In this document: one piece after another, positions 1-64,000 of the stretch
Position numbering within the stretch: position 1 is the first letter of the stretch
How the letters are laid out: each line of letters opens with the position of its first letter
From: Verrucomicrobiales bacterium
GTDB lineage: Bacteria > Verrucomicrobiota > Verrucomicrobiia > Limisphaerales > UBA11320
Length of the DNA: 64,000 nucleotides
Assembly: GCA_016793885.1 (NCBI GenBank)
Contig: JAEUHE010000055.1
Coordinates: 1-64,000, forward strand
Direction: 5' to 3'
Notes under the pieces: model-generated
Seen by the model: only the letters and a program-made list of their open reading frames with translations
The model's database searches: none
What the model was told of the DNA's origin: nothing
Translations under genes and position numbers: made by a program

Positions 1-139
1 GGTATTGTTTGGTGGGGGGGGCGGGGGGGGGGGTGTTGGGGGTTTGGTGGTTGGGGTTTGGGGTTTGTTGTTTGTTTGTTGTTGTTGGGGGTTTGTTGTT
101 TGGGGGTTGGGGGGGGGGGGGGGGTGGTGGGTGGTGACC
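1..139. repeat. G/T-only low-complexity tract at the window edge
   Basis: Almost every base here is G or T on the plus strand, with several runs of seven or more G; only one A and very few C occur before about position 135. No gene can be supported. Such a tract could form G-quadruplexes, but its position at the very edge and its abrupt change to normal sequence near 140 also fit a sequencing or assembly artefact at a contig end. The sequence alone does not decide between them. Confidence 0.7.
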
Positions 140-628
140 TAAAAATAAGGAGCATCGCGCAGCGATGCCACGGGCTCCGAGACCCGCATCACCCCTACTC
201 AAAGATCCTGATCCTTGGCCGATCCAATCGCCGACGCGTGGCACGCCTTTGAGGGTGCTGTTCAATAGGGCCGACAGACCGGGGGTGTCGATGCGCTCCA
301 CGCCCCGCATAGCCTAATCTCTTGGAACCCGGCGGGTTCTCGGCCGCGCATTCAGGAACTCAACCTGGGAAGCGAGGATCTCCTAGAACTTGTTTAGCCC
401 CGGTTTGGAGCTCAAGACGCGGGCGCGACACCACTGTTCCTTCACGCCGCCTGATCCCCTCCCACCTGCGCGTCCACCTACGACGGCCTTAGCCACTCCG
501 TCGCACGCAGGAAAAGCGGAGACGTGTCTCCGCACTCCATAGAGCCATTCCCCATCGCACGTCGTTGGAAAGCAGCAGCGGACTGTGGACCGCGGCTGTT
601 CCTTCGCGTTGCCTCGCTCGAGCGCGGC
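140..628. other. Non-coding stretch with short palindromes (repeat-like)
   Basis: No convincing gene is present; the short open frames here have no recognisable protein content. Three compact inverted repeats can be read: 152-168 (7-bp arms GCATCGC/GCGATGC, 3-nt loop), 325-339 (6-bp arms GAACCC/GGGTTC, 3-nt loop) and 516-533 (8-bp arms GCGGAGAC/GTCTCCGC). Several such palindromes within 400 bases of otherwise empty DNA resemble dispersed extragenic repeats, which from general knowledge are common in Verrucomicrobiota genomes; that comparison is an inference. One palindrome could end transcription of the protease gene that stops at 629, but none is followed by a clear T-run. Confidence 0.45.
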
Positions 629-3600
629 TCACGGTCCGAGGCGTATCACTTCGTAGAAACGATTGGTACTCGGCAGCGGATCGATCGCCTGTGCGGTCGA
701 CGTGTTGGCTCGAATGATGCCTAAAGACTGATCAAACGGTCCAACCGCGTTCGTGCTGTAACGCACGTCGTAACGTTCGCCCACCAGAGCCCGCCATTGA
801 ATTCGAATTCCGTCTCCCAAGGGATCGGCGACCTGGAAGATCTGCAAGCCCGTGTTGAGCGCGTTGGTCCCCGACGCGGTCGCGACACGCACCAGGCCGG
901 TCACCTGGAGGGAATCGTGATTCACCACATTAAAGAACCAGTTCGTCGGCGGGCCAAACGTCGGAAGGAAGAGGTTCGTGTGAATCGAGATGTGCTCCGA
1001 ATTCGTACCGGTTTGGAGATCGCTGAAGTCGTAGAGGTAGGGTGAAGGAAGATCGTTCCGTCGCAGGAAGAGATCCACATCCCCCGTCAGGTTGAGAACC
1101 TCGACCAACAACGCCGAGTTCGTGGCCAGCGTGCCCAACGCGTGGAAATAATTCAGTGCCTCGCCCGGCTGGAGCGAGAAGCCAAACTCGTTCGCCGCCT
1201 CGGTCCAGTTGGTAATGCTGTAGGTATGCGGCGGGACCGGGAATCCGACCGGCAACGGAGTCGTCAACCGCGTCGCCGTCAGATCATAAGTAGCGGTGTT
1301 GGTTCCCGAGTTGTAGACGCCCAAGATCCATGGGATGGGTGTCAGCGGAACCGGGAAGGAGTCTGTCCGAACGATGATCATCTCGTTCGTATCCCGATAA
1401 TTGATGCTGTGATAGTCATAGCGTGTGGGAGTCGGCAGATAGTCGACTCCAGCCAATCCCCGCTTGGCCACGAGATGCAACTCCGCATTCGTCGAGCGGA
1501 GCTCGTAGACGACCGAGTGGAGGTCGGGATGCGGTTCCACCACATGCTTATACCAGTGCATGTTGGTGCCGGGATAGAGGATGTTGGCCACCGGGGGCAC
1601 AGCAGGCCCGGGGAATACGTTAGTGATGCCTGCGAGATCCGCACCAAACGGAGGCACCAACGGAGCGCCATTGGTCAGCGCGATCATCGGCAACTCGAAA
1701 TCCACCCGAACTCGGAACGAAGAACCGCGAGACGTCAGATTCGAGTTCATCACCCCGAGGTAATAACGCGACCCCGGAGCCACCGCGATGCCGGGCAGGG
1801 GGGAGCCCACCTGGAGCTCATGGGGACTGATAACCGGAATGTCCACATCGGGGTCGGGAACCTGGTCGCCGTTGTAGAAGAACACCACGTTGGAGCCGAT
1901 CAGGGTATTCGTGACGTTGATGGCTTCGAGAGGCACATCCACGGCATAGTAGCGGATACCGTCGCGTCGGACGATGTCGGCAAACTCCACACAATTGGTC
2001 AACAGGATCGGCTGTTGGGCGGGAGCAAACAGGACCTGCAAGTACCAACTCCACAAGATGGCGGGTTTCGATGCATTAGCCCCTTCCTTCGCACGAGTAT
2101 CTTTAATATCCAAACGCCAAGTCCCCTGGGCGCTTTCACCGCGAACCGATGGCACTTGGACCAACGGCTCGGCCGGGGTATTGGCCTGATACTTGATTTC
2201 GGTGGGAAGCGGCTCCTCGGCCAAATAGTAGGCGGCAGCAAACGGTTCGCTCACCACGACGTCGTCAATGAGCGTGGTGGAGTTCCACTCACTCAAGAAC
2301 GCCAAATCCTTGGCATCGTTGCGTCCAATGAAGCGAAGTGTGTTGGTTTGCCAATACTCCTTCGGGAAAAGGCGATTGGTGACACCGCTGATGACATATC
2401 GGAAGGAGTCCAACTGAGTGGGCTTCCATCGCGCCGTGACATTGAAGTCGGTCGGGCCAGGGCCATTGTCGGTAAAGTCATCGTCATTGATTCCCAGCCA
2501 GAGGTAATAGTCGCCTGGGGCCTCTGGGACACTGAGAATGGCTTCGTCCCCCACGAAGAAGGGTGGGCTGGCGATCGTCTGCGCCGACAGTGTCGTGGCG
2601 CTGAAGCTCCACTGTCCAACCAGGGAGTAATATGGCAGCCCGCGGGGGCCGGCACCCGCTCCGTCAGGACCGACGCGGGGCCCTGCACTCACGACAATTC
2701 CATTAGTCGGAGTGCTGAGATAAATCTCCTGTCCAGGGCTTCCGCGGAACTTGGGAACCAGGACGGCCTGGCTGAGATTCACGGGATCATGCACACTACC
2801 CACCGGCCCCGGTCCCACCGCAAAACTAACCTGCTGCGTTTGTGCGCTAGAGTCCTTGCGATACGCAAAGGAGAGACGGTATTGGCGCTCGCCACGGATC
2901 GGCAGTTCAGCGGCCACGGCGCCGTCCGACAACGCCAGCACCTGAGAATGCAAGCTACCGGTCACCGAATCGTTGGTGATCATCACACTGCGATTCAACA
3001 CCCGCCATCCCTCGAACAACACGGAGGTGGTATCCTGATAGCCGGTCGGCGTGAGCTCGAAATCGCTCAAGTAGACCGTCGGCTGGGCTTCCGTGCCAGT
3101 CGGTGCGAAGGGAGGAGCCATAAACTTGATGGCTCCATCCGCCAGGTTGGTGCTATCGGTGAAAGTCGCCCACGCATAATTGGTCAGCACTTCCTCGGGA
3201 GTTCCAACCAGCCCGTTAAGACCAAAGGTCTTGCCCAATCCATCGACGCTGGCGTTACCCCGGTTCTCCTTGAGCAGCCAGCGGGTGCCGCGCGGGGAAA
3301 CCAAGTGAATGGCCAAATCGGACACCCGAGGGTGATCCAACCGAATCCCGACCCGCGCCTCGACAATGGGACGGTTCGTCTGAATGGTGATGCCTGCCTG
3401 GGTTTGAGCGTCGTCCGCAATGCCCTGGCCCAAGGGATCCGGGTTTGGCAGGAAGGTCTGGAACGAATCCGACAGTAATCCGCGGGTGATCAAGATCTTG
3501 AGACGGACTGTTTGCCCAAACGGGTTGGGATTGAAAATTCCCAGCTGCCAGCGACCGGGAGCAATGGGAGGCGAGCTGAAATAATCAAGGGTTAGACAGT

Positions 3601-6600
3601 TGGTGTCGCCCACGAGCACCTCCTGAAACGCATCCCAATCCGTCTGCGTGGGACGGTTCAGACCTCGACGCAGGTAGATCTCGACCGGACCGACATTCTC
3701 CGAAACGCAGACCTGAAGCTGACTGGCGTCGAACGGAATATCGATGAAGTCATAGTACCAGCTATTGGGAAGAATGGAGACCAGGCATCCGTCGGTGGTC
3801 AGACATTCCAGATTCTGCGGATCGATGCACAAGGAGACCTTGTTGGCCGTGCCCGCGTGCAAGGGAGAGTTGTCGAACAAGGCAAACTGCCAAACGCCGA
3901 GGGCATCGGAACCCACCAGCGCATTGAGCTTGATGGGGCCCTCGCTCGAGTAGGTGTTGGCATCCAAGTTGGTGCCGCTGTCGTCAAAGCTGATGACCAA
4001 GTTGGTATTCACGCCGGTGAAGGTGTGCGAGAAGAGCGTCACCATGGGATCCGTGGGGCCCTTTAGAAGCGCGGTCAGATCGCCTACATCATCGTGAGTG
4101 AAGTCCATATCGACCCGGGCGTTGCGGATGAGCGACGAACGAGTGCCGATGCCGATGAAGAGAGCCGGCTGGATCTCGTCGAGACCACTGGGGCTTTCAT
4201 TCGAGCCATCGGGAATCACCGTCGGACTGCGAATGAAGTGAATCACCCGGCAGCCGTTCTCATCGCTGTCGAAAGGTTCGCTGCGGGCGATCGCCAGCAG
4301 GGCGTATTCGGCCGCCTGCTGATCCTCCGCCTTCACCGCAATGTAATACTCGCTGTCGGGAGCCGAGTTCGTGAACGCGACAAATTCCGTTCCCAGCCGA
4401 GTCCGCGAGGCACCGCGCCGTTGGTCGCTGGAAATTCGCCCCTGAAGAATGGAGGCCTGGAGGACCGCCGGATCCAGGGTGAGCAGCGCCGGATCAGTAG
4501 ATACATAGAGATCAATATCTCCTTCCGCCAACCGGGGTCGGGAAAGATTATCCGCCTGGAACGTAATGATCGCGACATACGGGTTGGTGCTGCCTTCATT
4601 GACGAACCGATAGAACCGCCATTGCGGCACCACCCCGTTGGTTCCCAGAGCCACGGCGGGATTGGCGCCCACCCGCTCGTTCATGAGAGGGACCTCGTTG
4701 GTCAGGGTGACCAGCGCCGGGCCACTTTGCACCCGCGGCCCAACCGGTTCATCGATCTTAAAGCCATCCTCAATGGTACGATCCCCAATGGAGACCACCA
4801 AGGCATAGTCTTGAACGATCTCGGTAGGCTCGGACGTCACCGCGTTGACATTCACCCGCTTGGCAACCACGGTGATCGAGTACTTGTCGCCCAAAGGCCC
4901 GGAAACAAAAACATTCTCAACGTTGTTCACCACGTCGGTAACGTTGGTGATGGTGGTATCGATGGGGTCGTTGTAGAGCGACTCGGACTTGATGTCGTTG
5001 CCGTAATAGACTTCACCCGAGGTGAGGTTAGTGATGACCAAATCCAGGTCGTTCACGAGCTTGATGCCAACGCCGGGATTGCCGGGCGGATCCGTCCAGA
5101 CAAGCGTGACACGCAAGTCATTCAAGGCGGCGAAGGCGTTGGTCGGACTAAAGGTCAGGGTCCGGGTCTCGCTTTCGCCGGTAGCGAGGGAAGCGTTGTT
5201 GGTTTGATCATAGAACCGCACCGGCCAGCTGTCGGGGGCGGTTGGCTTCGAATCCATGACCTTGGGAATGATCCGCGGCAGCTCCGGTTTGCCCCAGCCC
5301 TGCATGTTGAGGGTGGACTTGACCTGGAAGTCATAAAGATCACCCACCGTGTCCGAGCCGTTGATCAACAGAGCCTTGGTCAGTGCCGGGCTTGGCAATG
5401 GGTAGTTGAGACGATTGGTGAAAAACTCGTGCATGAGCGCAATCATGCCGCTGATCGCCGGAGCAGCCATGCTCGTGCCGCTCTCATAGCGGTAGAGCGG
5501 TCCGACCTGGTCGTTCAGCTTCTTCAGCTCGGTGAAATACTCGGAAGATACCGGCGCGTTGGTCACGGTCACGATGGCGATGAGATCGAAGGCCACCGGA
5601 AAGTTGGTGGTGTTCTCGATCGCGATCACCCAGTTGCCGCCGCCGGTCACCGGGAACCGAACAAAATTGGTGCCTTCAAAGTCGTTCGGAGGAGGCAATA
5701 CATCCTTACGCACCCCGATCAGGAGCGGCGGAATCGGAACGGGAGACTTGGCATTCGGAATGGAGCGCAAGCTCACCTCAATGGAGTTGTCGGGCACCTG
5801 GACCGTGTAGAAATTGGTCCAGGTGGCGTTGATCGATTGATCGCGCAGGAAGAGCGGGATGTGATCGATCTGCAAAATGGGGTCCTTCCAATCCACGCTG
5901 CGGGTGGAGATGATGAAGGAACCGGGAGCAACGACATCGGGCTTGAATCGGCCGAACTCACCTTCGAGGTTGATGCCCACATTCCCGCGACTGGAGTAAT
6001 CGGCGATCTCGTTGTTGCTGTCGGTGTCGGCATAGAAGAACGAATTCGTCTGCGGTTCGCCGAAGGCGTTGGTGGTGACCGGACCGTTAGTGATACGACG
6101 CAGGCTCTCCAGAGCTCCGACCGTGATCACATTCTTAGCCGTCGCCGGGGTCGTCACGGTGTCTCCCGATCCTCCCAGTCCATCGTTGTCCCCTCCGCCG
6201 GAATTACCCGCTGCGAAAACGAAGGTCACTGGCTGCTGTCCGGGCAACGACGGCAACGCATCGCGCACCGCGGCGTCATAGCTCGCCGCGGCGGAATCAT
6301 ACTCATTGATTCCCAGGTAGCCCCAGCTGTTGTTGGAGATCAGCGCGTCGTTGAGCACAGCCGCCTCCTGAAGATAATTGTCGGAGAGGAAGGATCCGAA
6401 GAAGGGATCGATCAACACCGGAACAATGATGGCTTCCGGAGCTTTACCCTGGAAGCTGGCATTGGTCGCGGACCCGGGTGGCATGTTGGTGCCGGAGAGC
6501 GCGGGGAAGTTTTTTCCGCTGCTCGCAATCGTGCCGGCGACATGCGTTCCATGCCCATCGGGATCGACGTGCGCGGCCGGCTCCCCGTCCAGAACGCGGC

Positions 6601-7588
6601 CAACAAGATCGGCATGAGTTTCGTCGACGCCCGTGTCATTGACGTTCACGCGGATGCCTTTGCCGGTCAAACCCAGGTATTGGGCATCCAGGCCCCCGTT
6701 GGTGCTCGTGCCCAAGCTCAGGGCGGTCATGTCATTGGCGGCTTGCCGCTTCACATAGGGATCAATCCACTGCACTCGATCATTCTGCGCAAAGTCCGTC
6801 AGACGGCTCGACGCAGCCCGGACGATAACCTCCGTCCCAAACGGCGACCGGCTCTGTCCCAAAACCTCCAGGTTCATGATGCGCAATTCAGCCACCATCG
6901 CCTCAGCCTCTTGGGGAAACACCAATAACCGGAAGGATTTTTCCTCAGGAGGAGGCGTCTGGCTGATCGCGTCCTTGAGCAAAGCCGGAGACAGTTTGAA
7001 ATAAGGAATCCAGGGGATAACAGAGCGAACGAGCGGGGATTGACGAATCTGCTCCGCTTTTGCGCTGTCCATTCGGACCAGCAGTGCGTTGTTGGGCACA
7101 TAGCTGATGATCTCGGCCTGAAGGGAGGTCAGCAGCTGACGGAATCCACGATCGAGCGAAACCTTGGACTGAACGACGTAGTTTTCCGTGGGGCCTTTGG
7201 GCTGCAGGGAATCCGGAACCTGCAGAGCGAGTGGCTTACGGAGATCCAGCAAGGCATTGGCCAACAGCAGGGCATCGTCACGGCGCGCCAGCTCGTCGAG
7301 CTTGGTATCGCTGTTGCGCAACCGCAGGGGGTAGCGAGCCTTGGGCGGTTCAGGAAAGCGATTGGTGGACACATACTCAATCCGGCCCACCGCGGCGGAC
7401 AGCAGCGCGGGCGCCAGGGGACCACCGGCCGCTTGCGGCGGGGCCGAGGTCGTGACGGGGCTGACAGGAGACGGCGCCGCAGGTGTTTTGCGACGGGCAG
7501 CCTCCTTCCGACCCAAGTCCCAAAACATCGCCGCACCAAAAAAGCAAAGCAGGCTGATCACCAGCCAGGTTCTAGGCTTGAAGGACAT
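629..7588 (-). CDS. Giant secreted subtilisin-like (S8) serine protease with P-type domains
   Basis: About 2319 residues. An N-terminal hydrophobic segment (about residues 7-22) acts as signal or anchor and is followed by a Pro-rich linker. The subtilase domain carries the full triad: Asp near 318 (NVNDTGVD), His near 346 (DGHGTHVAG), oxyanion Asn near 462 (AAGNSG) and Ser near 706 (SGTSMAAP). About 130 extra residues, beta-rich and PPC-like, sit between the oxyanion Asn and the Ser. The long C-terminal part is Thr/Asn-rich and holds at least two proprotein-convertase P-like modules with phrases such as DVGDLTALL and RVSDLAIHLVSP. No PEP-CTERM or other sorting tag is seen. ATG at 7588 is chosen because a GAGAGAG purine run lies 8 nt upstream; TTG at 7594 is possible. 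It follows the pseudopilin operon after about 100 bases, so it may be co-expressed or a secretion substrate (inference). Confidence 0.9.
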   Translation of the reverse strand: MSFKPRTWLVISLLCFFGAAMFWDLGRKEAARRKTPAAPSPVSPVTTSAPPQAAGGPLAPALLSAAVGRIEYVSTNRFPEPPKARYPLRLRNSDTKLDELARRDDALLLANALLDLRKPLALQVPDSLQPKGPTENYVVQSKVSLDRGFRQLLTSLQAEIISYVPNNALLVRMDSAKAEQIRQSPLVRSVIPWIPYFKLSPALLKDAISQTPPPEEKSFRLLVFPQEAEAMVAELRIMNLEVLGQSRSPFGTEVIVRAASSRLTDFAQNDRVQWIDPYVKRQAANDMTALSLGTSTNGGLDAQYLGLTGKGIRVNVNDTGVDETHADLVGRVLDGEPAAHVDPDGHGTHVAGTIASSGKNFPALSGTNMPPGSATNASFQGKAPEAIIVPVLIDPFFGSFLSDNYLQEAAVLNDALISNNSWGYLGINEYDSAAASYDAAVRDALPSLPGQQPVTFVFAAGNSGGGDNDGLGGSGDTVTTPATAKNVITVGALESLRRITNGPVTTNAFGEPQTNSFFYADTDSNNEIADYSSRGNVGINLEGEFGRFKPDVVAPGSFIISTRSVDWKDPILQIDHIPLFLRDQSINATWTNFYTVQVPDNSIEVSLRSIPNAKSPVPIPPLLIGVRKDVLPPPNDFEGTNFVRFPVTGGGNWVIAIENTTNFPVAFDLIAIVTVTNAPVSSEYFTELKKLNDQVGPLYRYESGTSMAAPAISGMIALMHEFFTNRLNYPLPSPALTKALLINGSDTVGDLYDFQVKSTLNMQGWGKPELPRIIPKVMDSKPTAPDSWPVRFYDQTNNASLATGESETRTLTFSPTNAFAALNDLRVTLVWTDPPGNPGVGIKLVNDLDLVITNLTSGEVYYGNDIKSESLYNDPIDTTITNVTDVVNNVENVFVSGPLGDKYSITVVAKRVNVNAVTSEPTEIVQDYALVVSIGDRTIEDGFKIDEPVGPRVQSGPALVTLTNEVPLMNERVGANPAVALGTNGVVPQWRFYRFVNEGSTNPYVAIITFQADNLSRPRLAEGDIDLYVSTDPALLTLDPAVLQASILQGRISSDQRRGASRTRLGTEFVAFTNSAPDSEYYIAVKAEDQQAAEYALLAIARSEPFDSDENGCRVIHFIRSPTVIPDGSNESPSGLDEIQPALFIGIGTRSSLIRNARVDMDFTHDDVGDLTALLKGPTDPMVTLFSHTFTGVNTNLVISFDDSGTNLDANTYSSEGPIKLNALVGSDALGVWQFALFDNSPLHAGTANKVSLCIDPQNLECLTTDGCLVSILPNSWYYDFIDIPFDASQLQVCVSENVGPVEIYLRRGLNRPTQTDWDAFQEVLVGDTNCLTLDYFSSPPIAPGRWQLGIFNPNPFGQTVRLKILITRGLLSDSFQTFLPNPDPLGQGIADDAQTQAGITIQTNRPIVEARVGIRLDHPRVSDLAIHLVSPRGTRWLLKENRGNASVDGLGKTFGLNGLVGTPEEVLTNYAWATFTDSTNLADGAIKFMAPPFAPTGTEAQPTVYLSDFELTPTGYQDTTSVLFEGWRVLNRSVMITNDSVTGSLHSQVLALSDGAVAAELPIRGERQYRLSFAYRKDSSAQTQQVSFAVGPGPVGSVHDPVNLSQAVLVPKFRGSPGQEIYLSTPTNGIVVSAGPRVGPDGAGAGPRGLPYYSLVGQWSFSATTLSAQTIASPPFFVGDEAILSVPEAPGDYYLWLGINDDDFTDNGPGPTDFNVTARWKPTQLDSFRYVISGVTNRLFPKEYWQTNTLRFIGRNDAKDLAFLSEWNSTTLIDDVVVSEPFAAAYYLAEEPLPTEIKYQANTPAEPLVQVPSVRGESAQGTWRLDIKDTRAKEGANASKPAILWSWYLQVLFAPAQQPILLTNCVEFADIVRRDGIRYYAVDVPLEAINVTNTLIGSNVVFFYNGDQVPDPDVDIPVISPHELQVGSPLPGIAVAPGSRYYLGVMNSNLTSRGSSFRVRVDFELPMIALTNGAPLVPPFGADLAGITNVFPGPAVPPVANILYPGTNMHWYKHVVEPHPDLHSVVYELRSTNAELHLVAKRGLAGVDYLPTPTRYDYHSINYRDTNEMIIVRTDSFPVPLTPIPWILGVYNSGTNTATYDLTATRLTTPLPVGFPVPPHTYSITNWTEAANEFGFSLQPGEALNYFHALGTLATNSALLVEVLNLTGDVDLFLRRNDLPSPYLYDFSDLQTGTNSEHISIHTNLFLPTFGPPTNWFFNVVNHDSLQVTGLVRVATASGTNALNTGLQIFQVADPLGDGIRIQWRALVGERYDVRYSTNAVGPFDQSLGIIRANTSTAQAIDPLPSTNRFYEVIRLGP

Positions 7589-7696
7589 AGACAATACTCT
7601 CTCTTAACTTACGTTTCGATTACCCCGCACCACCTGCCCCGCAGCATGGTCCCCCGCTACTCAGCATCCAAAAAGGTCTACAACTACTAATATCTG

Positions 7697-10600
7697 TTAA
7701 AATCCGTCGGCAGGCAACTGCTCAAAACTCTCCACCACCGGGCGCAAGACCATCCGCTGGCCGGGAGCTACGGCCGATCCGATCTTGCGGGCCGTGTTCT
7801 CGAATCGGATGACCGTTTTGGTCGCCATTTCAGCGGTAATCTGGTAGTTGGTGCAAAGATTGTAGTAATCCGATGCCGCGTTCTTGATCAGCGAGTCCTG
7901 GGCGGGCTGCAAGGCTTGGCCAAAGGCATAGATGACGAACCTCGGCTCATCGGATCGAATGAGCGAAAGCACCTGCCGCGGAATCATCTCGTAGGCTTCC
8001 TCGGAGATCCCCATCTGGCGGAACCGCGCATCGCTGAGGTTGAGAAACGGAGATTGGAGGGTAAGCTCGGGCACGGCCAGGATCTGTCCCACGCTCGCAT
8101 ACAGTCCATTGGTGAACCACAGTCGGGTTCGATTGATTCCATTGACGATTTTGCCGACCGGCGATTCGGAGGCAGCCGTGAGACCGGGCTGGATCACCGC
8201 GAAGGAGAGCGCGGGAGGCTGCAGCGGGTTCCTGGCCGCAAACCGCTTGGCCACATCGTTCAGTTCCACGTGGTTGGTCAGAACCACCACCCCGCTCAGC
8301 ACAGCCGACCAGGCAGCCAATCCGCTCTGGTTGACGCCGATCTTGCCCGCTCCGGCGGAGTCGCTTCCTCCCACCGTGAACATGTCGACCAAGGACCAAT
8401 CGTTCGTCGGAAAGTTGAGCCAGGTGTTGGTGTACGCATTCTGGTTGAGCCGATACGCCTTGAACATGTCGACCGCGACGTGACTCAGCCAGGATTCGGT
8501 GGCGAGGGCAGCGGTTCCGTCCGGTGCAGATTTAAGGTAAATGGACTGCCAAGGGGTGCCCCGATGGATACGCCCGATGGCCCCCAAATTAGCCAGGCGG
8601 TTGGTGGGAAAGTCCCAGTCATCCGGGGTGCGCACCATAGGGTCGCGGACGAAGGGATCGAAATCCTGAACGGAGGCAGTGGCGGTGGTTGAAGCCTGGG
8701 CCTTGGCACTGGATGGCCAGGGCTGATGGGAGCTTTTGTTGACCTCACCCAGGTTCCAGGCATTGGACACCGCGGCGTTCAAGCTGTTGCTGAGTCCATT
8801 GACCAACGGAGGAATCATCGCCCCCTTGTAGTCGCCATAGTTGGTTCCGTAGGAGCCAAAGTTTTGCGGCTGATAAGCCTTCAACATTTGCTCAGGCGTG
8901 TGATGCAAAAGGGGATCATTCGCCTGCCAGGAGGTGAGCTGGAAGAAGGCTTGGTGAGCGGTTAGAGGAGCCTGCTTCTGCAGATTCGTATTGCTAGGAC
9001 CGCCGCTGAAAAATTCGAGAAAGTTGAGAACCTCGGCATCCACCGTGGCGAGTCGGGAAAAATCTCTCCAGCTGGCTCGAAGGCCGGGGAGGTTCAATCC
9101 CTGCCAGCTCGCAAAGACCTGGTTCGAAGCCCCCACGGTGGGGATATCGATTCGCGCGCTGCCATCGACTCGATTCGTGACCCACATCTGCCGAATCGCC
9201 GTGGTCAATCCCCCGCCGCCCGCGTTGGCCGAGTCGCCGCTGTCGTTGAGATATTGATTCAAATCGAACGCGGTCTCCAATCGATTCATGCTCACCGCGT
9301 CGATCACCCGTCCGAACCCTGGAGTGCCCGGCGCTGTATCGGCATCGAAGAGCAGATACATGAACTCGTTGGTGGTCCGGCAGTTGAACGCCGCCGAGGA
9401 AAAGCGGGCCGGCGTCCGATACAGATTTCCGCGGAAGTCCGTGAACGTCCCGCGCGGGTTGCCTGGGGTGTAGAGCGCCTGATTGAGCAGCACCAGGTTC
9501 GTCAACGCCGGCACCCGGATAGCGAATTTGTTGAACAGGCCTCCCCGCCAGCTGTTTGCGGGAATATCGGTTCGGAAATCATAGTCGTTCGTCGCGGTAG
9601 TGAGGAAATTGGTCCCCTCGAACAACGTGGTCGTCAGGCGTCCCTTGATGCGGGCAATGAGCCGGCGGGGATAGGCGCTGGTGTAACCGTTGATCAGCTC
9701 CACGCCGAAACGATTCGAGGCGCTCATCACGAAGAATTCGTTCAGGTATTCGTTCATCGGCCGCGAACCCCGCCGCAAATCCTCACTTACGCTCTGCTTC
9801 GTGACCAGCAGCTTGCGCGACAGATCAAAGCCCGAAGCCAGAACGATCTCGTTCAGCGAAGGAATTCCTTTGCGCGTCGCCACGATGGGGGGAACTCCAT
9901 ACACGTTCAGGTTGTCAACCACCTGATCGACGGTTGCCACCGCCATCCGCTTGACCAGCTCGGAAATGGAGATCCACGGATACGCATCCGGATTGAGTAG
10001 GGTTCCATCATCCTCGAGATAACCAGCGATCACCACGTCCCCGTTGGAACGGCGAGCGAACCGGGGACGATAGATGGTAGGCAGATAACCGGCATGGTTC
10101 TCAGGCACCGTCGGGCGGCTGGGCGCAATTCGGTTGGTGCTGGCCTCATATAAATTGGCCGACACCTGCAGCAGGCGGTGCACCGCTGAGTTGTAGTAGT
10201 TGATGGGAAACACCGGGATATTCGTGACACTCAGCTGGGTCAAAGCCGGCAGGTCGCGGGGACGCAGAAAGTTCCGGGGATTGTTAGTAACGGTGGTCGG
10301 ACCTAGGAGCGGGTCAAAACGATAGGCGAAGTTCGGACTGAACAAATCCTCATCACTCGTGGCACCGCTGTAGTTGGTGTTTACATTGGCCAGATGATCG
10401 CGGATCAGCCGATCGGCTACGGTCATGAAGAAGTCGGCCGGATCCCACGCCACCAAATCCGTCGTCTTATAACCGTCCAGATTCTTGAAACTCAGGTTGA
10501 TTTTGTCTTCCGTTCCGGTGCCCGTGTCGGTTCCCAGTTGGGAGAGCAGACGATAGAAGGTGTAGCGGTTGTAGGTCCCTCGGTTGGTCGATGCCGCTTG

Positions 10601-11857
10601 GAGGGACTGGGTCAGCTTCCCGTAGTAGGGCGAGCGCAACGGATCGGAGTGGCGCGCCTTGAAAAGCTCGTCCATCGACACAAACCGGTTGGGGTTATCG
10701 ACCCCCGACCAGCGGGTGCTGGGATCCTTGGAGTCGGGATCATTGTCCACGCTGGACAGCCCGGTGAGGCGGTTGGTGATCTGCTGAGTCGTATCGTCCG
10801 CGTAGGTGTCGGCCACATCGCTGCGGAAGTAGTCCGACAAGCGGGATCCGGCCGACGCGCTGCCCAACCACGCATCCAGCGAGGGAAGGTTGCGGTAATC
10901 ACCGGCATAGCGGTAGCGAAGCAAATCCCGGGCATGGTCGAAGGCAATCCCAACGCCATCACCGGCACCTATGCCGTTGCCCGCACCCCACGGTGCCGGG
11001 AGATCGTAGCGATACCCCGTCAGCCCCAACCATTCGTTCGTGTTCAGATCCGCCAGAAACGCCGCCAGATTGATCTCATAGGTACCCACACCTTGGTTGC
11101 GTCCGTAGCCTTCAAATCCGGCACGGATCTCCGCGTTTTTCGCATTGTTGTGAATCGCGTTGATGTCCAGGGTCCGCCCGGCCGGCACGACCAGGAAGGC
11201 ATACCGACCAATGAAGCGATTGGTCGCTGAGTGAGGCAGGCCGGGTTGAGAAAGCATGCCGAGCCATTCGGGATCGCCCGCATGGAAGAAGCGATTGGTC
11301 CCGATCGGCTGATCGTCCCGGTCCAGCAGCACGTGGAACCCATTGCTCTCAAAGGATTGATTGCGGTTGAAGTCCAGATAATGGCGGAAGTCGAGCGCCG
11401 CGTTGGGATTGGTCCGATTGGTCTTTACGAACACCGGCACCCGGGCATCGAACTGCAGGTTGGTCACATAGCTCAGGGTGTAGTCTGACGGATTGAAGCT
11501 GTTGGTGGAGGTCGAAACGAGCAGATCGCCAGCCGCGCGTCCATCAATCGGACCGAGGCGGGGGTCGGCCGGGTCCGGGCTGAGTTCGAAGGAATACACC
11601 GGCCGGCCAAAGCCGCCGGCCATCAGGTTGGATCGGCCCAGAATCTGAACCGCCAAAGTCGCTTTGGCCCGCTCCAAAGCCGCGTTGGCCATGTATTCGG
11701 CATCGATGAGGTGCTGGGCGGTCGTGACCGATGATCGCTCGCGCCGACTGACGGCGAGCAGGGCGAAGGTGATGACCAGGATGACGCTGAGCAGGATCAG
11801 CGTGATCACGAGGGCCACACCACGACGGGGCGAGTGGGAGGAAAGACGCGGAGTCAT
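7697..11857 (-). CDS. Very large GspK/PilX-like pseudopilin-type protein (Verru_Chthon cassette A-like)
   Basis: 1386 residues. Near the N-terminus a basic stretch leads into RGVALVITLILLSVILVITF (about residues 12-31), a hydrophobic helix like that of GspK/PilX minor pseudopilins. As in GspK, the Glu expected at position +5 of the mature pilin is absent (Ile instead). The following AEYMANAALERAKATL helix matches PilX N-terminal regions. The remaining 1300 or so residues are Thr/Asn/Asp-rich, presumably extracytoplasmic, and not recognisable. GspK is usually near 330 residues, so this is four times the usual size. Its start overlaps the stop of the GspJ-like gene (ATGA), so translation is probably coupled. 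The best family guess is the Verru_Chthon cassette protein A type known from Verrucomicrobium and Chthoniobacter, assigned from context and size only. Confidence 0.75.
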   Translation of the reverse strand: MTPRLSSHSPRRGVALVITLILLSVILVITFALLAVSRRERSSVTTAQHLIDAEYMANAALERAKATLAVQILGRSNLMAGGFGRPVYSFELSPDPADPRLGPIDGRAAGDLLVSTSTNSFNPSDYTLSYVTNLQFDARVPVFVKTNRTNPNAALDFRHYLDFNRNQSFESNGFHVLLDRDDQPIGTNRFFHAGDPEWLGMLSQPGLPHSATNRFIGRYAFLVVPAGRTLDINAIHNNAKNAEIRAGFEGYGRNQGVGTYEINLAAFLADLNTNEWLGLTGYRYDLPAPWGAGNGIGAGDGVGIAFDHARDLLRYRYAGDYRNLPSLDAWLGSASAGSRLSDYFRSDVADTYADDTTQQITNRLTGLSSVDNDPDSKDPSTRWSGVDNPNRFVSMDELFKARHSDPLRSPYYGKLTQSLQAASTNRGTYNRYTFYRLLSQLGTDTGTGTEDKINLSFKNLDGYKTTDLVAWDPADFFMTVADRLIRDHLANVNTNYSGATSDEDLFSPNFAYRFDPLLGPTTVTNNPRNFLRPRDLPALTQLSVTNIPVFPINYYNSAVHRLLQVSANLYEASTNRIAPSRPTVPENHAGYLPTIYRPRFARRSNGDVVIAGYLEDDGTLLNPDAYPWISISELVKRMAVATVDQVVDNLNVYGVPPIVATRKGIPSLNEIVLASGFDLSRKLLVTKQSVSEDLRRGSRPMNEYLNEFFVMSASNRFGVELINGYTSAYPRRLIARIKGRLTTTLFEGTNFLTTATNDYDFRTDIPANSWRGGLFNKFAIRVPALTNLVLLNQALYTPGNPRGTFTDFRGNLYRTPARFSSAAFNCRTTNEFMYLLFDADTAPGTPGFGRVIDAVSMNRLETAFDLNQYLNDSGDSANAGGGGLTTAIRQMWVTNRVDGSARIDIPTVGASNQVFASWQGLNLPGLRASWRDFSRLATVDAEVLNFLEFFSGGPSNTNLQKQAPLTAHQAFFQLTSWQANDPLLHHTPEQMLKAYQPQNFGSYGTNYGDYKGAMIPPLVNGLSNSLNAAVSNAWNLGEVNKSSHQPWPSSAKAQASTTATASVQDFDPFVRDPMVRTPDDWDFPTNRLANLGAIGRIHRGTPWQSIYLKSAPDGTAALATESWLSHVAVDMFKAYRLNQNAYTNTWLNFPTNDWSLVDMFTVGGSDSAGAGKIGVNQSGLAAWSAVLSGVVVLTNHVELNDVAKRFAARNPLQPPALSFAVIQPGLTAASESPVGKIVNGINRTRLWFTNGLYASVGQILAVPELTLQSPFLNLSDARFRQMGISEEAYEMIPRQVLSLIRSDEPRFVIYAFGQALQPAQDSLIKNAASDYYNLCTNYQITAEMATKTVIRFENTARKIGSAVAPGQRMVLRPVVESFEQLPADGF

Positions 11858-12765
11858 GGGCGCGTAGAAATAGTTATCCGCTGCCGGAAAAGTTGGACGT
11901 TACCGGACCGGTCGTTCAGGAAATTCTCGATCGCGGCGGCGCTATCGATCGACTTGGAGCGCTTGTAGGTGTCGGTGTCGAGCAAGCCCAACTCAACCTC
12001 AATGGCACCAGGTATGTAATGCAGGGGTGGGGGCTGGCCGTTGGCAAAATAGAAACCGCGCGGATGCCGACCATCCGGGTTCTGGGGCAGAACCGGGAAG
12101 CCGTTCGTCACCTCGTAAGGCTGGAAGCTGAGGTGAACCACCCCGTCCAGAATCTTGCTGAACTCGTTGGTGTTCCGCTCGGCGCTGTACCGCCACGAAA
12201 CGAATTCTGCCTGCAGAGCCGCCAGGTCATTGGTTGCCTTCCAGCGTGGAAAAGCGCGTTCCGATCGGTACAGCGCCCCCACCTTGCGATCCTTGATCGC
12301 ATTCTCGCGGAAGTCGTAAAAGATCACCTTCCAGTCAGCGCTTTCCTTGCTGGGCACGACGAAACAAAAACTCTGCAGCTCGTTGGTCCGGCTCAACCCG
12401 GGGTTGCCAGGAATGCTCTGAATGAGCTGCCGTCCATCCGTGCGGTACACCGAAGCAAACCGGTAGACATTAGTAACCAGGGCCGGAAGTTGAACCATTT
12501 CCTGCATCTCACGGCTGAGCAGGCTGAGAAAGGCTCGACCGTTCTCGAGGGTGTCCGTCTGCGCCCCGCTCGCGCGGAGCGCGCGCTGGGCTTGGTTCAG
12601 CGTGGCCATCAATCCCACCACGATCACCGTCAGCAGAGTCATCGCCACCATGATCTCGACCAGCGAATAGCCTTGGCGAAGGCGCAGCCCCTCCGCCAGA
12701 GGAACTCCTCCGCGCAGGACGACATCCGAACCTCGCTGCACCTGACGATCTCGGCAACATTTCAT
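11854..12765 (-). CDS. GspJ-like pseudopilin (Verru_Chthon cassette C-like)
   Basis: 303 residues with a class III signal: a 32-residue leader ending QG, cleavage before YSLVEIMVAM, and Glu at +5. The hydrophobic helix runs to about residue 55. The rest is a soluble domain resembling GspJ-type minor pseudopilins. The start lies 4 nt after the stop of the PilV/GspI-like gene, and the end overlaps the next start by four bases. Processing by a prepilin peptidase is expected, but no peptidase gene is present in this window. The cassette letter is a guess from gene order. Confidence 0.8.
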   Translation of the reverse strand: MKCCRDRQVQRGSDVVLRGGVPLAEGLRLRQGYSLVEIMVAMTLLTVIVVGLMATLNQAQRALRASGAQTDTLENGRAFLSLLSREMQEMVQLPALVTNVYRFASVYRTDGRQLIQSIPGNPGLSRTNELQSFCFVVPSKESADWKVIFYDFRENAIKDRKVGALYRSERAFPRWKATNDLAALQAEFVSWRYSAERNTNEFSKILDGVVHLSFQPYEVTNGFPVLPQNPDGRHPRGFYFANGQPPPLHYIPGAIEVELGLLDTDTYKRSKSIDSAAAIENFLNDRSGNVQLFRQRITISTRP

Positions 12766-12769
12766 AGGA

Positions 12770-13516
12770 TCATTGGAAGCGACTGGTATTGAGCACGCGC
12801 TGTGGCGGCTCGAGCAACGCCCCGCTTACGTAGGTTCGCAAGGTGATCTGATTGCGAGGAACCCATCCGTGTGTGTAGGTCGATGGCGACGGCGGCCACA
12901 TGATGGTGAGCCTGACCTCGCTCAGATTGTTGGCGAATGTGTTCTTTTGCTTGGTTCGGTGCATCCGCTCGCGGGCGTCTAAAATCTCGGTCGTCGTAAA
13001 TGCCGCATCAGGAACGCTCGTAATCGGAACCACCTCGGTAAGCAGGAAATAGCTGAAGGCGATGCGGTCATCTCCGGAGACCGAGCCCTTCTCCGAAGCA
13101 GTGCCGCTCAACGACCGCACCAGGGCGACGCTGTACAGATGCTCCGATTGATTCGCCACCCGCGGAAGGGTCAAGAACTCGATAACCTCCGAGTCCTTGG
13201 TGAACTGTGCCCCGCGCACTTTTTCCTCCAGCCGGGGAGGATTTTCGGCCCCCTTCTCATAGGCGACCCAAATTCGCTCCACGTTGTTCACCAGGTCATT
13301 GGTCCCCCGTGCCCCCTGTCGGATCGCCTCCAAGAAATAGGTGGCATCCTGCATGACGATGGTGCGTTCGCGGGTGTCCCGCTGAATGTTCAGTCCGGTC
13401 GGCAACACGCCGATCACGGCCACGATCGCGAAGCCAATCACAGCCAGACTCACCGCAATTTCAAGGAGAGTGAAACCCGCTAAACTGCCACGGGAAACCG
13501 AACGCATGATCTTCAT
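12770..13516 (-). CDS. PilV/GspI-like pseudopilin (Verru_Chthon cassette B-like)
   Basis: 248 residues. The prepilin cleavage site is clear: leader to G14, then FTLLEIAVSLAVIGFAIVAV with Glu at +5. The later phrase VLPTGLNIQRDTRERTIVMQDATYFLEAIRQG is typical of PilV/GspI-like proteins of this phylum, in which a short pseudopilin helix is followed by a small beta-domain. The start codon overlaps the upstream stop by four bases (ATGA), so it is coupled to the GspH-like gene. It probably forms part of the tip complex with its GspJ-like and GspK-like neighbours, by analogy with GspI-GspJ-GspK. Confidence 0.8.
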   Translation of the reverse strand: MKIMRSVSRGSLAGFTLLEIAVSLAVIGFAIVAVIGVLPTGLNIQRDTRERTIVMQDATYFLEAIRQGARGTNDLVNNVERIWVAYEKGAENPPRLEEKVRGAQFTKDSEVIEFLTLPRVANQSEHLYSVALVRSLSGTASEKGSVSGDDRIAFSYFLLTEVVPITSVPDAAFTTTEILDARERMHRTKQKNTFANNLSEVRLTIMWPPSPSTYTHGWVPRNQITLRTYVSGALLEPPQRVLNTSRFQ

Positions 13517-14409
13517 TGAATTTCTCCTCCTTCCACGCGACTTCTGCCGCTGAGCGGATCCACCGTCACTCGCTTGATGTAATTGGTGATCGACAGAAAG
13601 TTGCTGTTGGGATCAAACGGGGCCTTCACCAGAATACTGGGCGCAGCCCAGTCCAAAACGCGTTTCCCGAAGCCATCGTCCTTGCGGGCCGGAGCCACGC
13701 TCCCGGCCACCAGCGGTATCACCGCCCGCGCAGCCAGCGACTGGCGCCAATTTTCGACTTTTTGCTCAGCACGCACATAGCCCGATTCGCTCAGCGTCAG
13801 GGCTCCGGTGGAATCAAAAGCAATGTAGGGAAGCCGTTTGTAGGTGCTGCCATCCTCGGAAGGCACTTTCACAGTCGGATTCTCCTTGGCGGACAGATAA
13901 TCCATGGGCAGGAATCCGAAGAACTTCGAATCATCCTCGGGACTCTGAAATTTGTTGGTCGAGATGAACACCCCATCCGGGAGCTCCTTCCATTCCGACA
14001 AGTAGCGGGGCTCCTCCTGGCCCGGCTGAGAACCGACCGACCGTCGTGAAAACAAGGCGTAGCCACGAGCCTGTCGGCTGGCCAGGATGTCCTTCTGCGC
14101 GGCCGGTAGATTGTTGGTGAGCGTCGACCCAGCCTCGATCAAAGGAACAAAAAGAACATAAACGGTGGAACGCGTGCTGATCGCCAGCTGGCGGGCCCGA
14201 TTTAGATCATCGGCCAGCTGGCGGTGCGCGATATCCAACGACACCGACTTGGTCTTGAGCGCCGGCGCCGCCAAACCGGCGATCAACGCGATCAGCCCGA
14301 TGACAACCAAAAGCTCGATCAATGAAAATGCCTGAGCGCTCGACGAGACCCTCGATCGGCACCGTAGGACTTCACCCGCCTGATCCCACTCTTGACGAGC
14401 TGTGATCAT
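13513..14409 (-). CDS. GspH-like pseudopilin (Verru_Chthon cassette D-like)
   Basis: 298 residues. The start at 14409 is preferred over an upstream in-frame ATG at 14502 because a purine-rich GGAAGAGG site lies about 5 nt before it and the preceding gene stops at 14412. A 27-residue leader ends in Ala, and the mature part begins FSLIELLVVIGLIALIAGL with Glu at +5. The phrase HRQLADDLNRARQLAISTRS after the helix is the hallmark of GspH/FimT-type minor pseudopilins. Cleavage after Ala rather than Gly is shared with the two GspG-like proteins of this operon and departs from the usual Gly at -1. Confidence 0.8.
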   Translation of the reverse strand: MITARQEWDQAGEVLRCRSRVSSSAQAFSLIELLVVIGLIALIAGLAAPALKTKSVSLDIAHRQLADDLNRARQLAISTRSTVYVLFVPLIEAGSTLTNNLPAAQKDILASRQARGYALFSRRSVGSQPGQEEPRYLSEWKELPDGVFISTNKFQSPEDDSKFFGFLPMDYLSAKENPTVKVPSEDGSTYKRLPYIAFDSTGALTLSESGYVRAEQKVENWRQSLAARAVIPLVAGSVAPARKDDGFGKRVLDWAAPSILVKAPFDPNSNFLSITNYIKRVTVDPLSGRSRVEGGEIQ

Positions 14410-14411
14410 AA

Positions 14412-15326
14412 TTACCTCTTCCAGCTGAGAATATTGTCGCCGTTGTCCTCTTCGGTCGCGGCCACTCCCGACGTATAGCCGCGATTCGGCCCCATGGACC
14501 ACACCATCACATCCCCGACGAGAACATACTTCCCCTCCTCTTTGAACTTCTTCTCGGTTTCCTTGGTCAGGCCGGTGATCCCCTGGGTATCGCCCCTCTC
14601 CAAGCCTCCCTTGCCGTAGGCCTCGTCGACCACTTTACCACTGTAGTTCAGGTCGAAGCTGAGAACGTACGGCGTTCCCCAGGGATCACGATAAATGCCG
14701 TTCTTATCGATACCCGGACTGTTGGCATCGATGGCGGGACGAGGCCCGGTGAGGAAGTTTTGTTTCTGCGGGTTACGGACGTTGTCCACGTTGTAATTCT
14801 TGGTGGCGATGTCCGTGGCGCGCAGGATGGAGATCACCTCGGCGTTCGAATCGGGATTGGTGAGACCGAAGGTGATGTCGTCCGTCCCAGCTTTCTGCGC
14901 GGTTGGAAACCGACTATAAGCGGCCTCGTACGCGTGCACCGCCGCCACCAAGTCCGCAATCTCCTTGTGAGCCATCTGGATCTTGGCCTTCCCCTTCATA
15001 TTCGTCACCGCCGGCAAGATCATCCCGGCGAGGATCGCGATGATGGCAATCACCACCAGCATCTCCACCAGCGTGAACGCCTGTCGGCTCCCGTTGGAGG
15101 AGTGTGAACCGCCCAGGGACCGCGGGGAACAGAGGGCGGCCCGCCCAGGATCGGCCCCGGACAGCGACCAGACCCGACACCCGGCCCGGCGGCGAGCGAT
15201 CGGTTCGCGACGCGAATGGTTCACCGAATGGCGATGAATCAGGCTGGGCTCCCAGGATCCGTCGACCCAATGGATCTCGAGCGCTTGCCGGCAGCGGTTG
15301 GGTTCAAAGTTCTGTTTCATAGTCAT
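14412..15326 (-). CDS. GspG-like pseudopilin with an unusually long leader
   Basis: 304 residues. The pilin signal AFTLVEMLVVIAIIAILAGM begins at about residue 83, followed by a GspG-like body (KEIADLVAAVHAYEAAYSRFPTAQ) and a calcium-loop-like C-terminal part. The 83-residue, Arg- and His-rich leader is far longer than the usual 6-30 residues. No in-frame ATG, GTG or TTG close to the cleavage site was found, and the start (ATG at 15326, or ATG at 15320) lies only 5 nt after the preceding stop, which supports it. Either the leader is real and longer than usual, or a CTG start inside it is used. It is the second of two tandem major-type pseudopilins. Confidence 0.75.
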   Translation of the reverse strand: MTMKQNFEPNRCRQALEIHWVDGSWEPSLIHRHSVNHSRREPIARRRAGCRVWSLSGADPGRAALCSPRSLGGSHSSNGSRQAFTLVEMLVVIAIIAILAGMILPAVTNMKGKAKIQMAHKEIADLVAAVHAYEAAYSRFPTAQKAGTDDITFGLTNPDSNAEVISILRATDIATKNYNVDNVRNPQKQNFLTGPRPAIDANSPGIDKNGIYRDPWGTPYVLSFDLNYSGKVVDEAYGKGGLERGDTQGITGLTKETEKKFKEEGKYVLVGDVMVWSMGPNRGYTSGVAATEEDNGDNILSWKR

Positions 15327-15331
15327 TACTA

Positions 15332-15970
15332 TTACTTTATCCAGTTACCAATGATCTCAGGCTTCTCCCCGTCCTTCTCAGTCCACTCCACCCACAGGTC
15401 GTATCTCCCCGGGTTGTTGGTCGGATTGAGGGAGTTGTAACGCCACCGAAGATTCATCCCATCGGTCGACTTAATCGGAGCGCCCAGCAGGGTTCGACCA
15501 TCGGCATCGACGAAGAAACCTGAGGTCTTGAGGTTCTTGTAGAAGTTCTCCGCCTCCTCGGCCTTCAGACCCGAGTTTTGAAAACCGTCGGTCTGATAGA
15601 GACTCTTGACCTTATCGATGGGGATTCGCGTCTGACCGTCCAACGTCTGATACTCCTTCGCCGACTTGTCGTAGAAGCTGCCCACCAATTCGAAATAGAG
15701 CGGGGGCCGATCTAAATTCTTGGCCGTGGAAGGAGGATAGCTCCCCTTCTTCGAGTGATACTCCTCGATCGCCGTCTGGATTTCGTTCATCTGCGTTTCC
15801 AGCCGGCTCCGCGTCTTCTTCTTACTCGCCCCGCCGAAGGAGGTCATGATCATTCCAGCCAGGATCCCGATGATCGCGATCACCACCAACAGCTCAATCA
15901 AGGTGAAGGCCGAAGTGGCACGAGCCGCACGCTGCATTCTGAATGAGGACATCATAATATTATCGGTCAC
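15332..15970 (-). CDS. GspG-like pseudopilin
   Basis: 212 residues. GTG at 15970 is chosen because GGGGAG lies 4 nt upstream; this start overlaps the end of the antitoxin gene by 11 nt. ATG codons at 15955 and 15952 are alternatives without such a site. A leader of 21 residues ends in Ala, then FTLIELLVVIAIIGILAGMI with Glu at +5. The body MNEIQTAIEEYHSKKGSYPPS is typical of major pseudopilins of type II secretion (GspG), which polymerise into the pseudopilus. It is the first pseudopilin gene after the toxin-antitoxin pair and is translationally coupled to it. Confidence 0.85.
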   Translation of the reverse strand: MTDNIMMSSFRMQRAARATSAFTLIELLVVIAIIGILAGMIMTSFGGASKKKTRSRLETQMNEIQTAIEEYHSKKGSYPPSTAKNLDRPPLYFELVGSFYDKSAKEYQTLDGQTRIPIDKVKSLYQTDGFQNSGLKAEEAENFYKNLKTSGFFVDADGRTLLGAPIKSTDGMNLRWRYNSLNPTNNPGRYDLWVEWTEKDGEKPEIIGNWIK

Positions 15971-16256
15971 GGAGCTCCCCTTCCAGGCGCTCGCTGATCC
16001 ATTGTTTGATCATGCTTTGATAATTCAGATAGCGCGAGCGAGCCAATCGCTTAATTCGAGAAAGCATTCGCGGATCCATGCGTAACGTAATGCTCACCGA
16101 CTCGCTCATCTCGCTGTTCGGAACCGTCGCCGATTCCATCAGCCTCAGCCCCAAACGAGTTTCATTCCAAAACGCCGCTTCCGCCGACTCACTCTCAAAA
16201 ATAGGAACCTCTTCCCAAGTCGAGATCGCGTTCATCTGGTGCGACTTACTGTCCAT
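15960..16256 (-). CDS. brnA: CopG/BrnA-like ribbon-helix-helix antitoxin
   Basis: 98 residues. The C-terminal half SVSITLRMDPRMLSRIKRLA plus the following SRYLNYQSMIKQWISERLEG reads as a ribbon-helix-helix DNA-binding fold of the CopG/BrnA antitoxin kind. The N-terminal part has the FESESAEAAFWNE motif seen in this antitoxin family. It overlaps the toxin gene by 11 nt in the usual toxin-first BrnT-BrnA order. Such antitoxins bind and neutralise the toxin and repress their own promoter; a 19-bp dyad at 16576-16594 is a candidate operator. Its stop codon lies within the first codons of the downstream pseudopilin gene, so transcription of that operon may fall under its control (inference). Confidence 0.75.
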   Translation of the reverse strand: MDSKSHQMNAISTWEEVPIFESESAEAAFWNETRLGLRLMESATVPNSEMSESVSITLRMDPRMLSRIKRLARSRYLNYQSMIKQWISERLEGELRDR

Positions 16257-16536
16257 TCAGGGTCTGCGTCAGCTTGCGCTGGTAAAACATGCGCTCCTCC
16301 GGATCGAAGGACCGCGCCAAAATGACTCTAACCATCTTCCCATTCGTGCGGTAGACACTAAAGATACCCACCCCACTGAGAGACATTCCCAAATTGAAGA
16401 AACGAGCCTGAACGGCGAAGCGAGGACTGTCCGGCAACAGGCGAATGGCAAACGGGTCTTCAAAGGTTTCTTCGATGTCTTTGACATTCAACTGACTGTT
16501 CAGCGGAAACGGAGGATTGTTCCAATCGAACTCCAT
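16246..16536 (-). CDS. brnT: BrnT-like ribonuclease toxin, divergent
   Basis: 96 residues. The start FDWN, the DIEETFEDPFAIRLLP segment and the C-terminal VRVILARSFDPEERMFYQ match the beginning, the FxDP region and the RIISARxAxxxERxxY signature of BrnT toxins, which are RelE-fold RNases. The usual N-x3-KHG segment after the first strand is replaced here by NSQLNV, so a conserved His/Lys is missing and activity may be reduced or lost. It is the first gene of the unit, behind a dyad at 16576-16594 and downstream of a terminator at 16637-16671. It could be an active toxin, a degenerate one kept for regulation, or a BrnT-fold protein with another role. Confidence 0.65.
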   Translation of the reverse strand: MEFDWNNPPFPLNSQLNVKDIEETFEDPFAIRLLPDSPRFAVQARFFNLGMSLSGVGIFSVYRTNGKMVRVILARSFDPEERMFYQRKLTQTLNGQ

Positions 16537-16575
16537 CGTAATCTCAGTTCCTGTATTTCCATAGACAATGCAATG

Positions 16576-16594
16576 TAACTACAATGTATTTACA
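16576..16594. promoter_or_regulatory. 19-bp dyad, candidate operator for the toxin-antitoxin/pseudopilin operon
   Basis: GTAACTACAATGTATTTAC is a near-perfect palindrome: the arms match except at one symmetric pair, and the centre is the single base at 16585. On the minus strand a second TACATTG copy lies 11 nt further on, about one helical turn. The site sits 40-58 nt upstream of the toxin start, where an autoregulating ribbon-helix-helix antitoxin would be expected to bind. I could not place a convincing -35/-10 pair next to it. Confidence 0.55.
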
Positions 16595-16636
16595 CGCTGT
16601 CTCATTTATCGTCAATCATGAACCTTCATTTAGGGT

Positions 16637-16671
16637 AAAAAAGTCGGCCATCGGGACCACCCGATGGCCGA
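16637..16671 (-). terminator. Intrinsic terminator after pilC
   Basis: A perfect 12-bp stem (16644-16655 paired with 16660-16671) with a 4-nt loop is followed on the minus strand by six T (16642-16637). This is a textbook Rho-independent terminator 24 nt beyond the pilC stop. It should insulate the toxin-antitoxin/pseudopilin operon from read-through of the motor genes. Confidence 0.92.
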
Positions 16672-16694
16672 AAGTGGATCCGCCTCGACGGTGG

Positions 16695-18011
16695 CTATTT
16701 CTCGCCGCCGCCGCTGCTGGGAGCGTCGCCGATGCCTTCCATGAGTTTGATCAGGGGCAAGAACAGCGCGATGACGATACTGCCGACGACAATCGCCAAG
16801 AAGACGATCATGATTGGCTCCAAGAGGGAAGTCATCGCGGCAACTGCGTTGTCGACCTCTTCGTCGTAGTTGTCGGCAATCTTCATCAACATTTCGGGGA
16901 GAGCACCGGTTTGCTCACCGACGTCGACCATACTGATCACCATGGGAGGAAAGACATTGGCGGCTTCCAGAGGCGCGGTGATGGTTTCGCCCTCCTTCAC
17001 GCTTTCGTGAACCGCCGCCACGGCGTCTCCGATCACCACGTTTCCGGAGGTTTCCTTAACGATATTCAGGGACTGAAGAATCGGAACACCGCTGCTGATC
17101 AGCGTGCCCAAGGTTCGGGTAAACCGGGCAATGGCTACTTTGGTGACCACTGGACCCAAGGCGGGCATGTTCAGCTTGAACCGATCGAACATCTTGCGGC
17201 CCAAGCGGGTCTTTCCGAAGGACATCAGTCCGAAGCCAAGCACGACCCCAACACCAATCACGATAAGGAAGTGATCCTTGACCGCTTCGCTGATCGCCAG
17301 GACGAACCGGGTGAAACCTGGCAGAGCTTCGCCGGGGAGCATGTCCTTGAAAATGTCGCGGAACTTGGGAACAACCCAAATCATCAGGACCGCCAAAATG
17401 ATGACGGCCACCGCCATAACGGCCACGGGATAGAACATGGCCGCAACGACCTTACCCTTGATCTTTTCGGCCTTTTCCATGAACTCGGAAAGCCGCGCCA
17501 GAACGACCTCCAGCACACCACCGAGCTCACCGGCCTTCACCATGTTGACGAAGAGCCGATTGAAAACCTTCGGATGCTGAGCCAAGCCCTCGGAGAAGGT
17601 GCTACCCCCTTCGATTGATCGTCCCAGATCCCCGATAATACTCTTCAAGAGCGGGTTCTTTTCCTGCTTCTCTAACACACGCAACCCACGCAACAAGGGG
17701 AGACCCGCGTCCACCAAAGTCGCGAGCTGCCGAGTAAAGGTGGTTAGAACCTTGGTCTTTACCTTACCGCCGAAGCCCGGAATCTTGATATTGATGCCGC
17801 CAGCGCCTTTACCCGCCGGCTTTCCACCCTTGGCACCCTTGGCACCCTTGGCATCTCCCTCCTTACCCTTCTCGGTGGCCTCCACCACTTTCGTGGGGAA
17901 AAAGCCCATCTCCTTCAGTCGACCAATAGCCTCATTCTGGTTGGCTACTTCCAAGGTTCCCTTGGTTTCTTTCCCGCGGGAATCCATCGCGACGTAATTG
18001 AACTTGGGCAT
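16695..18011 (-). CDS. pilC: Type IV pilus / type II secretion inner-membrane platform protein PilC (GspF)
   Basis: 438 residues. It begins MPKFNYVAMDSRGKETKGTL, the standard PilC/GspF start, followed by a Lys/Gly/Ala-rich linker (about residues 47-75) and two repeated T2SSF domains with three membrane segments. GDLGRSIEGGSTFSEGLAQHP and the C-terminal MTSLLEPIMIVFLAIVVGSI are characteristic. It anchors the cytoplasmic ATPases to the pilus assembly base. It lies 13 nt after pilB and ends at a strong terminator, so it closes the motor unit pilT-pilB-pilC. Confidence 0.95.
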   Translation of the reverse strand: MPKFNYVAMDSRGKETKGTLEVANQNEAIGRLKEMGFFPTKVVEATEKGKEGDAKGAKGAKGGKPAGKGAGGINIKIPGFGGKVKTKVLTTFTRQLATLVDAGLPLLRGLRVLEKQEKNPLLKSIIGDLGRSIEGGSTFSEGLAQHPKVFNRLFVNMVKAGELGGVLEVVLARLSEFMEKAEKIKGKVVAAMFYPVAVMAVAVIILAVLMIWVVPKFRDIFKDMLPGEALPGFTRFVLAISEAVKDHFLIVIGVGVVLGFGLMSFGKTRLGRKMFDRFKLNMPALGPVVTKVAIARFTRTLGTLISSGVPILQSLNIVKETSGNVVIGDAVAAVHESVKEGETITAPLEAANVFPPMVISMVDVGEQTGALPEMLMKIADNYDEEVDNAVAAMTSLLEPIMIVFLAIVVGSIVIALFLPLIKLMEGIGDAPSSGGGEK

Positions 18012-18024
18012 AGGTCTACCTGGG

Positions 18025-19728
18025 TTAGGTGTATTTCACTACTTCCTCGATGGTCGTATCACCATCGAAGATACTACGCAAGCCGTCATCCCGCAGTGTG
18101 ACCATGCCAAGCTCCACAGCTTTCTGGCGCACAACAATCGTGGGGGCTCGTTCATTGATTAGAGCGCGGATGGCGTCATTAATCACGAGGAGTTCAAAGA
18201 TACCTTTCCGACCCTTGTAACCAGTGTCATTGCAGACACCACAACCACGCCCGTAGTAGAACACCTTCTCACCAATGTCGTGGGGGGAGAGGTTTAGCAG
18301 GCGTAACTGGCTTTCAGTCGGTTCAAAAGGAGCTCGGCACTTCTTGCAAATTGTCCGCACAAGCCGTTGAGCCAGAACAGCCATCAGGGATGATGAAATC
18401 AAGAATGGCTCCACCCCCATGTCGAGCAAGCGAGTCACGGCTCCAGGGGCGTCGTTGGTGTGCAGGGTGCTTAGAACCAAGTGACCAGTCAGGGATGCTT
18501 GAATCGCGATCTGAGAAGTCTCGAGATCGCGCATTTCTCCCAACATGATCACGTCCGGGTCTTGACGAAGGAACGCCCGCAAGGCCTTACCGAAGGTCAT
18601 GCCGGCGGCCTCATTCACCTGCACCTGCATGATACCCTCGATATCAAATTCTACCGGATCCTCCGCCGTCAACAGCTTGGTATCGATGGTGTTAATCTTG
18701 CGCAGGCAGGAATAGAGGGTGGTGGTCTTACCCGACCCAGTGGGACCCGTGACGACGAAAATGCCGTTCGGCTGCTGAATTGCCTCACTGACAAACTCCG
18801 CGACATGCTTAGGCAAGCCCAGGCTCTCCAGCTCCAGATTCACCGACGATCGGTCCAGTACCCGCAGCACGATCGATTCACCGAAGGCCGTAGGCAGACA
18901 AGAGATACGAAGATCGATCAACTTGTTTCCGATGGGAACGGTGATACGACCATCTTGTGGCAAACGCCGCTCGGCGATGTTCAAGTTCGCCATGATCTTC
19001 AGGCGGGATACGACGGGTAGCGCCAAATGCTTCGGCGGGGGTGCCATCTCGTAAAGCGCGCCGTCCACCCGATACCGAATCTTAAACTCGTCCTCGAAGG
19101 GCTCGAAGTGAATATCGCTGGCCCGGTCCTGAATCGCCTGGAACAGAACCAAATTCACAAACCGCACGATTGGAACCTCATTGGCAAGATCCCCCAGCTC
19201 CGCATCATTGCCCTCGGCAACCTCCGCAACCTCTTTGCTGATGTCGGTGTTCTTCTCAAGCTCCTTAAGAATATCACCGACATTCTCCATCTCCGTGCCG
19301 TAGTGCTGCTCGATGACACGGGCGATTTGGGCCGGATCAGCCACCACCTGGCTCAGCTCTTTCCGGACGATGAAGCCCAGCTCGTCGAGAGCCGACGGAT
19401 TCAACGGGTCGCCAAGCGCGACTTGCAAGGTGTTGCCGTACTGCGCCACCGGCACGCATTGATACATGCGCGCTGTGTTGGAGGGAACAGTGGCCAGGAG
19501 CTCGGGGGTGAAGGTAACCGACCGCAGATCGACCACCTCGGTGCCAATGTACTCCGAGATGATTTGGAGCTGAGTGTCCTGATCCACCAGGCCGAAATTT
19601 TTAAGGATCTCCCCAAAGGACTTGGCGGTGCGATCATGCTCCTGCACCACCTCCTCCAGTTGAAGGTCATCGATCAGGCCCCGCTCTTTGACGAGCAGGA
19701 TAAGTGGATCAGAATGAGCGTCGGCCAT
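18025..19728 (-). CDS. pilB: PilB/GspE-type assembly ATPase
   Basis: 567 residues. The N-terminal T2SSE_N (MshEN) domain spans about residues 1-145. The ATPase core has Walker [11 protein letters not shown] at 328-337, the Asp box around 355, Walker [13 protein letters not shown] (390-401) and the His box [12 protein letters not shown] tetracysteine Zn motif is present: CKKC at 461-464 and CGVC at 496-499. It powers pilus or pseudopilus extension at the cytoplasmic face, together with PilC. It starts 11 nt after pilT and is one of two PilB-like ATPases in the cluster. Confidence 0.95.
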
Positions 19729-19739
19729 ATGTCACCCAA

Positions 19740-20840
19740 TTATTTCTTACCGCCCTTAACTGCCGTGGCCAGATCATGCTCCTGGAGCTTCTGCATGACC
19801 GTGGTCGGATCCTGGGACTTAGTGATGACTTCCTCGCGGGAGATCATCCCTGCGGAGTATTTCTCCATCAAGAACCCGTCCAGGGTCACCATCCCGTACT
19901 TGGCGCCGGTTTGAATGTCGGAGTTGATTCGGAAGGTCTTGTTATCGCGGATGAGCGCGCTGACCGACGGGGTGTTGATCATGATCTCGAACGCCGCCAC
20001 GCGTCCCGGCTTGTCCGCCCGTGGCAACAGCAACTGCGAGATGACCGCCTGAAGCACGGTGCTGAGCTGGATTCGGATCTGCTCCTGCTGATTGGTCGGG
20101 AAGGCGTTGACGATACGATCAATGGTCTTGGCCGCCCCGGTGGTGTGCAGGGTGCCGAACACCAAGTGACCCGTCTCAGCCGCCGTGATGGCCGCGTCAA
20201 TCGTTTCCAAATCCCGCATTTCACCGACCAGAATGATGTCAGGATCCTGACGCAGCGCGCGCCGCAGCCCCTCCGCGAAATTCGGAACGTCCACATGAAT
20301 CTCGCGCTGAGTCACCACCGCCTTCTTGTGCTTGTGGTAATACTCGATGGGATCCTCAATCGTGATGATGTGAGCATCATCACGCTCCTCGTTGATGATG
20401 TTGATCATCGAGGCCAAAGTGGTGGTCTTTCCGGATCCGGTCGGCCCCGTCACCAGCACCAAACCGCGAGGTTTATACAACAAGTCCTTTACCGACACTG
20501 GAATACCGATCTGTTCCAGAGTCAGCAGCTTGCTGGGAATCTGGCGCAGCACCATTCCGAAATTGCCCTTCTCTTTGAAAACGCTGACACGGAACCGGGC
20601 CATCTCGCCGAAGGCGAACCCGAAGTCCGCACCTCCGCGTTCACGCACGCTCTGAATGTGATCTTCCGAGGTAATGCTGCGCATCAGCTCCTCGGTGTCC
20701 TCCGGTCGCAGCGGAGGACCGTCCACACGATGAAGCACGCCATGCAGGCGGATCACCGGCGCTGTGTTGACACGAATATGCAAGTCGGCAGCCCCTTCGG
20801 ACACCATGAGCTGCAACAGATCGGACATCGAGTAGGACAT
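19740..20840 (-). CDS. pilT: PilT retraction ATPase
   Basis: 366 residues, the usual PilT size. It has an N-terminal PAS-like domain ([18 protein letters not shown]), Walker [11 protein letters not shown] at 132-141, an Asp box near 160, Walker [13 protein letters not shown] at 199-210 and a His box [12 protein letters not shown]. The C-terminal [13 protein letters not shown] corresponds to the conserved AIRNLIRE element needed for retraction. There is no Zn tetracysteine, as expected for PilT rather than PilB. Its presence suggests a dynamic, retracting pilus and not only a secretion pseudopilus. Confidence 0.95.
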
Positions 20841-20952
20841 AATCTAAATCGGCGGTCTATCAGGTCTCAAATTTTGGCTTAAAGAGCGTTACTAGCCTTG
20901 GTTGAATCATCTCATCTCACTCATCTGGGCTAATCGGGTGTTGAATCAGGGC

Positions 20953-22662
20953 TTAATGCGCGTCCGCAGTGGTGGCCCGGATCACTTCATCAGGGGTGGT
21001 GACTCCCGCCACGACTTTGCGCGCTCCGTCCTCGCGCAGGGATCGCATGCCCATCTCCAAAGCCTGGCGTCGCAACTCCGCAGCCGGAGCCTTTTGGTTG
21101 ATCAAGTGGCGTGACTCATCATTCAGGACATACACTTCGAAGATGCCCATTCGTCCGCGGTTGCCGGTGCCGTTGCACTCCGCACATCCCTTGCCTTTGC
21201 GGAAATTGGTCTTCTCCAGCTTGCTCAGATCGATCTCCAGGGCTTGCAACTCCTTCTCGGTGGGAACCGAAGGCTCGCCGCACTTCTTGCAGATCTTCCG
21301 AACCAGGCGCTGCGCCATCATCGCTCGAGTGGAGGAGGCCACCAAGAAGGGCTTCACTCCGATGTCAATGAGACGAGTCACAGCCCCCGGGGCGTCATTG
21401 GTATGGAGCGTGGAGAATACCAAATGACCCGTCAGACTCGCGTTGATCGCGATCGATGCGGTTTCCAAGTCACGAATTTCCCCCAGCATGATCACGTTGG
21501 GAGCTTGGCGCAGCATCGCGCGCAGCGCCGTGGAAAAACTCAACCCCACGGTTTCGCTCACCTGCACTTGATTGATACCCGCCAACACATACTCGACGGG
21601 ATCCTCGACCGTGATGATCTTCCGATCCGGCCGATTGATGAAGTTCAGACACGAGTAAAGCGTGGTGGTCTTGCCGGACCCCGTCGGCCCGGTCACCAAC
21701 AGGATGCCGTCCGGAAGCGCGATGAGCTTCTCGAAGGTCTGCTGGTCGTCCGTGAAAAATCCCAGCTCGGGAAGACCTAGCTTCAAACCTTCCTTGTCCA
21801 GAATACGCATGACGATGCTCTCGCCATGGACCGTCGGAATGCAGGAAACACGCAGGTCGATGGTCTTGCCCCCGACATTGCACTGAATACGGCCGTCTTG
21901 CGGAATCCGCTTCTCCGCAATGGACATGTTGCTCTGGATCTTCAGCCGGCTCGTAATGGAAGGCTGCAGGCGCTTAGGCGGCCCCTTCATCTCATGGAGC
22001 ATGCCGTCGATCCGGTATCGCACTCGAAAGGTCTTCGCCAACGGCTCCAAGTGAATATCCGAAGCCCGACCGCGGAAAGCCTCTACGATAATCGAGTTCA
22101 CCAATTTGATGATCGGAGCATCCGCATCCACAGCCCCGCCATCATCCGATCCCACGGGCCCCGACAGGGTCCCCACCTCAACCTCGCCCTCGGTGATATT
22201 CTGAATCATCGAGGCAACGCTGTCGCCGCTGCCACCATAATACTTGTTAAGCGCCGCCTCAATCTCGTCGTCCGAAGCTACCCGCATCTCAATGTCCTTG
22301 TTCAGGACGTGATGCAGACTGTCCAGAGTGCTCAGATCCGAAGGATCGCTGATCGCCACGACCACGCTGTTGTCGTGCACATAAACAGGCACGACCTTAT
22401 AGCGCTTGGCGATATGTCGGGGAACCGCCCCCAACACTTCGTCGGTAAGCTTCACCTCCGCCAACGAAACCATTTCGACCCCGAAATGGGCCGCCTTGGC
22501 CGTTGTGACGTCCTGGACCCGAATCAGCTTCTTCTTGAGCAGCGTATCGACGACGCCCTCTCCTGAAGAATCCGCTTCGGCGTGAGCAGAATCCACCTGA
22601 TTCTTGGTCAAAAAACCAAGATCGATCAGGTCGTTCAACAAATAATCATCTTTAGCAGCCAC
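20953..22662 (-). CDS. Second PilB/GspE-type assembly ATPase
   Basis: 569 residues, similar in layout to the other PilB in the cluster but clearly distinct in sequence. It has a T2SSE_N domain (1-145), Walker [11 protein letters not shown] at 325-334, Walker B APNVIMLGEIRD, the His box [13 protein letters not shown], and the Zn motif CKKC ... CAEC. Gln-Ala replaces the Gln-Asp before Walker B (RQAPNV against RQDPDV). GTG at 22662 is the start; a GGAGGAAA site lies 17 nt upstream, farther than usual. A promoter at 22711-22740 suggests it can be transcribed apart from the ABC genes. It may serve a second set of pilins or a secretion machine. Confidence 0.93.
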   Translation of the reverse strand: MAAKDDYLLNDLIDLGFLTKNQVDSAHAEADSSGEGVVDTLLKKKLIRVQDVTTAKAAHFGVEMVSLAEVKLTDEVLGAVPRHIAKRYKVVPVYVHDNSVVVAISDPSDLSTLDSLHHVLNKDIEMRVASDDEIEAALNKYYGGSGDSVASMIQNITEGEVEVGTLSGPVGSDDGGAVDADAPIIKLVNSIIVEAFRGRASDIHLEPLAKTFRVRYRIDGMLHEMKGPPKRLQPSITSRLKIQSNMSIAEKRIPQDGRIQCNVGGKTIDLRVSCIPTVHGESIVMRILDKEGLKLGLPELGFFTDDQQTFEKLIALPDGILLVTGPTGSGKTTTLYSCLNFINRPDRKIITVEDPVEYVLAGINQVQVSETVGLSFSTALRAMLRQAPNVIMLGEIRDLETASIAINASLTGHLVFSTLHTNDAPGAVTRLIDIGVKPFLVASSTRAMMAQRLVRKICKKCGEPSVPTEKELQALEIDLSKLEKTNFRKGKGCAECNGTGNRGRMGIFEVYVLNDESRHLINQKAPAAELRRQALEMGMRSLREDGARKVVAGVTTPDEVIRATTADAH

Positions 22663-22710
22663 GATTCGTTTGCAGATTTCCTCCGGCCAATCAGAGGGAA
22701 AACGCGCAGA

Positions 22711-22740
22711 AATATCTACAATTCATCCCACCAATGTCAA
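22711..22740 (-). promoter_or_regulatory. Sigma-70-type promoter for the second pilB
   Basis: On the minus strand a perfect TTGACA (22740-22735) is followed after 16-18 nt by the AT-rich TAGATATT (22718-22711). The start codon at 22662 lies about 40 nt beyond the predicted transcription start. This is the best -35 match seen in the motor region. Confidence 0.55.
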
Positions 22741-22826
22741 ACCTTGGGGGCGGTTATTATTTTGTGCCTTCCTAATTTTGACCCTCCTAGGTGGCAATCG
22801 GCATGAAAGGAACCCAAAATTGCGGC

Positions 22827-24017
22827 TCAGAGTTCACGCAAAGCCATTGCAATAGGTTGTCGCGCGGCCCGAATGGCGGGGAAAAGCCCCCCTAGAAGCC
22901 CGATGACCGCCGAATAAAGAATGCCTTCGATGAGTAGAATGGGGGTAACAGCAAAGGAAAACGCGACCTGGCTAAAACTCTGATAGTTCAGGGTCGCCGC
23001 CTCAAATCCATTGAAAGCCAAATAGGCACCGAGGCCACCCAGAATTCCACCCACCAACGCCAAGGCCAGCGATTCCGCCAGCACGGAAACAACCACCGGC
23101 ACGGTCTGAAAACCCAGTGCCCTCAAGGTCGCAATCTCCCGAGACCTCACCGCGACCGCGTTATACATGGTATTCAGCGCTCCAAATAGGGCACCGAACC
23201 CCATGAGCACGGAGATGAGAGTGCCAAACCCCGTAACCAGCTTGTAGAGCACCTCAGACTGCTTGGCATAATAGTCGACCTGCCGAATGACGTCGACCTG
23301 AAGCCTCGGATCGGCTGTCAGCGCGTCCTTGAAGGTCATGAACGCGTCCTCGCTCTCCAGCCGAGCATACACCGACTGATAGGTCTCGCCCCGACGGTAA
23401 GCCGACTGCAGCATCCGGGAATCTGTCCAAATTTCAGACTCAGCGATCCCCCCGCCATCGGCAAAGATCCCGACCACCGTCCAGTCAGCGCTTCCGATCC
23501 GCAACGTGGCATTCAAGTCCAGCCCCGCAAATTCACGCGCCGCCGCTCTGCCCACCAGAAGCTCGTTGCGCCCCGGCTCAAACCGACGGCCCGCGATCAA
23601 CTGAACCTCCGGCCGGACGACAAAGGCCGACAGCTCCACGCCGCGCAAGGGGACATTCGCATCCGTTCCCGTCGTCCGTTTGGGCAGGTTAATGACCACA
23701 AACAGCTCGGCGCTGGCCGCCGGACCAGCGACTCCCCGCAGCAAACCGGGAGCATTGCCAATCAGGCGAACTTCTTCTTGCTGCAACCCGCTCATCATTT
23801 CCGCATCAGCGCCCCGTCTTAAAACCAAGACGGTTTCAGGAGAACCCGAGGCCACCATCGCACGTCGAAAACCTTGGGCAATCGAGAGCACCCCCACCAA
23901 CACCGCCACCACTCCCGCGATGCCAAACACGGCGGCCAATGATGCCCCCTTTCGCTCAGGAATGGTCCTTAAGCTGAATCCAGCAACCGCTATCAACTGA
24001 TACAACCAATTGATCAT
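22827..24017 (-). CDS. ABC transporter permease, FtsX/MacB type (second permease)
   Basis: 396 residues from the ATG at 24017; a longer reading frame upstream has no pilin or membrane features and overlaps the other permease. The layout is one N-terminal membrane helix (about residues 25-45), a periplasmic MacB_PCD-like domain (about 50-260) and an FtsX domain with three helices at the C-terminus ending in ALREL. With the neighbouring permease it probably forms a heterodimer, in contrast to the MacB homodimer. It is the last gene of the four-gene efflux operon and starts 23 nt after the preceding stop. Confidence 0.88.
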   Translation of the reverse strand: MINWLYQLIAVAGFSLRTIPERKGASLAAVFGIAGVVAVLVGVLSIAQGFRRAMVASGSPETVLVLRRGADAEMMSGLQQEEVRLIGNAPGLLRGVAGPAASAELFVVINLPKRTTGTDANVPLRGVELSAFVVRPEVQLIAGRRFEPGRNELLVGRAAAREFAGLDLNATLRIGSADWTVVGIFADGGGIAESEIWTDSRMLQSAYRRGETYQSVYARLESEDAFMTFKDALTADPRLQVDVIRQVDYYAKQSEVLYKLVTGFGTLISVLMGFGALFGALNTMYNAVAVRSREIATLRALGFQTVPVVVSVLAESLALALVGGILGGLGAYLAFNGFEAATLNYQSFSQVAFSFAVTPILLIEGILYSAVIGLLGGLFPAIRAARQPIAMALREL

Positions 24018-24040
24018 TAAGTATTTAATAAGCAGACGAC

Positions 24041-25195
24041 TCAGAGACGCCTCAAAGCCTCCGACACGCCGATGCGCAGCGCCCGCAGGCTCGGGAAGAA
24101 TCCCGTCGCCAGTCCTAGCAGCACAGCGAGGGCGACTCCCCACAGCAAATCGGAAGTGGGGAAGTAGAAAACCGGCAGCGCTCCCTGGGTAGGATCCCAC
24201 GCGGCGATGAGGAGGGCTGCCGTTCCCAATCCCAAGCCTCCCCCAACCAAGGCGGTGAACAGGGATTCAGCGAGAACCAGCACCATCGTCAGCTCGTTGG
24301 TGCAGCCGATGGCTTTCAAAACGCCGATTTCGCCGGTTCGCTCCCGCACCGCTTGAGCCATTGTGTTTCCAGAGATCAGCAGGATGGTAAAGAAAACGGC
24401 GCTCATGATGGCCTTGGTAATGAGGCCTATGTCCCCTACCTGCTTGGCGAAGGATTGCACGAAAGCCTTCTCACTTTCAGCCTTGGTTTCCCAAGGCGAG
24501 TTCATGAACTCCTCATCGATCTGACGCGCCACCCGTTCTGAAACCTCGGGGTCGTTCACTCGAACGACATACCAGCCAACCTGCCCCTTCCCATCCTGGC
24601 GCGCCTCCTCGAAATAGTCGTAGCGAAAGAACAGTTGGGTCTCATCGGTCGCGGCATCCGCCGCCTCGTAAATGCCCACCAGATCAAACTCCCATACCGG
24701 CGTGTTTCCAGCCCGACGCCAAATCGTGCCTTGAATGGGAATCCGGTCCCCGACCTTAAACCCATACTTCTTGGCCGTTTTCCGACCGATGATCGCGCCG
24801 GAACGCTTCTCCAACCAGGCTTTCAGTTGCTCTTCCGGCAGACGAAACTCGGGATACATCTGCAGGTAAGGCACCGGATCCACCGGGATCTGCGGGAAGA
24901 AATTCTTAGGCTCCTGATAGATACCCCCGAACCAGGTGCAGGAAACGGCCTGCTTGACACCCGGAATCCGGACGATCCGATCCAGATAGCTCACCGGCAG
25001 GGTCTGAATGATCGATGTCTTGTGACGCACCACCAGCCGATCCTGCCCTGCCACCGTCACCCCCGCCTCCATTCCCGCACGGATCGCTGCCAGATAACCG
25101 TATAAAAGAAACGCGACCGCGATCGAAGCCAGGGTCAGCAGGGTCCGCACCTTGCGGCGCCAGAGATTGCGCCAGATGAACGGCAGGAATTTCAT
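24041..25195 (-). CDS. ABC transporter permease, FtsX/MacB type (first permease)
   Basis: 384 residues. [20 protein letters not shown] begins a typical FtsX-family permease: an amphipathic basic start, a first helix at about 17-37, a large periplasmic domain (MacB_PCD-like) and three helices in the C-terminal 120 residues with MAQAVRERTGEIGVLKAIGC, the standard coupling-helix region. The start overlaps the ATPase stop by four bases. Systems of this shape export lipids, peptides or antibiotics, or move lipoproteins; the substrate cannot be read from the sequence. Confidence 0.9.
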   Translation of the reverse strand: MKFLPFIWRNLWRRKVRTLLTLASIAVAFLLYGYLAAIRAGMEAGVTVAGQDRLVVRHKTSIIQTLPVSYLDRIVRIPGVKQAVSCTWFGGIYQEPKNFFPQIPVDPVPYLQMYPEFRLPEEQLKAWLEKRSGAIIGRKTAKKYGFKVGDRIPIQGTIWRRAGNTPVWEFDLVGIYEAADAATDETQLFFRYDYFEEARQDGKGQVGWYVVRVNDPEVSERVARQIDEEFMNSPWETKAESEKAFVQSFAKQVGDIGLITKAIMSAVFFTILLISGNTMAQAVRERTGEIGVLKAIGCTNELTMVLVLAESLFTALVGGGLGLGTAALLIAAWDPTQGALPVFYFPTSDLLWGVALAVLLGLATGFFPSLRALRIGVSEALRRL

Positions 25196-25887
25196 TCGGG
25201 TTGCGTGGCGAACAGACGCCCCTTGTCGAGATAAACCACCCGACCAGCCCGGGCCGAAGCGTGAGGGTCATGCGTGACCATCAACACCGTCTTGCCATAC
25301 TGCTGATTCAAGGCCTGCAGCAGATTCAGAATCTCGTCTCCCGATTTCCGATCCAGATCCCCCGTCGGCTCATCACAGAGCAGCAAGGTAGGGTCCGTCA
25401 CGATCGCCCGTGCAATTCCCACCCGCTGCTGCTCACCGCCCGAAAGCTGCTTCGGATAGTGGCCGCTGCGCTGAGACAGCCCCACGATTTCCAGAGCGGC
25501 GGAGACATGCTCCCGACGCTCGCGTCGCGACAACGATGTCAGCAGGAGGGGCAATTCAACATTCCGCTCAGCGCTGAGCGTCGGCATCAAGTTGTAAAAC
25601 TGAAAAACAAAGCCCACGTGACGCGCCCGCCAACCCGCCAACTGGCGATCGCTCAACTGATCGATCGGCTGGCCGTCCACGACCACCGAACCCGAAGTGG
25701 GGCGATCCAGTCCTCCGATGAGGTTGAGGAGGGTGCTCTTTCCCGATCCTGAAGGCCCCATGAGGGCCAGAAACTCACCTCGCGCGATCGACAGATCCAA
25801 CTTCTCCAGCACATGGGTAACTTCGCTCCCCCGCTGGAAGCTCTTCTCCACTCCGGAGACCTCGACCAGCCCTTCGGTTGCACTCAT
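25192..25887 (-). CDS. ABC transporter ATP-binding protein, MacB/LolD type
   Basis: 231 residues, a complete stand-alone ATPase. Walker A GPSGSGKS is at 44-51, the Q-loop [11 protein letters not shown] near 95, the signature LSGGEQQR at 148-155, Walker [13 protein letters not shown] at 168-179 and the H-loop VTHD. The phrase [20 protein letters not shown] is the marker of the LolD/MacB/FtsE branch. It energises the two FtsX permeases encoded just downstream and overlaps both neighbours by four bases. Confidence 0.95.
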
Positions 25888-27119
25888 GACTTCTTCTCCC
25901 TTATCTTGGCACCATCCACTAAGTCGCCCGGCGGATCCACCACCAGCCTCTCACCGACGGAAAGCCCCGCCACTACTCGAAGCTCGCTCCCTGAAAAAGC
26001 CTCGGCCGTGATCGCGCGACGCTCGAGCAAGGCGTCCTTCACGATCCAAACCACCTGCCGTCCACCGACCTCGCGAACCGCGCCTTTGGGAATGATCAAT
26101 TTCGATGCCGTCGGTGTGGCGGCCGAGCTGTCCTCCGGGCCACGAAAGGCGACTTTCACCCCCATCTGGGGAAGGATGCGCGGGTCGAGCCGATCGAACC
26201 CAACGCGGACCTTCACGGTCGCCTTTTGCCGGTCCGCGGTGGGAATGATCGCGATGACCTTGCAGGGAAGCTTCAGGTCGGTGTAGGCATCCAGAGTGGC
26301 CTCCACCGATTGCCCGGCGCTGACCCGATTAATGTAGCTCTCGTTCACGTCGACTTCGATCTCCAGGGAATCCATGTCCACCAGGGTGCAGATGCCCGTC
26401 CGCGTGAATCCGCCGGAAGACATCGGCGAAACCACCTCGCCGGGCTGGGCGTTCTTCACTGTCACCACCCCAGCGAACGGAGCGCGAATCACCAGATCCT
26501 CCAATTGCTGCAACCACAACCCCAAGGAGCGCTCCGCCACCAGGATATCCAAGGTTTGCTTCTCCAAACGGGCCCGCAGGCTGGTGGCGGCCACCTCGGC
26601 CTTGTCGAAGGCTTCTTGAGTGCCGATCCGTTCCTGCAGCAGTCGCCGGTATCGAACCAGGTTCGTCTCGGCCTCCGCCAACTGGGCCTGCGTCTCCTTG
26701 ACGAGGCTACGAGCCGCTTCCAGCTGAGCTTCGGCCAACCTCTGGTTGGCGACCACGTTCGATGAATCCAAGCGGGCCACGACCTGATCGGCCTCCACCT
26801 TGGTCCCTTCCTCGACCAACACCTCGATCACCTTCCCGGTGACCTTGGCCGACACGGTGGCCTGCCGGCGGGCGGTCACATAGCCCGAGGCGTTGAGCAG
26901 GGTGGGGACGCCCGCGGATCCGGACACCTCCCGAACGGTGGCCACCGTCACTTCCGGAACTCGAGCCCCGGCACCGCGACCCACCAGCCAAAGGCCTGCC
27001 GATCCCACCAAGACCACTAGGATGACCAAAACCACCCACCACCATCCCCAGCGCCGCTCCGGCGGCATGGCCTTGCGGTCAATTCGCAACCGGTTTAGGG
27101 AATTTTGATCCAAGGCCAT
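25884..27119 (-). CDS. HlyD/MacA-type periplasmic adaptor protein
   Basis: 411 residues. A cytoplasmic N-terminus is followed by a membrane anchor (about residues 24-46), then the membrane-fusion-protein order: a biotinyl-lipoyl half (VSAKVTGKVIEVLVEEGTKV), a long alpha-helical hairpin (about 120-220), the second lipoyl half (VIRAPFAGVVTVKNAQPGE) and a beta-barrel. It would link the ABC permeases to an outer-membrane channel, which is not encoded here. It is the first gene of the operon; the 108 bases before it hold no clear promoter that I could identify. Confidence 0.9.
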   Translation of the reverse strand: MALDQNSLNRLRIDRKAMPPERRWGWWWVVLVILVVLVGSAGLWLVGRGAGARVPEVTVATVREVSGSAGVPTLLNASGYVTARRQATVSAKVTGKVIEVLVEEGTKVEADQVVARLDSSNVVANQRLAEAQLEAARSLVKETQAQLAEAETNLVRYRRLLQERIGTQEAFDKAEVAATSLRARLEKQTLDILVAERSLGLWLQQLEDLVIRAPFAGVVTVKNAQPGEVVSPMSSGGFTRTGICTLVDMDSLEIEVDVNESYINRVSAGQSVEATLDAYTDLKLPCKVIAIIPTADRQKATVKVRVGFDRLDPRILPQMGVKVAFRGPEDSSAATPTASKLIIPKGAVREVGGRQVVWIVKDALLERRAITAEAFSGSELRVVAGLSVGERLVVDPPGDLVDGAKIREKKS

Positions 27120-27227
27120 TTTGGGGAGGTTATGAGTTATGGGTGCCGAGCTATCCGTTGTGAAGCGGAGAAATCTTATTGGCTGCGCCCCGCCAGCGTT
27201 TCATTCATCACCGATAACGTTGAGCTC

Positions 27228-28607
27228 TTATACAAAGGATCGCCTAGCCAGATCATAAGCCTCTCGCAACGCGACTCCATGAAGCTCCGCCGCCTGCTTG
27301 CAAGACTCATATTCAGGGGCAGCGTGAACGATCTTGCCGTCCAGCCAGCCTAGCTTCACCTGAATGTCGCCCAGAGAAGTTTTAGCAACGCGCAGCTCAC
27401 GCCGCAACTTTCGTCGCTCCCAAAGGCTGCGACGCACCCCAAATGCAGTGGTATCGCGAAGGATCAACTCGCAAAACCGGTCCGCCTCCGCCGGCGCGCA
27501 CAACACCGACAAGATCACCCCCGGACGGCTCTTCTTCATCTGAATCGGAGTGTAGAACACATCCAAAGCGCCGGAAGCGAGGGCTTTCTCGAGAAAAGAA
27601 CCCAAAATCTCCGAACTGACATCGTCGAGATTGGTCTCGAGCAAGACCACTTCATCGCGTTCCCAGTCATGAACTGCCACCTCTGCCGACTCACCGAACA
27701 GCACCCTCACCACATTGGGCCGAGTCTTGTTTTCCCGCCCCCCTAATCCATACCCGATGCGATCCACCTTAAGCCCGGCCAAGGGACCAAAACTCTCCGC
27801 AAACTCGGCCAAAAGGGCCGCGCCGGTCGGGGTCAGTAATTCCGCCGGCTCGTCTGTTTGCTGGATGCAGATCCCGCGGGCGCTCAGAATTTCTAAAGTG
27901 GCCGGCGCCGGAAGAGGGAATCGGCCATGGGCACACTGAACAAACCCTACCCCTTCAACGACCGGCCCCGCCAACACACGGGGCCGCCCCAGCAGGTCCA
28001 GACCTACGCACGCACCCACAATGTCCACGATGGAATCCACCGCGCCCACTTCATGAAAATGCACCTTGGCCGGAGGCATCCCGTGGATTTTCCCCTCCGA
28101 CACCGCAATCCGATGAAACACCGCCTGCACCTTCTCCTTCACCCACGCCGACAGCTCACTCTTTCGGATGAGATCTCGGATCTGAGCGTAGTTGCGGCCA
28201 TGCCCGTGTTCATGCCCGTGTTCATGCCCGTGTTCATGCCCATGTTCAGGCCCATGCTCATGCCCGTGCCCGTGCTCATGCCCGTGCTCATGCCCGTGCT
28301 CATGCCCGTGGGAATGGGAGTGGGAATGGGAATGACCGGTAGTTTGGCATTGGCCAGGGTCGTGAGCCTCGTCGTGATGATGCTCGGCCTCGTGAGAATG
28401 AGTTCCTGCCTCCTCCAGATGGACGTCAAACTTGGTGCCGGCGATTTGGCCGCGTTCTTGCCGCGAGACGTGCAGGTGATATCCACCCAGTCCGAGTTTC
28501 CGAAGCTCCGATTCCAGTTGCAACCGATCCACGCCCAGGTCCAACAGCGCGCCAATGAACATGTCGCCGCTGAGACCGCTAAAAATATCCAAATACAATG
28601 TTTTCAT
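27228..28607 (-). CDS. larC: Nickel-pincer cofactor biosynthesis protein LarC (nickel insertion)
   Basis: 459 residues. MKTLYLDIFSGLSGDMFIGA is the LarC family start. Family knowledge: LarC uses CTP to insert nickel into the thiocarboxylate precursor made by LarB and LarE. Residues 70-138 form an extreme His-rich stretch of repeated His-Gly-His-Glu units, likely to store or deliver nickel. Here larC is one continuous frame, unlike Lactobacillus plantarum, where a programmed frameshift joins LarC1 and LarC2. The start overlaps the larB stop (ATGA). Neither larE nor larA is in this window. Confidence 0.95.
   Translation of the reverse strand: MKTLYLDIFSGLSGDMFIGALLDLGVDRLQLESELRKLGLGGYHLHVSRQERGQIAGTKFDVHLEEAGTHSHEAEHHHDEAHDPGQCQTTGHSHSHSHSHGHEHGHEHGHEHGHGHEHGPEHGHEHGHEHGHEHGHGRNYAQIRDLIRKSELSAWVKEKVQAVFHRIAVSEGKIHGMPPAKVHFHEVGAVDSIVDIVGACVGLDLLGRPRVLAGPVVEGVGFVQCAHGRFPLPAPATLEILSARGICIQQTDEPAELLTPTGAALLAEFAESFGPLAGLKVDRIGYGLGGRENKTRPNVVRVLFGESAEVAVHDWERDEVVLLETNLDDVSSEILGSFLEKALASGALDVFYTPIQMKKSRPGVILSVLCAPAEADRFCELILRDTTAFGVRRSLWERRKLRRELRVAKTSLGDIQVKLGWLDGKIVHAAPEYESCKQAAELHGVALREAYDLARRSFV
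28199..28334. repeat. Tandem 12-bp repeat encoding the LarC His-rich tract
   Basis: Around nine to ten imperfect copies of CATGCCCGTGTT or CATGCCCGTGCT (plus-strand reading), grading into shorter 6-bp units towards 28334. On the coding strand they give His-Gly-His-Glu repeats. Lengths divisible by three keep the frame, so copy-number changes would lengthen or shorten the metal-binding tract without breaking LarC. Confidence 0.9.
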
Positions 28608-29368
28608 GAAAGTTGTCCCGCAGCCAAGGCATTGATCTGGGCGGCGGCATAGCCGGCGCCAAACCCGTTGTTAATGTTGACGACCGTGATACCACTGCTG
28701 CAACTGTTCAACATCGCCAGGAGCGCCGTCACCCCCCCGAAGCTGCTGCCATACCCCACGTCGGTCGGAACCGCGATGACCGGCTTGCTCACCAAACCGG
28801 AAACCACGCTCGGCAAGGCGCCCTCCATTCCCGCGACGGCAATGATGACTTGAGCCTTCTGGACCTCCTCCAACCGGCGCAGCAGCCGATGAAGTCCAGC
28901 CACGCCCACATCGTAAATCCGATCGACCCGATTTCCCATAAACTCAGCCGTCACCGCCGCCTCTTCGGCCACCGGCAGATCGCTCGTCCCGGCACACAGA
29001 ACCGCGATAGTTCCCGGCAATTTCGGCAACGGTTGGCTCTGCAAGGAAACGCAGCGAGCGGCGTCGTGAACAACGGCTCGACGAAAACGACGTCGTAGCG
29101 CCTTGATCTGGACCGCCTCGACCCGCGTGATCAGCACCCGCTTTTCGCTTTTCAAAAGCCGCTCAGCGATGGCCACCACCTGAGGGGCAGTCTTCCCGGC
29201 GCCATAAATCACCTCGGGGAAATTCTTGCGCAACGACCGGTGAAGATCCACCTGGGCGAAGCCGAGATCGTCCAGCGGAGCCGTTTGAAACGCACGCAGC
29301 ACGGTTCCGCGGTCCACTTGACCCTGCTTATACTGGTCTAAAAGGGCCAGCGCCTCAGCCGTCGTCAT
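28604..29368 (-). CDS. larB: Nickel-pincer cofactor biosynthesis protein LarB
   Basis: 254 residues from ATG at 29368, matching the roughly 246-residue size of known LarB; in-frame starts at 29407 and 29446 (GTG) would overlap the divergent gene's control region. The C-terminal half carries the PurE-like carboxylase fold (AVLCAGTSDLPVAEEAAVTA, GMEGALPSVVSGL, PTDVGYGSSFGG). Family knowledge: LarB carboxylates and hydrolyses nicotinic acid adenine dinucleotide, the first step towards the nickel-pincer nucleotide. It is upstream of larC and overlaps it by four bases. Confidence 0.93.
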   Translation of the reverse strand: MTTAEALALLDQYKQGQVDRGTVLRAFQTAPLDDLGFAQVDLHRSLRKNFPEVIYGAGKTAPQVVAIAERLLKSEKRVLITRVEAVQIKALRRRFRRAVVHDAARCVSLQSQPLPKLPGTIAVLCAGTSDLPVAEEAAVTAEFMGNRVDRIYDVGVAGLHRLLRRLEEVQKAQVIIAVAGMEGALPSVVSGLVSKPVIAVPTDVGYGSSFGGVTALLAMLNSCSSGITVVNINNGFGAGYAAAQINALAAGQLS

Positions 29369-29454
29369 GGGGGCAACGCTGCCAAGCTCCGCGACCGAAG
29401 TCAGCATTTTCTGGTGAGGAGAAGTTGTTTTCAGAATCGAAGGCACCTGTCTAA

Positions 29455-30669
29455 ATGGCCGCTATGCGTTCGTCATGGAATTTTCTGGGAGCAGGACAGC
29501 TGACCTTCGGGCCCAACTCCCTGAGCCAATTGGGGCCTTGGATTCAACGCCAAAGGCTGCAGCGATTGTTCGTGATCACTGACCAAAACCTGCTCCGGAT
29601 CGGCTTGGTCGACCGCCTCACCCAAGTCCTGGCAACCACCGGTGCACAGGTTGAGGTTTTCGCGGACGGCCAGCCCGAGCCTTCCGTAGCCCTGGCCCTC
29701 CGGGCATATGAAACGGCGCTGAGCTTCAAGCCGGATGGCATCGTGGGCTTGGGAGGCGGGAGTAACATGGACCTCGCGAAGATCCTGGCCACGCTGCTCA
29801 AGCATGGCGGCACACCATCCGACTACTTTGGCTTTGACCGGGTTCCCGGTCCCATCCTGCCGTTGGCCTGCATTCCCACCACGGCTGGCACCGGCAGTGA
29901 AGTGTCCCATGCAGCCGTTCTCACCGACGAACGAGAACAAATCAAGGTGAGCACCCTGAGTTCCTACCTTCGCCCCCAACTCGCGCTCGTAGATCCAACG
30001 CTCACCTACGGCTGTCCCGCGAAACCTACCGCCGACAGCGGGATGGATGCCTTGACTCACGCGATCGAAGCGTTCACCGCCGTCGACTATCGGCATCTCA
30101 ACGTGCCCGCAGGGCAACCAACACCCTACGAAGGAAAGACTCCCATGGGCGACCTCTTCGCCGAAAAAGCCATACGCCTCATTGCAGCGCACTTGGTCAC
30201 CGCTGTGCGACAGCCCCAAAACGAAGAAGCGCGGCACGGCATGGCCCTCGCTGCCACGTTGGCCGGCTTGGCTTTCTCAAACTGTGCCGTCGCTGTGGTC
30301 CATGCCCTCGAATACCCACTGGGAGCTGTGCTCCACGTGTCCCATGGAGCTGGGAACGGTCTACTTCTCCCTTTTGTGATGCGCTATAACCTTAACGCGA
30401 GACTTCGGGAATTTGCCCAGATCGCTGAGTGGATGGGGGTAAAGACCGCCGGACTCAGTGAGCAGGAGGCGGGTGAAGCCGGGATCCAAAGGATCGAAGA
30501 ACTTAAACGGGAGTTGGGGATTCCAGAAAATCTGAGACAGATTGGAGCCACGCGGGATCAGCTGCCCGGGTTCGCGGAGAAGGCCTTTGGCATCAAGCGC
30601 TTGATGCTGCTGAATCCGCGTTCGCCCTCCCTGGAGGATCTGCAGGGGATTCTCGCAGCAGCGTTTTGA
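29455..30669 (+). CDS. Iron-type (group III) alcohol dehydrogenase
   Basis: 404 residues. The family layout is intact: nucleotide-binding GGGS at 100-103, PTTAGTGSEV at 141-150 and the metal ligands Asp198, His202 (DSGMDALTHAIEAF), His283 and His297 (HVSHGAGNG). It probably interconverts an alcohol or hydroxy-acid with its carbonyl using NAD(P); the substrate is unknown. It is divergent from larB with fewer than 100 bases between. Its position suggests, but does not prove, a shared role with a nickel-pincer (LarA-like) hydroxy-acid enzyme. ATG at 29464 is an alternative start. Confidence 0.92.
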   Translation: MAAMRSSWNFLGAGQLTFGPNSLSQLGPWIQRQRLQRLFVITDQNLLRIGLVDRLTQVLATTGAQVEVFADGQPEPSVALALRAYETALSFKPDGIVGLGGGSNMDLAKILATLLKHGGTPSDYFGFDRVPGPILPLACIPTTAGTGSEVSHAAVLTDEREQIKVSTLSSYLRPQLALVDPTLTYGCPAKPTADSGMDALTHAIEAFTAVDYRHLNVPAGQPTPYEGKTPMGDLFAEKAIRLIAAHLVTAVRQPQNEEARHGMALAATLAGLAFSNCAVAVVHALEYPLGAVLHVSHGAGNGLLLPFVMRYNLNARLREFAQIAEWMGVKTAGLSEQEAGEAGIQRIEELKRELGIPENLRQIGATRDQLPGFAEKAFGIKRLMLLNPRSPSLEDLQGILAAAF

Positions 30670-30694
30670 GCATCGAAATTCCCCGAGTGGGTAT

Positions 30695-30723
30695 TTGACC
30701 CCGGCCCCCCCCTTCCCTATGCT
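30695..30723 (+). promoter_or_regulatory. Sigma-70-type promoter of serA
   Basis: TTGACC (30695-30700), a 17-nt spacer rich in C, and TATGCT (30718-30723). The predicted transcription start near 30730 lies only about 8 nt before the ATG at 30738, so the messenger would be almost leaderless. No ribosome-binding site is seen before the ATG, which agrees. Confidence 0.55.
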
Positions 30724-30737
30724 AGGCTGCCTTGTTT

Positions 30738-32330
30738 ATGAACGTGATGATTTGTGATCCGATTTCGCCCAAAGGCATCGCCCTCTTTAAGCAGCAGTCG
30801 CAGTTTAAAGTGACGGTGCTCGAAAAGCGCCTCCCGGAGGCGGAACTACTGCCCCTGGTGGCGGAAGTCGAAGCTTTGGTAGTTCGCTCCGAGACGAAGA
30901 TCACACGCCGAGTGATCGAAGCCGCTCCCAAGCTCAAAGTGGTTGGTAGAGCGGGGGTTGGGGTTGACAACGTGGATGTTGAAGCCGCGACCCAGAGGGG
31001 TATCGTGGTCATGAACACCCCGAGCGGCAACACGATCTCTACGGCTGAACTGACCTTTTCCATGCTGATGGCTCTGGCCAGACACATTCCGCAGGCCCAT
31101 GGGTCGATGAAGGCCGGGGAGTGGAATCGCAAAGCGTTCTCCGGAACCGAGCTCTATAGCAAGACCCTGGGAGTCCTGGGCATGGGCCGGATTGGCACCG
31201 AGGTTGCCCGGCGCGCCCAGGCATTCGGCATGACGGTTCTGGCCTATGATCCCTACCTGTCGGCCGCTCGGGCAAAAGCGATGGGAGTTGAGACCCTTTC
31301 GTTGGAAGAGCTGTATGCTCGAGCCGACTTCATCACGGTTCATATGCCCATGACCGAGGAGACCAAGGGCATGATCAACGCCACCACCATGGCCAAGATG
31401 AAGAAGGGGGTGCGACTGCTCAACTGCGCACGAGGGGGCATCATCATCGAGAACGACCTGGTGGACGCCATCAAGTCCGGTCAAGTAGCGGGCGCCGCTC
31501 TCGATGTCTATGAGTCCGAACCGCTCGCCAAGGATCATCCCCTCCGCGCCCTCCCGCAGGTCATCATGACCCCGCACCTCGGGGCCAGCACCGACGAGGC
31601 GCAGGAAAATGTAGGCATCGAGGTCGCCGAGGCGATCACCGACTACCTTTTGAACGGAGCGGTGCGAAATGCGGTCAACCTTCCGAACTTGGACGCCAAA
31701 ACTTACGCCCAAGTGAAGCCGTACCTGACCTTGGGGGAGAAGCTGGGACGACTGCTAGCCCAACTGGCCCCCAAACAAAACGACCGAATCTATATCACTT
31801 ACGGCGGTAAAGCGCAGGAATTGCCCACGACCGACCCTGTAACCCGAGCCATCGTGCGCGGGTTTCTCGAGCCGAGCGCTGGCAAGGACCTGAATTACGT
31901 CAACGTGAGAACCATCGCTTCAGCCCGAGGATTGACCATCGAGGAGAGGAAGTCTGACGAGCCGGTCACGTTCAATGAATGGCTGCACGTGGCGGTGTTC
32001 TCAGGCGACCAGAAAGTCTCCGCCGGGGGCACCTTCTTCGGCTCCCCGAACAACCCGCGCATTGTCCGAGTGCTCAGCCAACCAGTCGAGCTGAACCTCG
32101 ATGGAATTTTCCTCCTGCTCAACAACAAGGACCGTCCCGGGATCGTAGGATATCTGGGAACCTTGCTGGCCAAGCACGGAGTGAACATCGCCAGCATGAG
32201 CCTTAGCCGGGATGCTGCCGGCGGCCAGGCACTCTCCGTGTTCCAACTGGACAGCGTCCCTCCGCAATCGCTTTTGACAGAGATTCACAACGATAAGGAC
32301 ATCAGCAATGTTCGAGTCGTGAGGCTCTGA
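30738..32330 (+). CDS. serA: D-3-phosphoglycerate dehydrogenase
   Basis: 530 residues from ATG at 30738 (TTG at 30732 is possible). It oxidises 3-phosphoglycerate to 3-phosphohydroxypyruvate with NAD, the first committed step of serine synthesis. Visible parts: NAD motif GVLGMGRIGTEVARR around 145-160, the active-site Arg in NCARGGII, Glu in YESEPL and His in TPHLGAST, then an allosteric substrate-binding domain (about 310-450) and a C-terminal ACT domain (DRPGIVGYLGTLLAKHGVNI) for serine feedback. This long form matches the type found in Bacillus and mycobacteria. Confidence 0.96.
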   Translation: MNVMICDPISPKGIALFKQQSQFKVTVLEKRLPEAELLPLVAEVEALVVRSETKITRRVIEAAPKLKVVGRAGVGVDNVDVEAATQRGIVVMNTPSGNTISTAELTFSMLMALARHIPQAHGSMKAGEWNRKAFSGTELYSKTLGVLGMGRIGTEVARRAQAFGMTVLAYDPYLSAARAKAMGVETLSLEELYARADFITVHMPMTEETKGMINATTMAKMKKGVRLLNCARGGIIIENDLVDAIKSGQVAGAALDVYESEPLAKDHPLRALPQVIMTPHLGASTDEAQENVGIEVAEAITDYLLNGAVRNAVNLPNLDAKTYAQVKPYLTLGEKLGRLLAQLAPKQNDRIYITYGGKAQELPTTDPVTRAIVRGFLEPSAGKDLNYVNVRTIASARGLTIEERKSDEPVTFNEWLHVAVFSGDQKVSAGGTFFGSPNNPRIVRVLSQPVELNLDGIFLLLNNKDRPGIVGYLGTLLAKHGVNIASMSLSRDAAGGQALSVFQLDSVPPQSLLTEIHNDKDISNVRVVRL

Positions 32331-32360
32331 TGGTGATGAAACACCGCCGGTCACCCAACT

Positions 32361-33440
32361 ATGAATCCGCCAACCCAACTTCTTAAACCGCTCGGTCTGC
32401 CCCTGCTGATGGGCGCTCTGCTTGCCATAGCGATCCCCGCGCCCGCAGCGGATACGCTCACCTCCCTCTTTGGTGACCCAGTGATCGCCACCGGTAAAAA
32501 TGTCGAGGTCAAGCGCAGTCAGCTGGACGAGGCGTTCATCTCCTATCGCGCCAATCTGGCGGCCCGGGGCGACGACATCCAGGACGATCAACGGACACGC
32601 AAGGAGATCGGGCTGCTGGAACGCATCATCCTGACCCAGGTCCTCACCAGCCGCGCCACGGAAAGCGACCGGACCAACGCGGCCGCCATGGCCACCCGGT
32701 TCTTGGCGGACGCTCGAAAGTCAGCCGGCGAGAGCGACGAAGCCTTTGAGCGGCATCTCCGCGCCCTAGGACTCACTGGGAAAAAATTCACGGAACGGGT
32801 GAAGGAGCAGTCGTTGGTGGAAACCATCCTGGATCGGGAGCTGAAAACCTCCATCAGCGTCACCGAAGCCGACGTCAAAAAATTCTACAGTGAAAACACG
32901 ACCCGATTCCAGCAACCCGAGATCGCCAAGGGAAATCACATTATCGGCTACACCAAGGATCCCCGGACGGGAACCGAGCTCACGGCCGAGCAGGTCCGTG
33001 TGAAACGCGAGCGACTGCAGCGCGCGCAGACCAGAGCCAAGGCCGGGGAAGACTTTCTCACCCTGCTCAAGGAGTATTCGGACGACCCGAACGCAGCCGA
33101 GCGCAAAGGCGAATTCGTCATTCCCCGACTGGGCAAACTTCCGGAAATCGAAAGTGCCGTTTTCACCCTGCCGATCAACGCGGTAAGCGACATCATCGTC
33201 ACGCCGAACGCGCTGCACGTGCTGAAGGTGACGGAGCGAACGCCCGCCCGCCAAACCGAGTTCGAAAAGGTGCAGGAGGACATCCGAAAGCATCTCGCGC
33301 ATCGGGAGATGGAGAAACGACTTCCCGAGTTCTTCGCCAAACTGAAATCCGAGGCCAACCTGCAGATCAAGGATCCCAAGTATAAGGCGGTTCTTGAAAC
33401 CACCTCCTCCGACGCCTTCGAGAACACGTTGGGGAAATAG
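32361..33440 (+). CDS. Periplasmic PpiC/SurA-type peptidyl-prolyl isomerase
   Basis: 359 residues with a Sec signal peptide (about residues 1-30, ending PAPAA). A SurA-like N-terminal helical chaperone region follows, then a parvulin domain at about 185-300 (FQQPEIAKGNHIIGYTKDP, AGEDFLTLLKEYSDDPNAAE, GKLPEIESAVFTLPINAVSD). It probably helps fold secreted or outer-membrane proteins. It lies 30 nt after serA on the same strand and may be co-transcribed. Chaperone activity may matter more than isomerase activity, as in SurA (inference). Confidence 0.9.
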   Translation: MNPPTQLLKPLGLPLLMGALLAIAIPAPAADTLTSLFGDPVIATGKNVEVKRSQLDEAFISYRANLAARGDDIQDDQRTRKEIGLLERIILTQVLTSRATESDRTNAAAMATRFLADARKSAGESDEAFERHLRALGLTGKKFTERVKEQSLVETILDRELKTSISVTEADVKKFYSENTTRFQQPEIAKGNHIIGYTKDPRTGTELTAEQVRVKRERLQRAQTRAKAGEDFLTLLKEYSDDPNAAERKGEFVIPRLGKLPEIESAVFTLPINAVSDIIVTPNALHVLKVTERTPARQTEFEKVQEDIRKHLAHREMEKRLPEFFAKLKSEANLQIKDPKYKAVLETTSSDAFENTLGK

Positions 33441-33544
33441 CGTAAAGTCGGGACGGGGGCAGCCACTCTCCGCCTTCCCCCAAGGCAGAGGAAACATGGC
33501 CCACACGTGTTCGAACGGAATGGGGGCCAAACGCCTCACCTGCC

Positions 33545-36058
33545 GTGGACTCGTTCTCTGGAATTTTTGCGGACCACTCAGGCCTCAACCAGGTCTCGGT
33601 GCCCGACCTCTGGCAACAGCAAGCTGTCGCGGCGCTGCGTGATGGCAAGGATGTGGTGGTGCACGCGCCCACCGGCTCCGGCAAGACGCTGGTATTCGAA
33701 CTCTGGAGCCATCAGGGCCGCCCCAAAGGACAGGCCATCTACACGGTCCCGACTCGAGCGCTTGCCAATGACAAGCTGGCGGAGTGGAGGGGTCGAGGCT
33801 GGAACGTAGGCATCGCCACCGGGGACCTGGCCGAGAACCTCGATGCTCCCATCATCGTCGCGACTCTCGAAACCCAGAAAAGGCGGCTGATCCGCGGGGA
33901 GGGCCCCCAGCTGCTGGTCGTGGACGAATATCAGATGCTCGGCGATCCTGATCGAGGGTTGAACTATGAACTCGCGATCGCCCTTGCTCCCGCCCACACG
34001 CAATTGCTGCTGCTGAGCGGCAGCGTGGCCAACCCACACGATCTGGTCAAATGGTTGACCCGTTTGGGCCGCAGCGCCGTTCTGATCCGACATGAGGAGA
34101 GGGCGGTGCCGCTGGAGGAGGTTCACGCCAACAGCTTGAACCACCACGTGCCCACCGAAATCAAAGGGTACTGGCCTCGGCTGATCGCCCGCGTGCTGGC
34201 CGAGGGATTGGGTCCGCTTCTGGTTTTCGCTCCGCGCCGCCAGGCCGCCGAGGAACTGGCCGCCGAACTCTCCCGCTTCCTACCCACCCCGAATCCTCTC
34301 TCGCTCACCGTGGAGCAGAAGCAGCTGGTCGGCGATCATCTCTACAAGCTGTTGAAAAACCGGGTCGCCTACCATCATAGCGGCCTCAGTTACGGAGCTC
34401 GAGCAGGGGTCATCGAACCGCTGGCCAAGGCAGGGCAGCTCCGAGTCGTGGTGGCGACCATGGGCCTGGCCGCCGGCATTAACTTCTCACTCCGCAGCGT
34501 CGCCCTCGCCGGAGAATCGTACCGCCGAGATCAGGTCGAACAGCCGCTGCGGCCCGACGAACTCATCCAAATGTTCGGGCGCGCGGGTCGACGAGGCATC
34601 GACGAGGTCGGATACGTCATCGTCACCGCCAATGAGATTCGCATGCACGAAGCTCACCCGGGACATCTCAGCCGAACCGCGCAGGTGGATTGGAGCGCCC
34701 TGCTCGGCCTCATGCGGGAAGCCGCCCTACAAGGGAAGGAACCGTTCGCCGAGGCGGTTCGCGCTCAGGAGCGGCTGTTCACCACCAAGCCCATCTGGCT
34801 CGGGGTGGAAGAATCGCTGAAGAATCCAAATCCCCCGTGCGGATTGAGCACCGACACCGAGAGAGCTCGCCACGTGCGGCGACGGGTGCGGGAATTCCTC
34901 AATCCGCAGGGAGAATGGGAAGCTTGGAAGCCGCTGGTAGATCGCCCGGCGGGTGAGGTGATCAGCCCTCAGCCAGCCGAGGCCGTGGAGCCGGCAAACG
35001 GCAGCAGCGTTCCACCCGCGTGGGTGACAGTGCTGAGCGTGCCCGAGGCCCTGGAGAAGATCGGGTTCGGCGGACTGACCGTGATTGAAGAGCGGGAAGG
35101 AAGGAAGATCTGGGGACGAAGCCTGACGGTCGCTGATGTCACTCACGACCAGAAGGTCGTGCTGACCAAATGGACGAGGCGGATCACCGCTTGGGGCCGA
35201 CGAGAGACCACCCTCGCCCTATGGGAGACCGAGGTCCTGCCCATCCTGAAGCGAAACCTCGCCGCCAAAAAGCTACCGATCGTGCGCACCGAACGTCACG
35301 AGTTCAACATCACTGCGTTCGTCAGCCTCGAGGAACAGCCGCTCAAAGCGCTGATCGACCGCCATGGCCAGGCACTCTGGCAGCCGCCTATCCGGGACGT
35401 GACCCCCACCGATTGCGGCAAATGCTCCCTGGCCCCCACCTGCCAGACGATTTCCGCCGCACCCGGCGTCGCCGCAATGTGGCGTCGGCTGGGATTAGTA
35501 AGCGCCAACGGTCGCCCCACTCGTCGGGGGGAGATTGTCAGCTGCTTCGCCCACGGAGACGGGCTGGCCGTAGCAGCCGGGCTGGAGGATGAAACCTATC
35601 CCATCAGTGAGATGGTGTATGATCTGGCCGACCTCGATGCTGGATTCCGCTTCTGCGGGGAGGAAAATCGGTGGGCCGGCCGCCTCGCTCTGTGCTGCCA
35701 CCAGGTGTTCGGGTTTCAAAGCATCCCAGGCTACCTGGAGAACGGACTTCCTTTGAAGTATGGCTCTGGAGCCGAGACGATCGTGGCCTCGGTGCATCGG
35801 GATCCTGCCTCGAAATCGAAATGGGTGCGGCCCTTCCTAGGCATGGGGGATATTGATCGGATGATCATCGAGTGGCGAAGCCTGCTGCGGCAGATTACGC
35901 ACTCTCCGGCGATCGAGTGGGATCGTTGGAGCAGCCTGCAGACGCTGGCGAAGGAGATCCTCGCGGAGACCGAGTCTCCGACGCTCATCGATCTGCCGCC
36001 GCTGGAATACACTCAGACGAAACGCGTCGATCATCGACTGGCTCTTCGACGCCACTAG
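33545..36058 (+). CDS. DEYQ-box superfamily 2 helicase with C-terminal Cys cluster
   Basis: 837 residues from GTG at 33545. The helicase core is complete: Q-like region, Walker A APTGSGKT at 41-48, motif Ia PTRALANDK, Walker B VVDEYQ at 125-130 (DEYQ rather than DEAD or DEAH), motif III SGS at 158-160, and MGLAAGINF and QMFGRAGRRGID as motifs V and VI. That set resembles the Ski2/Hel308 group. Around residue 623 a Cys motif (DCGKCSLAPTC) suggests Zn or iron-sulfur binding. The target is unknown; DNA repair or RNA turnover are both possible. The frame ends 243 bases before the convergent FemAB-like gene. Confidence 0.85.
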   Translation: MDSFSGIFADHSGLNQVSVPDLWQQQAVAALRDGKDVVVHAPTGSGKTLVFELWSHQGRPKGQAIYTVPTRALANDKLAEWRGRGWNVGIATGDLAENLDAPIIVATLETQKRRLIRGEGPQLLVVDEYQMLGDPDRGLNYELAIALAPAHTQLLLLSGSVANPHDLVKWLTRLGRSAVLIRHEERAVPLEEVHANSLNHHVPTEIKGYWPRLIARVLAEGLGPLLVFAPRRQAAEELAAELSRFLPTPNPLSLTVEQKQLVGDHLYKLLKNRVAYHHSGLSYGARAGVIEPLAKAGQLRVVVATMGLAAGINFSLRSVALAGESYRRDQVEQPLRPDELIQMFGRAGRRGIDEVGYVIVTANEIRMHEAHPGHLSRTAQVDWSALLGLMREAALQGKEPFAEAVRAQERLFTTKPIWLGVEESLKNPNPPCGLSTDTERARHVRRRVREFLNPQGEWEAWKPLVDRPAGEVISPQPAEAVEPANGSSVPPAWVTVLSVPEALEKIGFGGLTVIEEREGRKIWGRSLTVADVTHDQKVVLTKWTRRITAWGRRETTLALWETEVLPILKRNLAAKKLPIVRTERHEFNITAFVSLEEQPLKALIDRHGQALWQPPIRDVTPTDCGKCSLAPTCQTISAAPGVAAMWRRLGLVSANGRPTRRGEIVSCFAHGDGLAVAAGLEDETYPISEMVYDLADLDAGFRFCGEENRWAGRLALCCHQVFGFQSIPGYLENGLPLKYGSGAETIVASVHRDPASKSKWVRPFLGMGDIDRMIIEWRSLLRQITHSPAIEWDRWSSLQTLAKEILAETESPTLIDLPPLEYTQTKRVDHRLALRRH

Positions 36059-36220
36059 CAGGCCGTCGGACTTAGAATGTCGTTCGGTCTGACCGCTTAG
36101 AACCGGTTTGTTTTGCCTCAATTCATCCCGCTCCGCTTGCTTTTCAGACCGCCCCCACCATTCGGTGTAGTCTTTTCGGAGTGTAGGCAGCACATCGGCT
36201 CTTTTCCGCAGGAAAAATAT

Positions 36221-36305
36221 CTAGCAGCAAACACCGCCGACGCGATCCCCCAGTTTCCGCACCTCACAACAGCCGTGCCATCGCGACGGCGGTGTTTGCT
36301 GCTAG
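36221..36305 (-). terminator. Long hairpin overlapping the FemAB-like stop codon
   Basis: Two 26-nt arms, 36221-36246 and 36280-36305, are inverted copies with a single mismatch, separated by a 33-nt loop. The right arm contains the stop codon of the minus-strand gene. On that strand the stem is followed by ATATTTTT, so it could act as a terminator between convergent genes. The arm length is well above an ordinary terminator, so a mobile palindromic repeat is the alternative. Confidence 0.65.
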
Positions 36306-37390
36306 CCCTGCACCTTGGCCAGAAGCGGACGAAACATCCTTTGGCCCAGCGGGGAGTCCAGGAAGGTGCCTCCACCCACCGCCAAAAAGGTGCGGAGAAC
36401 GGGGTGATAGGCCATGGACCGCGCCTCGGGAAGGACAATAGCTTGCCCCCCAAAACCAAGTTTGAAGAGCGACATGCCGGAGGTGTTCGATTTTGGCAGA
36501 GGACGACCGGCCAGAAACGCTTCAGCACTCGCCCGCTCCACCCCCAAGAAGTCGAACGTGCAGCAGCCGTGGTCCTGCGCCCACTCGATCGTCCGCCACC
36601 AAAGAACCTCATTGGGATGCAGCTTGCCGTGCCGACCGGACCACCCGACTCGCCAGGCGCGAAAAGCCCTACCCATCATCAGCCCAAACAAACCCGCTAT
36701 AGGCTCCCCTTCGTGTTCCACAAAAAAAAGACGTGCGCTGCCGCGCGGGCTGAATGCATCCCAGAGTTCTTGGTAGAACCTGGGCTGAGGCGGGTTGGGT
36801 GAAACGCCTCTTCGCTGGCAGAGAGCGCTCAGCATCGAGAAAAACAGATCCAGATCAGCGCGACCCCCTTCGCGAAACCGCAGCCCGGACCGGACTCCCG
36901 ATCGCACGTAGTTCCTCAGGGTTGCACGGAGACGCGCGAAGAGCGTTTCGCGATCCAAGGCCAGGTCCAGAACCGTCGTGGCTCCCATAAGGTTCGCGGG
37001 AGGCAGGCTGTCCGGATGTCGACGAAACCCGACACGGTCCAGCTCATCGGTCAGCCGGTTCGCCTCGGCCGGGAGGTCGAGCACCAGATAACTTAAGCCC
37101 AATTCCCTTCCCAGATTGGCCAGGGAACTAGCGAGGCGCCGCTGCCAGGCGGGATCCTCAAGGGGTCCGACTGGACCTTTGGGCAGATAGCCAATCCTTC
37201 CCAACCGGCCGGCCGACCTCAGAAGAACTTGAGCACCCGCCACGATGGTCCCATCACGCTCGAACAAAAGCCGCGCCGGCCTCCACGGCGCTACCCGGCT
37301 TTTGGCCTGGGCCCAAAGCGAGGTTTGCTCATGATGCCCCATCCACTCACCCTCCAGGAAGGCATCCCAGGCAGGATCACTCATCTCCAT
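36302..37390 (-). CDS. FemAB-like GNAT-fold transferase
   Basis: 362 residues from ATG at 37390; GTG at 37423 and ATG at 37384 are alternatives and none has a good ribosome-binding site. The pattern WDAFLEGEWMGHHEQTSLWA, followed by GAQVLLRSAGRLGRIGYLPKGP and the C-terminal LLFVEHEGEPIAGLFGLMMG-like region, is that of FemA/FemB-like or Acetyltransf_6 proteins. These use an aminoacyl-tRNA or acyl-CoA donor and appear often in polysaccharide loci. It is the last gene of the exopolysaccharide block and ends inside a long hairpin. The acceptor may be the polysaccharide or peptidoglycan. Confidence 0.8.
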   Translation of the reverse strand: MEMSDPAWDAFLEGEWMGHHEQTSLWAQAKSRVAPWRPARLLFERDGTIVAGAQVLLRSAGRLGRIGYLPKGPVGPLEDPAWQRRLASSLANLGRELGLSYLVLDLPAEANRLTDELDRVGFRRHPDSLPPANLMGATTVLDLALDRETLFARLRATLRNYVRSGVRSGLRFREGGRADLDLFFSMLSALCQRRGVSPNPPQPRFYQELWDAFSPRGSARLFFVEHEGEPIAGLFGLMMGRAFRAWRVGWSGRHGKLHPNEVLWWRTIEWAQDHGCCTFDFLGVERASAEAFLAGRPLPKSNTSGMSLFKLGFGGQAIVLPEARSMAYHPVLRTFLAVGGGTFLDSPLGQRMFRPLLAKVQG

Positions 37391-37576
37391 GGAAATCCGG
37401 GAACTGGGCGAGGGATCGTTCACGCGAGTAACCGTCCGAAACCTGAGTGCAGAGCCGTGATGAAGGAAAAGGTCCGGAAGATGGCGAGCTTCCTGGAATG
37501 AGAGGTTGGGCTGGCGGAGAGGCTCATGGGTCGAGCAACGGGAGCGAGGAGCGACCGCCGCGGGAAGATCACGAGG

Positions 37577-39229
37577 TCAGTGATCGAGCTTCCGACGCTT
37601 CACCAGAGGCTTGGATCGATCCCGGACCTCGCACATCACACGCCGCATCAGCGCCCAGGCCGGAAGAGGAAGTGAACCGCACCGATGCGGATCCTCCGAG
37701 CGAAGCAGTCTTGCCTTAAGCCAGACCTCCTCCCCGGGGCTCACCGTCATCGGTTGATGATCGCGGATGAATTGGAATGGCGGAGCGGCCAAAGACGCCG
37801 ACCGCGACGCCTGGAATTCGTCGACAGAGTTGCCGGGAAGGGGCGAGGGAACATCCACTACCAGCCTCTCGACCCCTTCGGGAATCACAACCCGAAGTCG
37901 AGCCCCCATGGGACGCACCCACAAGGTCGAGCCCTGCCTCCGAGTTAGGTAGTTTGAGCGCTGGATTTCATCCATATTGCACCAGCGCACCGGCCCTAGA
38001 CGGTTGATCTGGGCAGCCAGATCGAAGATCAGCCCCAGCCCGTCCGCCATGGTATCATGATGCCCCACCGGAATGATGGGCCGGTCCAAGAAAGCCGAAA
38101 CAACCGCATCGCCGAGGGAGGTGGCGCAAAAGCGGAACCGCGGAACCACCGGAAATCCACCGCGAGTGATCTCAGCCAGCTTGAGGCCGAACGCAGCTCC
38201 CCAGTCATAACCCTGGTTCCACAGCCTCAGGGACCAGGGCGAGATACAAGCTCCCTCCATTCCCAGGGTGAGCATTACATGCATCATGCTCACCGAGCAG
38301 GCTCCGTGCGGGGCGGCCATTGAACGGGAAACCGAGACGCCCGTCCGAGCCTCGAACTTCTCAATCCTGCGAAAAGCCTGAGCGATGAGCCGTCGATCCG
38401 TGTTGCTGTCGTTGCTGCCGAGCAACTCCGCGTGGAGATGATTGCTCCCGTGGAACAGCAGAGAGAGTTGATCAGCCCCCTCGCGGAAGAGCTTTACCGA
38501 CGCGCTGTCGGCGTACCAGCAGTCCAACGGGACCATCGCCATGGTGACATGGAACCTTTCACTGCGCCCAAACTCCACCAACTCCCGAAAGGGCAAAAAT
38601 CCATAGGTCGGCCAGTGCAGGTTCGGATCATCGAACATGAAGCACGCACGAAGTCCAGGAGGCTGCCATCCAGTCTCCCCCACCACTCGCCGAAGAAAAT
38701 GAATCAGCGGCAGCAGCCGCAAAAAGTGGGCGCCATGGCAGTACTCCAACGGATACTCCCCATCGGCCAAGGCGGGCGGCCCCCAAACTACGAAATCAGC
38801 CGAGGCTGCGCCCCGAGAACGATGAACCCACACGGCCTGCCCAGCGACAGTCGCCTGCACCTGATCTCCTATCCCCACGGCCAGCGGTTGAAATCCACCC
38901 GGGTTCTTGTGCGGTAGCCGATGTCCCCTCAAGCGCAGGTCAAGGTGGTTGCCGGTACCGAAGGCCACCTGGATATCCTCGGTGCCAGCGTCCGCCGTTG
39001 AGCCGGCTCCCATCACGACATAAACAGGCTTTCCGCAGTCCAATACAAACGCAAGCGCCTGCTCGCCACCACCCAAGAACAGCACCGCATCCCCCTCGGA
39101 GATCCGACTCAGGTCGCCCCCGGGAACAAAGTCCAGCGGCAGCAAGTCGCTCAGGGCAGACCAAACCCGCGCACCCGACGCCTCCAATCCCGGAAACACC
39201 ACGACTCGTTTTCTAGCTAGGTGACTCAT
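37577..39229 (-). CDS. Two-domain protein with a polysaccharide-deacetylase-like core
   Basis: 550 residues. Residues 1-150 look like a Rossmann/GATase-like domain (VVVFPGLEASGA, GDAVLFLGGGEQAL). From about 190 the sequence ACFMFDDPNLHWPTYGFLPF carries the double Asp (200-201) of NodB-type deacetylases, and LFHGSNHLHAEL gives the H-x3-H pair (His260, His264) for metal. The C-terminal 130 residues are beta-rich. No signal peptide is evident, so action at the cytoplasmic face or on a lipid-linked intermediate is possible. It overlaps the acetyltransferase stop by four bases. The substrate is not known. Confidence 0.65.
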   Translation of the reverse strand: MSHLARKRVVVFPGLEASGARVWSALSDLLPLDFVPGGDLSRISEGDAVLFLGGGEQALAFVLDCGKPVYVVMGAGSTADAGTEDIQVAFGTGNHLDLRLRGHRLPHKNPGGFQPLAVGIGDQVQATVAGQAVWVHRSRGAASADFVVWGPPALADGEYPLEYCHGAHFLRLLPLIHFLRRVVGETGWQPPGLRACFMFDDPNLHWPTYGFLPFRELVEFGRSERFHVTMAMVPLDCWYADSASVKLFREGADQLSLLFHGSNHLHAELLGSNDSNTDRRLIAQAFRRIEKFEARTGVSVSRSMAAPHGACSVSMMHVMLTLGMEGACISPWSLRLWNQGYDWGAAFGLKLAEITRGGFPVVPRFRFCATSLGDAVVSAFLDRPIIPVGHHDTMADGLGLIFDLAAQINRLGPVRWCNMDEIQRSNYLTRRQGSTLWVRPMGARLRVVIPEGVERLVVDVPSPLPGNSVDEFQASRSASLAAPPFQFIRDHQPMTVSPGEEVWLKARLLRSEDPHRCGSLPLPAWALMRRVMCEVRDRSKPLVKRRKLDH

Positions 39230-39723
39230 GCTTCAGCTCGAGGTCCCTTTTTCTTAATCGGACGCAGGGAACGGTAAAAAGCCTTCAGACTGTCATCCCC
39301 GACCAAGGTCAGACCACAGGTGGCGATCGGACGCGCAGGATTACCCTGAACGACGGTCATTGCGGGAACCGAGGCCGACACCACGCTTCCGGCGGTGACC
39401 ACCGCACCCTTGCCGATCGTGACATTGGGCAAAATGATCGCACCCGGCCCGATAAAGACCTCATCCTCGATCGTGATGCCTTCGGCTCCCCGAAAATGGG
39501 CTATAAACATTGCGCGCACGCTGATAACGACCCGGCTTCCGATGCGGATCAGGTGGGGGCGAGAGGTCTCCAGAATCACGTCGTAGCCGATCCAAGTTCC
39601 CTCGCCGATGGTAACTCCCCGCCACCGGTGCAGCTTGACCCGCAGGCCAGTGGCTCCCGGCGCAATCCGCGCCACCGTTTGCAGGCTGCGCTTAACCGCG
39701 CCCATGATTGCCGATTCGTTCAT
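39226..39723 (-). CDS. Hexapeptide-repeat (LbH) acetyltransferase, WcaF-like
   Basis: 165 residues. Imperfect hexapeptide repeats run from about residue 36 to 130 (VTIGEGTWIGYDV, ITIEDEVFIGPGAIILPNVT, IGKGAVVTAGSVV), followed by PAMTVVQGNPARPI, the usual end of sugar O-acetyltransferases such as WcaF and NodL. It would transfer acetyl from acetyl-CoA to a sugar hydroxyl on a polysaccharide precursor. Position between FkbH and the deacetylase-like gene fits polymer decoration. Confidence 0.88.
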   Translation of the reverse strand: MNESAIMGAVKRSLQTVARIAPGATGLRVKLHRWRGVTIGEGTWIGYDVILETSRPHLIRIGSRVVISVRAMFIAHFRGAEGITIEDEVFIGPGAIILPNVTIGKGAVVTAGSVVSASVPAMTVVQGNPARPIATCGLTLVGDDSLKAFYRSLRPIKKKGPRAEA

Positions 39724-39780
39724 GTTTAGCTCAGCTGATCTCGTCGAACCATCGCCAGGGTGTCCATGCCCGCCTCGAGG

Positions 39781-41445
39781 CTACTTCTCCAGTTTGACAA
39801 AGGGAACCCTGGGATAAGGGGCCTCCGACTTCCAGACAAAGCGGTCTCCCTCGCCGCGTACAAAGCCCGATTTCGAAAAAAGGTCCAGGCAAGGCTTGTT
39901 CTTGGGAGTAGGAAGGTAGACGGCTTCCACCTCGCTGAGGCCCAGTTTACGCGCCCACTCGACCGCCAGATGGAGCATTGTCTCCTCGGCTTTTCTCCCC
40001 AAGACCCGGCAGCTCAGCACGAAGTCCACGATCCGCGCCCGGCCATCAACCACAGCGAGTCCAAGCAGACCCGTCAACCCTGAGTCGCCGTACTTGTCCT
40101 CCACACGAACCGTCCAAACCCAATGATCCGCCTGATGGCTCCAGTCCAGGAATTCAGGCTCCGTAAGCCTCCGGGTTGAAAGGTTCATCTGGTTGGTCTT
40201 GTTGAGCAGCTGGGTGGCTCGGGCCAAGTTCTCCTGGGATAAGGGACTCACCCTGACAACGATTTCAAGCTTCTCCAACCAATCATCCAAAGATCCCACC
40301 GTGCTCCGTAACTCGTCCCGCTGACGGTCGGTGGTATACATCGAAGCTCGCGCTCGATCCTCCTGAGTGATCCCGGGCCGATCGAAGCAGTCCAGGGCCA
40401 ACAGCGCCTGAACGTATTGCTTCTTGTCCACGGGCCAATCTGGAACCAGCACTTCCGGCAACGCCTCCTTGACCCGTTCGCGCTCGACGGGATTGTCATC
40501 CAGAAAAACCGCAGAATCCAAGCCCAGGTTCAACTCCGCCATCAGGTCGGAGATGTTCTTAGCCTTGTCCTGCCAGTTGATGCGCCAACCCGCAAAATCC
40601 TCCACCCTCAAGATCATCTCCGGATGCTGCCTGATGGCATCCAACGCGACGCTTTCCTCGTTCTTGCTAACGATGCCCAGAATCACGCCGCGGCGCGTCA
40701 GTGACTTCAGCTCCCTCTGGAAATCGACCAGGGCTTCTCCGACCGGATCATGTCCGCCCAACACCAGCTGTCGCCAGCCATCATCTCCCACAATTCCGCC
40801 CCAAAGGGTATCGTCCAGATCACAGATGATCACCTTTCTGGATTTTCCCTGGATTCCGCGAATCCCGGATCGCAGATCGCGGGCAGCCGCTTTAAAAACC
40901 TCGTTTGAAAATGGGATTTTTCCGAGGTACCACAGCCTGGCGCTGTGAGCCCCCGCCCCCGACAGCTCGAGCCACTTGGAGGTCAGCAAGGGAAAAATAT
41001 TGGCCTGGCCGTCCAATCGTTCCAGCAGCCGCTCATTCGCGCGCATCAGCGCCCGGGCAACCCCGTGTTGTCCAGACAGGTCGAGCAGACCATGGCCGGG
41101 ATGACAGGGGGGCAGGGACCAAAGCGGCACGAAGAGAAGCGAGGTGCGACTAGCGGCAGCGAGGAGCAGGGCAGCAAAGTCGTCCACCTGCTGAAGCAGT
41201 TGGTCCAGCGAGCTTTCCTGAAACTCGATCCATCGACGAAACGCCATCAGGGCCGACTCCGGACGTGTCCACACCAAGGTGAAATCCGGACGCGGCGACC
41301 ACTCTTCCGCCCCGGCATCCAGCAGCGCCTGGGTCACCTGGCCATAGGAAACCTTCACCGACTCGATCAATGGCTTCTGTTTGTCGTTCCTTAAATAGGA
41401 AGCCAAGTTCTCGATATTAAAATCAGAGATCAACAGCCCGTTCAC
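39781..41445 (-). CDS. FkbH-like HAD-IIIC protein (glyceryl-ACP loader) with GNAT domain
   Basis: 554 residues from GTG at 41445, with AAGGTG 6-7 nt upstream. Residues 1-195 are the FkbH-type N-terminal region. The HAD nucleophile motif is ICDLDDTLWGGIVGDDG (Asp209, Asp211). The C-terminal 150 residues read as a GNAT-like domain (VRVEDKYGDSGLTGLLGLAV). Known FkbH proteins take 1,3-bisphosphoglycerate, remove the phosphate and load a glyceryl unit on the phosphopantetheine of an acyl carrier protein. An acyl carrier protein gene lies 76 nt upstream, which strongly supports that pairing here. The fate of the acyl unit is unknown; sugar decoration is inferred from the locus. Confidence 0.85.
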   Translation of the reverse strand: MNGLLISDFNIENLASYLRNDKQKPLIESVKVSYGQVTQALLDAGAEEWSPRPDFTLVWTRPESALMAFRRWIEFQESSLDQLLQQVDDFAALLLAAASRTSLLFVPLWSLPPCHPGHGLLDLSGQHGVARALMRANERLLERLDGQANIFPLLTSKWLELSGAGAHSARLWYLGKIPFSNEVFKAAARDLRSGIRGIQGKSRKVIICDLDDTLWGGIVGDDGWRQLVLGGHDPVGEALVDFQRELKSLTRRGVILGIVSKNEESVALDAIRQHPEMILRVEDFAGWRINWQDKAKNISDLMAELNLGLDSAVFLDDNPVERERVKEALPEVLVPDWPVDKKQYVQALLALDCFDRPGITQEDRARASMYTTDRQRDELRSTVGSLDDWLEKLEIVVRVSPLSQENLARATQLLNKTNQMNLSTRRLTEPEFLDWSHQADHWVWTVRVEDKYGDSGLTGLLGLAVVDGRARIVDFVLSCRVLGRKAEETMLHLAVEWARKLGLSEVEAVYLPTPKNKPCLDLFSKSGFVRGEGDRFVWKSEAPYPRVPFVKLEK

Positions 41446-41477
41446 AAATCACCTTCGCGTTGGTTTGTCGCTTGCCA

Positions 41478-41503
41478 GGCACTCCGTGCCCTGCCTGAGG
41501 CAG
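41478..41503. repeat. Two adjacent short palindromes between the ACP and FkbH genes
   Basis: GGCACTCCGTGCC (41478-41490, 5-bp arms) is followed directly by CTGCCTGAGGCAG (41491-41503, 6-bp arms around one base). They lie in the 76-nt gap of an otherwise tight gene run and could form hairpins in the messenger that adjust expression of the ACP against FkbH. No T-run follows, so termination is unlikely. Confidence 0.45.
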
Positions 41504-41521
41504 CCTACCGTCGTCCTCGAG

Positions 41522-41803
41522 TCACTTCGAGACCTTAGAGAAGATTAAATCGACCAGATTCTGTACGGTTTCAAACGAATCGTTGGGACCAGACAAACCT
41601 GGACTGCATTTCAGCCGGGACTCGAGCCCCTCCTCCAGCACACCGATAAAGTTCACAAATCCGAGGGAATCCAGGCCTCCGTGATCCCCCAGTAAAATGG
41701 TGTCGGGCGACTTGGCCATCTGTTTGTCATCGGGCAGCTGCTCGTTAAGCCCGTCCAGGGATTCGTAAATGACATCCAGGATCTGTTGCTTGGTGATATT
41801 CAT
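41522..41803 (-). CDS. Acyl carrier protein
   Basis: 93 residues. GGLDSLGFVNFIGVLEEGL contains the DSL motif with Ser46, the site for 4'-phosphopantetheine. The four-helix pattern and acidic character fit a discrete carrier protein. It is probably not the fatty-acid AcpP, because it sits in a sugar locus beside an FkbH-like loader; this specialised role is inferred. It lies downstream of the TPR gene with 51 nt between. Confidence 0.9.
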   Translation of the reverse strand: MNITKQQILDVIYESLDGLNEQLPDDKQMAKSPDTILLGDHGGLDSLGFVNFIGVLEEGLESRLKCSPGLSGPNDSFETVQNLVDLIFSKVSK

Positions 41804-41854
41804 GGTGGATTCTCGATCGTCGTTACTCAGGAAGATTCAGTCGAAGTTCTCGGC

Positions 41855-44800
41855 CTAGTTACCTTGCACATCAGCAATCTGCCGCTTGGCCTCCGCCGCA
41901 TAGGGATCCTTCAAACCCAAGGCCAACGCCCGCTGAAAGGAGTCCTTCGCTCGAGCGGGTTGCCTCAGTTTCGCGTAGCTGAGCCCCATAAAGTAATGGG
42001 GCTCGTAGTCCTGCTGCCGTGACGCCAAGACCTCTTGGAAGTAGAGCAGCGCGCTGGCGTAGTCCTGCCTGCGGAAACTGAGCCGGCCCATCAACGAGGC
42101 GATTTCCAAATCTTTTGGCATGAGTTCGCGAAGCTTTCGGGCCATCTCAAACGCAGTCTGCTCCAAGGCCGGATCATCGGCATACAACAAGGCCAGAGGC
42201 TTGCGAACCGGAAAGAACTCCGGATAGATGGTCTGAACCCGCTCGAAGGTTTGCCGTGCCAGTCCGCGGTCACCCTTCGCCATTTGGGCTGCCCCTTGCA
42301 CCATAAGTCCGGGCACATGGTTGGGAGCTGCTTTCAGGAGTTCGTTTGCTTTCACCGCCGCTTCGGCGACACCGGCGGGAGTGCCAGCGCGGTAGCCGGA
42401 AGTCATGGACACAAACCAGGTGGCGGAGTCGGACGTCGCGCGATCCGGATTCAACCGCAAGACTCGATCCATGGCGGAGGACGCCTCCGCCTCCCGACCC
42501 ACGCTGTAGGCGGCCCACGCAAATTGATGGATGACATCGGCGCGGTTGGTCAGGGCCGCAGCAGCCTCCCGCAGCAGGTTGTAGGCAAGCACATGCTCGT
42601 TGTTTTGAAAGGCGATCTGCCCATAGATCGCGGCCAGACTGGGATCATCGGGGTTCTGCGCCTGGGCACGCTTGGCCAAGTCGAGAGCCTTCGCTTGGTC
42701 CTTGAGGGGACCAGCATACAACACCGCCAGGCGGCTCAAGGCCTGGATCGCCTTGGGGTTCGAATCAAGGACGGCCTGATAGGCTCGAGCGGCCTTCTCC
42801 GGATCTTTTTGAGCCTCGTAAAGCTCGGCCAAACCCATTCTGCAGAACGGGTCGTCCGGATGCTGCCGGGCAAGCTCCAACAGACCTTCCTCGGTCAGTC
42901 GGCTGCCCGCTCGGTTCAGCAGGTCCAGCCGCTGCCGGATCTCGTCCCGCCCTTTGAAGGGGGTTGGAGACTTGAGAGCGGCCTCAAAAGCCGAGCGTGC
43001 CGGCCCTTCTTGGGTCAGCATGTAGTAGGTCATTCCGAGGTGAAATAGGATTTCGCCGTTCTGACGGAACCGCGCAGCGCTTTCCCGAAGCAACGGCAAG
43101 GCCTCGGAGTACTTCCTCTGCTGAAACAGAATCCAACCCAAGGTGTCCGCGATGCTGGGATCCTCCGGGACAAGCTGCCGAGCCTTCTGAGCCAGCTCGT
43201 AAGCCTTTTCCAGTTGGCCCGCTTCTTCGGAGTAGAGCACCGCCAGGTTATTCAGGGCGGGCACGAAGCCTGGATTGACCGCCAGCAGGCGCTCATAGGT
43301 AGCCTGGGCGCTCTTCCAGTCCTGCTTCTCCTGCTGCAGCATGCCCAGCAGCATCAATGCGCGGTCCTCCTTGGGGTTCTTGGCGATGAGCTGCTCCAGC
43401 TGAATGATGGCCTTGTCCTGCTGCTTGGATTGGGTGAACACGTTGGCCAGGAGGTAATAGGAGGCGGTCAAGTTCGCATCCGCAGCGATCGCAGCTCTCA
43501 GAGCCGTCTCCGCCTTGGCCCAGTCGCCCTGGGCGATGTGAATCCGTCCTTCCAACAATTGGCTGGGAGCGGATCTTCGGGCCTCCTCGCTCTGCTCGGC
43601 AACCCAGGCCGAGGCCTTGGCATATTGCTTCTCCGCCAGTTCGAGTTCAACCAACTGATAGAGCGATCCCAGGTGCTGCGGCGCGAGCTTGCGCACATGC
43701 TCAAACACTCCCCGGGCATCCGCGTTGCGATCCTGGACGCGAAGAGCTTGGCCGGCAGCCATCCATGCCTCCAGGCTGCCCGGATGGCGCTTGGTCACAG
43801 CGCCGTACACTTGCATGGCGTCGTCGTGACGTCCCATCACCATGTAGCACTCCGCCAGCAGGAGCTGCAAGGAGATGTCATCCGGACGCTTCTTGGCCAG
43901 AGGGAGGATGCCACTGGCTGCCTTGGTAACATCACCCATGCGCAGCTCCAGCTGCCCCCGCAAACGCACGGCCTCGACCGAATCAGGATTCAGCTTCACC
44001 GCCTGCTCGAGCAAGGGCACCACGAGGGGAATCTTCTTGTTGAGCAAGTGCGCCAACGCCAGCTGATACTTTACCTCGGCAGAGGGGACGAAGGTCCTAT
44101 CCACTTTCTCAAACACTTCCACCGCTTTGGACAGCTCACCGCTGGCCAGCAGGATGTTGCCGCGCAGCACCTGGCTGTCGAAGTGGATCGGATCCAACCG
44201 CAGCACTTCCTCCACCAACCTCAAAGCGTCCGCGTGACGTCCTTCGGACAGCGCCACCTGAGCCATGAGTCGCTTCGCTGCTAGGAAGTCGGGGGCAGCG
44301 GCCAAATACTCGCCCAAAACCTTCAACCCCGCCTCGGAGTTGGTATTGTTCTGCAGCAAGAACTCGGCGTAGCGGATGCGCGCGCCGTGCCGGAGGGGCG
44401 ACAGCTCGGCTGCTGAACGATACGCCGGCCCAGCCTGAGCCAGGTTCGTCTGGGAGAGAAGCAGGTTGGCCAGTGCTAAATGGGCAGCATACGATTTGGA
44501 ATCGAGCGCGAGCGCTTTTCGGATCTCCGTCTCGGCAGCCGGCACGTTACGGGTGCGAAAGAGAAAGTTGGCCAAGGCGAGATGGTGGCTGAAACGCCAG
44601 CCGCCCTGCTGCTGCAGTCCGGCCAGCACGCGACGAGTATCGTTGATCTCCGCCTCGGTCTTGGAGGCATAGGCCAGCAGAAGGATCGCCTCATCGTTCG
44701 CAGGCTGATGTCCCAACACAAAGAGTGCCTCCTCGCGCGCCGGGATGGTCTCGCCCCGGGAAAGCAGGATGTGCCCCAGACGAACCCGATTTTCAACTTC

Positions 44801-45085
44801 CAAAGGGGCCAGCTCCCGGCTTCGTTGCAAAAACGAAAACGCCTGCTGGATGGCTCCTTGGTCGAAGAAAATCGCTCCCAGGTGCACCACAGCCACGGCG
44901 TTGGTCCGGTTGAGGCGGAGCACGTTAAGATACTCAATCTTAGCCTTCTCGAGATCTCCCTCCTGGTGATAGGTCGCCGCGCGGGCCAGATGACCCGCTA
45001 CCTTGGATTGCTGGGAACAGCCAGCCCCGCCCAAAAGGGCCGCGACCAGCGCGAGACCAGTTCGCAAAATGGATAAGGTTCTCAT
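41855..45085 (-). CDS. prsT: PrsT-like TPR-repeat lipoprotein of exosortase loci
   Basis: 1076 residues. The first 23 form a signal ending GGAGC, a slightly unusual lipobox with Cys23 as the lipidation site. From about 30 to the end are some two dozen tetratricopeptide repeats with the W/LG/Y-A-A-P pattern (for example GRHDDAMQVYGAVTKRHPGS). Long TPR proteins of this kind (PrsT) accompany PrsK and PrsR in PEP-CTERM/exosortase exopolysaccharide loci, and probably scaffold assembly in the periplasm or at the outer membrane. It directly follows prsK-prsR here. Confidence 0.85.
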   Translation of the reverse strand: MRTLSILRTGLALVAALLGGAGCSQQSKVAGHLARAATYHQEGDLEKAKIEYLNVLRLNRTNAVAVVHLGAIFFDQGAIQQAFSFLQRSRELAPLEVENRVRLGHILLSRGETIPAREEALFVLGHQPANDEAILLLAYASKTEAEINDTRRVLAGLQQQGGWRFSHHLALANFLFRTRNVPAAETEIRKALALDSKSYAAHLALANLLLSQTNLAQAGPAYRSAAELSPLRHGARIRYAEFLLQNNTNSEAGLKVLGEYLAAAPDFLAAKRLMAQVALSEGRHADALRLVEEVLRLDPIHFDSQVLRGNILLASGELSKAVEVFEKVDRTFVPSAEVKYQLALAHLLNKKIPLVVPLLEQAVKLNPDSVEAVRLRGQLELRMGDVTKAASGILPLAKKRPDDISLQLLLAECYMVMGRHDDAMQVYGAVTKRHPGSLEAWMAAGQALRVQDRNADARGVFEHVRKLAPQHLGSLYQLVELELAEKQYAKASAWVAEQSEEARRSAPSQLLEGRIHIAQGDWAKAETALRAAIAADANLTASYYLLANVFTQSKQQDKAIIQLEQLIAKNPKEDRALMLLGMLQQEKQDWKSAQATYERLLAVNPGFVPALNNLAVLYSEEAGQLEKAYELAQKARQLVPEDPSIADTLGWILFQQRKYSEALPLLRESAARFRQNGEILFHLGMTYYMLTQEGPARSAFEAALKSPTPFKGRDEIRQRLDLLNRAGSRLTEEGLLELARQHPDDPFCRMGLAELYEAQKDPEKAARAYQAVLDSNPKAIQALSRLAVLYAGPLKDQAKALDLAKRAQAQNPDDPSLAAIYGQIAFQNNEHVLAYNLLREAAAALTNRADVIHQFAWAAYSVGREAEASSAMDRVLRLNPDRATSDSATWFVSMTSGYRAGTPAGVAEAAVKANELLKAAPNHVPGLMVQGAAQMAKGDRGLARQTFERVQTIYPEFFPVRKPLALLYADDPALEQTAFEMARKLRELMPKDLEIASLMGRLSFRRQDYASALLYFQEVLASRQQDYEPHYFMGLSYAKLRQPARAKDSFQRALALGLKDPYAAEAKRQIADVQGN

Positions 45086-45140
45086 GAATTGGAGTTACGG
45101 ATTCGGAGACAACGCAAAAAATGACAATGACACATACGGA

Positions 45141-46517
45141 TCAATTGGAAGGCCGCTTGATGCCCAGCTTTTCGATCAGCTCATAAAAGGTCGGGCGGCT
45201 GATTCCCAGATCCACCGCCGCCGGACTAATTTTCCCCTCGTGCCGGCGCAGGGCCTCCTCCACCATCTCACGCTCCAACTCTTCCCGCGCTTCCTTCAGT
45301 CCGCGTCTGCCGGAGGGAGCGCTTACCGGGCCACCATTGAGCTCGAGATCCGAAGGTTTCACCGTGGCTCCTTCCGCCATGATGACCGCGCGCTTGACGC
45401 GATTCTCCAACTCCCGAACGTTACCCGGCCAGGGATGCTGCTCCAGTGCGCGCAAGGCGGAGGGGCTGTACCTCAAATTCGGCCGATTACTCTCCCCGGC
45501 GAAGCGCCGCAGGAAACTTTGAGCCAGGACGAGCGTGTCCCCGCTCCGCTCCCGAAGTGGCGGGATACGAATCGACACCACCGCCACACGATAGTAAAGG
45601 TCCTCTCGGAACTTGCCTTCCTGCATCGCCTTTTTGAGATCCACGTTGGTGGCCGCCACGACGCGCGCATCCACCTCGATCTCACGTCGGCCCCCGACCC
45701 GCTCGATCCTCTGCTCCTGCAGGAACCGAAGCAGCTTGACTTGCAGGGCCAGCGGCAGCTCGCCAATTTCATCCAAAAACAAAGTCCCTCCCGATGCCAA
45801 TTCGATCTTGCCAGGCCGCTGCATATGCGCGCCGGTGAACGCGCCCTTCTCATGCCCGAACAGCTCGCTTTCCAACAAGTTGTCGGGAATCGCACCACAA
45901 TTAATGGCCACGAACGAACCTTCAAATCGCGTGCTCTTGCGATGAACGGCGCGGGCGGCGACCTCCTTTCCGGTCCCGCTCTCCCCCAGGAGCAACACCG
46001 GCACCTGGCTGCCAGCCACCTTCCGGATCGTCTCGAAAACGACCTGCATCTGGGGACTGCTGCCGATCATTCCTTCGAAGCCCTCCGTGTCCAGATGCTG
46101 TCGCATGCCCGTGATCTCTCGCTCCATGCGGGCCATCACTGACGCGCGCTTCAGCACCACCTTCAGCTCCTCAATCTCGGGCGGCTTCACCAGAAAATCA
46201 TACGCGCCCTCGTTGACGGCCCGCAGTGCGTTTCCTCGCTCCGATTGGCCTGATAGGATGATGACCTTGACCTGGGGATCGCACGCGACCATTTCGGTCA
46301 GCGTGGCCATCCCTTCCTCCGGGCCGGCGGGCATTGGAGGAAGGCCGAGGTCGAGTAGCACGAGACGCGGGTGATGGGCCCGAAACGCCTCCAAGGCAGA
46401 GACCCGGTCCTCCGCGAGCACGACTTCATACGATGCCGTCAGCGCCCACTTGAGCTGGGTTCTGATGTCCTCATCGTCGTCCACAATGAGCAATACTGGC
46501 TTTTCCTGGTCGTTCAT
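45141..46517 (-). CDS. prsR: PrsR-like sigma-54-dependent response regulator
   Basis: 458 residues from ATG at 46517, which overlaps the prsK stop by four bases; a longer in-frame stretch upstream is overlapped coding sequence. The receiver domain has the acidic pocket DDDED (13-17) and the phospho-acceptor Asp56 in LLDLGLP. The AAA+ domain has GESGTGKE (Walker A) and the GAFTGA loop that contacts sigma-54. A Fis-like helix-turn-helix ends the protein (AAVDLGISRPTFYELIEKLG). It should activate sigma-54 promoters of exosortase-related genes when phosphorylated by PrsK. Confidence 0.93.
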   Translation of the reverse strand: MNDQEKPVLLIVDDDEDIRTQLKWALTASYEVVLAEDRVSALEAFRAHHPRLVLLDLGLPPMPAGPEEGMATLTEMVACDPQVKVIILSGQSERGNALRAVNEGAYDFLVKPPEIEELKVVLKRASVMARMEREITGMRQHLDTEGFEGMIGSSPQMQVVFETIRKVAGSQVPVLLLGESGTGKEVAARAVHRKSTRFEGSFVAINCGAIPDNLLESELFGHEKGAFTGAHMQRPGKIELASGGTLFLDEIGELPLALQVKLLRFLQEQRIERVGGRREIEVDARVVAATNVDLKKAMQEGKFREDLYYRVAVVSIRIPPLRERSGDTLVLAQSFLRRFAGESNRPNLRYSPSALRALEQHPWPGNVRELENRVKRAVIMAEGATVKPSDLELNGGPVSAPSGRRGLKEAREELEREMVEEALRRHEGKISPAAVDLGISRPTFYELIEKLGIKRPSN

Positions 46518-48616
46518 TTGGCAGGTAACCAAACCTGAAACTGGGTTCCGTGGCCGAGCACGCTGGCCACTTCGATGCGCCCTCGATGAGCGTCCACGAT
46601 CGTCTTGCAATGAAACATCCCGATGCCCATTCCCTGTCGTTTGGTGGTTTGAAAGGGCCGGAAAAGGGAGTTCCGAATGAACTCCGGAGCCATGCCGCAG
46701 CCGGTATCCCTGACGGACAGCACCGACCATCCCTCCCGCAGCTCCGTCTCCACCCGCACCTCGCCCTTTTCTCCCAGAGCCTCCTTGGCATTCAAAACCA
46801 GGTTTACCACCACCTTCTGTATCTGGTCGGGATCCATCCAACACGTGAGCGCGCGCTGCAGCCGGCAGCGGAGCCACGGCTTTTCGATGGGCGCGATGCT
46901 TTGCAGGGCGGTCTCGACAGCTTCGTTGAGATCGGCATCCCGAAACTTCATGTCCATGTCCTGGCGAAGCGATGTCAAACGGTCGATGAGCTCCCTCACC
47001 CGCCCGACAGCCTTCGAGACAACGCGCAACGCATCGCTGCGAAACGCTGGATTGTCAAACTGGGTCGGAAGATTCTGCAGCATCAAGGAGAGCGAGGATG
47101 CGGTGTTTTTCAGGTCGTGAACGAAGAAGGCGGCCATCTGCTGGAAAGCGGCCAGTTCCTTGGCCCGGATGAGCTGGTCGCCGAGCCGGAGGTTCAATAG
47201 ATTTCCGGCAGCCTGATCGCTGATGCACTTGAGCAGATCGAGATCCTCCACCGAGAACCGAACTCCTCCCACGCGATCCCCGACCACCATGAAGCCGAGC
47301 ACGACATCATTGGCGATCAGCGGGACGCACAACTGGTCGCCGGCCACGTCAAACTGGCGGGGGTTCATGCGGCTCAGCGCGGTCGCCACATCGGCTGGCA
47401 GCTTGGCGAAATGCACAGGACCGTTGAACTCCCTCAACCGACGCGCCAGCGCTGAAACATCGGTTGAAGCCTGAACCAGGGCCCCGCCTTCCTCGTCACT
47501 CAAGGACGTGGAGGCTCCCAACCGAATGGATCCTTCCTGAACATCCAGGACCCAGAGATTCACGGACAGTGCTTCGACGGTAGAACAGATCAGACGGACC
47601 ATCTCCCGCGACAGCGTGGTTTGATCCCGGCAGGAGGAGGTTCGGTCGGTGAAGGCCTGCCAAACCTTGCGATAGTCGTAAAACGGACGCTGAAAATGGC
47701 GACTGACCAACTGCTTGGTCAACAGCCTCAAGCGGTCGGAAAGGATAAAGGCAGCACAGGCCGAAAGCGCTCCCAGCACCAGGAAGGATTTAAGCGGGAG
47801 AGAGCCGTCTCCACCGAAGGCGTTGGCGATCTTCCCCAGAACTCCAACCACGAACAGGTAGACGCCGGCCAGAACGACCGTGATAGAACTGTAGAGAGTC
47901 GATTTGGAGGGATAGATGTCCATCCCCAGTCCATCCGTCCGGTGCACGGCTACCGACAGAAAACTGCAGGCAACCAGCAGGGCGCCCGTGTTCAGTGAGT
48001 GCCAGAGCGGATGGAGGGCGGAATAGAGAATGGCCTGGCTGGAGGTAAACAGCCTGACGGCAAGCAGGCCTCCAAACCCCATGACGCCATACTTCAGCTT
48101 CCATCGCATCGTGCCTACCGCGGTCCGAAAGGTGCGCTCCAAATTCATCAAGGCCAGGACGGCGGCCACCATCAGAAGCAGGTGGACCAACTTCAGCGGC
48201 CAACCAATCATGACAAAAGGTGACCCCTGAGAATTGCCGTGTGCCGGCTCCATGATCACAACGTCACGGAACCCGGCGATGGCCAAGAGCGGGAGCGCTG
48301 CGGCCAGACCCAGAGCCAAACGCCATCGCAACAGCCCCTCGCGCACGTTGCCACGCGCATAGGTCAGCGAATACAGCAGCCATAGAACCGGGGCAAACGA
48401 CAGCAGCAGGCAGCGAATGCCCTGCAGTCGGAGCACATTGGACTGGTCGTGGCAAAGGAGCGCGGAATGGGCAATCAACCCCTCTGCGCCCAGCATCAAC
48501 AAAGTTCCCACGAACCCAACCTTGGTCAGCGGATGACTGCGCTGCCGGGAAACCACCCAGCACAAGCCGAGGATCCAGCAAACCGCAACAACCGACATGA
48601 CAAGCCCGGTGGTCAT
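46514..48616 (-). CDS. prsK: PrsK-like membrane sensor histidine kinase
   Basis: 700 residues. About ten hydrophobic helices fill the first 310 residues, followed by a GAF-like domain (about 330-480), the phospho-acceptor FVHDLKNTASSLSLML with His500, and a HATPase domain with NLVLNAKEAL, DTGCGM and GMGIGMFHCKTIV. This is the architecture of PrsK, the kinase paired with PrsR in PEP-CTERM/exosortase loci. Its stop overlaps the prsR start, so the pair is coupled. The signal it senses is unknown. Confidence 0.93.
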   Translation of the reverse strand: MTTGLVMSVVAVCWILGLCWVVSRQRSHPLTKVGFVGTLLMLGAEGLIAHSALLCHDQSNVLRLQGIRCLLLSFAPVLWLLYSLTYARGNVREGLLRWRLALGLAAALPLLAIAGFRDVVIMEPAHGNSQGSPFVMIGWPLKLVHLLLMVAAVLALMNLERTFRTAVGTMRWKLKYGVMGFGGLLAVRLFTSSQAILYSALHPLWHSLNTGALLVACSFLSVAVHRTDGLGMDIYPSKSTLYSSITVVLAGVYLFVVGVLGKIANAFGGDGSLPLKSFLVLGALSACAAFILSDRLRLLTKQLVSRHFQRPFYDYRKVWQAFTDRTSSCRDQTTLSREMVRLICSTVEALSVNLWVLDVQEGSIRLGASTSLSDEEGGALVQASTDVSALARRLREFNGPVHFAKLPADVATALSRMNPRQFDVAGDQLCVPLIANDVVLGFMVVGDRVGGVRFSVEDLDLLKCISDQAAGNLLNLRLGDQLIRAKELAAFQQMAAFFVHDLKNTASSLSLMLQNLPTQFDNPAFRSDALRVVSKAVGRVRELIDRLTSLRQDMDMKFRDADLNEAVETALQSIAPIEKPWLRCRLQRALTCWMDPDQIQKVVVNLVLNAKEALGEKGEVRVETELREGWSVLSVRDTGCGMAPEFIRNSLFRPFQTTKRQGMGIGMFHCKTIVDAHRGRIEVASVLGHGTQFQVWLPAK

Positions 48617-48635
48617 TTCAGCAGCGGATCAGGAC

Positions 48636-49610
48636 CTACGCACGCCGGGCCTTGGCTGGTCCGCCCCCGCCCACCAAAGAGGTGACCTCCGCAACGCCGG
48701 CGGGGGCTGAGACTGCCTGCCTCCGCTCGCGCCGAATCAGGGACCAAAGCACCAGGCCTAGGGGAACCAGGCTCAGGGCGAAAAACAAGGGACCGCCTCG
48801 CTTGTGGATCACCGAGTGGATCATCTCGGGGCCGATCTCCACGCACAGCCAGGCAATCACCAGAATGCGAAAGGCGTTGCGCAGGATTCCCAGGAAGACA
48901 GTGAAAACCGCCAGCGACCAACGGTGATTGGGATTGCGCAGAAACAGATACGCCGCGATCAAGCTCGTCATGAACAGGACGAGCGAGGACCTGACCCCGC
49001 TGCACTCCTGCGCCACCTTAAGGGTGATACCTGGCAGGGTGAACGTCAGCTGGTCGCGCAGAAACGGAAGCCCGCTCAGGCTAAAGAGCCAGGAAGCCAT
49101 CTCCGCGGACGCGTGCTGCAGGAAGATCTCGATCGCATCCATGGCAAAACTCGGGAGTGGAACCAGGAACAGGAGGAATCCCAGCGGGAACTGAATCTGG
49201 CGAATCGACTCAACGCTCAGATGCCAGCAGACCACGGCATAGAAGCCGCACAACAATGAGAGTGAACTCAACGAAAGCGCATCGCTTCCCGTCAGCGGAA
49301 AGCCTCTCAACCAGGAGGAAAGGTAGCCAAGCCCCCCCAGAACCGCCAAAGCAGACCAGCCCAACATCCAACCGGTCGCGCCTCGGTCATTGCGTGAGGG
49401 CTGCCATTGCCCATCCAAAGCACAGGTCCGAATGAGGTACCAGGACACAAACGGAACCAGCAGCACGTGGGAGTGAAATTCGCTGGTGAGAGCGAACTCG
49501 GCCCAGCGCACCAGCGGAATGCAGAACAGCAGGCCAAGCCCCAAGGTCCACTTGCCCACTCGCGCCAGCACCGCTGTCTGCTCCCCAGTTTGGGAAGGGA
49601 ATATCTTCAC
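48636..49610 (-). CDS. Exosortase (transmembrane cysteine transpeptidase-like)
   Basis: 324 residues from GTG at 49610, which overlaps the upstream stop as GTGA and has AAAGGT just before it. About eight membrane helices. The conserved catalytic residues are all present: Cys203 in QECSGVRSS, Arg244 in LRNAFR and His269 in HSVIHKRGG. Exosortases cleave C-terminal sorting tags (PEP-CTERM and related) on exported proteins. The EpsI-like extra domain found in some exosortases is absent, so the exact subtype is open. No protein in this window ends in a recognisable sorting tag; substrates must be elsewhere. Confidence 0.93.
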   Translation of the reverse strand: MKIFPSQTGEQTAVLARVGKWTLGLGLLFCIPLVRWAEFALTSEFHSHVLLVPFVSWYLIRTCALDGQWQPSRNDRGATGWMLGWSALAVLGGLGYLSSWLRGFPLTGSDALSLSSLSLLCGFYAVVCWHLSVESIRQIQFPLGFLLFLVPLPSFAMDAIEIFLQHASAEMASWLFSLSGLPFLRDQLTFTLPGITLKVAQECSGVRSSLVLFMTSLIAAYLFLRNPNHRWSLAVFTVFLGILRNAFRILVIAWLCVEIGPEMIHSVIHKRGGPLFFALSLVPLGLVLWSLIRRERRQAVSAPAGVAEVTSLVGGGGPAKARRA

Positions 49611-50482
49611 GACTCTACCTTTCTCAGATCCATCGCCGAAGCAGGCTGGGACGTCCCCTCCCCCCAAACCGCAACCGCCCGCTTGGGAAAGAACAGCTTA
49701 AGAGCCATGCTCGCCAAAGGGTTGATGGTAAGATAGGAAGGCTTAACCACAATCTCTGCACCGCGCATGAGGTAGAATCGGTCTAAACTCGATCCTCCTT
49801 TATACCGTGTGGCTATCAATGTCGTAACCTCCTGACGCTCAGCGGCAAACTCGCGGACCTGATGGAGCATAAAGTCCGAAATGAAGCTCTTCTGGGCATC
49901 GGTGGTGGAGAAGAAGGTCATGTAACAAAGGGTGGAGCCGAAAAGATAGCTAACGCTGATCGCTACCAGTTTGGCTCCATCAAATGCGCCGAGAATGAGA
50001 AGCTTCTGGCAATCAAACAGTCGATTGCTCCACGCCGCGTAAGTGGGTTCCTGGGTGCGGCTGGTGTAGTAGTCGTAATCCGTGCGGGCGTAAAAATCCA
50101 GGTAGACGGGATAGCCCAGACGCGACAATTCCTCGCGATCCACCATCTCGCGCACCGTGAACCGCCTCATGGCTATCTTGAGCTGCCGGCGACGATTGTA
50201 ATCCAGCGAATCCAAACCGTAGTCACGAAGCCCGGAGAAAGCTAAGAATCGAAGTGAGGAATTGGACGGCTCATGGGCCGGCACGACGTGCTGCCATCCG
50301 CCCAGCACGGCGGCTGCGGGCCCACGGAGCGAAGCATGCGGATACTCAGCCCATGGGATAAGCGGCTGGTAAAAGAAAGGTCGGACCACCTTCCAGTAGA
50401 TGCCACTGCGACGAATCATGCGTCCGCCGTTGGCTGCCTCCAACGCAGCGAACTCATCAAAGGTGATCGGCTGAAGAGCCAT
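49607..50482 (-). CDS. GNAT-like acyltransferase coupled to the exosortase
   Basis: 291 residues without a signal peptide. GNAT-type fold is suggested by KLVAISVSYLFGSTLCYMTF followed by an RDYG/DYYTSRTQEPTYAAW region; I do not recognise a precise family. The stop and the exosortase start share four bases (GTGA), so the two are made together. TIGRFAM-type descriptions exist of an exosortase-associated acyltransferase; whether this is one is not settled by eye. It may acylate a sorted protein or a polysaccharide component. Confidence 0.6.
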   Translation of the reverse strand: MALQPITFDEFAALEAANGGRMIRRSGIYWKVVRPFFYQPLIPWAEYPHASLRGPAAAVLGGWQHVVPAHEPSNSSLRFLAFSGLRDYGLDSLDYNRRRQLKIAMRRFTVREMVDREELSRLGYPVYLDFYARTDYDYYTSRTQEPTYAAWSNRLFDCQKLLILGAFDGAKLVAISVSYLFGSTLCYMTFFSTTDAQKSFISDFMLHQVREFAAERQEVTTLIATRYKGGSSLDRFYLMRGAEIVVKPSYLTINPLASMALKLFFPKRAVAVWGEGTSQPASAMDLRKVES

Positions 50483-50547
50483 AGAGAAGAAACCGCCAGC
50501 AGGGAAAACCGACCGGCGGCTACTGCCATCCTTGGTGTCCGCAGAAG

Positions 50548-51573
50548 CTATTTGCGATCCGCGGCCTTACGGGCAATGCTCGCCACCCATTCTTGGTTCT
50601 TGAGATACCAGGCGACCGTCTCCCGAATCCCGGTCTCAAAGGTGTACGATGGAGACCACCCAAGCTCCTTGGCCAGTTTCGAGGCATCTATGGCGTAGCG
50701 TCGATCGTGGCCGGGACGATCCTTGACGAAGGTCATGAGTTTCCTGGAATGGCCACCCAACTCGGGTTTAAGCTCGTCGACGAGGTCGCAGATCAGCTCA
50801 ACGATCCTGATGTTCGGCCACTCATTGTTCCCGCCAATGTTGTAGGTCTCGCCCAACCCGCCAGCCTGCAACACCCGCCACAAAGCCTCCGCGTGATCAC
50901 GCACATACAGCCAATCCCGAACATTCATGCCATCGCCATAGATGGGGATCGCCTTGCGCGCCAGAATGTTTTGGATCACCACCGGGATGAGCTTCTCGGG
51001 ATACTGGAACGGGCCGTAGTTGTTGGAACAATTCGTGATGACCGTAGGCATCCCGTAGGTGTGATGATAGGCCCGGACCAACATGTCGCTCGAAGCCTTG
51101 CTGGCCGAGTAAGGAGAATTGGGAGCGTAAGGCGTGGTCTCGGTAAACAACCCGGTGGCCCCCAGGCTGCCATACACCTCATCCGTGGAGACATGATGAA
51201 ACTTGAACGGCCCTGGCTTGCCAGCCCAGGACGCTCGACAAGCCTCAAGCAGATGAAATGTTCCCACAATGTTGGTGTGGATGAAATCCCCGGGCCCGGT
51301 GATGGATCGGTCGACGTGGGATTCTGCGGCCAAGTGCATGACGTGAGTGATCGCGTGACGATGAACCACCTGCATCACGGCATCCTTGTCCCGCAGATCC
51401 ACCTTCTCAAACGAATACCTCGGAGAGCCTTCCGCCCCCCTCAGATTATCAAGGTTGCCGGCATAAGTGAGGCAGTCCAAGTTCACGATTCGCTGGATCT
51501 CCGCTCGTCCGATCAAAAGATGAATCAAGTTCGATCCGATAAATCCCGCTCCGCCTGTGATCAGCAAATTCAT
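50548..51573 (-). CDS. rfbB: dTDP-glucose 4,6-dehydratase
   Basis: 341 residues. NAD-binding GGAGFIG at 7-13, the catalytic STDEVYG (Thr129-Asp-Glu) and YSASK (Tyr155, Lys159) are all in place. It converts dTDP-glucose to dTDP-4-keto-6-deoxyglucose, the branch point to rhamnose and other deoxysugars. It sits two genes after rfbA on the same strand. It is one of three sugar-nucleotide genes in a row, and no separate rmlC or rmlD was found. Confidence 0.96.
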
Positions 51574-51649
51574 GTGTGTGTAGGTCGTCCGTTCCAGAAT
51601 AGCCTTAGAAACCCGAATGCTTAAAACGCTTTGCCTTTCCGCCCCTGGA

Positions 51650-52606
51650 TCACCCCAACTTCTCGGGTGTCCAGCGGGCGATAGAATCGTCCAGTGCCTC
51701 CAACACGGATCTTATCTTCACTCCGGCCGCCACGAGCTTGCTCGTGTCGAGAATGCAATTGGATCGGGGCGTCTTGGCGGCGGTCGCATAAAACTCTTCA
51801 TCGCTCGCCCAAAACGAGAACTCCCGCTTGAGCTTCAGCCCGGCCTTCAGCCGATCCAGCACTTGGGCGGTGGTGATGGCCCCTGGGTTGGTCACGTTGT
51901 AGGTTCCGAAGGGGGCCCGGAGAGCCCATAGGTCCAGGCAGGCCTTCACATAGTCCTCCCGATGCGAGATCGAGTTGATGTTGTCGTACACCTTGGAGTA
52001 CCTCTGGATCTTGGAGAGGTAGTTCCGCGGACTATCCCACTCATCGAAAGGAATTCTCAAACGCCAGATATAGCTGCTGCCCACGCCGGCTATCGCCTCC
52101 TCCCCCAGGGCTTTGGTCCCGCTGTAGAAACTGCAGGGGGGCTGACGGAAGGAAAAGTTGGGGGCATCGTCTTCTGCAAACCCGCTGAACGCGCCGGGGT
52201 TCTTTAGGAACAGCGCCCGCAGGGACGGCGCTGTCAGGTCCTTCTCGACGACCCAAGCGCCATCCAATTTCACTTTGGCTCCGGCGTAGATGCATCCCGA
52301 GGAGACGTGACCCCATGGCACCCCCGCGGCGCAGCAAGCATGGGCAATGGTGGCCGGCAGGAGGGTGTTTCCCTGGAGGGTGTCGGCTCTGGCCGTCTCA
52401 CAGGCATCCACGTTGGGCTTGCCCGTATAGCCGGCCGCGTTGATGACAAATTCCGGCTTTTCCGCTCGGAGCAACTCGAGCAGCTTCGAGAAGTCAGAAT
52501 AGTCCTTTTGCGACCGGGCGAGGTTCAAAAAGTCCCAGCGACGCCTCTCCAACTCCTTGGCGAAGGCCTGTCCGATGTAACCGCTGCCACCTAACAGAAT
52601 GATCAT
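51650..52606 (-). CDS. NRS/ER-like bifunctional sugar-nucleotide epimerase/reductase
   Basis: 318 residues from ATG at 52606. An extended short-chain dehydrogenase fold: GGSGYIG at 6-12, [12 protein letters not shown] at 56-67, SSGCIYAG near 102 and Tyr161-x3-Lys165. The phrases [35 protein letters not shown] and [19 protein letters not shown] resemble the plant and fungal NRS/ER protein, which both epimerises and reduces dTDP-4-keto-6-deoxyglucose to dTDP-L-rhamnose. That similarity is from memory. It lies between rfbA and rfbB, where RmlC or RmlD would be expected. A different 6-deoxysugar product cannot be excluded. Confidence 0.75.
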
Positions 52607-52664
52607 AGCTCGATAAACTCGTAAACCGTTGTGGATCCCCGGCGAACCCACCCTCGAATCGTCA

Positions 52665-53540
52665 TCAACCTTTCCTTCTCCGCTCCGCGAGGAGATTCAC
52701 CAAATACTCCCGATACTCGCACTTGGGCACCTTGGCCGTCCAAGCCTCCAACTGATCGACACTTAGGAAACCCTGCTGGAGCGCCGCTTCCTCCGGGCAT
52801 CCGATCTTTACTCCAGTCCGCTTCTCGATCGTTTGCACATAGGCGGAGGCCTCGTGCAAGCTACTGCTGGTCCCGGCATCCAGCCAGGCGAAGCCCCGGT
52901 TCAACCGGGCGACTCGGAGCGTGCCCCGCCGCAGATACTCCATGTTGACATCCGTAATCTCCAACTCTCCCCGCGGGGAGGGCTTCAAAGCCTTCGTGAT
53001 GGCAACCACGTCGTTGTCGAACAGGTAAAGACCAGGCACCGCATAATGACTCTTCGGCTTTTGGGGCTTTTCCTCAATCGACAAAGCTTTGCCGTGCGCA
53101 TCGAATTCCACGACGCCATATCGTTCCGGGTCCAACACCTGATATCCGAAAATCTGCGCGCCGCTCCGAAATTCAGAGAACGCCTTGTGAAAAACGTCGC
53201 CCCCATAGAAGATATTGTCGCCCAAGATCAGCGACACGGGGTCTCGGCCGATAAAACTCTCAGCGATCAAGAACGCCTGGGCGATGCCAGCCGGCTTGGC
53301 CTGCTCACGATAATCGATGGTCACGCCCCACTGGCTGCCATCTCCGCACAGCTGGCGAAAGCGAGGAAGATCATGCGGGGTGGAGATCAGGCAGAACTCC
53401 CGCACACCGCACTCGATGAGGGTCGTCAGCGGGTAGAACACCATTGGTTTGTCATAGACAGGCTGAAGCTGCTTGCTGGCCACCAACGTCAGCGGATACA
53501 GCCGTGAGCCCGCACCCCCTGCAAGAATGATTCCCTTCAT
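52665..53540 (-). CDS. rfbA: Glucose-1-phosphate thymidylyltransferase
   Basis: 291 residues from ATG at 53540, the usual length; the longer upstream reading is not needed. MKGIILAGGAGSRLYPLT is the RmlA start, followed by KPMVFYPLTTLIECGVREF, LGDNIFYG and the EEKPQKPKS-YAVPGLYLFDN pattern with the Mg-binding DAGT(S)SSL. It makes dTDP-glucose from dTTP and glucose-1-phosphate. It supplies rfbB and the NRS/ER-like enzyme and is subject, in known cases, to feedback by dTDP-L-rhamnose. Confidence 0.96.
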   Translation of the reverse strand: MKGIILAGGAGSRLYPLTLVASKQLQPVYDKPMVFYPLTTLIECGVREFCLISTPHDLPRFRQLCGDGSQWGVTIDYREQAKPAGIAQAFLIAESFIGRDPVSLILGDNIFYGGDVFHKAFSEFRSGAQIFGYQVLDPERYGVVEFDAHGKALSIEEKPQKPKSHYAVPGLYLFDNDVVAITKALKPSPRGELEITDVNMEYLRRGTLRVARLNRGFAWLDAGTSSSLHEASAYVQTIEKRTGVKIGCPEEAALQQGFLSVDQLEAWTAKVPKCEYREYLVNLLAERRRKG

Positions 53541-53596
53541 AATATAAGTCGCTTGAGTCTTCGATCGAGATTTGTAGGCCGTTTTTCCCCGGAAGC

Positions 53597-54784
53597 TCAA
53601 GGCCGCACTACCGCCGCTGGCTGCCTCAGCCCGCCCTTGAGCAGTTCCCGGATTCTGAGGAAGGACTGACGAACCCGCTGCTTCTGGTTTTCCAGACTTC
53701 GCGCCAAACTCTCCCGCTCCACCCGCAGGGCCGCCTCCCCGGCGTCGCAGATGCCGCTGAAAGCGGTGGCCTGCTGAAGCGCGGGCGGAGCCCAGGTCCG
53801 TAGATAGCTGGGGATCTTGAGAATGCTAGGATCCAGGCCAAGATAGGGCACTTTAAAACTCATGGCCGTGATCACCCCATGCAGACTTGTGCCCAAGTAC
53901 AAATCCGAATTGGCGATGGTCATCATGACCGCTTCAATGCTCTGCGGCTTCACAAAAGTGCTCCTGGCCTTTAGCTCCTTGTTCAGCACCTGCAAGGGTA
54001 CCTGGTCATCGTGTCCAGGGCAGTTCCCGATGGAAAGCAGCACAATGTGACGCCCGGTCCGTTCCGCCAGGCGGTCGAGCTGGTCGCGGACCACCGGCAG
54101 ATGCTCCTCCCAGTGGTGACCGCGCATTTGGTAGCAGATGTATCCGGTTCCCGAGGGCGATGGGCGCTTCGGATAATAATCCGACATCAGGATCGCGCTG
54201 TCCGGAGTCAACACCACTTTCTCACAGCCCAGCCCTTCCTTGATGCTCCGGGTTGTGTCCTCCTCGCGCGCACTGATGTAGCAAGCCCGATCAAACACCT
54301 TTTTGACATTGTCCCGATGCTCGCTCTCGTGAGTGTCACACCCTCCGACGGCATGAAAAAAGAAATCCACTTCCTCCAACAGCGAGTCCCTCGATGGAAC
54401 AAAGGGCACTGGCTCCGAATGCCCCAAGACGCTTCTCACCACTCGCTCAAACCCGCGTCGAGTGGTTCGCCGAACGGCAAACAGATCGTAGATCCTCCGA
54501 AATGCCGGACTCACATAGCTGTACAAGGTGGCCCAATCGCTGCCGAGAACCTCGCCTCCCGCCACCAGGATGGCATCGCGTGGCTCGAGGTTGCCTCGAC
54601 GCTGATAAAGAGAGCCATAGGGCACGGTGGGAAGCGCGCCCAACTCGACCAGATTGGTGCGAACGATGGCGGTGTTCACCACTTCAAACTCCTGCTCGAG
54701 CTGCTTGTGGGCGATGATGGGGAACAGGAGGTCGCCGTAATTGAAGCGATCAGACGCCGACAGGACAAAAACTCTTCGTGTCAT
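53597..54784 (-). CDS. Polysaccharide pyruvyl transferase family protein
   Basis: 395 residues. MTRRVFVLSASDRFNYGDLL is followed by the family's GSLYQRR...AILVAGGEVLGSDW region, then HAVGGCDTHES and a C-terminal half with MTIANSDLYLGTSLHGVITA, in which the SLHG pattern is typical. Members add a pyruvyl ketal from phosphoenolpyruvate to a sugar, giving acidic polymers. It is placed between the flippase and the dTDP-sugar genes. Substrate sugar unknown. Confidence 0.85.
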   Translation of the reverse strand: MTRRVFVLSASDRFNYGDLLFPIIAHKQLEQEFEVVNTAIVRTNLVELGALPTVPYGSLYQRRGNLEPRDAILVAGGEVLGSDWATLYSYVSPAFRRIYDLFAVRRTTRRGFERVVRSVLGHSEPVPFVPSRDSLLEEVDFFFHAVGGCDTHESEHRDNVKKVFDRACYISAREEDTTRSIKEGLGCEKVVLTPDSAILMSDYYPKRPSPSGTGYICYQMRGHHWEEHLPVVRDQLDRLAERTGRHIVLLSIGNCPGHDDQVPLQVLNKELKARSTFVKPQSIEAVMMTIANSDLYLGTSLHGVITAMSFKVPYLGLDPSILKIPSYLRTWAPPALQQATAFSGICDAGEAALRVERESLARSLENQKQRVRQSFLRIRELLKGGLRQPAAVVRP

Positions 54785-54850
54785 AAATAGATACTGGACG
54801 CGGCGGGCATCGAACCGGGCTCGGGTTGGCCTGGTTCGCAGCCTGCCACC

Positions 54851-56380
54851 TCAGGAAAATCGACAAGCCAGCTGATGATATAACTTCAAAAATGCGCCCT
54901 TGCCCTCACGAAAACCTTCCAGCCGAAAGGCCGCGGTCAGGGCCGCATACAGCAGGAGGGCGGCCCCCGACTCCAGAATCAGCCGGGCCCAGGTGTTGGG
55001 CCAGGTGATCAGGGTCATCCCATAGTAGACCAAAGCCGTGCTGACCACCGCAACCAGGAGCAACGGAACCACCGAACGAAGGATCTCAGACATACGGATA
55101 CCCATGGCCTTGGAGGCGAACAGGAGGTTGATCAGATAGGCGATCACGCCCGCGACCGCCAAACCGATGAGATAGCTGCGAATATCCATGACGAACAGCA
55201 TGGCCAGGTTCACCGTAAACACCGCCTTCTTCACCACCTCCGCCTTAAGGAACCCGGTCGAGTTCCCCGTCGCTTGAATCACCGCCCCGAGGGGGGCGCT
55301 CAACGGATAGACAAATGTTCCCATGAGCAGCAGCCGCAGATAGTCCACACACGGCAGCCACTTGGCCGAGAACAGGACCTTGACCACTTCCTCCGCGCTG
55401 ACAAACGCGACTCCAGACACGGCAAAGATCAACCAGGCCAGGGGCAAATAGACTTTCCGGAACGAGTGCGCCAAGAGCGCCTGATTGCTCTGAATGGTGC
55501 TGAAGGCCGGGAATAGCACCCGGGCCAAACTCCCCGCTCCGTACTCCGAGATCAAATTCTCGAGCAGTTTGGCGCGCTGGAAGAAACCCAACTCGCCGGT
55601 CGAGAACGCTTTCCCGATGATGAATACATCCAGACGGCGATAGAGGGTGTCAATCACACCCGAAGCAAACATCTTGGAGCCGAAATCCCACAGCTCGTGA
55701 AGGGCCTGAAACGAAAAATCTCGGGAAACTTTCCACTGGCACGCCGGAAGGATCGCGAGGGTAAACACCAGTGTCTGCAAAATCATCTGCCACACCAAGG
55801 CCCACACCCCATACCCGTGATTAGCCATCAGGACGGCGACGGTTCCGGAAACGATGGCTGAAAGAATCCTCGCCTTGCTGATGGGCTCAAACTGGAGATG
55901 CTTCGTGAGGTAGGCCGTCTGAATGGATGAGAGAGCATTCAGAATAAACAGGAGGCCGGTGGCCACGATCACACCCTGAAGCTCCGGCGCGGCATAGAGC
56001 CGGGCGAGCCACCCTGAGCAGGCGCACACGATGAGACACAGGCCGAAGGAAAGAACTAGGGAGCAATAAAAGGCAGAGTTGTAATGCAGTGGGGTCACCT
56101 TCTCGCTTTGGATCAGGGCGCTATACATGCCCGCCTCCGAGACCACGCCCGCGATCACCCCGATGGCACCCGCAATGGCCAGCAATCCAAAATGCTCCGG
56201 TGAGAGCAGCCTGGCCAAAATCGTGGTCACCAGCAGGTTTACCAACTGACACCCAAACTTACCTATAAAATCCCACTTGAGCGCGCGGAAGCTGCTGCGC
56301 TTCAGATCCGCCAACTTCTCCCGATCGGCCGCCAACGGGTCGGCAGCCGGATCTACGTCCGCGTGGTTCAGATTGGCCAT
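54851..56380 (-). CDS. Wzx-type polysaccharide flippase (MOP superfamily)
   Basis: 509 residues from ATG at 56380; the upstream in-frame extension overlaps the glycosyltransferase and is not supported. Twelve to fourteen hydrophobic helices start with ALKWDFIGKFGCQLVNLLVT and the family phrase RLLSPEHFGLLAIAGAIG. It would move lipid-linked sugar units across the inner membrane. A matching Wzy polymerase was not identified in this window. Confidence 0.9.
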   Translation of the reverse strand: MANLNHADVDPAADPLAADREKLADLKRSSFRALKWDFIGKFGCQLVNLLVTTILARLLSPEHFGLLAIAGAIGVIAGVVSEAGMYSALIQSEKVTPLHYNSAFYCSLVLSFGLCLIVCACSGWLARLYAAPELQGVIVATGLLFILNALSSIQTAYLTKHLQFEPISKARILSAIVSGTVAVLMANHGYGVWALVWQMILQTLVFTLAILPACQWKVSRDFSFQALHELWDFGSKMFASGVIDTLYRRLDVFIIGKAFSTGELGFFQRAKLLENLISEYGAGSLARVLFPAFSTIQSNQALLAHSFRKVYLPLAWLIFAVSGVAFVSAEEVVKVLFSAKWLPCVDYLRLLLMGTFVYPLSAPLGAVIQATGNSTGFLKAEVVKKAVFTVNLAMLFVMDIRSYLIGLAVAGVIAYLINLLFASKAMGIRMSEILRSVVPLLLVAVVSTALVYYGMTLITWPNTWARLILESGAALLLYAALTAAFRLEGFREGKGAFLKLYHQLACRFS

Positions 56381-56459
56381 GAAAGGGTGGGCAGATAGAA
56401 CAGATACTGATCCTTCGCACCGAACGGAGACAGATCCATGGGACACCTTTGATGCTGTC

Positions 56460-57470
56460 TCACGCGACCTTCTCAATGCCGCGCGGACGCTGGACGCTGG
56501 CTTCCTGCCGATAAGCGGCAGTGAGTTCCATCTCCCGGCGACGGAGCGTTCGTATTCGCGAGGTCTTGGCCAGCACTCGAAGGTCGCTGCCCAGGGCGGA
56601 GAACAGCAAGCCGACCCGCAGGCTGGAGACCAGCTTGAAGTAATCCAAAAAGTTGAAACGCTGGACGCGGATCCAGTTCTGGAGGAAGGAACGCTCGGAA
56701 CTCTTCAACAGGAAGACCTGACGCGACTCCCGCTCCTGCACATCGATACTCTCGTCGCGATCCTGGTTGGTATGGGAATGGGCATGCCCAACCGCCGCAT
56801 CGCTGACCAAAGCCAACCCGAGCCCGGCGGCGATGTAGCGACGGCAGAGATCATCATCCTCGCAATACATGAAGTAGATTTCATCGAACAAGCCCAACCG
56901 CTCCACCACATCGGCTCTGACCACAAAGCTGGAGCCCATGACTTTCGGAACCGCATAGGTTGTCCTTAAATTGCCCTCGATGGCATCCTTCACCAAGGAG
57001 GGACACTCCGACAGGTAGTGTTTGACATAAAAGCCCTCCATTTCGCGGAAGTCGTGCGAGAAGTTCAGCGGGGCGGTGATGGCGAGGCGGGGATCGGCGT
57101 AAAGGCTTCGCACCAGGCGCGTCAGGCATTGATCTCCCACCACCAGATCCTGATTCAAAATGGCCACCATGACCGCTCCGTCGCTGATGGCGGTGCGGGC
57201 TCCCAAATTGCACGCTTTTCCAAAGCCCAGCCGGGGCGGAGCCTCCAGAACATGAACCTCAGGAAACTCAACCGCCAGAGAAGCCAACTCCCCTCGGCGA
57301 ACGCTGTTTTCCACGATATAGATCCGACTGGCCCGGATGCCGTTGGCCAGGATGGACCTCAGGCAGGACTGAATGAAATCCTTACCATGGTAGTAGGGGA
57401 TCACAACCGCCACGCGGCTGAGATCAACCGGCCCTGTCGGCAAGCAGGAAGTATGGAACTGACCGGACAT
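56460..57470 (-). CDS. Family 2 glycosyltransferase
   Basis: 336 residues from ATG at 57470. The GT-A start is VAVVIPYYHGKDFIQSCLRS; ILNQDLVVG stands in the place of the DxD motif, and MYCEDDDLCRRYIAAGLGLA carries the catalytic Asp region. The family includes rhamnosyltransferases (RfbF/WbbL-like), which would suit the dTDP-sugar genes nearby. It is followed by the flippase and preceded by a methyltransferase. Confidence 0.9.
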   Translation of the reverse strand: MSGQFHTSCLPTGPVDLSRVAVVIPYYHGKDFIQSCLRSILANGIRASRIYIVENSVRRGELASLAVEFPEVHVLEAPPRLGFGKACNLGARTAISDGAVMVAILNQDLVVGDQCLTRLVRSLYADPRLAITAPLNFSHDFREMEGFYVKHYLSECPSLVKDAIEGNLRTTYAVPKVMGSSFVVRADVVERLGLFDEIYFMYCEDDDLCRRYIAAGLGLALVSDAAVGHAHSHTNQDRDESIDVQERESRQVFLLKSSERSFLQNWIRVQRFNFLDYFKLVSSLRVGLLFSALGSDLRVLAKTSRIRTLRRREMELTAAYRQEASVQRPRGIEKVA

Positions 57471-57523
57471 AATCAAACGATCAAACGAGACGATTAGGCT
57501 CCCTCGGTGGTGGCTAACAGTGG

Positions 57524-58123
57524 TTAGGGCTGACGTGCGTCATTTCGCGGACGCACCTTCAAAAGTTCCCAGGCAGTCGGGGAGGCGAGCCGACGAATCT
57601 CCACCCCGTCAAGCATCTCATACCCAGCCTCCCGTACGAAACGTCGAACCTTCCGTAGACACTTATTGTTGAAGGCCAACGGATTATTCTTCTTGTGCAT
57701 CGAGATCACGAAAAAGCCGTTCGGGGACAAAGACTTCTCAAACTGTCGAAGCGGCGACACAGGGTCGTGCATATAATACAAAACCTCGTTGAAGAGAATC
57801 ACATCCCACTTCCGCGATGGCTTGAACTCCTCAATTGGGCTGCACACATAACTGTCCTGCTCCCGCTTGGGTTGGATGGCATTGAGCGCCGACTCGGCAA
57901 TATCGAGCCCGGTAAAATGGTTGATTCGCTCCAAATCCAAGTGTTGCAGCATCACGCCGTGGCCACACCCAACGTCCAGGAGGCTCAAGGAGGGGCCAAA
58001 AGAATGGATCCAGCCGGCAACGACCTTGTAACGAGCGAAGTCAGGGCTACTTGCCAGGTTCTCCCACTTGCCAGCCTGATACTCATTCTCCCAGGCGGCG
58101 CGATCTTGTTTGACGAGCGACAT
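57524..58123 (-). CDS. Class I SAM-dependent methyltransferase
   Basis: 199 residues from ATG at 58123; 28 further in-frame residues upstream look unlike coding sequence and give no better start. Motif I LLDVGCGHGVM is at 48-58, GLDIAESALNAIQ gives the acidic motif II, and DVILFNEVLYYMHDP motif IV. Probably methylates a sugar of the exopolysaccharide or its precursor. The C-terminal half matches sugar-modifying methyltransferases only in general outline. Confidence 0.88.
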   Translation of the reverse strand: MSLVKQDRAAWENEYQAGKWENLASSPDFARYKVVAGWIHSFGPSLSLLDVGCGHGVMLQHLDLERINHFTGLDIAESALNAIQPKREQDSYVCSPIEEFKPSRKWDVILFNEVLYYMHDPVSPLRQFEKSLSPNGFFVISMHKKNNPLAFNNKCLRKVRRFVREAGYEMLDGVEIRRLASPTAWELLKVRPRNDARQP

Positions 58124-58260
58124 GTCAGCGAAAAGGAAGCAGTTGTCGGGCCGAAGCAACGACCCCTCAGGTCCGACAACCATGAAAGTAGTCGAAAAAA
58201 ACCGCAAGCGGATACGGATCGAAACTCAGTGGGTCCTGGCGGACATCGTCAGACCCGTCG

Positions 58261-60027
58261 CTAGGGCGAGGTCACCTGGCGAAGGCGTTGGGGAGCCTCG
58301 CTATCAGGGCTGTTAAAGAACCTCCGCTGCGCCGGTATCAATGCCACCATCGGCTGCAGATCCGGTCCGAGAGCAGGCCAACGGAGATCCGACGGCCACC
58401 AAGCGGGCTTGGCAGCATGATACAAGGAAGCGGGCAGGACCCGATCGGTGATCTTGCTGTCCCAATTGGTCTTTTTAGTCGCGTAATCAAAATTGCCGTG
58501 GCGAAGCAAGGTGCCAGCCACCCCCAGGTCCAGGGCCATGATGTCTTTTGAGGGCGGGTTCGTACCCGTATATCCATTGTTGGCCATGCCGGGATAACCG
58601 AGCCGATATATCGTCGGGACGCGATAGCTGTAGTTATTGGTAAAAGTCTCATAGGCTCCAGTCCAATTGGGGAGGCCTAAGACATTGCCCACGATATTGA
58701 AATTCCGAGACCAGCGGCAAAGATCCACCGCCTTTTGATTGAGGGTCAAGGTGGGGTGCGACCCGCTGAAAAAATTGCGAAAGGCGGTGATCTCACTGGC
58801 CGACCCGAAGTACCCGTCGGACTGCAGCATCGAGCCCACATTGCCCTCGTAGAGATTCATGACGTTGTGGGGCCCGTGATTGCAGTTAAAGTCGCCGCCG
58901 ATGAGCACCGACCCGCTTTGAGGATTGTGGCTGTAATTGTAGGCCACAACGCAGCCCGACGAACTGCCGGAAAGCATGGTCGAGGGAAAGGCGCTCTCGA
59001 TGATGTTGTCCTCGATCAGGAAGCCGGTGTTGTGGGTGTAAAGCTCGATTCCGGCGCCGGAGTTGGCTCCGTAGCTGAAGGCCTCATGAACATAACACTC
59101 GCGCACCTCGTTCAGCACGGTATAGAAGCCAAACACATGCGCAGCACTGGCCTTGTGGGTCTCGACTCCCTTGAGCCAGCAGCCATAGGTTTGCTGCAGC
59201 GAGATAAGATAGGCGGACACGTTCGAAGCGGCGCTGATGGTAAGATCCTCAATGCCGGAAGCGTGGGTCAGAAAAAGATCGTGATGCTTGAACGTGGGCT
59301 TGTTCGTAAAGTCGTAAACAAGCGGGGGCCAAATCGTCAACTTGGTCCCTTCAATCTTGACCACCTTGGCCATCTGCCGAGTCATGTTGATGGTGGATCC
59401 CGTGTGTTTGACGGTAGGCAGGTTGGTTTGCCAGATCTTTAGCAGGGTTCGGTCCACCGTCAGCCCAGCCGCCGACGAAACCACGATGTTTGAACTTCCC
59501 TTGGTAAAGCCCGAGATAATCGCCCGCTCAGCTGCCGGGCTCTCACGGAAGGTGCCCATCGAGAAAAAGCCGCTGCAGTTGTTAACTGTGTCAGCGATGA
59601 TGACCGTCTTCCCCATGCCCTCTCCCCGCAGCGTCACCCCGTCGCTCCGAATACTCAAACAGCTCTTGGCCAAATACCGCCCAGCCGGGAGGAAAACAAC
59701 CTTGTTGGAAGGGCAGGCTCGCAGGGCCGCCTCGATCGCCGGAGCGTCGTTGGCAATACCATCCCCTTTGGCCACGATATTAGTACCAGGGATGGAGACC
59801 CTGACGTTGCAGAAAATACTGGTCCGGTTCGGGATTCCACCCGGGACGCCTACCATCCCTCGCGACCAGTTAATGCGCCGCCCGGTCGGTATGATCTCCC
59901 CTGACGCCGAGCCGGTCAAAAGCACCATCGCCAGCAGCCCTAAAACCGGCATCCATCCGAACAAGCGCCGCCTGCAGGACGAAACCTGCTCAGACACAGG
60001 ACAAAGATGAGAACTTATCCGACACAT
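58261..60027 (-). CDS. Secreted right-handed beta-helix protein (pectate-lyase/GH28-like)
   Basis: 588 residues. A signal peptide runs to about residue 43 (VLLTGSASG). The start KGDGIANDAPAIEAALRACP and VVFLPAGRYLAKSCLSI is the marker of Pectate_lyase_3-type beta-helix proteins, followed by repeated coils with NIIESAF and CVVAYNYSHN. Such proteins in exopolysaccharide loci may cut, modify or bind the polymer during export. AAGG sits 6 nt before the ATG at 60027. No catalytic residues were assigned with confidence. Confidence 0.8.
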   Translation of the reverse strand: MCRISSHLCPVSEQVSSCRRRLFGWMPVLGLLAMVLLTGSASGEIIPTGRRINWSRGMVGVPGGIPNRTSIFCNVRVSIPGTNIVAKGDGIANDAPAIEAALRACPSNKVVFLPAGRYLAKSCLSIRSDGVTLRGEGMGKTVIIADTVNNCSGFFSMGTFRESPAAERAIISGFTKGSSNIVVSSAAGLTVDRTLLKIWQTNLPTVKHTGSTINMTRQMAKVVKIEGTKLTIWPPLVYDFTNKPTFKHHDLFLTHASGIEDLTISAASNVSAYLISLQQTYGCWLKGVETHKASAAHVFGFYTVLNEVRECYVHEAFSYGANSGAGIELYTHNTGFLIEDNIIESAFPSTMLSGSSSGCVVAYNYSHNPQSGSVLIGGDFNCNHGPHNVMNLYEGNVGSMLQSDGYFGSASEITAFRNFFSGSHPTLTLNQKAVDLCRWSRNFNIVGNVLGLPNWTGAYETFTNNYSYRVPTIYRLGYPGMANNGYTGTNPPSKDIMALDLGVAGTLLRHGNFDYATKKTNWDSKITDRVLPASLYHAAKPAWWPSDLRWPALGPDLQPMVALIPAQRRFFNSPDSEAPQRLRQVTSP

Positions 60028-60233
60028 GGCAGCCTTAAAGCAGCTTCAATACCATAACAGAACCCAAACCCGGTGACCATCCACCCGGCAACAGAACACC
60101 TCAATGCCAGATGTCAAGTGAACGGAGCGAACCGGAAGATGATGCCGGAGTAGACGCGGTTACGTTCGAACCAGACGGGTTTTGCCTCGCACGCTCCGGT
60201 CTCCAACAGTCACTGCAGAAATAGCAGCCATGC
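60028..60233. other. Intergenic gap upstream of the beta-helix gene
   Basis: 206 bases without a gene. On the minus strand a TTGACA (60117-60112) is present, but I see no good -10 at the proper distance. A sigma-54-like GG...GC pair nearby (60087-60101) has the wrong spacing. The region probably holds the beta-helix gene's promoter, which cannot be fixed from sequence. Confidence 0.4.
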
Positions 60234-61205
60234 TCAGGGAACCGAACTAACGGGCTTATTTAGTGAAATAGTATTGTTGAGGCGTTTTGCCAGTTCAAGG
60301 GAAAACAGCCTCGAGCCTTGACGGTTAAGATGCTGGGAGTTGTAAAAGTGTTCCCGCTTCGCACAAACCTCCGATTCGCTGAAATCCATGAATGTGGCGT
60401 GCCCTTTCTCTGCCACCTGCCTGAACATGCCCATGAGTTCCTGCCGGTTGCTGGTGAGCCGCTGCATCTCGAGATACTCCGGAGAGTAGCACAACACCAA
60501 AGGTATTCCTCGGCTATGACAAAGCCGGATCAGGGACTCCACCTGCTCCACCCCCTTGGGGTCAATTTGGATTTTGAAGCCGTCACGATGCTGCTCCTTG
60601 AATCGCTCAAAATCACCAGTCCACTGAGTATCCCTCGGGTTGTAGCCTCGGAAATGATCCTCTCTCGGATGAATGCCAAACCAGGCGGCAAAACCCCTGA
60701 GCCAGGTAAACCGCATGTCCTCGACGACATACCCGTAGATCGGCAGATACTTCCACCTCCAAGCCTGCGGATGAATTTTCAGCAGAGCCCCATAGAGGGA
60801 CTCGTCGTGCAAATAGGGCATGTACTGAGCCGGATCATACACCTCGTCGGTCGGAATAAAGGTGTGCGGATCCAGGTTCTGGATAACCAGCTCCGGCTTG
60901 TCGTTCTGGCGCAGATACGCCTCTAGAACCGCAACTTGCATATCGATGTGCGATCCATTGCGTCCCAGGTTATAAGCCGTGCGCCCGGTCTGCTGCTGGA
61001 TCAAGACCGGATCGTAGTGAACCAAGGCCCGCGAGGATCCATTGATGACAATCTGCGCATTCACCTTTCCAGACATGGCGGCGTTGAAGGCGCCCTTGTC
61101 CGAGGTTTTGATCCGACGCAATCCCGAGTCGATGGCAGCATCCAAACCAAAGGCCACGACCGCACACAACAGGAAAAACGCGGCTATTCTTGAAAATCCG
61201 TGCAT
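60234..61205 (-). CDS. SGNH-like membrane-anchored partner of the MBOAT protein (DltD/AlgJ-like)
   Basis: 323 residues from ATG at 61205. One N-terminal membrane helix (about 7-24), then a periplasmic SGNH-like domain with NGSSRA at 55-60 (candidate nucleophile Ser57) and a C-terminal NSQHLNRQG in which His292 fits the catalytic His, but Asn replaces the usual Asp of the DxxH pair. The gene starts 10 nt after the MBOAT stop. In DltB/DltD and AlgI/AlgJ pairs such proteins hand the acyl group to the polymer. Confidence 0.7.
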   Translation of the reverse strand: MHGFSRIAAFFLLCAVVAFGLDAAIDSGLRRIKTSDKGAFNAAMSGKVNAQIVINGSSRALVHYDPVLIQQQTGRTAYNLGRNGSHIDMQVAVLEAYLRQNDKPELVIQNLDPHTFIPTDEVYDPAQYMPYLHDESLYGALLKIHPQAWRWKYLPIYGYVVEDMRFTWLRGFAAWFGIHPREDHFRGYNPRDTQWTGDFERFKEQHRDGFKIQIDPKGVEQVESLIRLCHSRGIPLVLCYSPEYLEMQRLTSNRQELMGMFRQVAEKGHATFMDFSESEVCAKREHFYNSQHLNRQGSRLFSLELAKRLNNTISLNKPVSSVP

Positions 61206-61215
61206 GAGTTCAGAG

Positions 61216-62655
61216 TTAGAACTGGAAATAGATAAACTCAGCCTTCCGATAGACCCCAAAGAAAACCACCGAATAAAAGAAAGTCAAATAGCACGCCCAC
61301 CGGGGAACCAATGGCAGCCGGACCCAAAGACGATCAAACCAAACCGCCCCACGCAGCAACTGGCCGATCTCCAGAAGCAGAATGCTCAGGATGGCCACCG
61401 GCAACTGTCGCAGCAGAAAGTGCTCGGTAGCCACTGCACCCAAATCCCAATTCACGGCCAAATGAGTCAGAATGTAGTGAGCGTCAGACATCGACTTCGC
61501 CCTGAAGAGCACCCAAGCAATACAAGTCAGGAAGAACGTGGTCAGCAACATGATTACCTTTCGAGCGAGCGTATCCCGGCCCAATCCAACTCCACCGAAC
61601 AAACGGTCCCTGAGCGGTAGAGTCAGCGCGCCGCAGACTAGGTAAAGCCCGTTTAAGAAACCCCAAAACACATAGGTCCAGTTGGCTCCATGCCACAAGC
61701 CGCTTATCCCAAACGTGATCAAAACATTCCTCGCCCAGCGAACCCGATCCACCCGACTCCCCCCCAAGGGCACATAGACGTAGTCCTTAAACCAAGTCGA
61801 AAGGGATATGTGCCAACGTTTCCAGAACTCGCCCACCGACAGCGACCAATACGGTGTGTTAAAGTTTTCCATCAGGTTAAAGCCCAGCACCCGGGCAGTG
61901 CCCAAGGCGATGTCGGAGTAACCGGAGAAGTCACAGTAGATCTGATAGGCGAAGAAGACGGTCGCCAGGGTCAGTTGCAAGCCGGTGCACTGTTGGGGCG
62001 CCCCATAGACATCGTTGACGTAAATCGCCAACCGGTCAGCAACCACCAGTTTCTTAAAGAAGCCCCACGCCATCCTCCTCAGCCCGATGCATGCATCCGT
62101 CGCGTTGAAATCCTTCAGCTCGCTAAACTGATGCAACAGATTCTGCGGCCGCTCAATGGGACCCGCTACGAGCTGAGGAAAAAACATCACGAACGTCGAA
62201 TACTTGATGAAGTCCGGTTCGGCCTTCTGACGCCCGTAGTAAACCTCCACCACATAGCTCAAACTCTGGAACGTGTGGAATGAGAGGCCGATGGGCAGGA
62301 GAATGTTCGAAGCGCCAAGGGAGACTTTCCAGCCAAACAGGCCGGCCAGGCCAACGAAATTTCCCATGAAGAAATCAAAATACTTGAAGACGAACAGCAC
62401 GGCGCAAGTCGCCACGAGGCTGAATACCAAGAGCGAGCGCCGCCTTGGCCCCTGGCTGGCCTCGATCTTCAGGCCGCAGACATAATCGATCAGGATCGTG
62501 ACAAACAGGATCAGGATATACTGCGGAACAAAGAACATGTAGAAGACGCAGCTCGCCACCAGAAGCATGGGAAGCCGCATCGACTTGGGCCCCATAAAGA
62601 ACAGGGCGCAGACGATCGGAAAAAACAGCGCAAACTCAAGTGAATTGAACAGCAT
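61216..62655 (-). CDS. MBOAT O-acyltransferase (AlgI/DltB-like)
   Basis: 479 residues with about 11 membrane helices. The family signatures are PQLVAGPIERP, EFWKRWHISLSTWFKDYVYV (His282) and the catalytic GLWHGANWTYVFWG (His322). Members move acyl groups from a cytoplasmic donor to extracellular polysaccharide: AlgI in alginate acetylation and DltB with the carrier protein DltC. An SGNH-like partner follows after 10 nt. Donor is unknown; both acetyl and a carrier-bound acyl are possible. Confidence 0.95.
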   Translation of the reverse strand: MLFNSLEFALFFPIVCALFFMGPKSMRLPMLLVASCVFYMFFVPQYILILFVTILIDYVCGLKIEASQGPRRRSLLVFSLVATCAVLFVFKYFDFFMGNFVGLAGLFGWKVSLGASNILLPIGLSFHTFQSLSYVVEVYYGRQKAEPDFIKYSTFVMFFPQLVAGPIERPQNLLHQFSELKDFNATDACIGLRRMAWGFFKKLVVADRLAIYVNDVYGAPQQCTGLQLTLATVFFAYQIYCDFSGYSDIALGTARVLGFNLMENFNTPYWSLSVGEFWKRWHISLSTWFKDYVYVPLGGSRVDRVRWARNVLITFGISGLWHGANWTYVFWGFLNGLYLVCGALTLPLRDRLFGGVGLGRDTLARKVIMLLTTFFLTCIAWVLFRAKSMSDAHYILTHLAVNWDLGAVATEHFLLRQLPVAILSILLLEIGQLLRGAVWFDRLWVRLPLVPRWACYLTFFYSVVFFGVYRKAEFIYFQF

Positions 62656-62721
62656 GACTCGCTAAGCAGATATCGAAAGACTTGGCCCGGGACTCAAGCA
62701 GGGAAACATGGACAATTTTAA

Positions 62722-63522
62722 TTACCGCGAAACTGATGCGGGCTCTGAATGCCTGGCATTCGGCACCAATCCCAGGTGCTCCAACGCGGCCCCCACCGGC
62801 AGGACCCGCGCTCCCGAGTCCCCCACCGCAGCGACTACTTCTCGAAAAAACCCGGTTGTAACCCCGTAACGCGTGGGGGACGCTTCCACATCATGGGTGG
62901 AAAAAATAAGCCAGCCCTGGCAACGCACCGTCTGCTCGATCGCCTGCCTGACCGCACCCATGTTCTCACCAACCTGCTCCAGGAAGAAGGAACGGAGATG
63001 ATTCAAATCGAGTCGGCCCTGATTGCAAGCCTGCCCGCCTCCGCGACAGCCGGCAAAACGCGCGCCGGACCGCCGCTTCACGCCGGGGTTGGGACAGCTG
63101 ATCGGATAGGACAGCGTCGGGAACACAGCACCAGGAAACCGACTGGTCAGGAAGCGCTGGTTTTGCTCGATCCCCGCCTCGAACTCCGCAGCAGGCGTGT
63201 CCCAAGAGTGAAGATGCCCAAAGGTATGGCATCCCAGTTCGTGGCGCTGCGCCAACAGAACCGGCAAATCGTCCAGGTCAAAGATCCTGCCTGTCGGAGC
63301 GATCGTCCCGGCCAGTCCGAACGAGGTGTAGTAGGTGCCCTGCCAGCCGCGATCGCTGAGCATCGAGCCGGCTGCCAGCAAGGCGGACTTCGGAAAGTCA
63401 TCGAAGCTGAAGGAAATAATGGGAGTCTCCGTCCTCAGGAACGCGTCCCGCCGGGCAAAGTGTTCGGCTCGCTCCCGCCGCAGCCGATCACGTATCCGCA
63501 ACCATAAATGCATTCCAGCCAT
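62722..63522 (-). CDS. NodB-type polysaccharide deacetylase
   Basis: 266 residues from ATG at 63522 (ATG at 63513 possible). SFSFDDFPKSALLAAG has the Asp41-Asp42 pair, and GCHTFGHLHSWDTP the H-x3-H pair (His99, His103) of the metal site. The C-terminal part holds FSTHDVEASP, a typical last motif. There is no clear signal peptide. It probably removes N-acetyl groups from a polysaccharide precursor. It lies 16 nt after the glycosyltransferase and 66 nt before the MBOAT gene. Confidence 0.88.
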   Translation of the reverse strand: MAGMHLWLRIRDRLRRERAEHFARRDAFLRTETPIISFSFDDFPKSALLAAGSMLSDRGWQGTYYTSFGLAGTIAPTGRIFDLDDLPVLLAQRHELGCHTFGHLHSWDTPAAEFEAGIEQNQRFLTSRFPGAVFPTLSYPISCPNPGVKRRSGARFAGCRGGGQACNQGRLDLNHLRSFFLEQVGENMGAVRQAIEQTVRCQGWLIFSTHDVEASPTRYGVTTGFFREVVAAVGDSGARVLPVGAALEHLGLVPNARHSEPASVSR

Positions 63523-63538
63523 GATGGGTATGCCTGGG

Positions 63539-64000
63539 TTAGCTGGCCGATTCCGGATAGGAGTTGATCCACTCTCCCTCCCGCTTCGGTCCGGTCTGGA
63601 GGCTTGCACGATAGTTGCGGCGACGTGTCGCGTTCTCCCAATAGCGCGCGAGGCGAGTCCTAAGGAAACCCTCCGACTTGCGCCAGGAGGAGCCCATCAA
63701 ATGCGCGCCATAGTCACCAAACCGGTGCCAGGTTTTAGGCTCGCAAACGTTGGTGGGGAACAGCACCGTGACCGAGCTTCGCAGGCCAGGGTTCTCCGCC
63801 AAAGTCCGGGTCACCAAACCGGGACCGGTCGTGTTCGTGACGATGAACTGGCCCCGAAATGGCGATGGGATATTCTGATACATCTGCAGGGCCCAAGCAG
63901 GATCCTCGACGGAGCGCACACAATTCTTGATCACCGCCAGGAGGAACGGATGCCCCGCCTCGGCGCCGAAAGCATAGTTCCCCACCTCCCAATCGAACCC
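63539..64000 (-). CDS. Glycosyltransferase, DXD/OCH1-like (partial, runs off the window)
   Basis: The reading frame is open to position 64000 and begins outside, so only the last 153 residues are visible. GNYAFGAEAGHPFLLAVIKN is a typical C-terminal half of sugar-binding-domain (Gly_transf_sug, OCH1-like) transferases, in which an acceptor-side loop follows the nucleotide-sugar site. The DXD motif itself would be upstream of the window. It presumably adds a sugar during repeat-unit assembly in the same locus. Confidence 0.75.
   Translation of the reverse strand, partial: GFDWEVGNYAFGAEAGHPFLLAVIKNCVRSVEDPAWALQMYQNIPSPFRGQFIVTNTTGPGLVTRTLAENPGLRSSVTVLFPTNVCEPKTWHRFGDYGAHLMGSSWRKSEGFLRTRLARYWENATRRRNYRASLQTGPKREGEWINSYPESAS

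Follow-up and report, generated by a model that had tools for sequence, protein, structure and literature searches.

In figure legends, two papers (PMC6556577, PMC9741107) assign bacterial dTDP-L-rhamnose synthesis to RmlB, RmlC and RmlD; the parts available also cover plant, algal, fungal and viral enzymes of the NRS/ER type. One viral enzyme, the UDP-L-rhamnose synthase L780 of mimivirus, acts together with the UDP-sugar dehydratase R141, according to the accessible part of PMC10117803. As far as the accessible text of Yin et al. 2011 (PMC3220709) goes, bacterial homologues of the NRS/ER domain were reported from Verrucomicrobia only, four in number; eukaryotes were proposed to have acquired a bacterial operon in which the rmlC and rmlD functions had possibly merged already, and the origin of the merged gene was called unknown. 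The gene considered here belongs to the same family and phylum as those homologues. Its gene neighbourhood, the RmlC/RmlD comparison and the phage copies go beyond what that text gives for the four, and the additions to it are the cassette, a pattern of RmlC/RmlD displacement and phage-borne copies. An rmlA-NRS/ER-rmlB cassette of bacteria or phages did not turn up in the open-access literature that we searched. On the grounds of homology, the residues of the active site, the fold of the model, a conserved neighbourhood and the absence of the RmlC-plus-RmlD pair from the sampled carriers, the gene most probably encodes a bacterial NRS/ER, predicted to stand in for RmlC and RmlD in a three-gene dTDP-L-rhamnose pathway (RmlA, RmlB, NRS/ER).

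The stretch of DNA analysed, hereafter the window, comprises the initial 64 kb of contig C55 in a genome of 8.7 Mb that is 95.7% complete and that, judging from its nearest named relatives, belongs to Verrucomicrobiota. The NRS/ER-type 3,5-epimerase/4-reductase gene, assigned by homology, tree, residues and fold, is a frame of 318 aa on the reverse strand (51650..52606, ATG at 52606, stop at 51650). On the same strand, rmlA (glucose-1-phosphate thymidylyltransferase, 52665..53540; TIGR01207, 413.6 bits against a cut-off of 360.65) ends 58 bp before it, and rmlB (dTDP-glucose 4,6-dehydratase, 50548..51573; TIGR01181, 479.3 bits, cut-off 365.1) follows after 76 bp. The sequence-only reading had placed an NRS/ER-type gene between rfbA and rfbB, and with neighbours on either side above their NCBIfam cut-offs this placement stands.

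The surroundings are those of an exosortase-linked exopolysaccharide locus, in which a rhamnose donor fits. Upstream of rmlA, likewise on the reverse strand, are genes for a polysaccharide pyruvyl transferase family protein (53597..54784; PF04230, 81.9 bits), a Wzx-type flippase (54851..56476; PF13440, 262.2 bits) and a family 2 glycosyltransferase (56460..57476; PF00535) that is weakly rhamnosyltransferase-like (TIGR01556, 44.4 bits, cut-off 200.55); a methyltransferase gene also lies upstream. Downstream of rmlB, again on the reverse strand, are an exosortase gene (48636..49667; PF09721, 148.1 bits; TIGR04151 for XrtC, 244.9 bits, below the cut-off of 300) and the PrsT, PrsR and PrsK genes of the exosortase/exopolysaccharide system (41855..48616; TIGR02917, TIGR02915 and TIGR02916, all above cut-off). 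Flanking the locus (39781-41445 and 60234-62655) are genes for an FkbH-domain protein and for an MBOAT acyltransferase, the latter with a partner that weakly resembles DUF1574; they are a hint that the polymer may be acylated. An Rfam search over 44-60 kb of the window gave no match.

By sequence, the closest solved chains are 4qqr, the NRS/ER (UER1) of Arabidopsis thaliana (E=1.8e-29), and 7jid, mimivirus L780 (3.9e-14), with the best RmlD at 5.5e-6; a profile of 14 relatives (A1) gave the same order (6e-56, 1.7e-35 and 1.2e-19). The likeness to the bifunctional enzyme of plants and fungi that had been noted earlier is thus real at the level of sequence. The AlphaFold model of the 318-aa protein (pLDDT 94.7) matched 7jid best (Z 34.0), followed by 4qqr (Z 30.4) and RmlD (at most 29.5). 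By the fold of the predicted model, therefore, only 7jid is clear of RmlD and 4qqr ties with it, so that fold alone is insufficient for the assignment to NRS/ER, which is settled by sequence and residues. A tree separates 12 RmlD rows from the group that unites the protein with 4qqr and 7jid (100/100). Identity as RmlD was rejected, as the protein scores 72.4 bits on TIGR01214 (cut-off 224.05) and its active-site residues differ; a GDP-L-fucose synthase was likewise rejected (NF047922, 25.4 bits, cut-off 500).

With the Arabidopsis enzyme the window protein shares the fold, the Cys/Lys/Tyr/Lys active-site set and the single-domain architecture at about 28% identity, but the plant enzyme, in the accessible descriptions, works in a UDP-sugar pathway, whereas the window gene adjoins genes for RmlA and RmlB. 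L780 shares the active-site residues at 22-25% identity, but is viral. RmlD has the short-chain dehydrogenase fold, the Y-x3-K motif and a pathway step in common with the window enzyme, but acts after RmlC and mostly carries TDYV where the window protein has SGCI.

In the alignment, C105 (codon at 52292..52294) is equivalent to Arabidopsis C115, K199 (52010..52012) to K183, and Y161-x3-K165 (52112..52126) forms the reductase motif of short-chain dehydrogenases, all on the reverse strand. C115 and K183 are proposed as base and acid, respectively, and we take them to be the epimerase residues of plant NRS/ER; Qian et al. 2015 is reportedly the source for both. In the 102-row alignment, C105 occurs throughout the virus-collection (36 of 36), long-contig (6 of 6) and plant/mimivirus-type (4 of 4) rows and in all but one of the Verrucomicrobia (42 of 43), a total of 88/89 NRS/ER-type rows, and in 0 of 13 RmlD rows. 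For K199, the corresponding counts are 36/36, 6/6, 4/4 and 41/43 (87/89), and 2/13 for RmlD. At positions 104 and 105, all 13 RmlD rows have D followed by Y or F, where the window protein has G and C. A 105-row residue count was also made, which leaves out L020 and L120. GDP-L-fucose synthase works alike: a Cys serves as base and another residue as acid in a double epimerisation, and a Tyr then assists the reduction, though its substrate is a GDP-sugar and a His takes the place of the Lys. For the human enzyme, the accessible part of PMC12362431 describes a similar pairing of a cysteine base with a further acid. An insert of about 25 extra residues, seen from alignments and lengths, distinguishes the window protein from 4qqr near residues 110-142 (52181..52279, reverse strand). 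Lying between the cysteine motif and a GF-E-D-PNF motif, it occurs in most copies of the window's order, and most of the remaining aligned copies, be they bacterial, phage, plant or mimivirus-type, lack it.

In the proposed pathway, RmlA would supply dTDP-glucose and RmlB would convert it to dTDP-4-keto-6-deoxyglucose. The NRS/ER would then epimerise C3 and C5 of this product, with C105 as base and K199 as acid, and reduce C4 with NADPH through Y161/K165, and the resulting dTDP-L-rhamnose would pass to the exopolysaccharide locus. Both activities, the product with its stereochemistry and its dTDP form are thus predictions. The earlier suggestion that the enzyme makes dTDP-L-rhamnose in one step fares well in part: the enzyme is likely able to do so without RmlC and RmlD, but "one step" is loose, as the chemistry would comprise two epimerisations and a reduction within one active site. 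A dTDP rather than a UDP substrate is expected because the genes for RmlA and RmlB adjoin the gene; the preference of plant NRS/ERs for UDP-sugars, reported in the available part of PMC6556577, counts against it.

The product of RmlB is the precursor of many sugars, and the stereochemistry of what is made from it cannot be read from a sequence. The window enzyme could in principle yield dTDP-6-deoxy-L-talose, by the same epimerisation and reduction from the other face, or dTDP-D-fucose, without epimerisation. We consider such a product quite improbable, since the retained Cys/Lys pair argues against a plain reductase and the nearest characterised relatives make L-rhamnose, their activities being those given in the accessible part of PMC9741107.

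Neither an RmlC nor an RmlD gene was found in the window, where the RmlD model matched only the NRS/ER-type gene and rmlB, both far below cut-off. Genome-wide, the sole RmlC-family (PF00908) match is on contig C233, a gene that scores 164.4 bits against a cut-off of 155.75, and no RmlD reached its cut-off; the best RmlD-like protein scores 142.8 bits, and no rml gene was found in the surrounding 18 kb. The sequence-only reading, which had stated that no rmlC or rmlD is present, therefore holds for the window and, as to RmlD above cut-off, for the whole genome, but not for RmlC. Of the RmlC and RmlD genes elsewhere that it had named as evidence against itself, an RmlC-family gene was found and an RmlD above cut-off was not, and this genome has no evident complete route through RmlC and RmlD. 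The RmlC-family gene is grouped with aminotransferase and formyltransferase genes (L013 5028-8260), suggesting a cluster for an N-formylated amino sugar; the surrounding 18 kb revealed no further rml gene.

Among 144 genomes of the phylum, each at least 90% complete, 19 carry an NRS/ER-type gene (at least 352 bits, the next match being at 91.5), 99 have RmlC and 96 RmlD above cut-off. RmlC is present in 4 of the 19 carriers, the window genome included, against 95 of 125 non-carriers, and RmlD in 1/19 against 95/125. Both occur together in none of the carriers and in 93 of the 125 non-carriers (p 2e-10, a statistic that ignores kinship), a contrast that is largely one of class against class. 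Among the 49 genomes listed under the window's class, the figures, again ignoring kinship, are 4/17 carriers against 8/32 non-carriers for RmlC (p 0.60), 1/17 against 10/32 for RmlD (p 0.042) and 0/17 against 8/32 for the pair (p 0.023), so that exclusion of RmlC/RmlD by NRS/ER is modest at this level. A swap of the RmlC/RmlD pair for NRS/ER is clear within one family: the pair is missing from all 11 carriers sampled, and the non-carrier G156 has the four genes consecutively, as rmlC-rmlD-rmlB-rmlA; two more non-carriers of this family have neither RmlC nor RmlD.

These counts allow a second reading, namely that the enzyme is a 4-reductase alone, a substitute for RmlD that receives its epimerised substrate from an RmlC-family protein encoded elsewhere in the genome. 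The gene on C233, the four carriers that keep an RmlC and the similar frequency of RmlC in carriers and non-carriers inside the class fit this reading. We nevertheless regard it as unlikely, given that 15 of the 19 carriers have no RmlC above cut-off, that the epimerase pair C105/K199 is retained, and that the gene on C233 adjoins aminotransferase and formyltransferase genes, with no further rml gene found in the 18 kb around it. The bifunctional NRS/ER remains our preferred assignment.

The neighbourhood seen in the window recurs in its relatives. Both rmlA and rmlB are at most 2 kb away and in the same orientation in 19 of 26 loci of order relatives, in 67 of 80 loci of the genome collection (the best 80 of 481 relatives, with titles naming Verrucomicrobia except for six titled just "bacterium"), in 8 of 18 wider-phylum loci, whose flanks are just about 1.5 kb, and in 28 of 80 IMG/VR loci (the best 80, which were examined, of 180 relatives found by the scan). 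Neither RmlC nor RmlD was found beside the gene on either strand in any of 211 loci (E 1e-5; four RmlC and five RmlD queries; flanks of about 0 to 4 kb). The order is rmlA-NRS/ER-rmlB in the window's order and often NRS/ER-rmlB-rmlA elsewhere. Counting against a cassette are the 52 of these best 80 IMG/VR loci without the full pair within 2 kb, and four wider-phylum loci (L217-L220) in which neither RmlA nor RmlB adjoins the gene, two of them with no RmlA or RmlB found in the 19 kb and 18.5 kb around it. The NRS/ER-type enzyme is common within the window's order, and represents a variant of a known enzyme rather than a new type. If a bacterial lineage and phages do use NRS/ER, pathway calls that read "rmlC and rmlD missing" as "no rhamnose" would change.

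Our phylogenetic analyses comprised a quick tree of 102 rows, for which 97 of 224 loci were kept after removal of X-rich, short or near-identical proteins, and a careful tree of 76 rows, without L037, L038, L222 and the listed near-duplicates. With RmlD as the root, the careful tree unites all NRS/ER rows (100/100) and puts the window gene in a group of 12 Verrucomicrobia and three virus-collection rows (100/99). Its nearest rows are of the same genus and order, the closest being 74% identical and of the same genus. Five rows from the long contigs L235-L241 cluster with the plant and mimivirus-type rows (99/92), and the remaining split is weak (82/67); the deepest NRS/ER branch order differs between the two trees. 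The sampling of eukaryotes and giant viruses amounts to a single plant row, the chain from mimivirus and a pair of short contigs, all on long branches; the two contigs, which we label giant-virus-like, are 52-54% identical to the mimivirus protein, and no terminase was found on them.

The word "eukaryote-like" in the sequence-only reading can be taken as a hint of transfer, and the best solved relatives are indeed eukaryotic and viral. The position of the window gene inside the Verrucomicrobia clade, with its own genus nearest, speaks against transfer from eukaryotes, and the plant and mimivirus-type rows sit in a separate clade. Holding Verrucomicrobia and these rows together is disfavoured, though the p-AU of 0.064 is borderline and above 0.05; a single clade of Verrucomicrobia was neither demonstrated nor rejected (p 0.298). 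A plant, fungal or giant-virus gene moved into the bacterium is, in our judgement, very improbable, and the hint of transfer is not supported. The copies nearest to the eukaryotic type here are those on long contigs, probably of jumbo phages, with the gene beside an RmlA-like gene. NRS/ER may be an ancient enzyme of prokaryotes and phages, part of a three-gene cassette for dTDP-L-rhamnose, from whose pool the plant, fungal and giant-virus enzyme would descend with a later shift to UDP-sugars, the bacterial operon being the "integrated" donor postulated by Yin et al. 2011; we offer this tentatively, as possible rather than probable. For the origin of eukaryotic NRS/ER, the present data provide concrete candidate donors and a testable enzyme.

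Copies of the gene also appear to be borne by phages. A large-terminase match was obtained for 26 of 48 tested contigs (25 above cut-off) among the best 80 of the IMG/VR relatives, so that tailed phages appear to account for about half of the contigs tested. Three contigs (L043-L045) have no terminase match, fall among Verrucomicrobia in the tree and may be host DNA. The seven virus-collection contigs L235-L241 (64-481 kb) carry an NRS/ER copy nearer the plant type beside an RmlA-like gene, and no RmlB was found in their 4-kb flanks. Five of the seven show a weak terminase match, with two above cut-off; we label them jumbo phages, which they probably are. On L238, an ORF resembles translation initiation factor IF-3 by eye. 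Among 50,697 INPHARED records there was no close copy: the window protein matched one record and two virus-collection copies matched 117 and 5, all below 60% identity and the listed ones at 25-30%. Twenty plasmid records matched at 34% identity or less, mostly annotated rfbD. On one short contig (L233 2937-4635), an NRS/ER domain is followed in frame by a 4,6-dehydratase-like domain, giving 568 aa to the contig end; this protein is 52% identical to mimivirus L780, and its domain order is the reverse of that of plant RHM.
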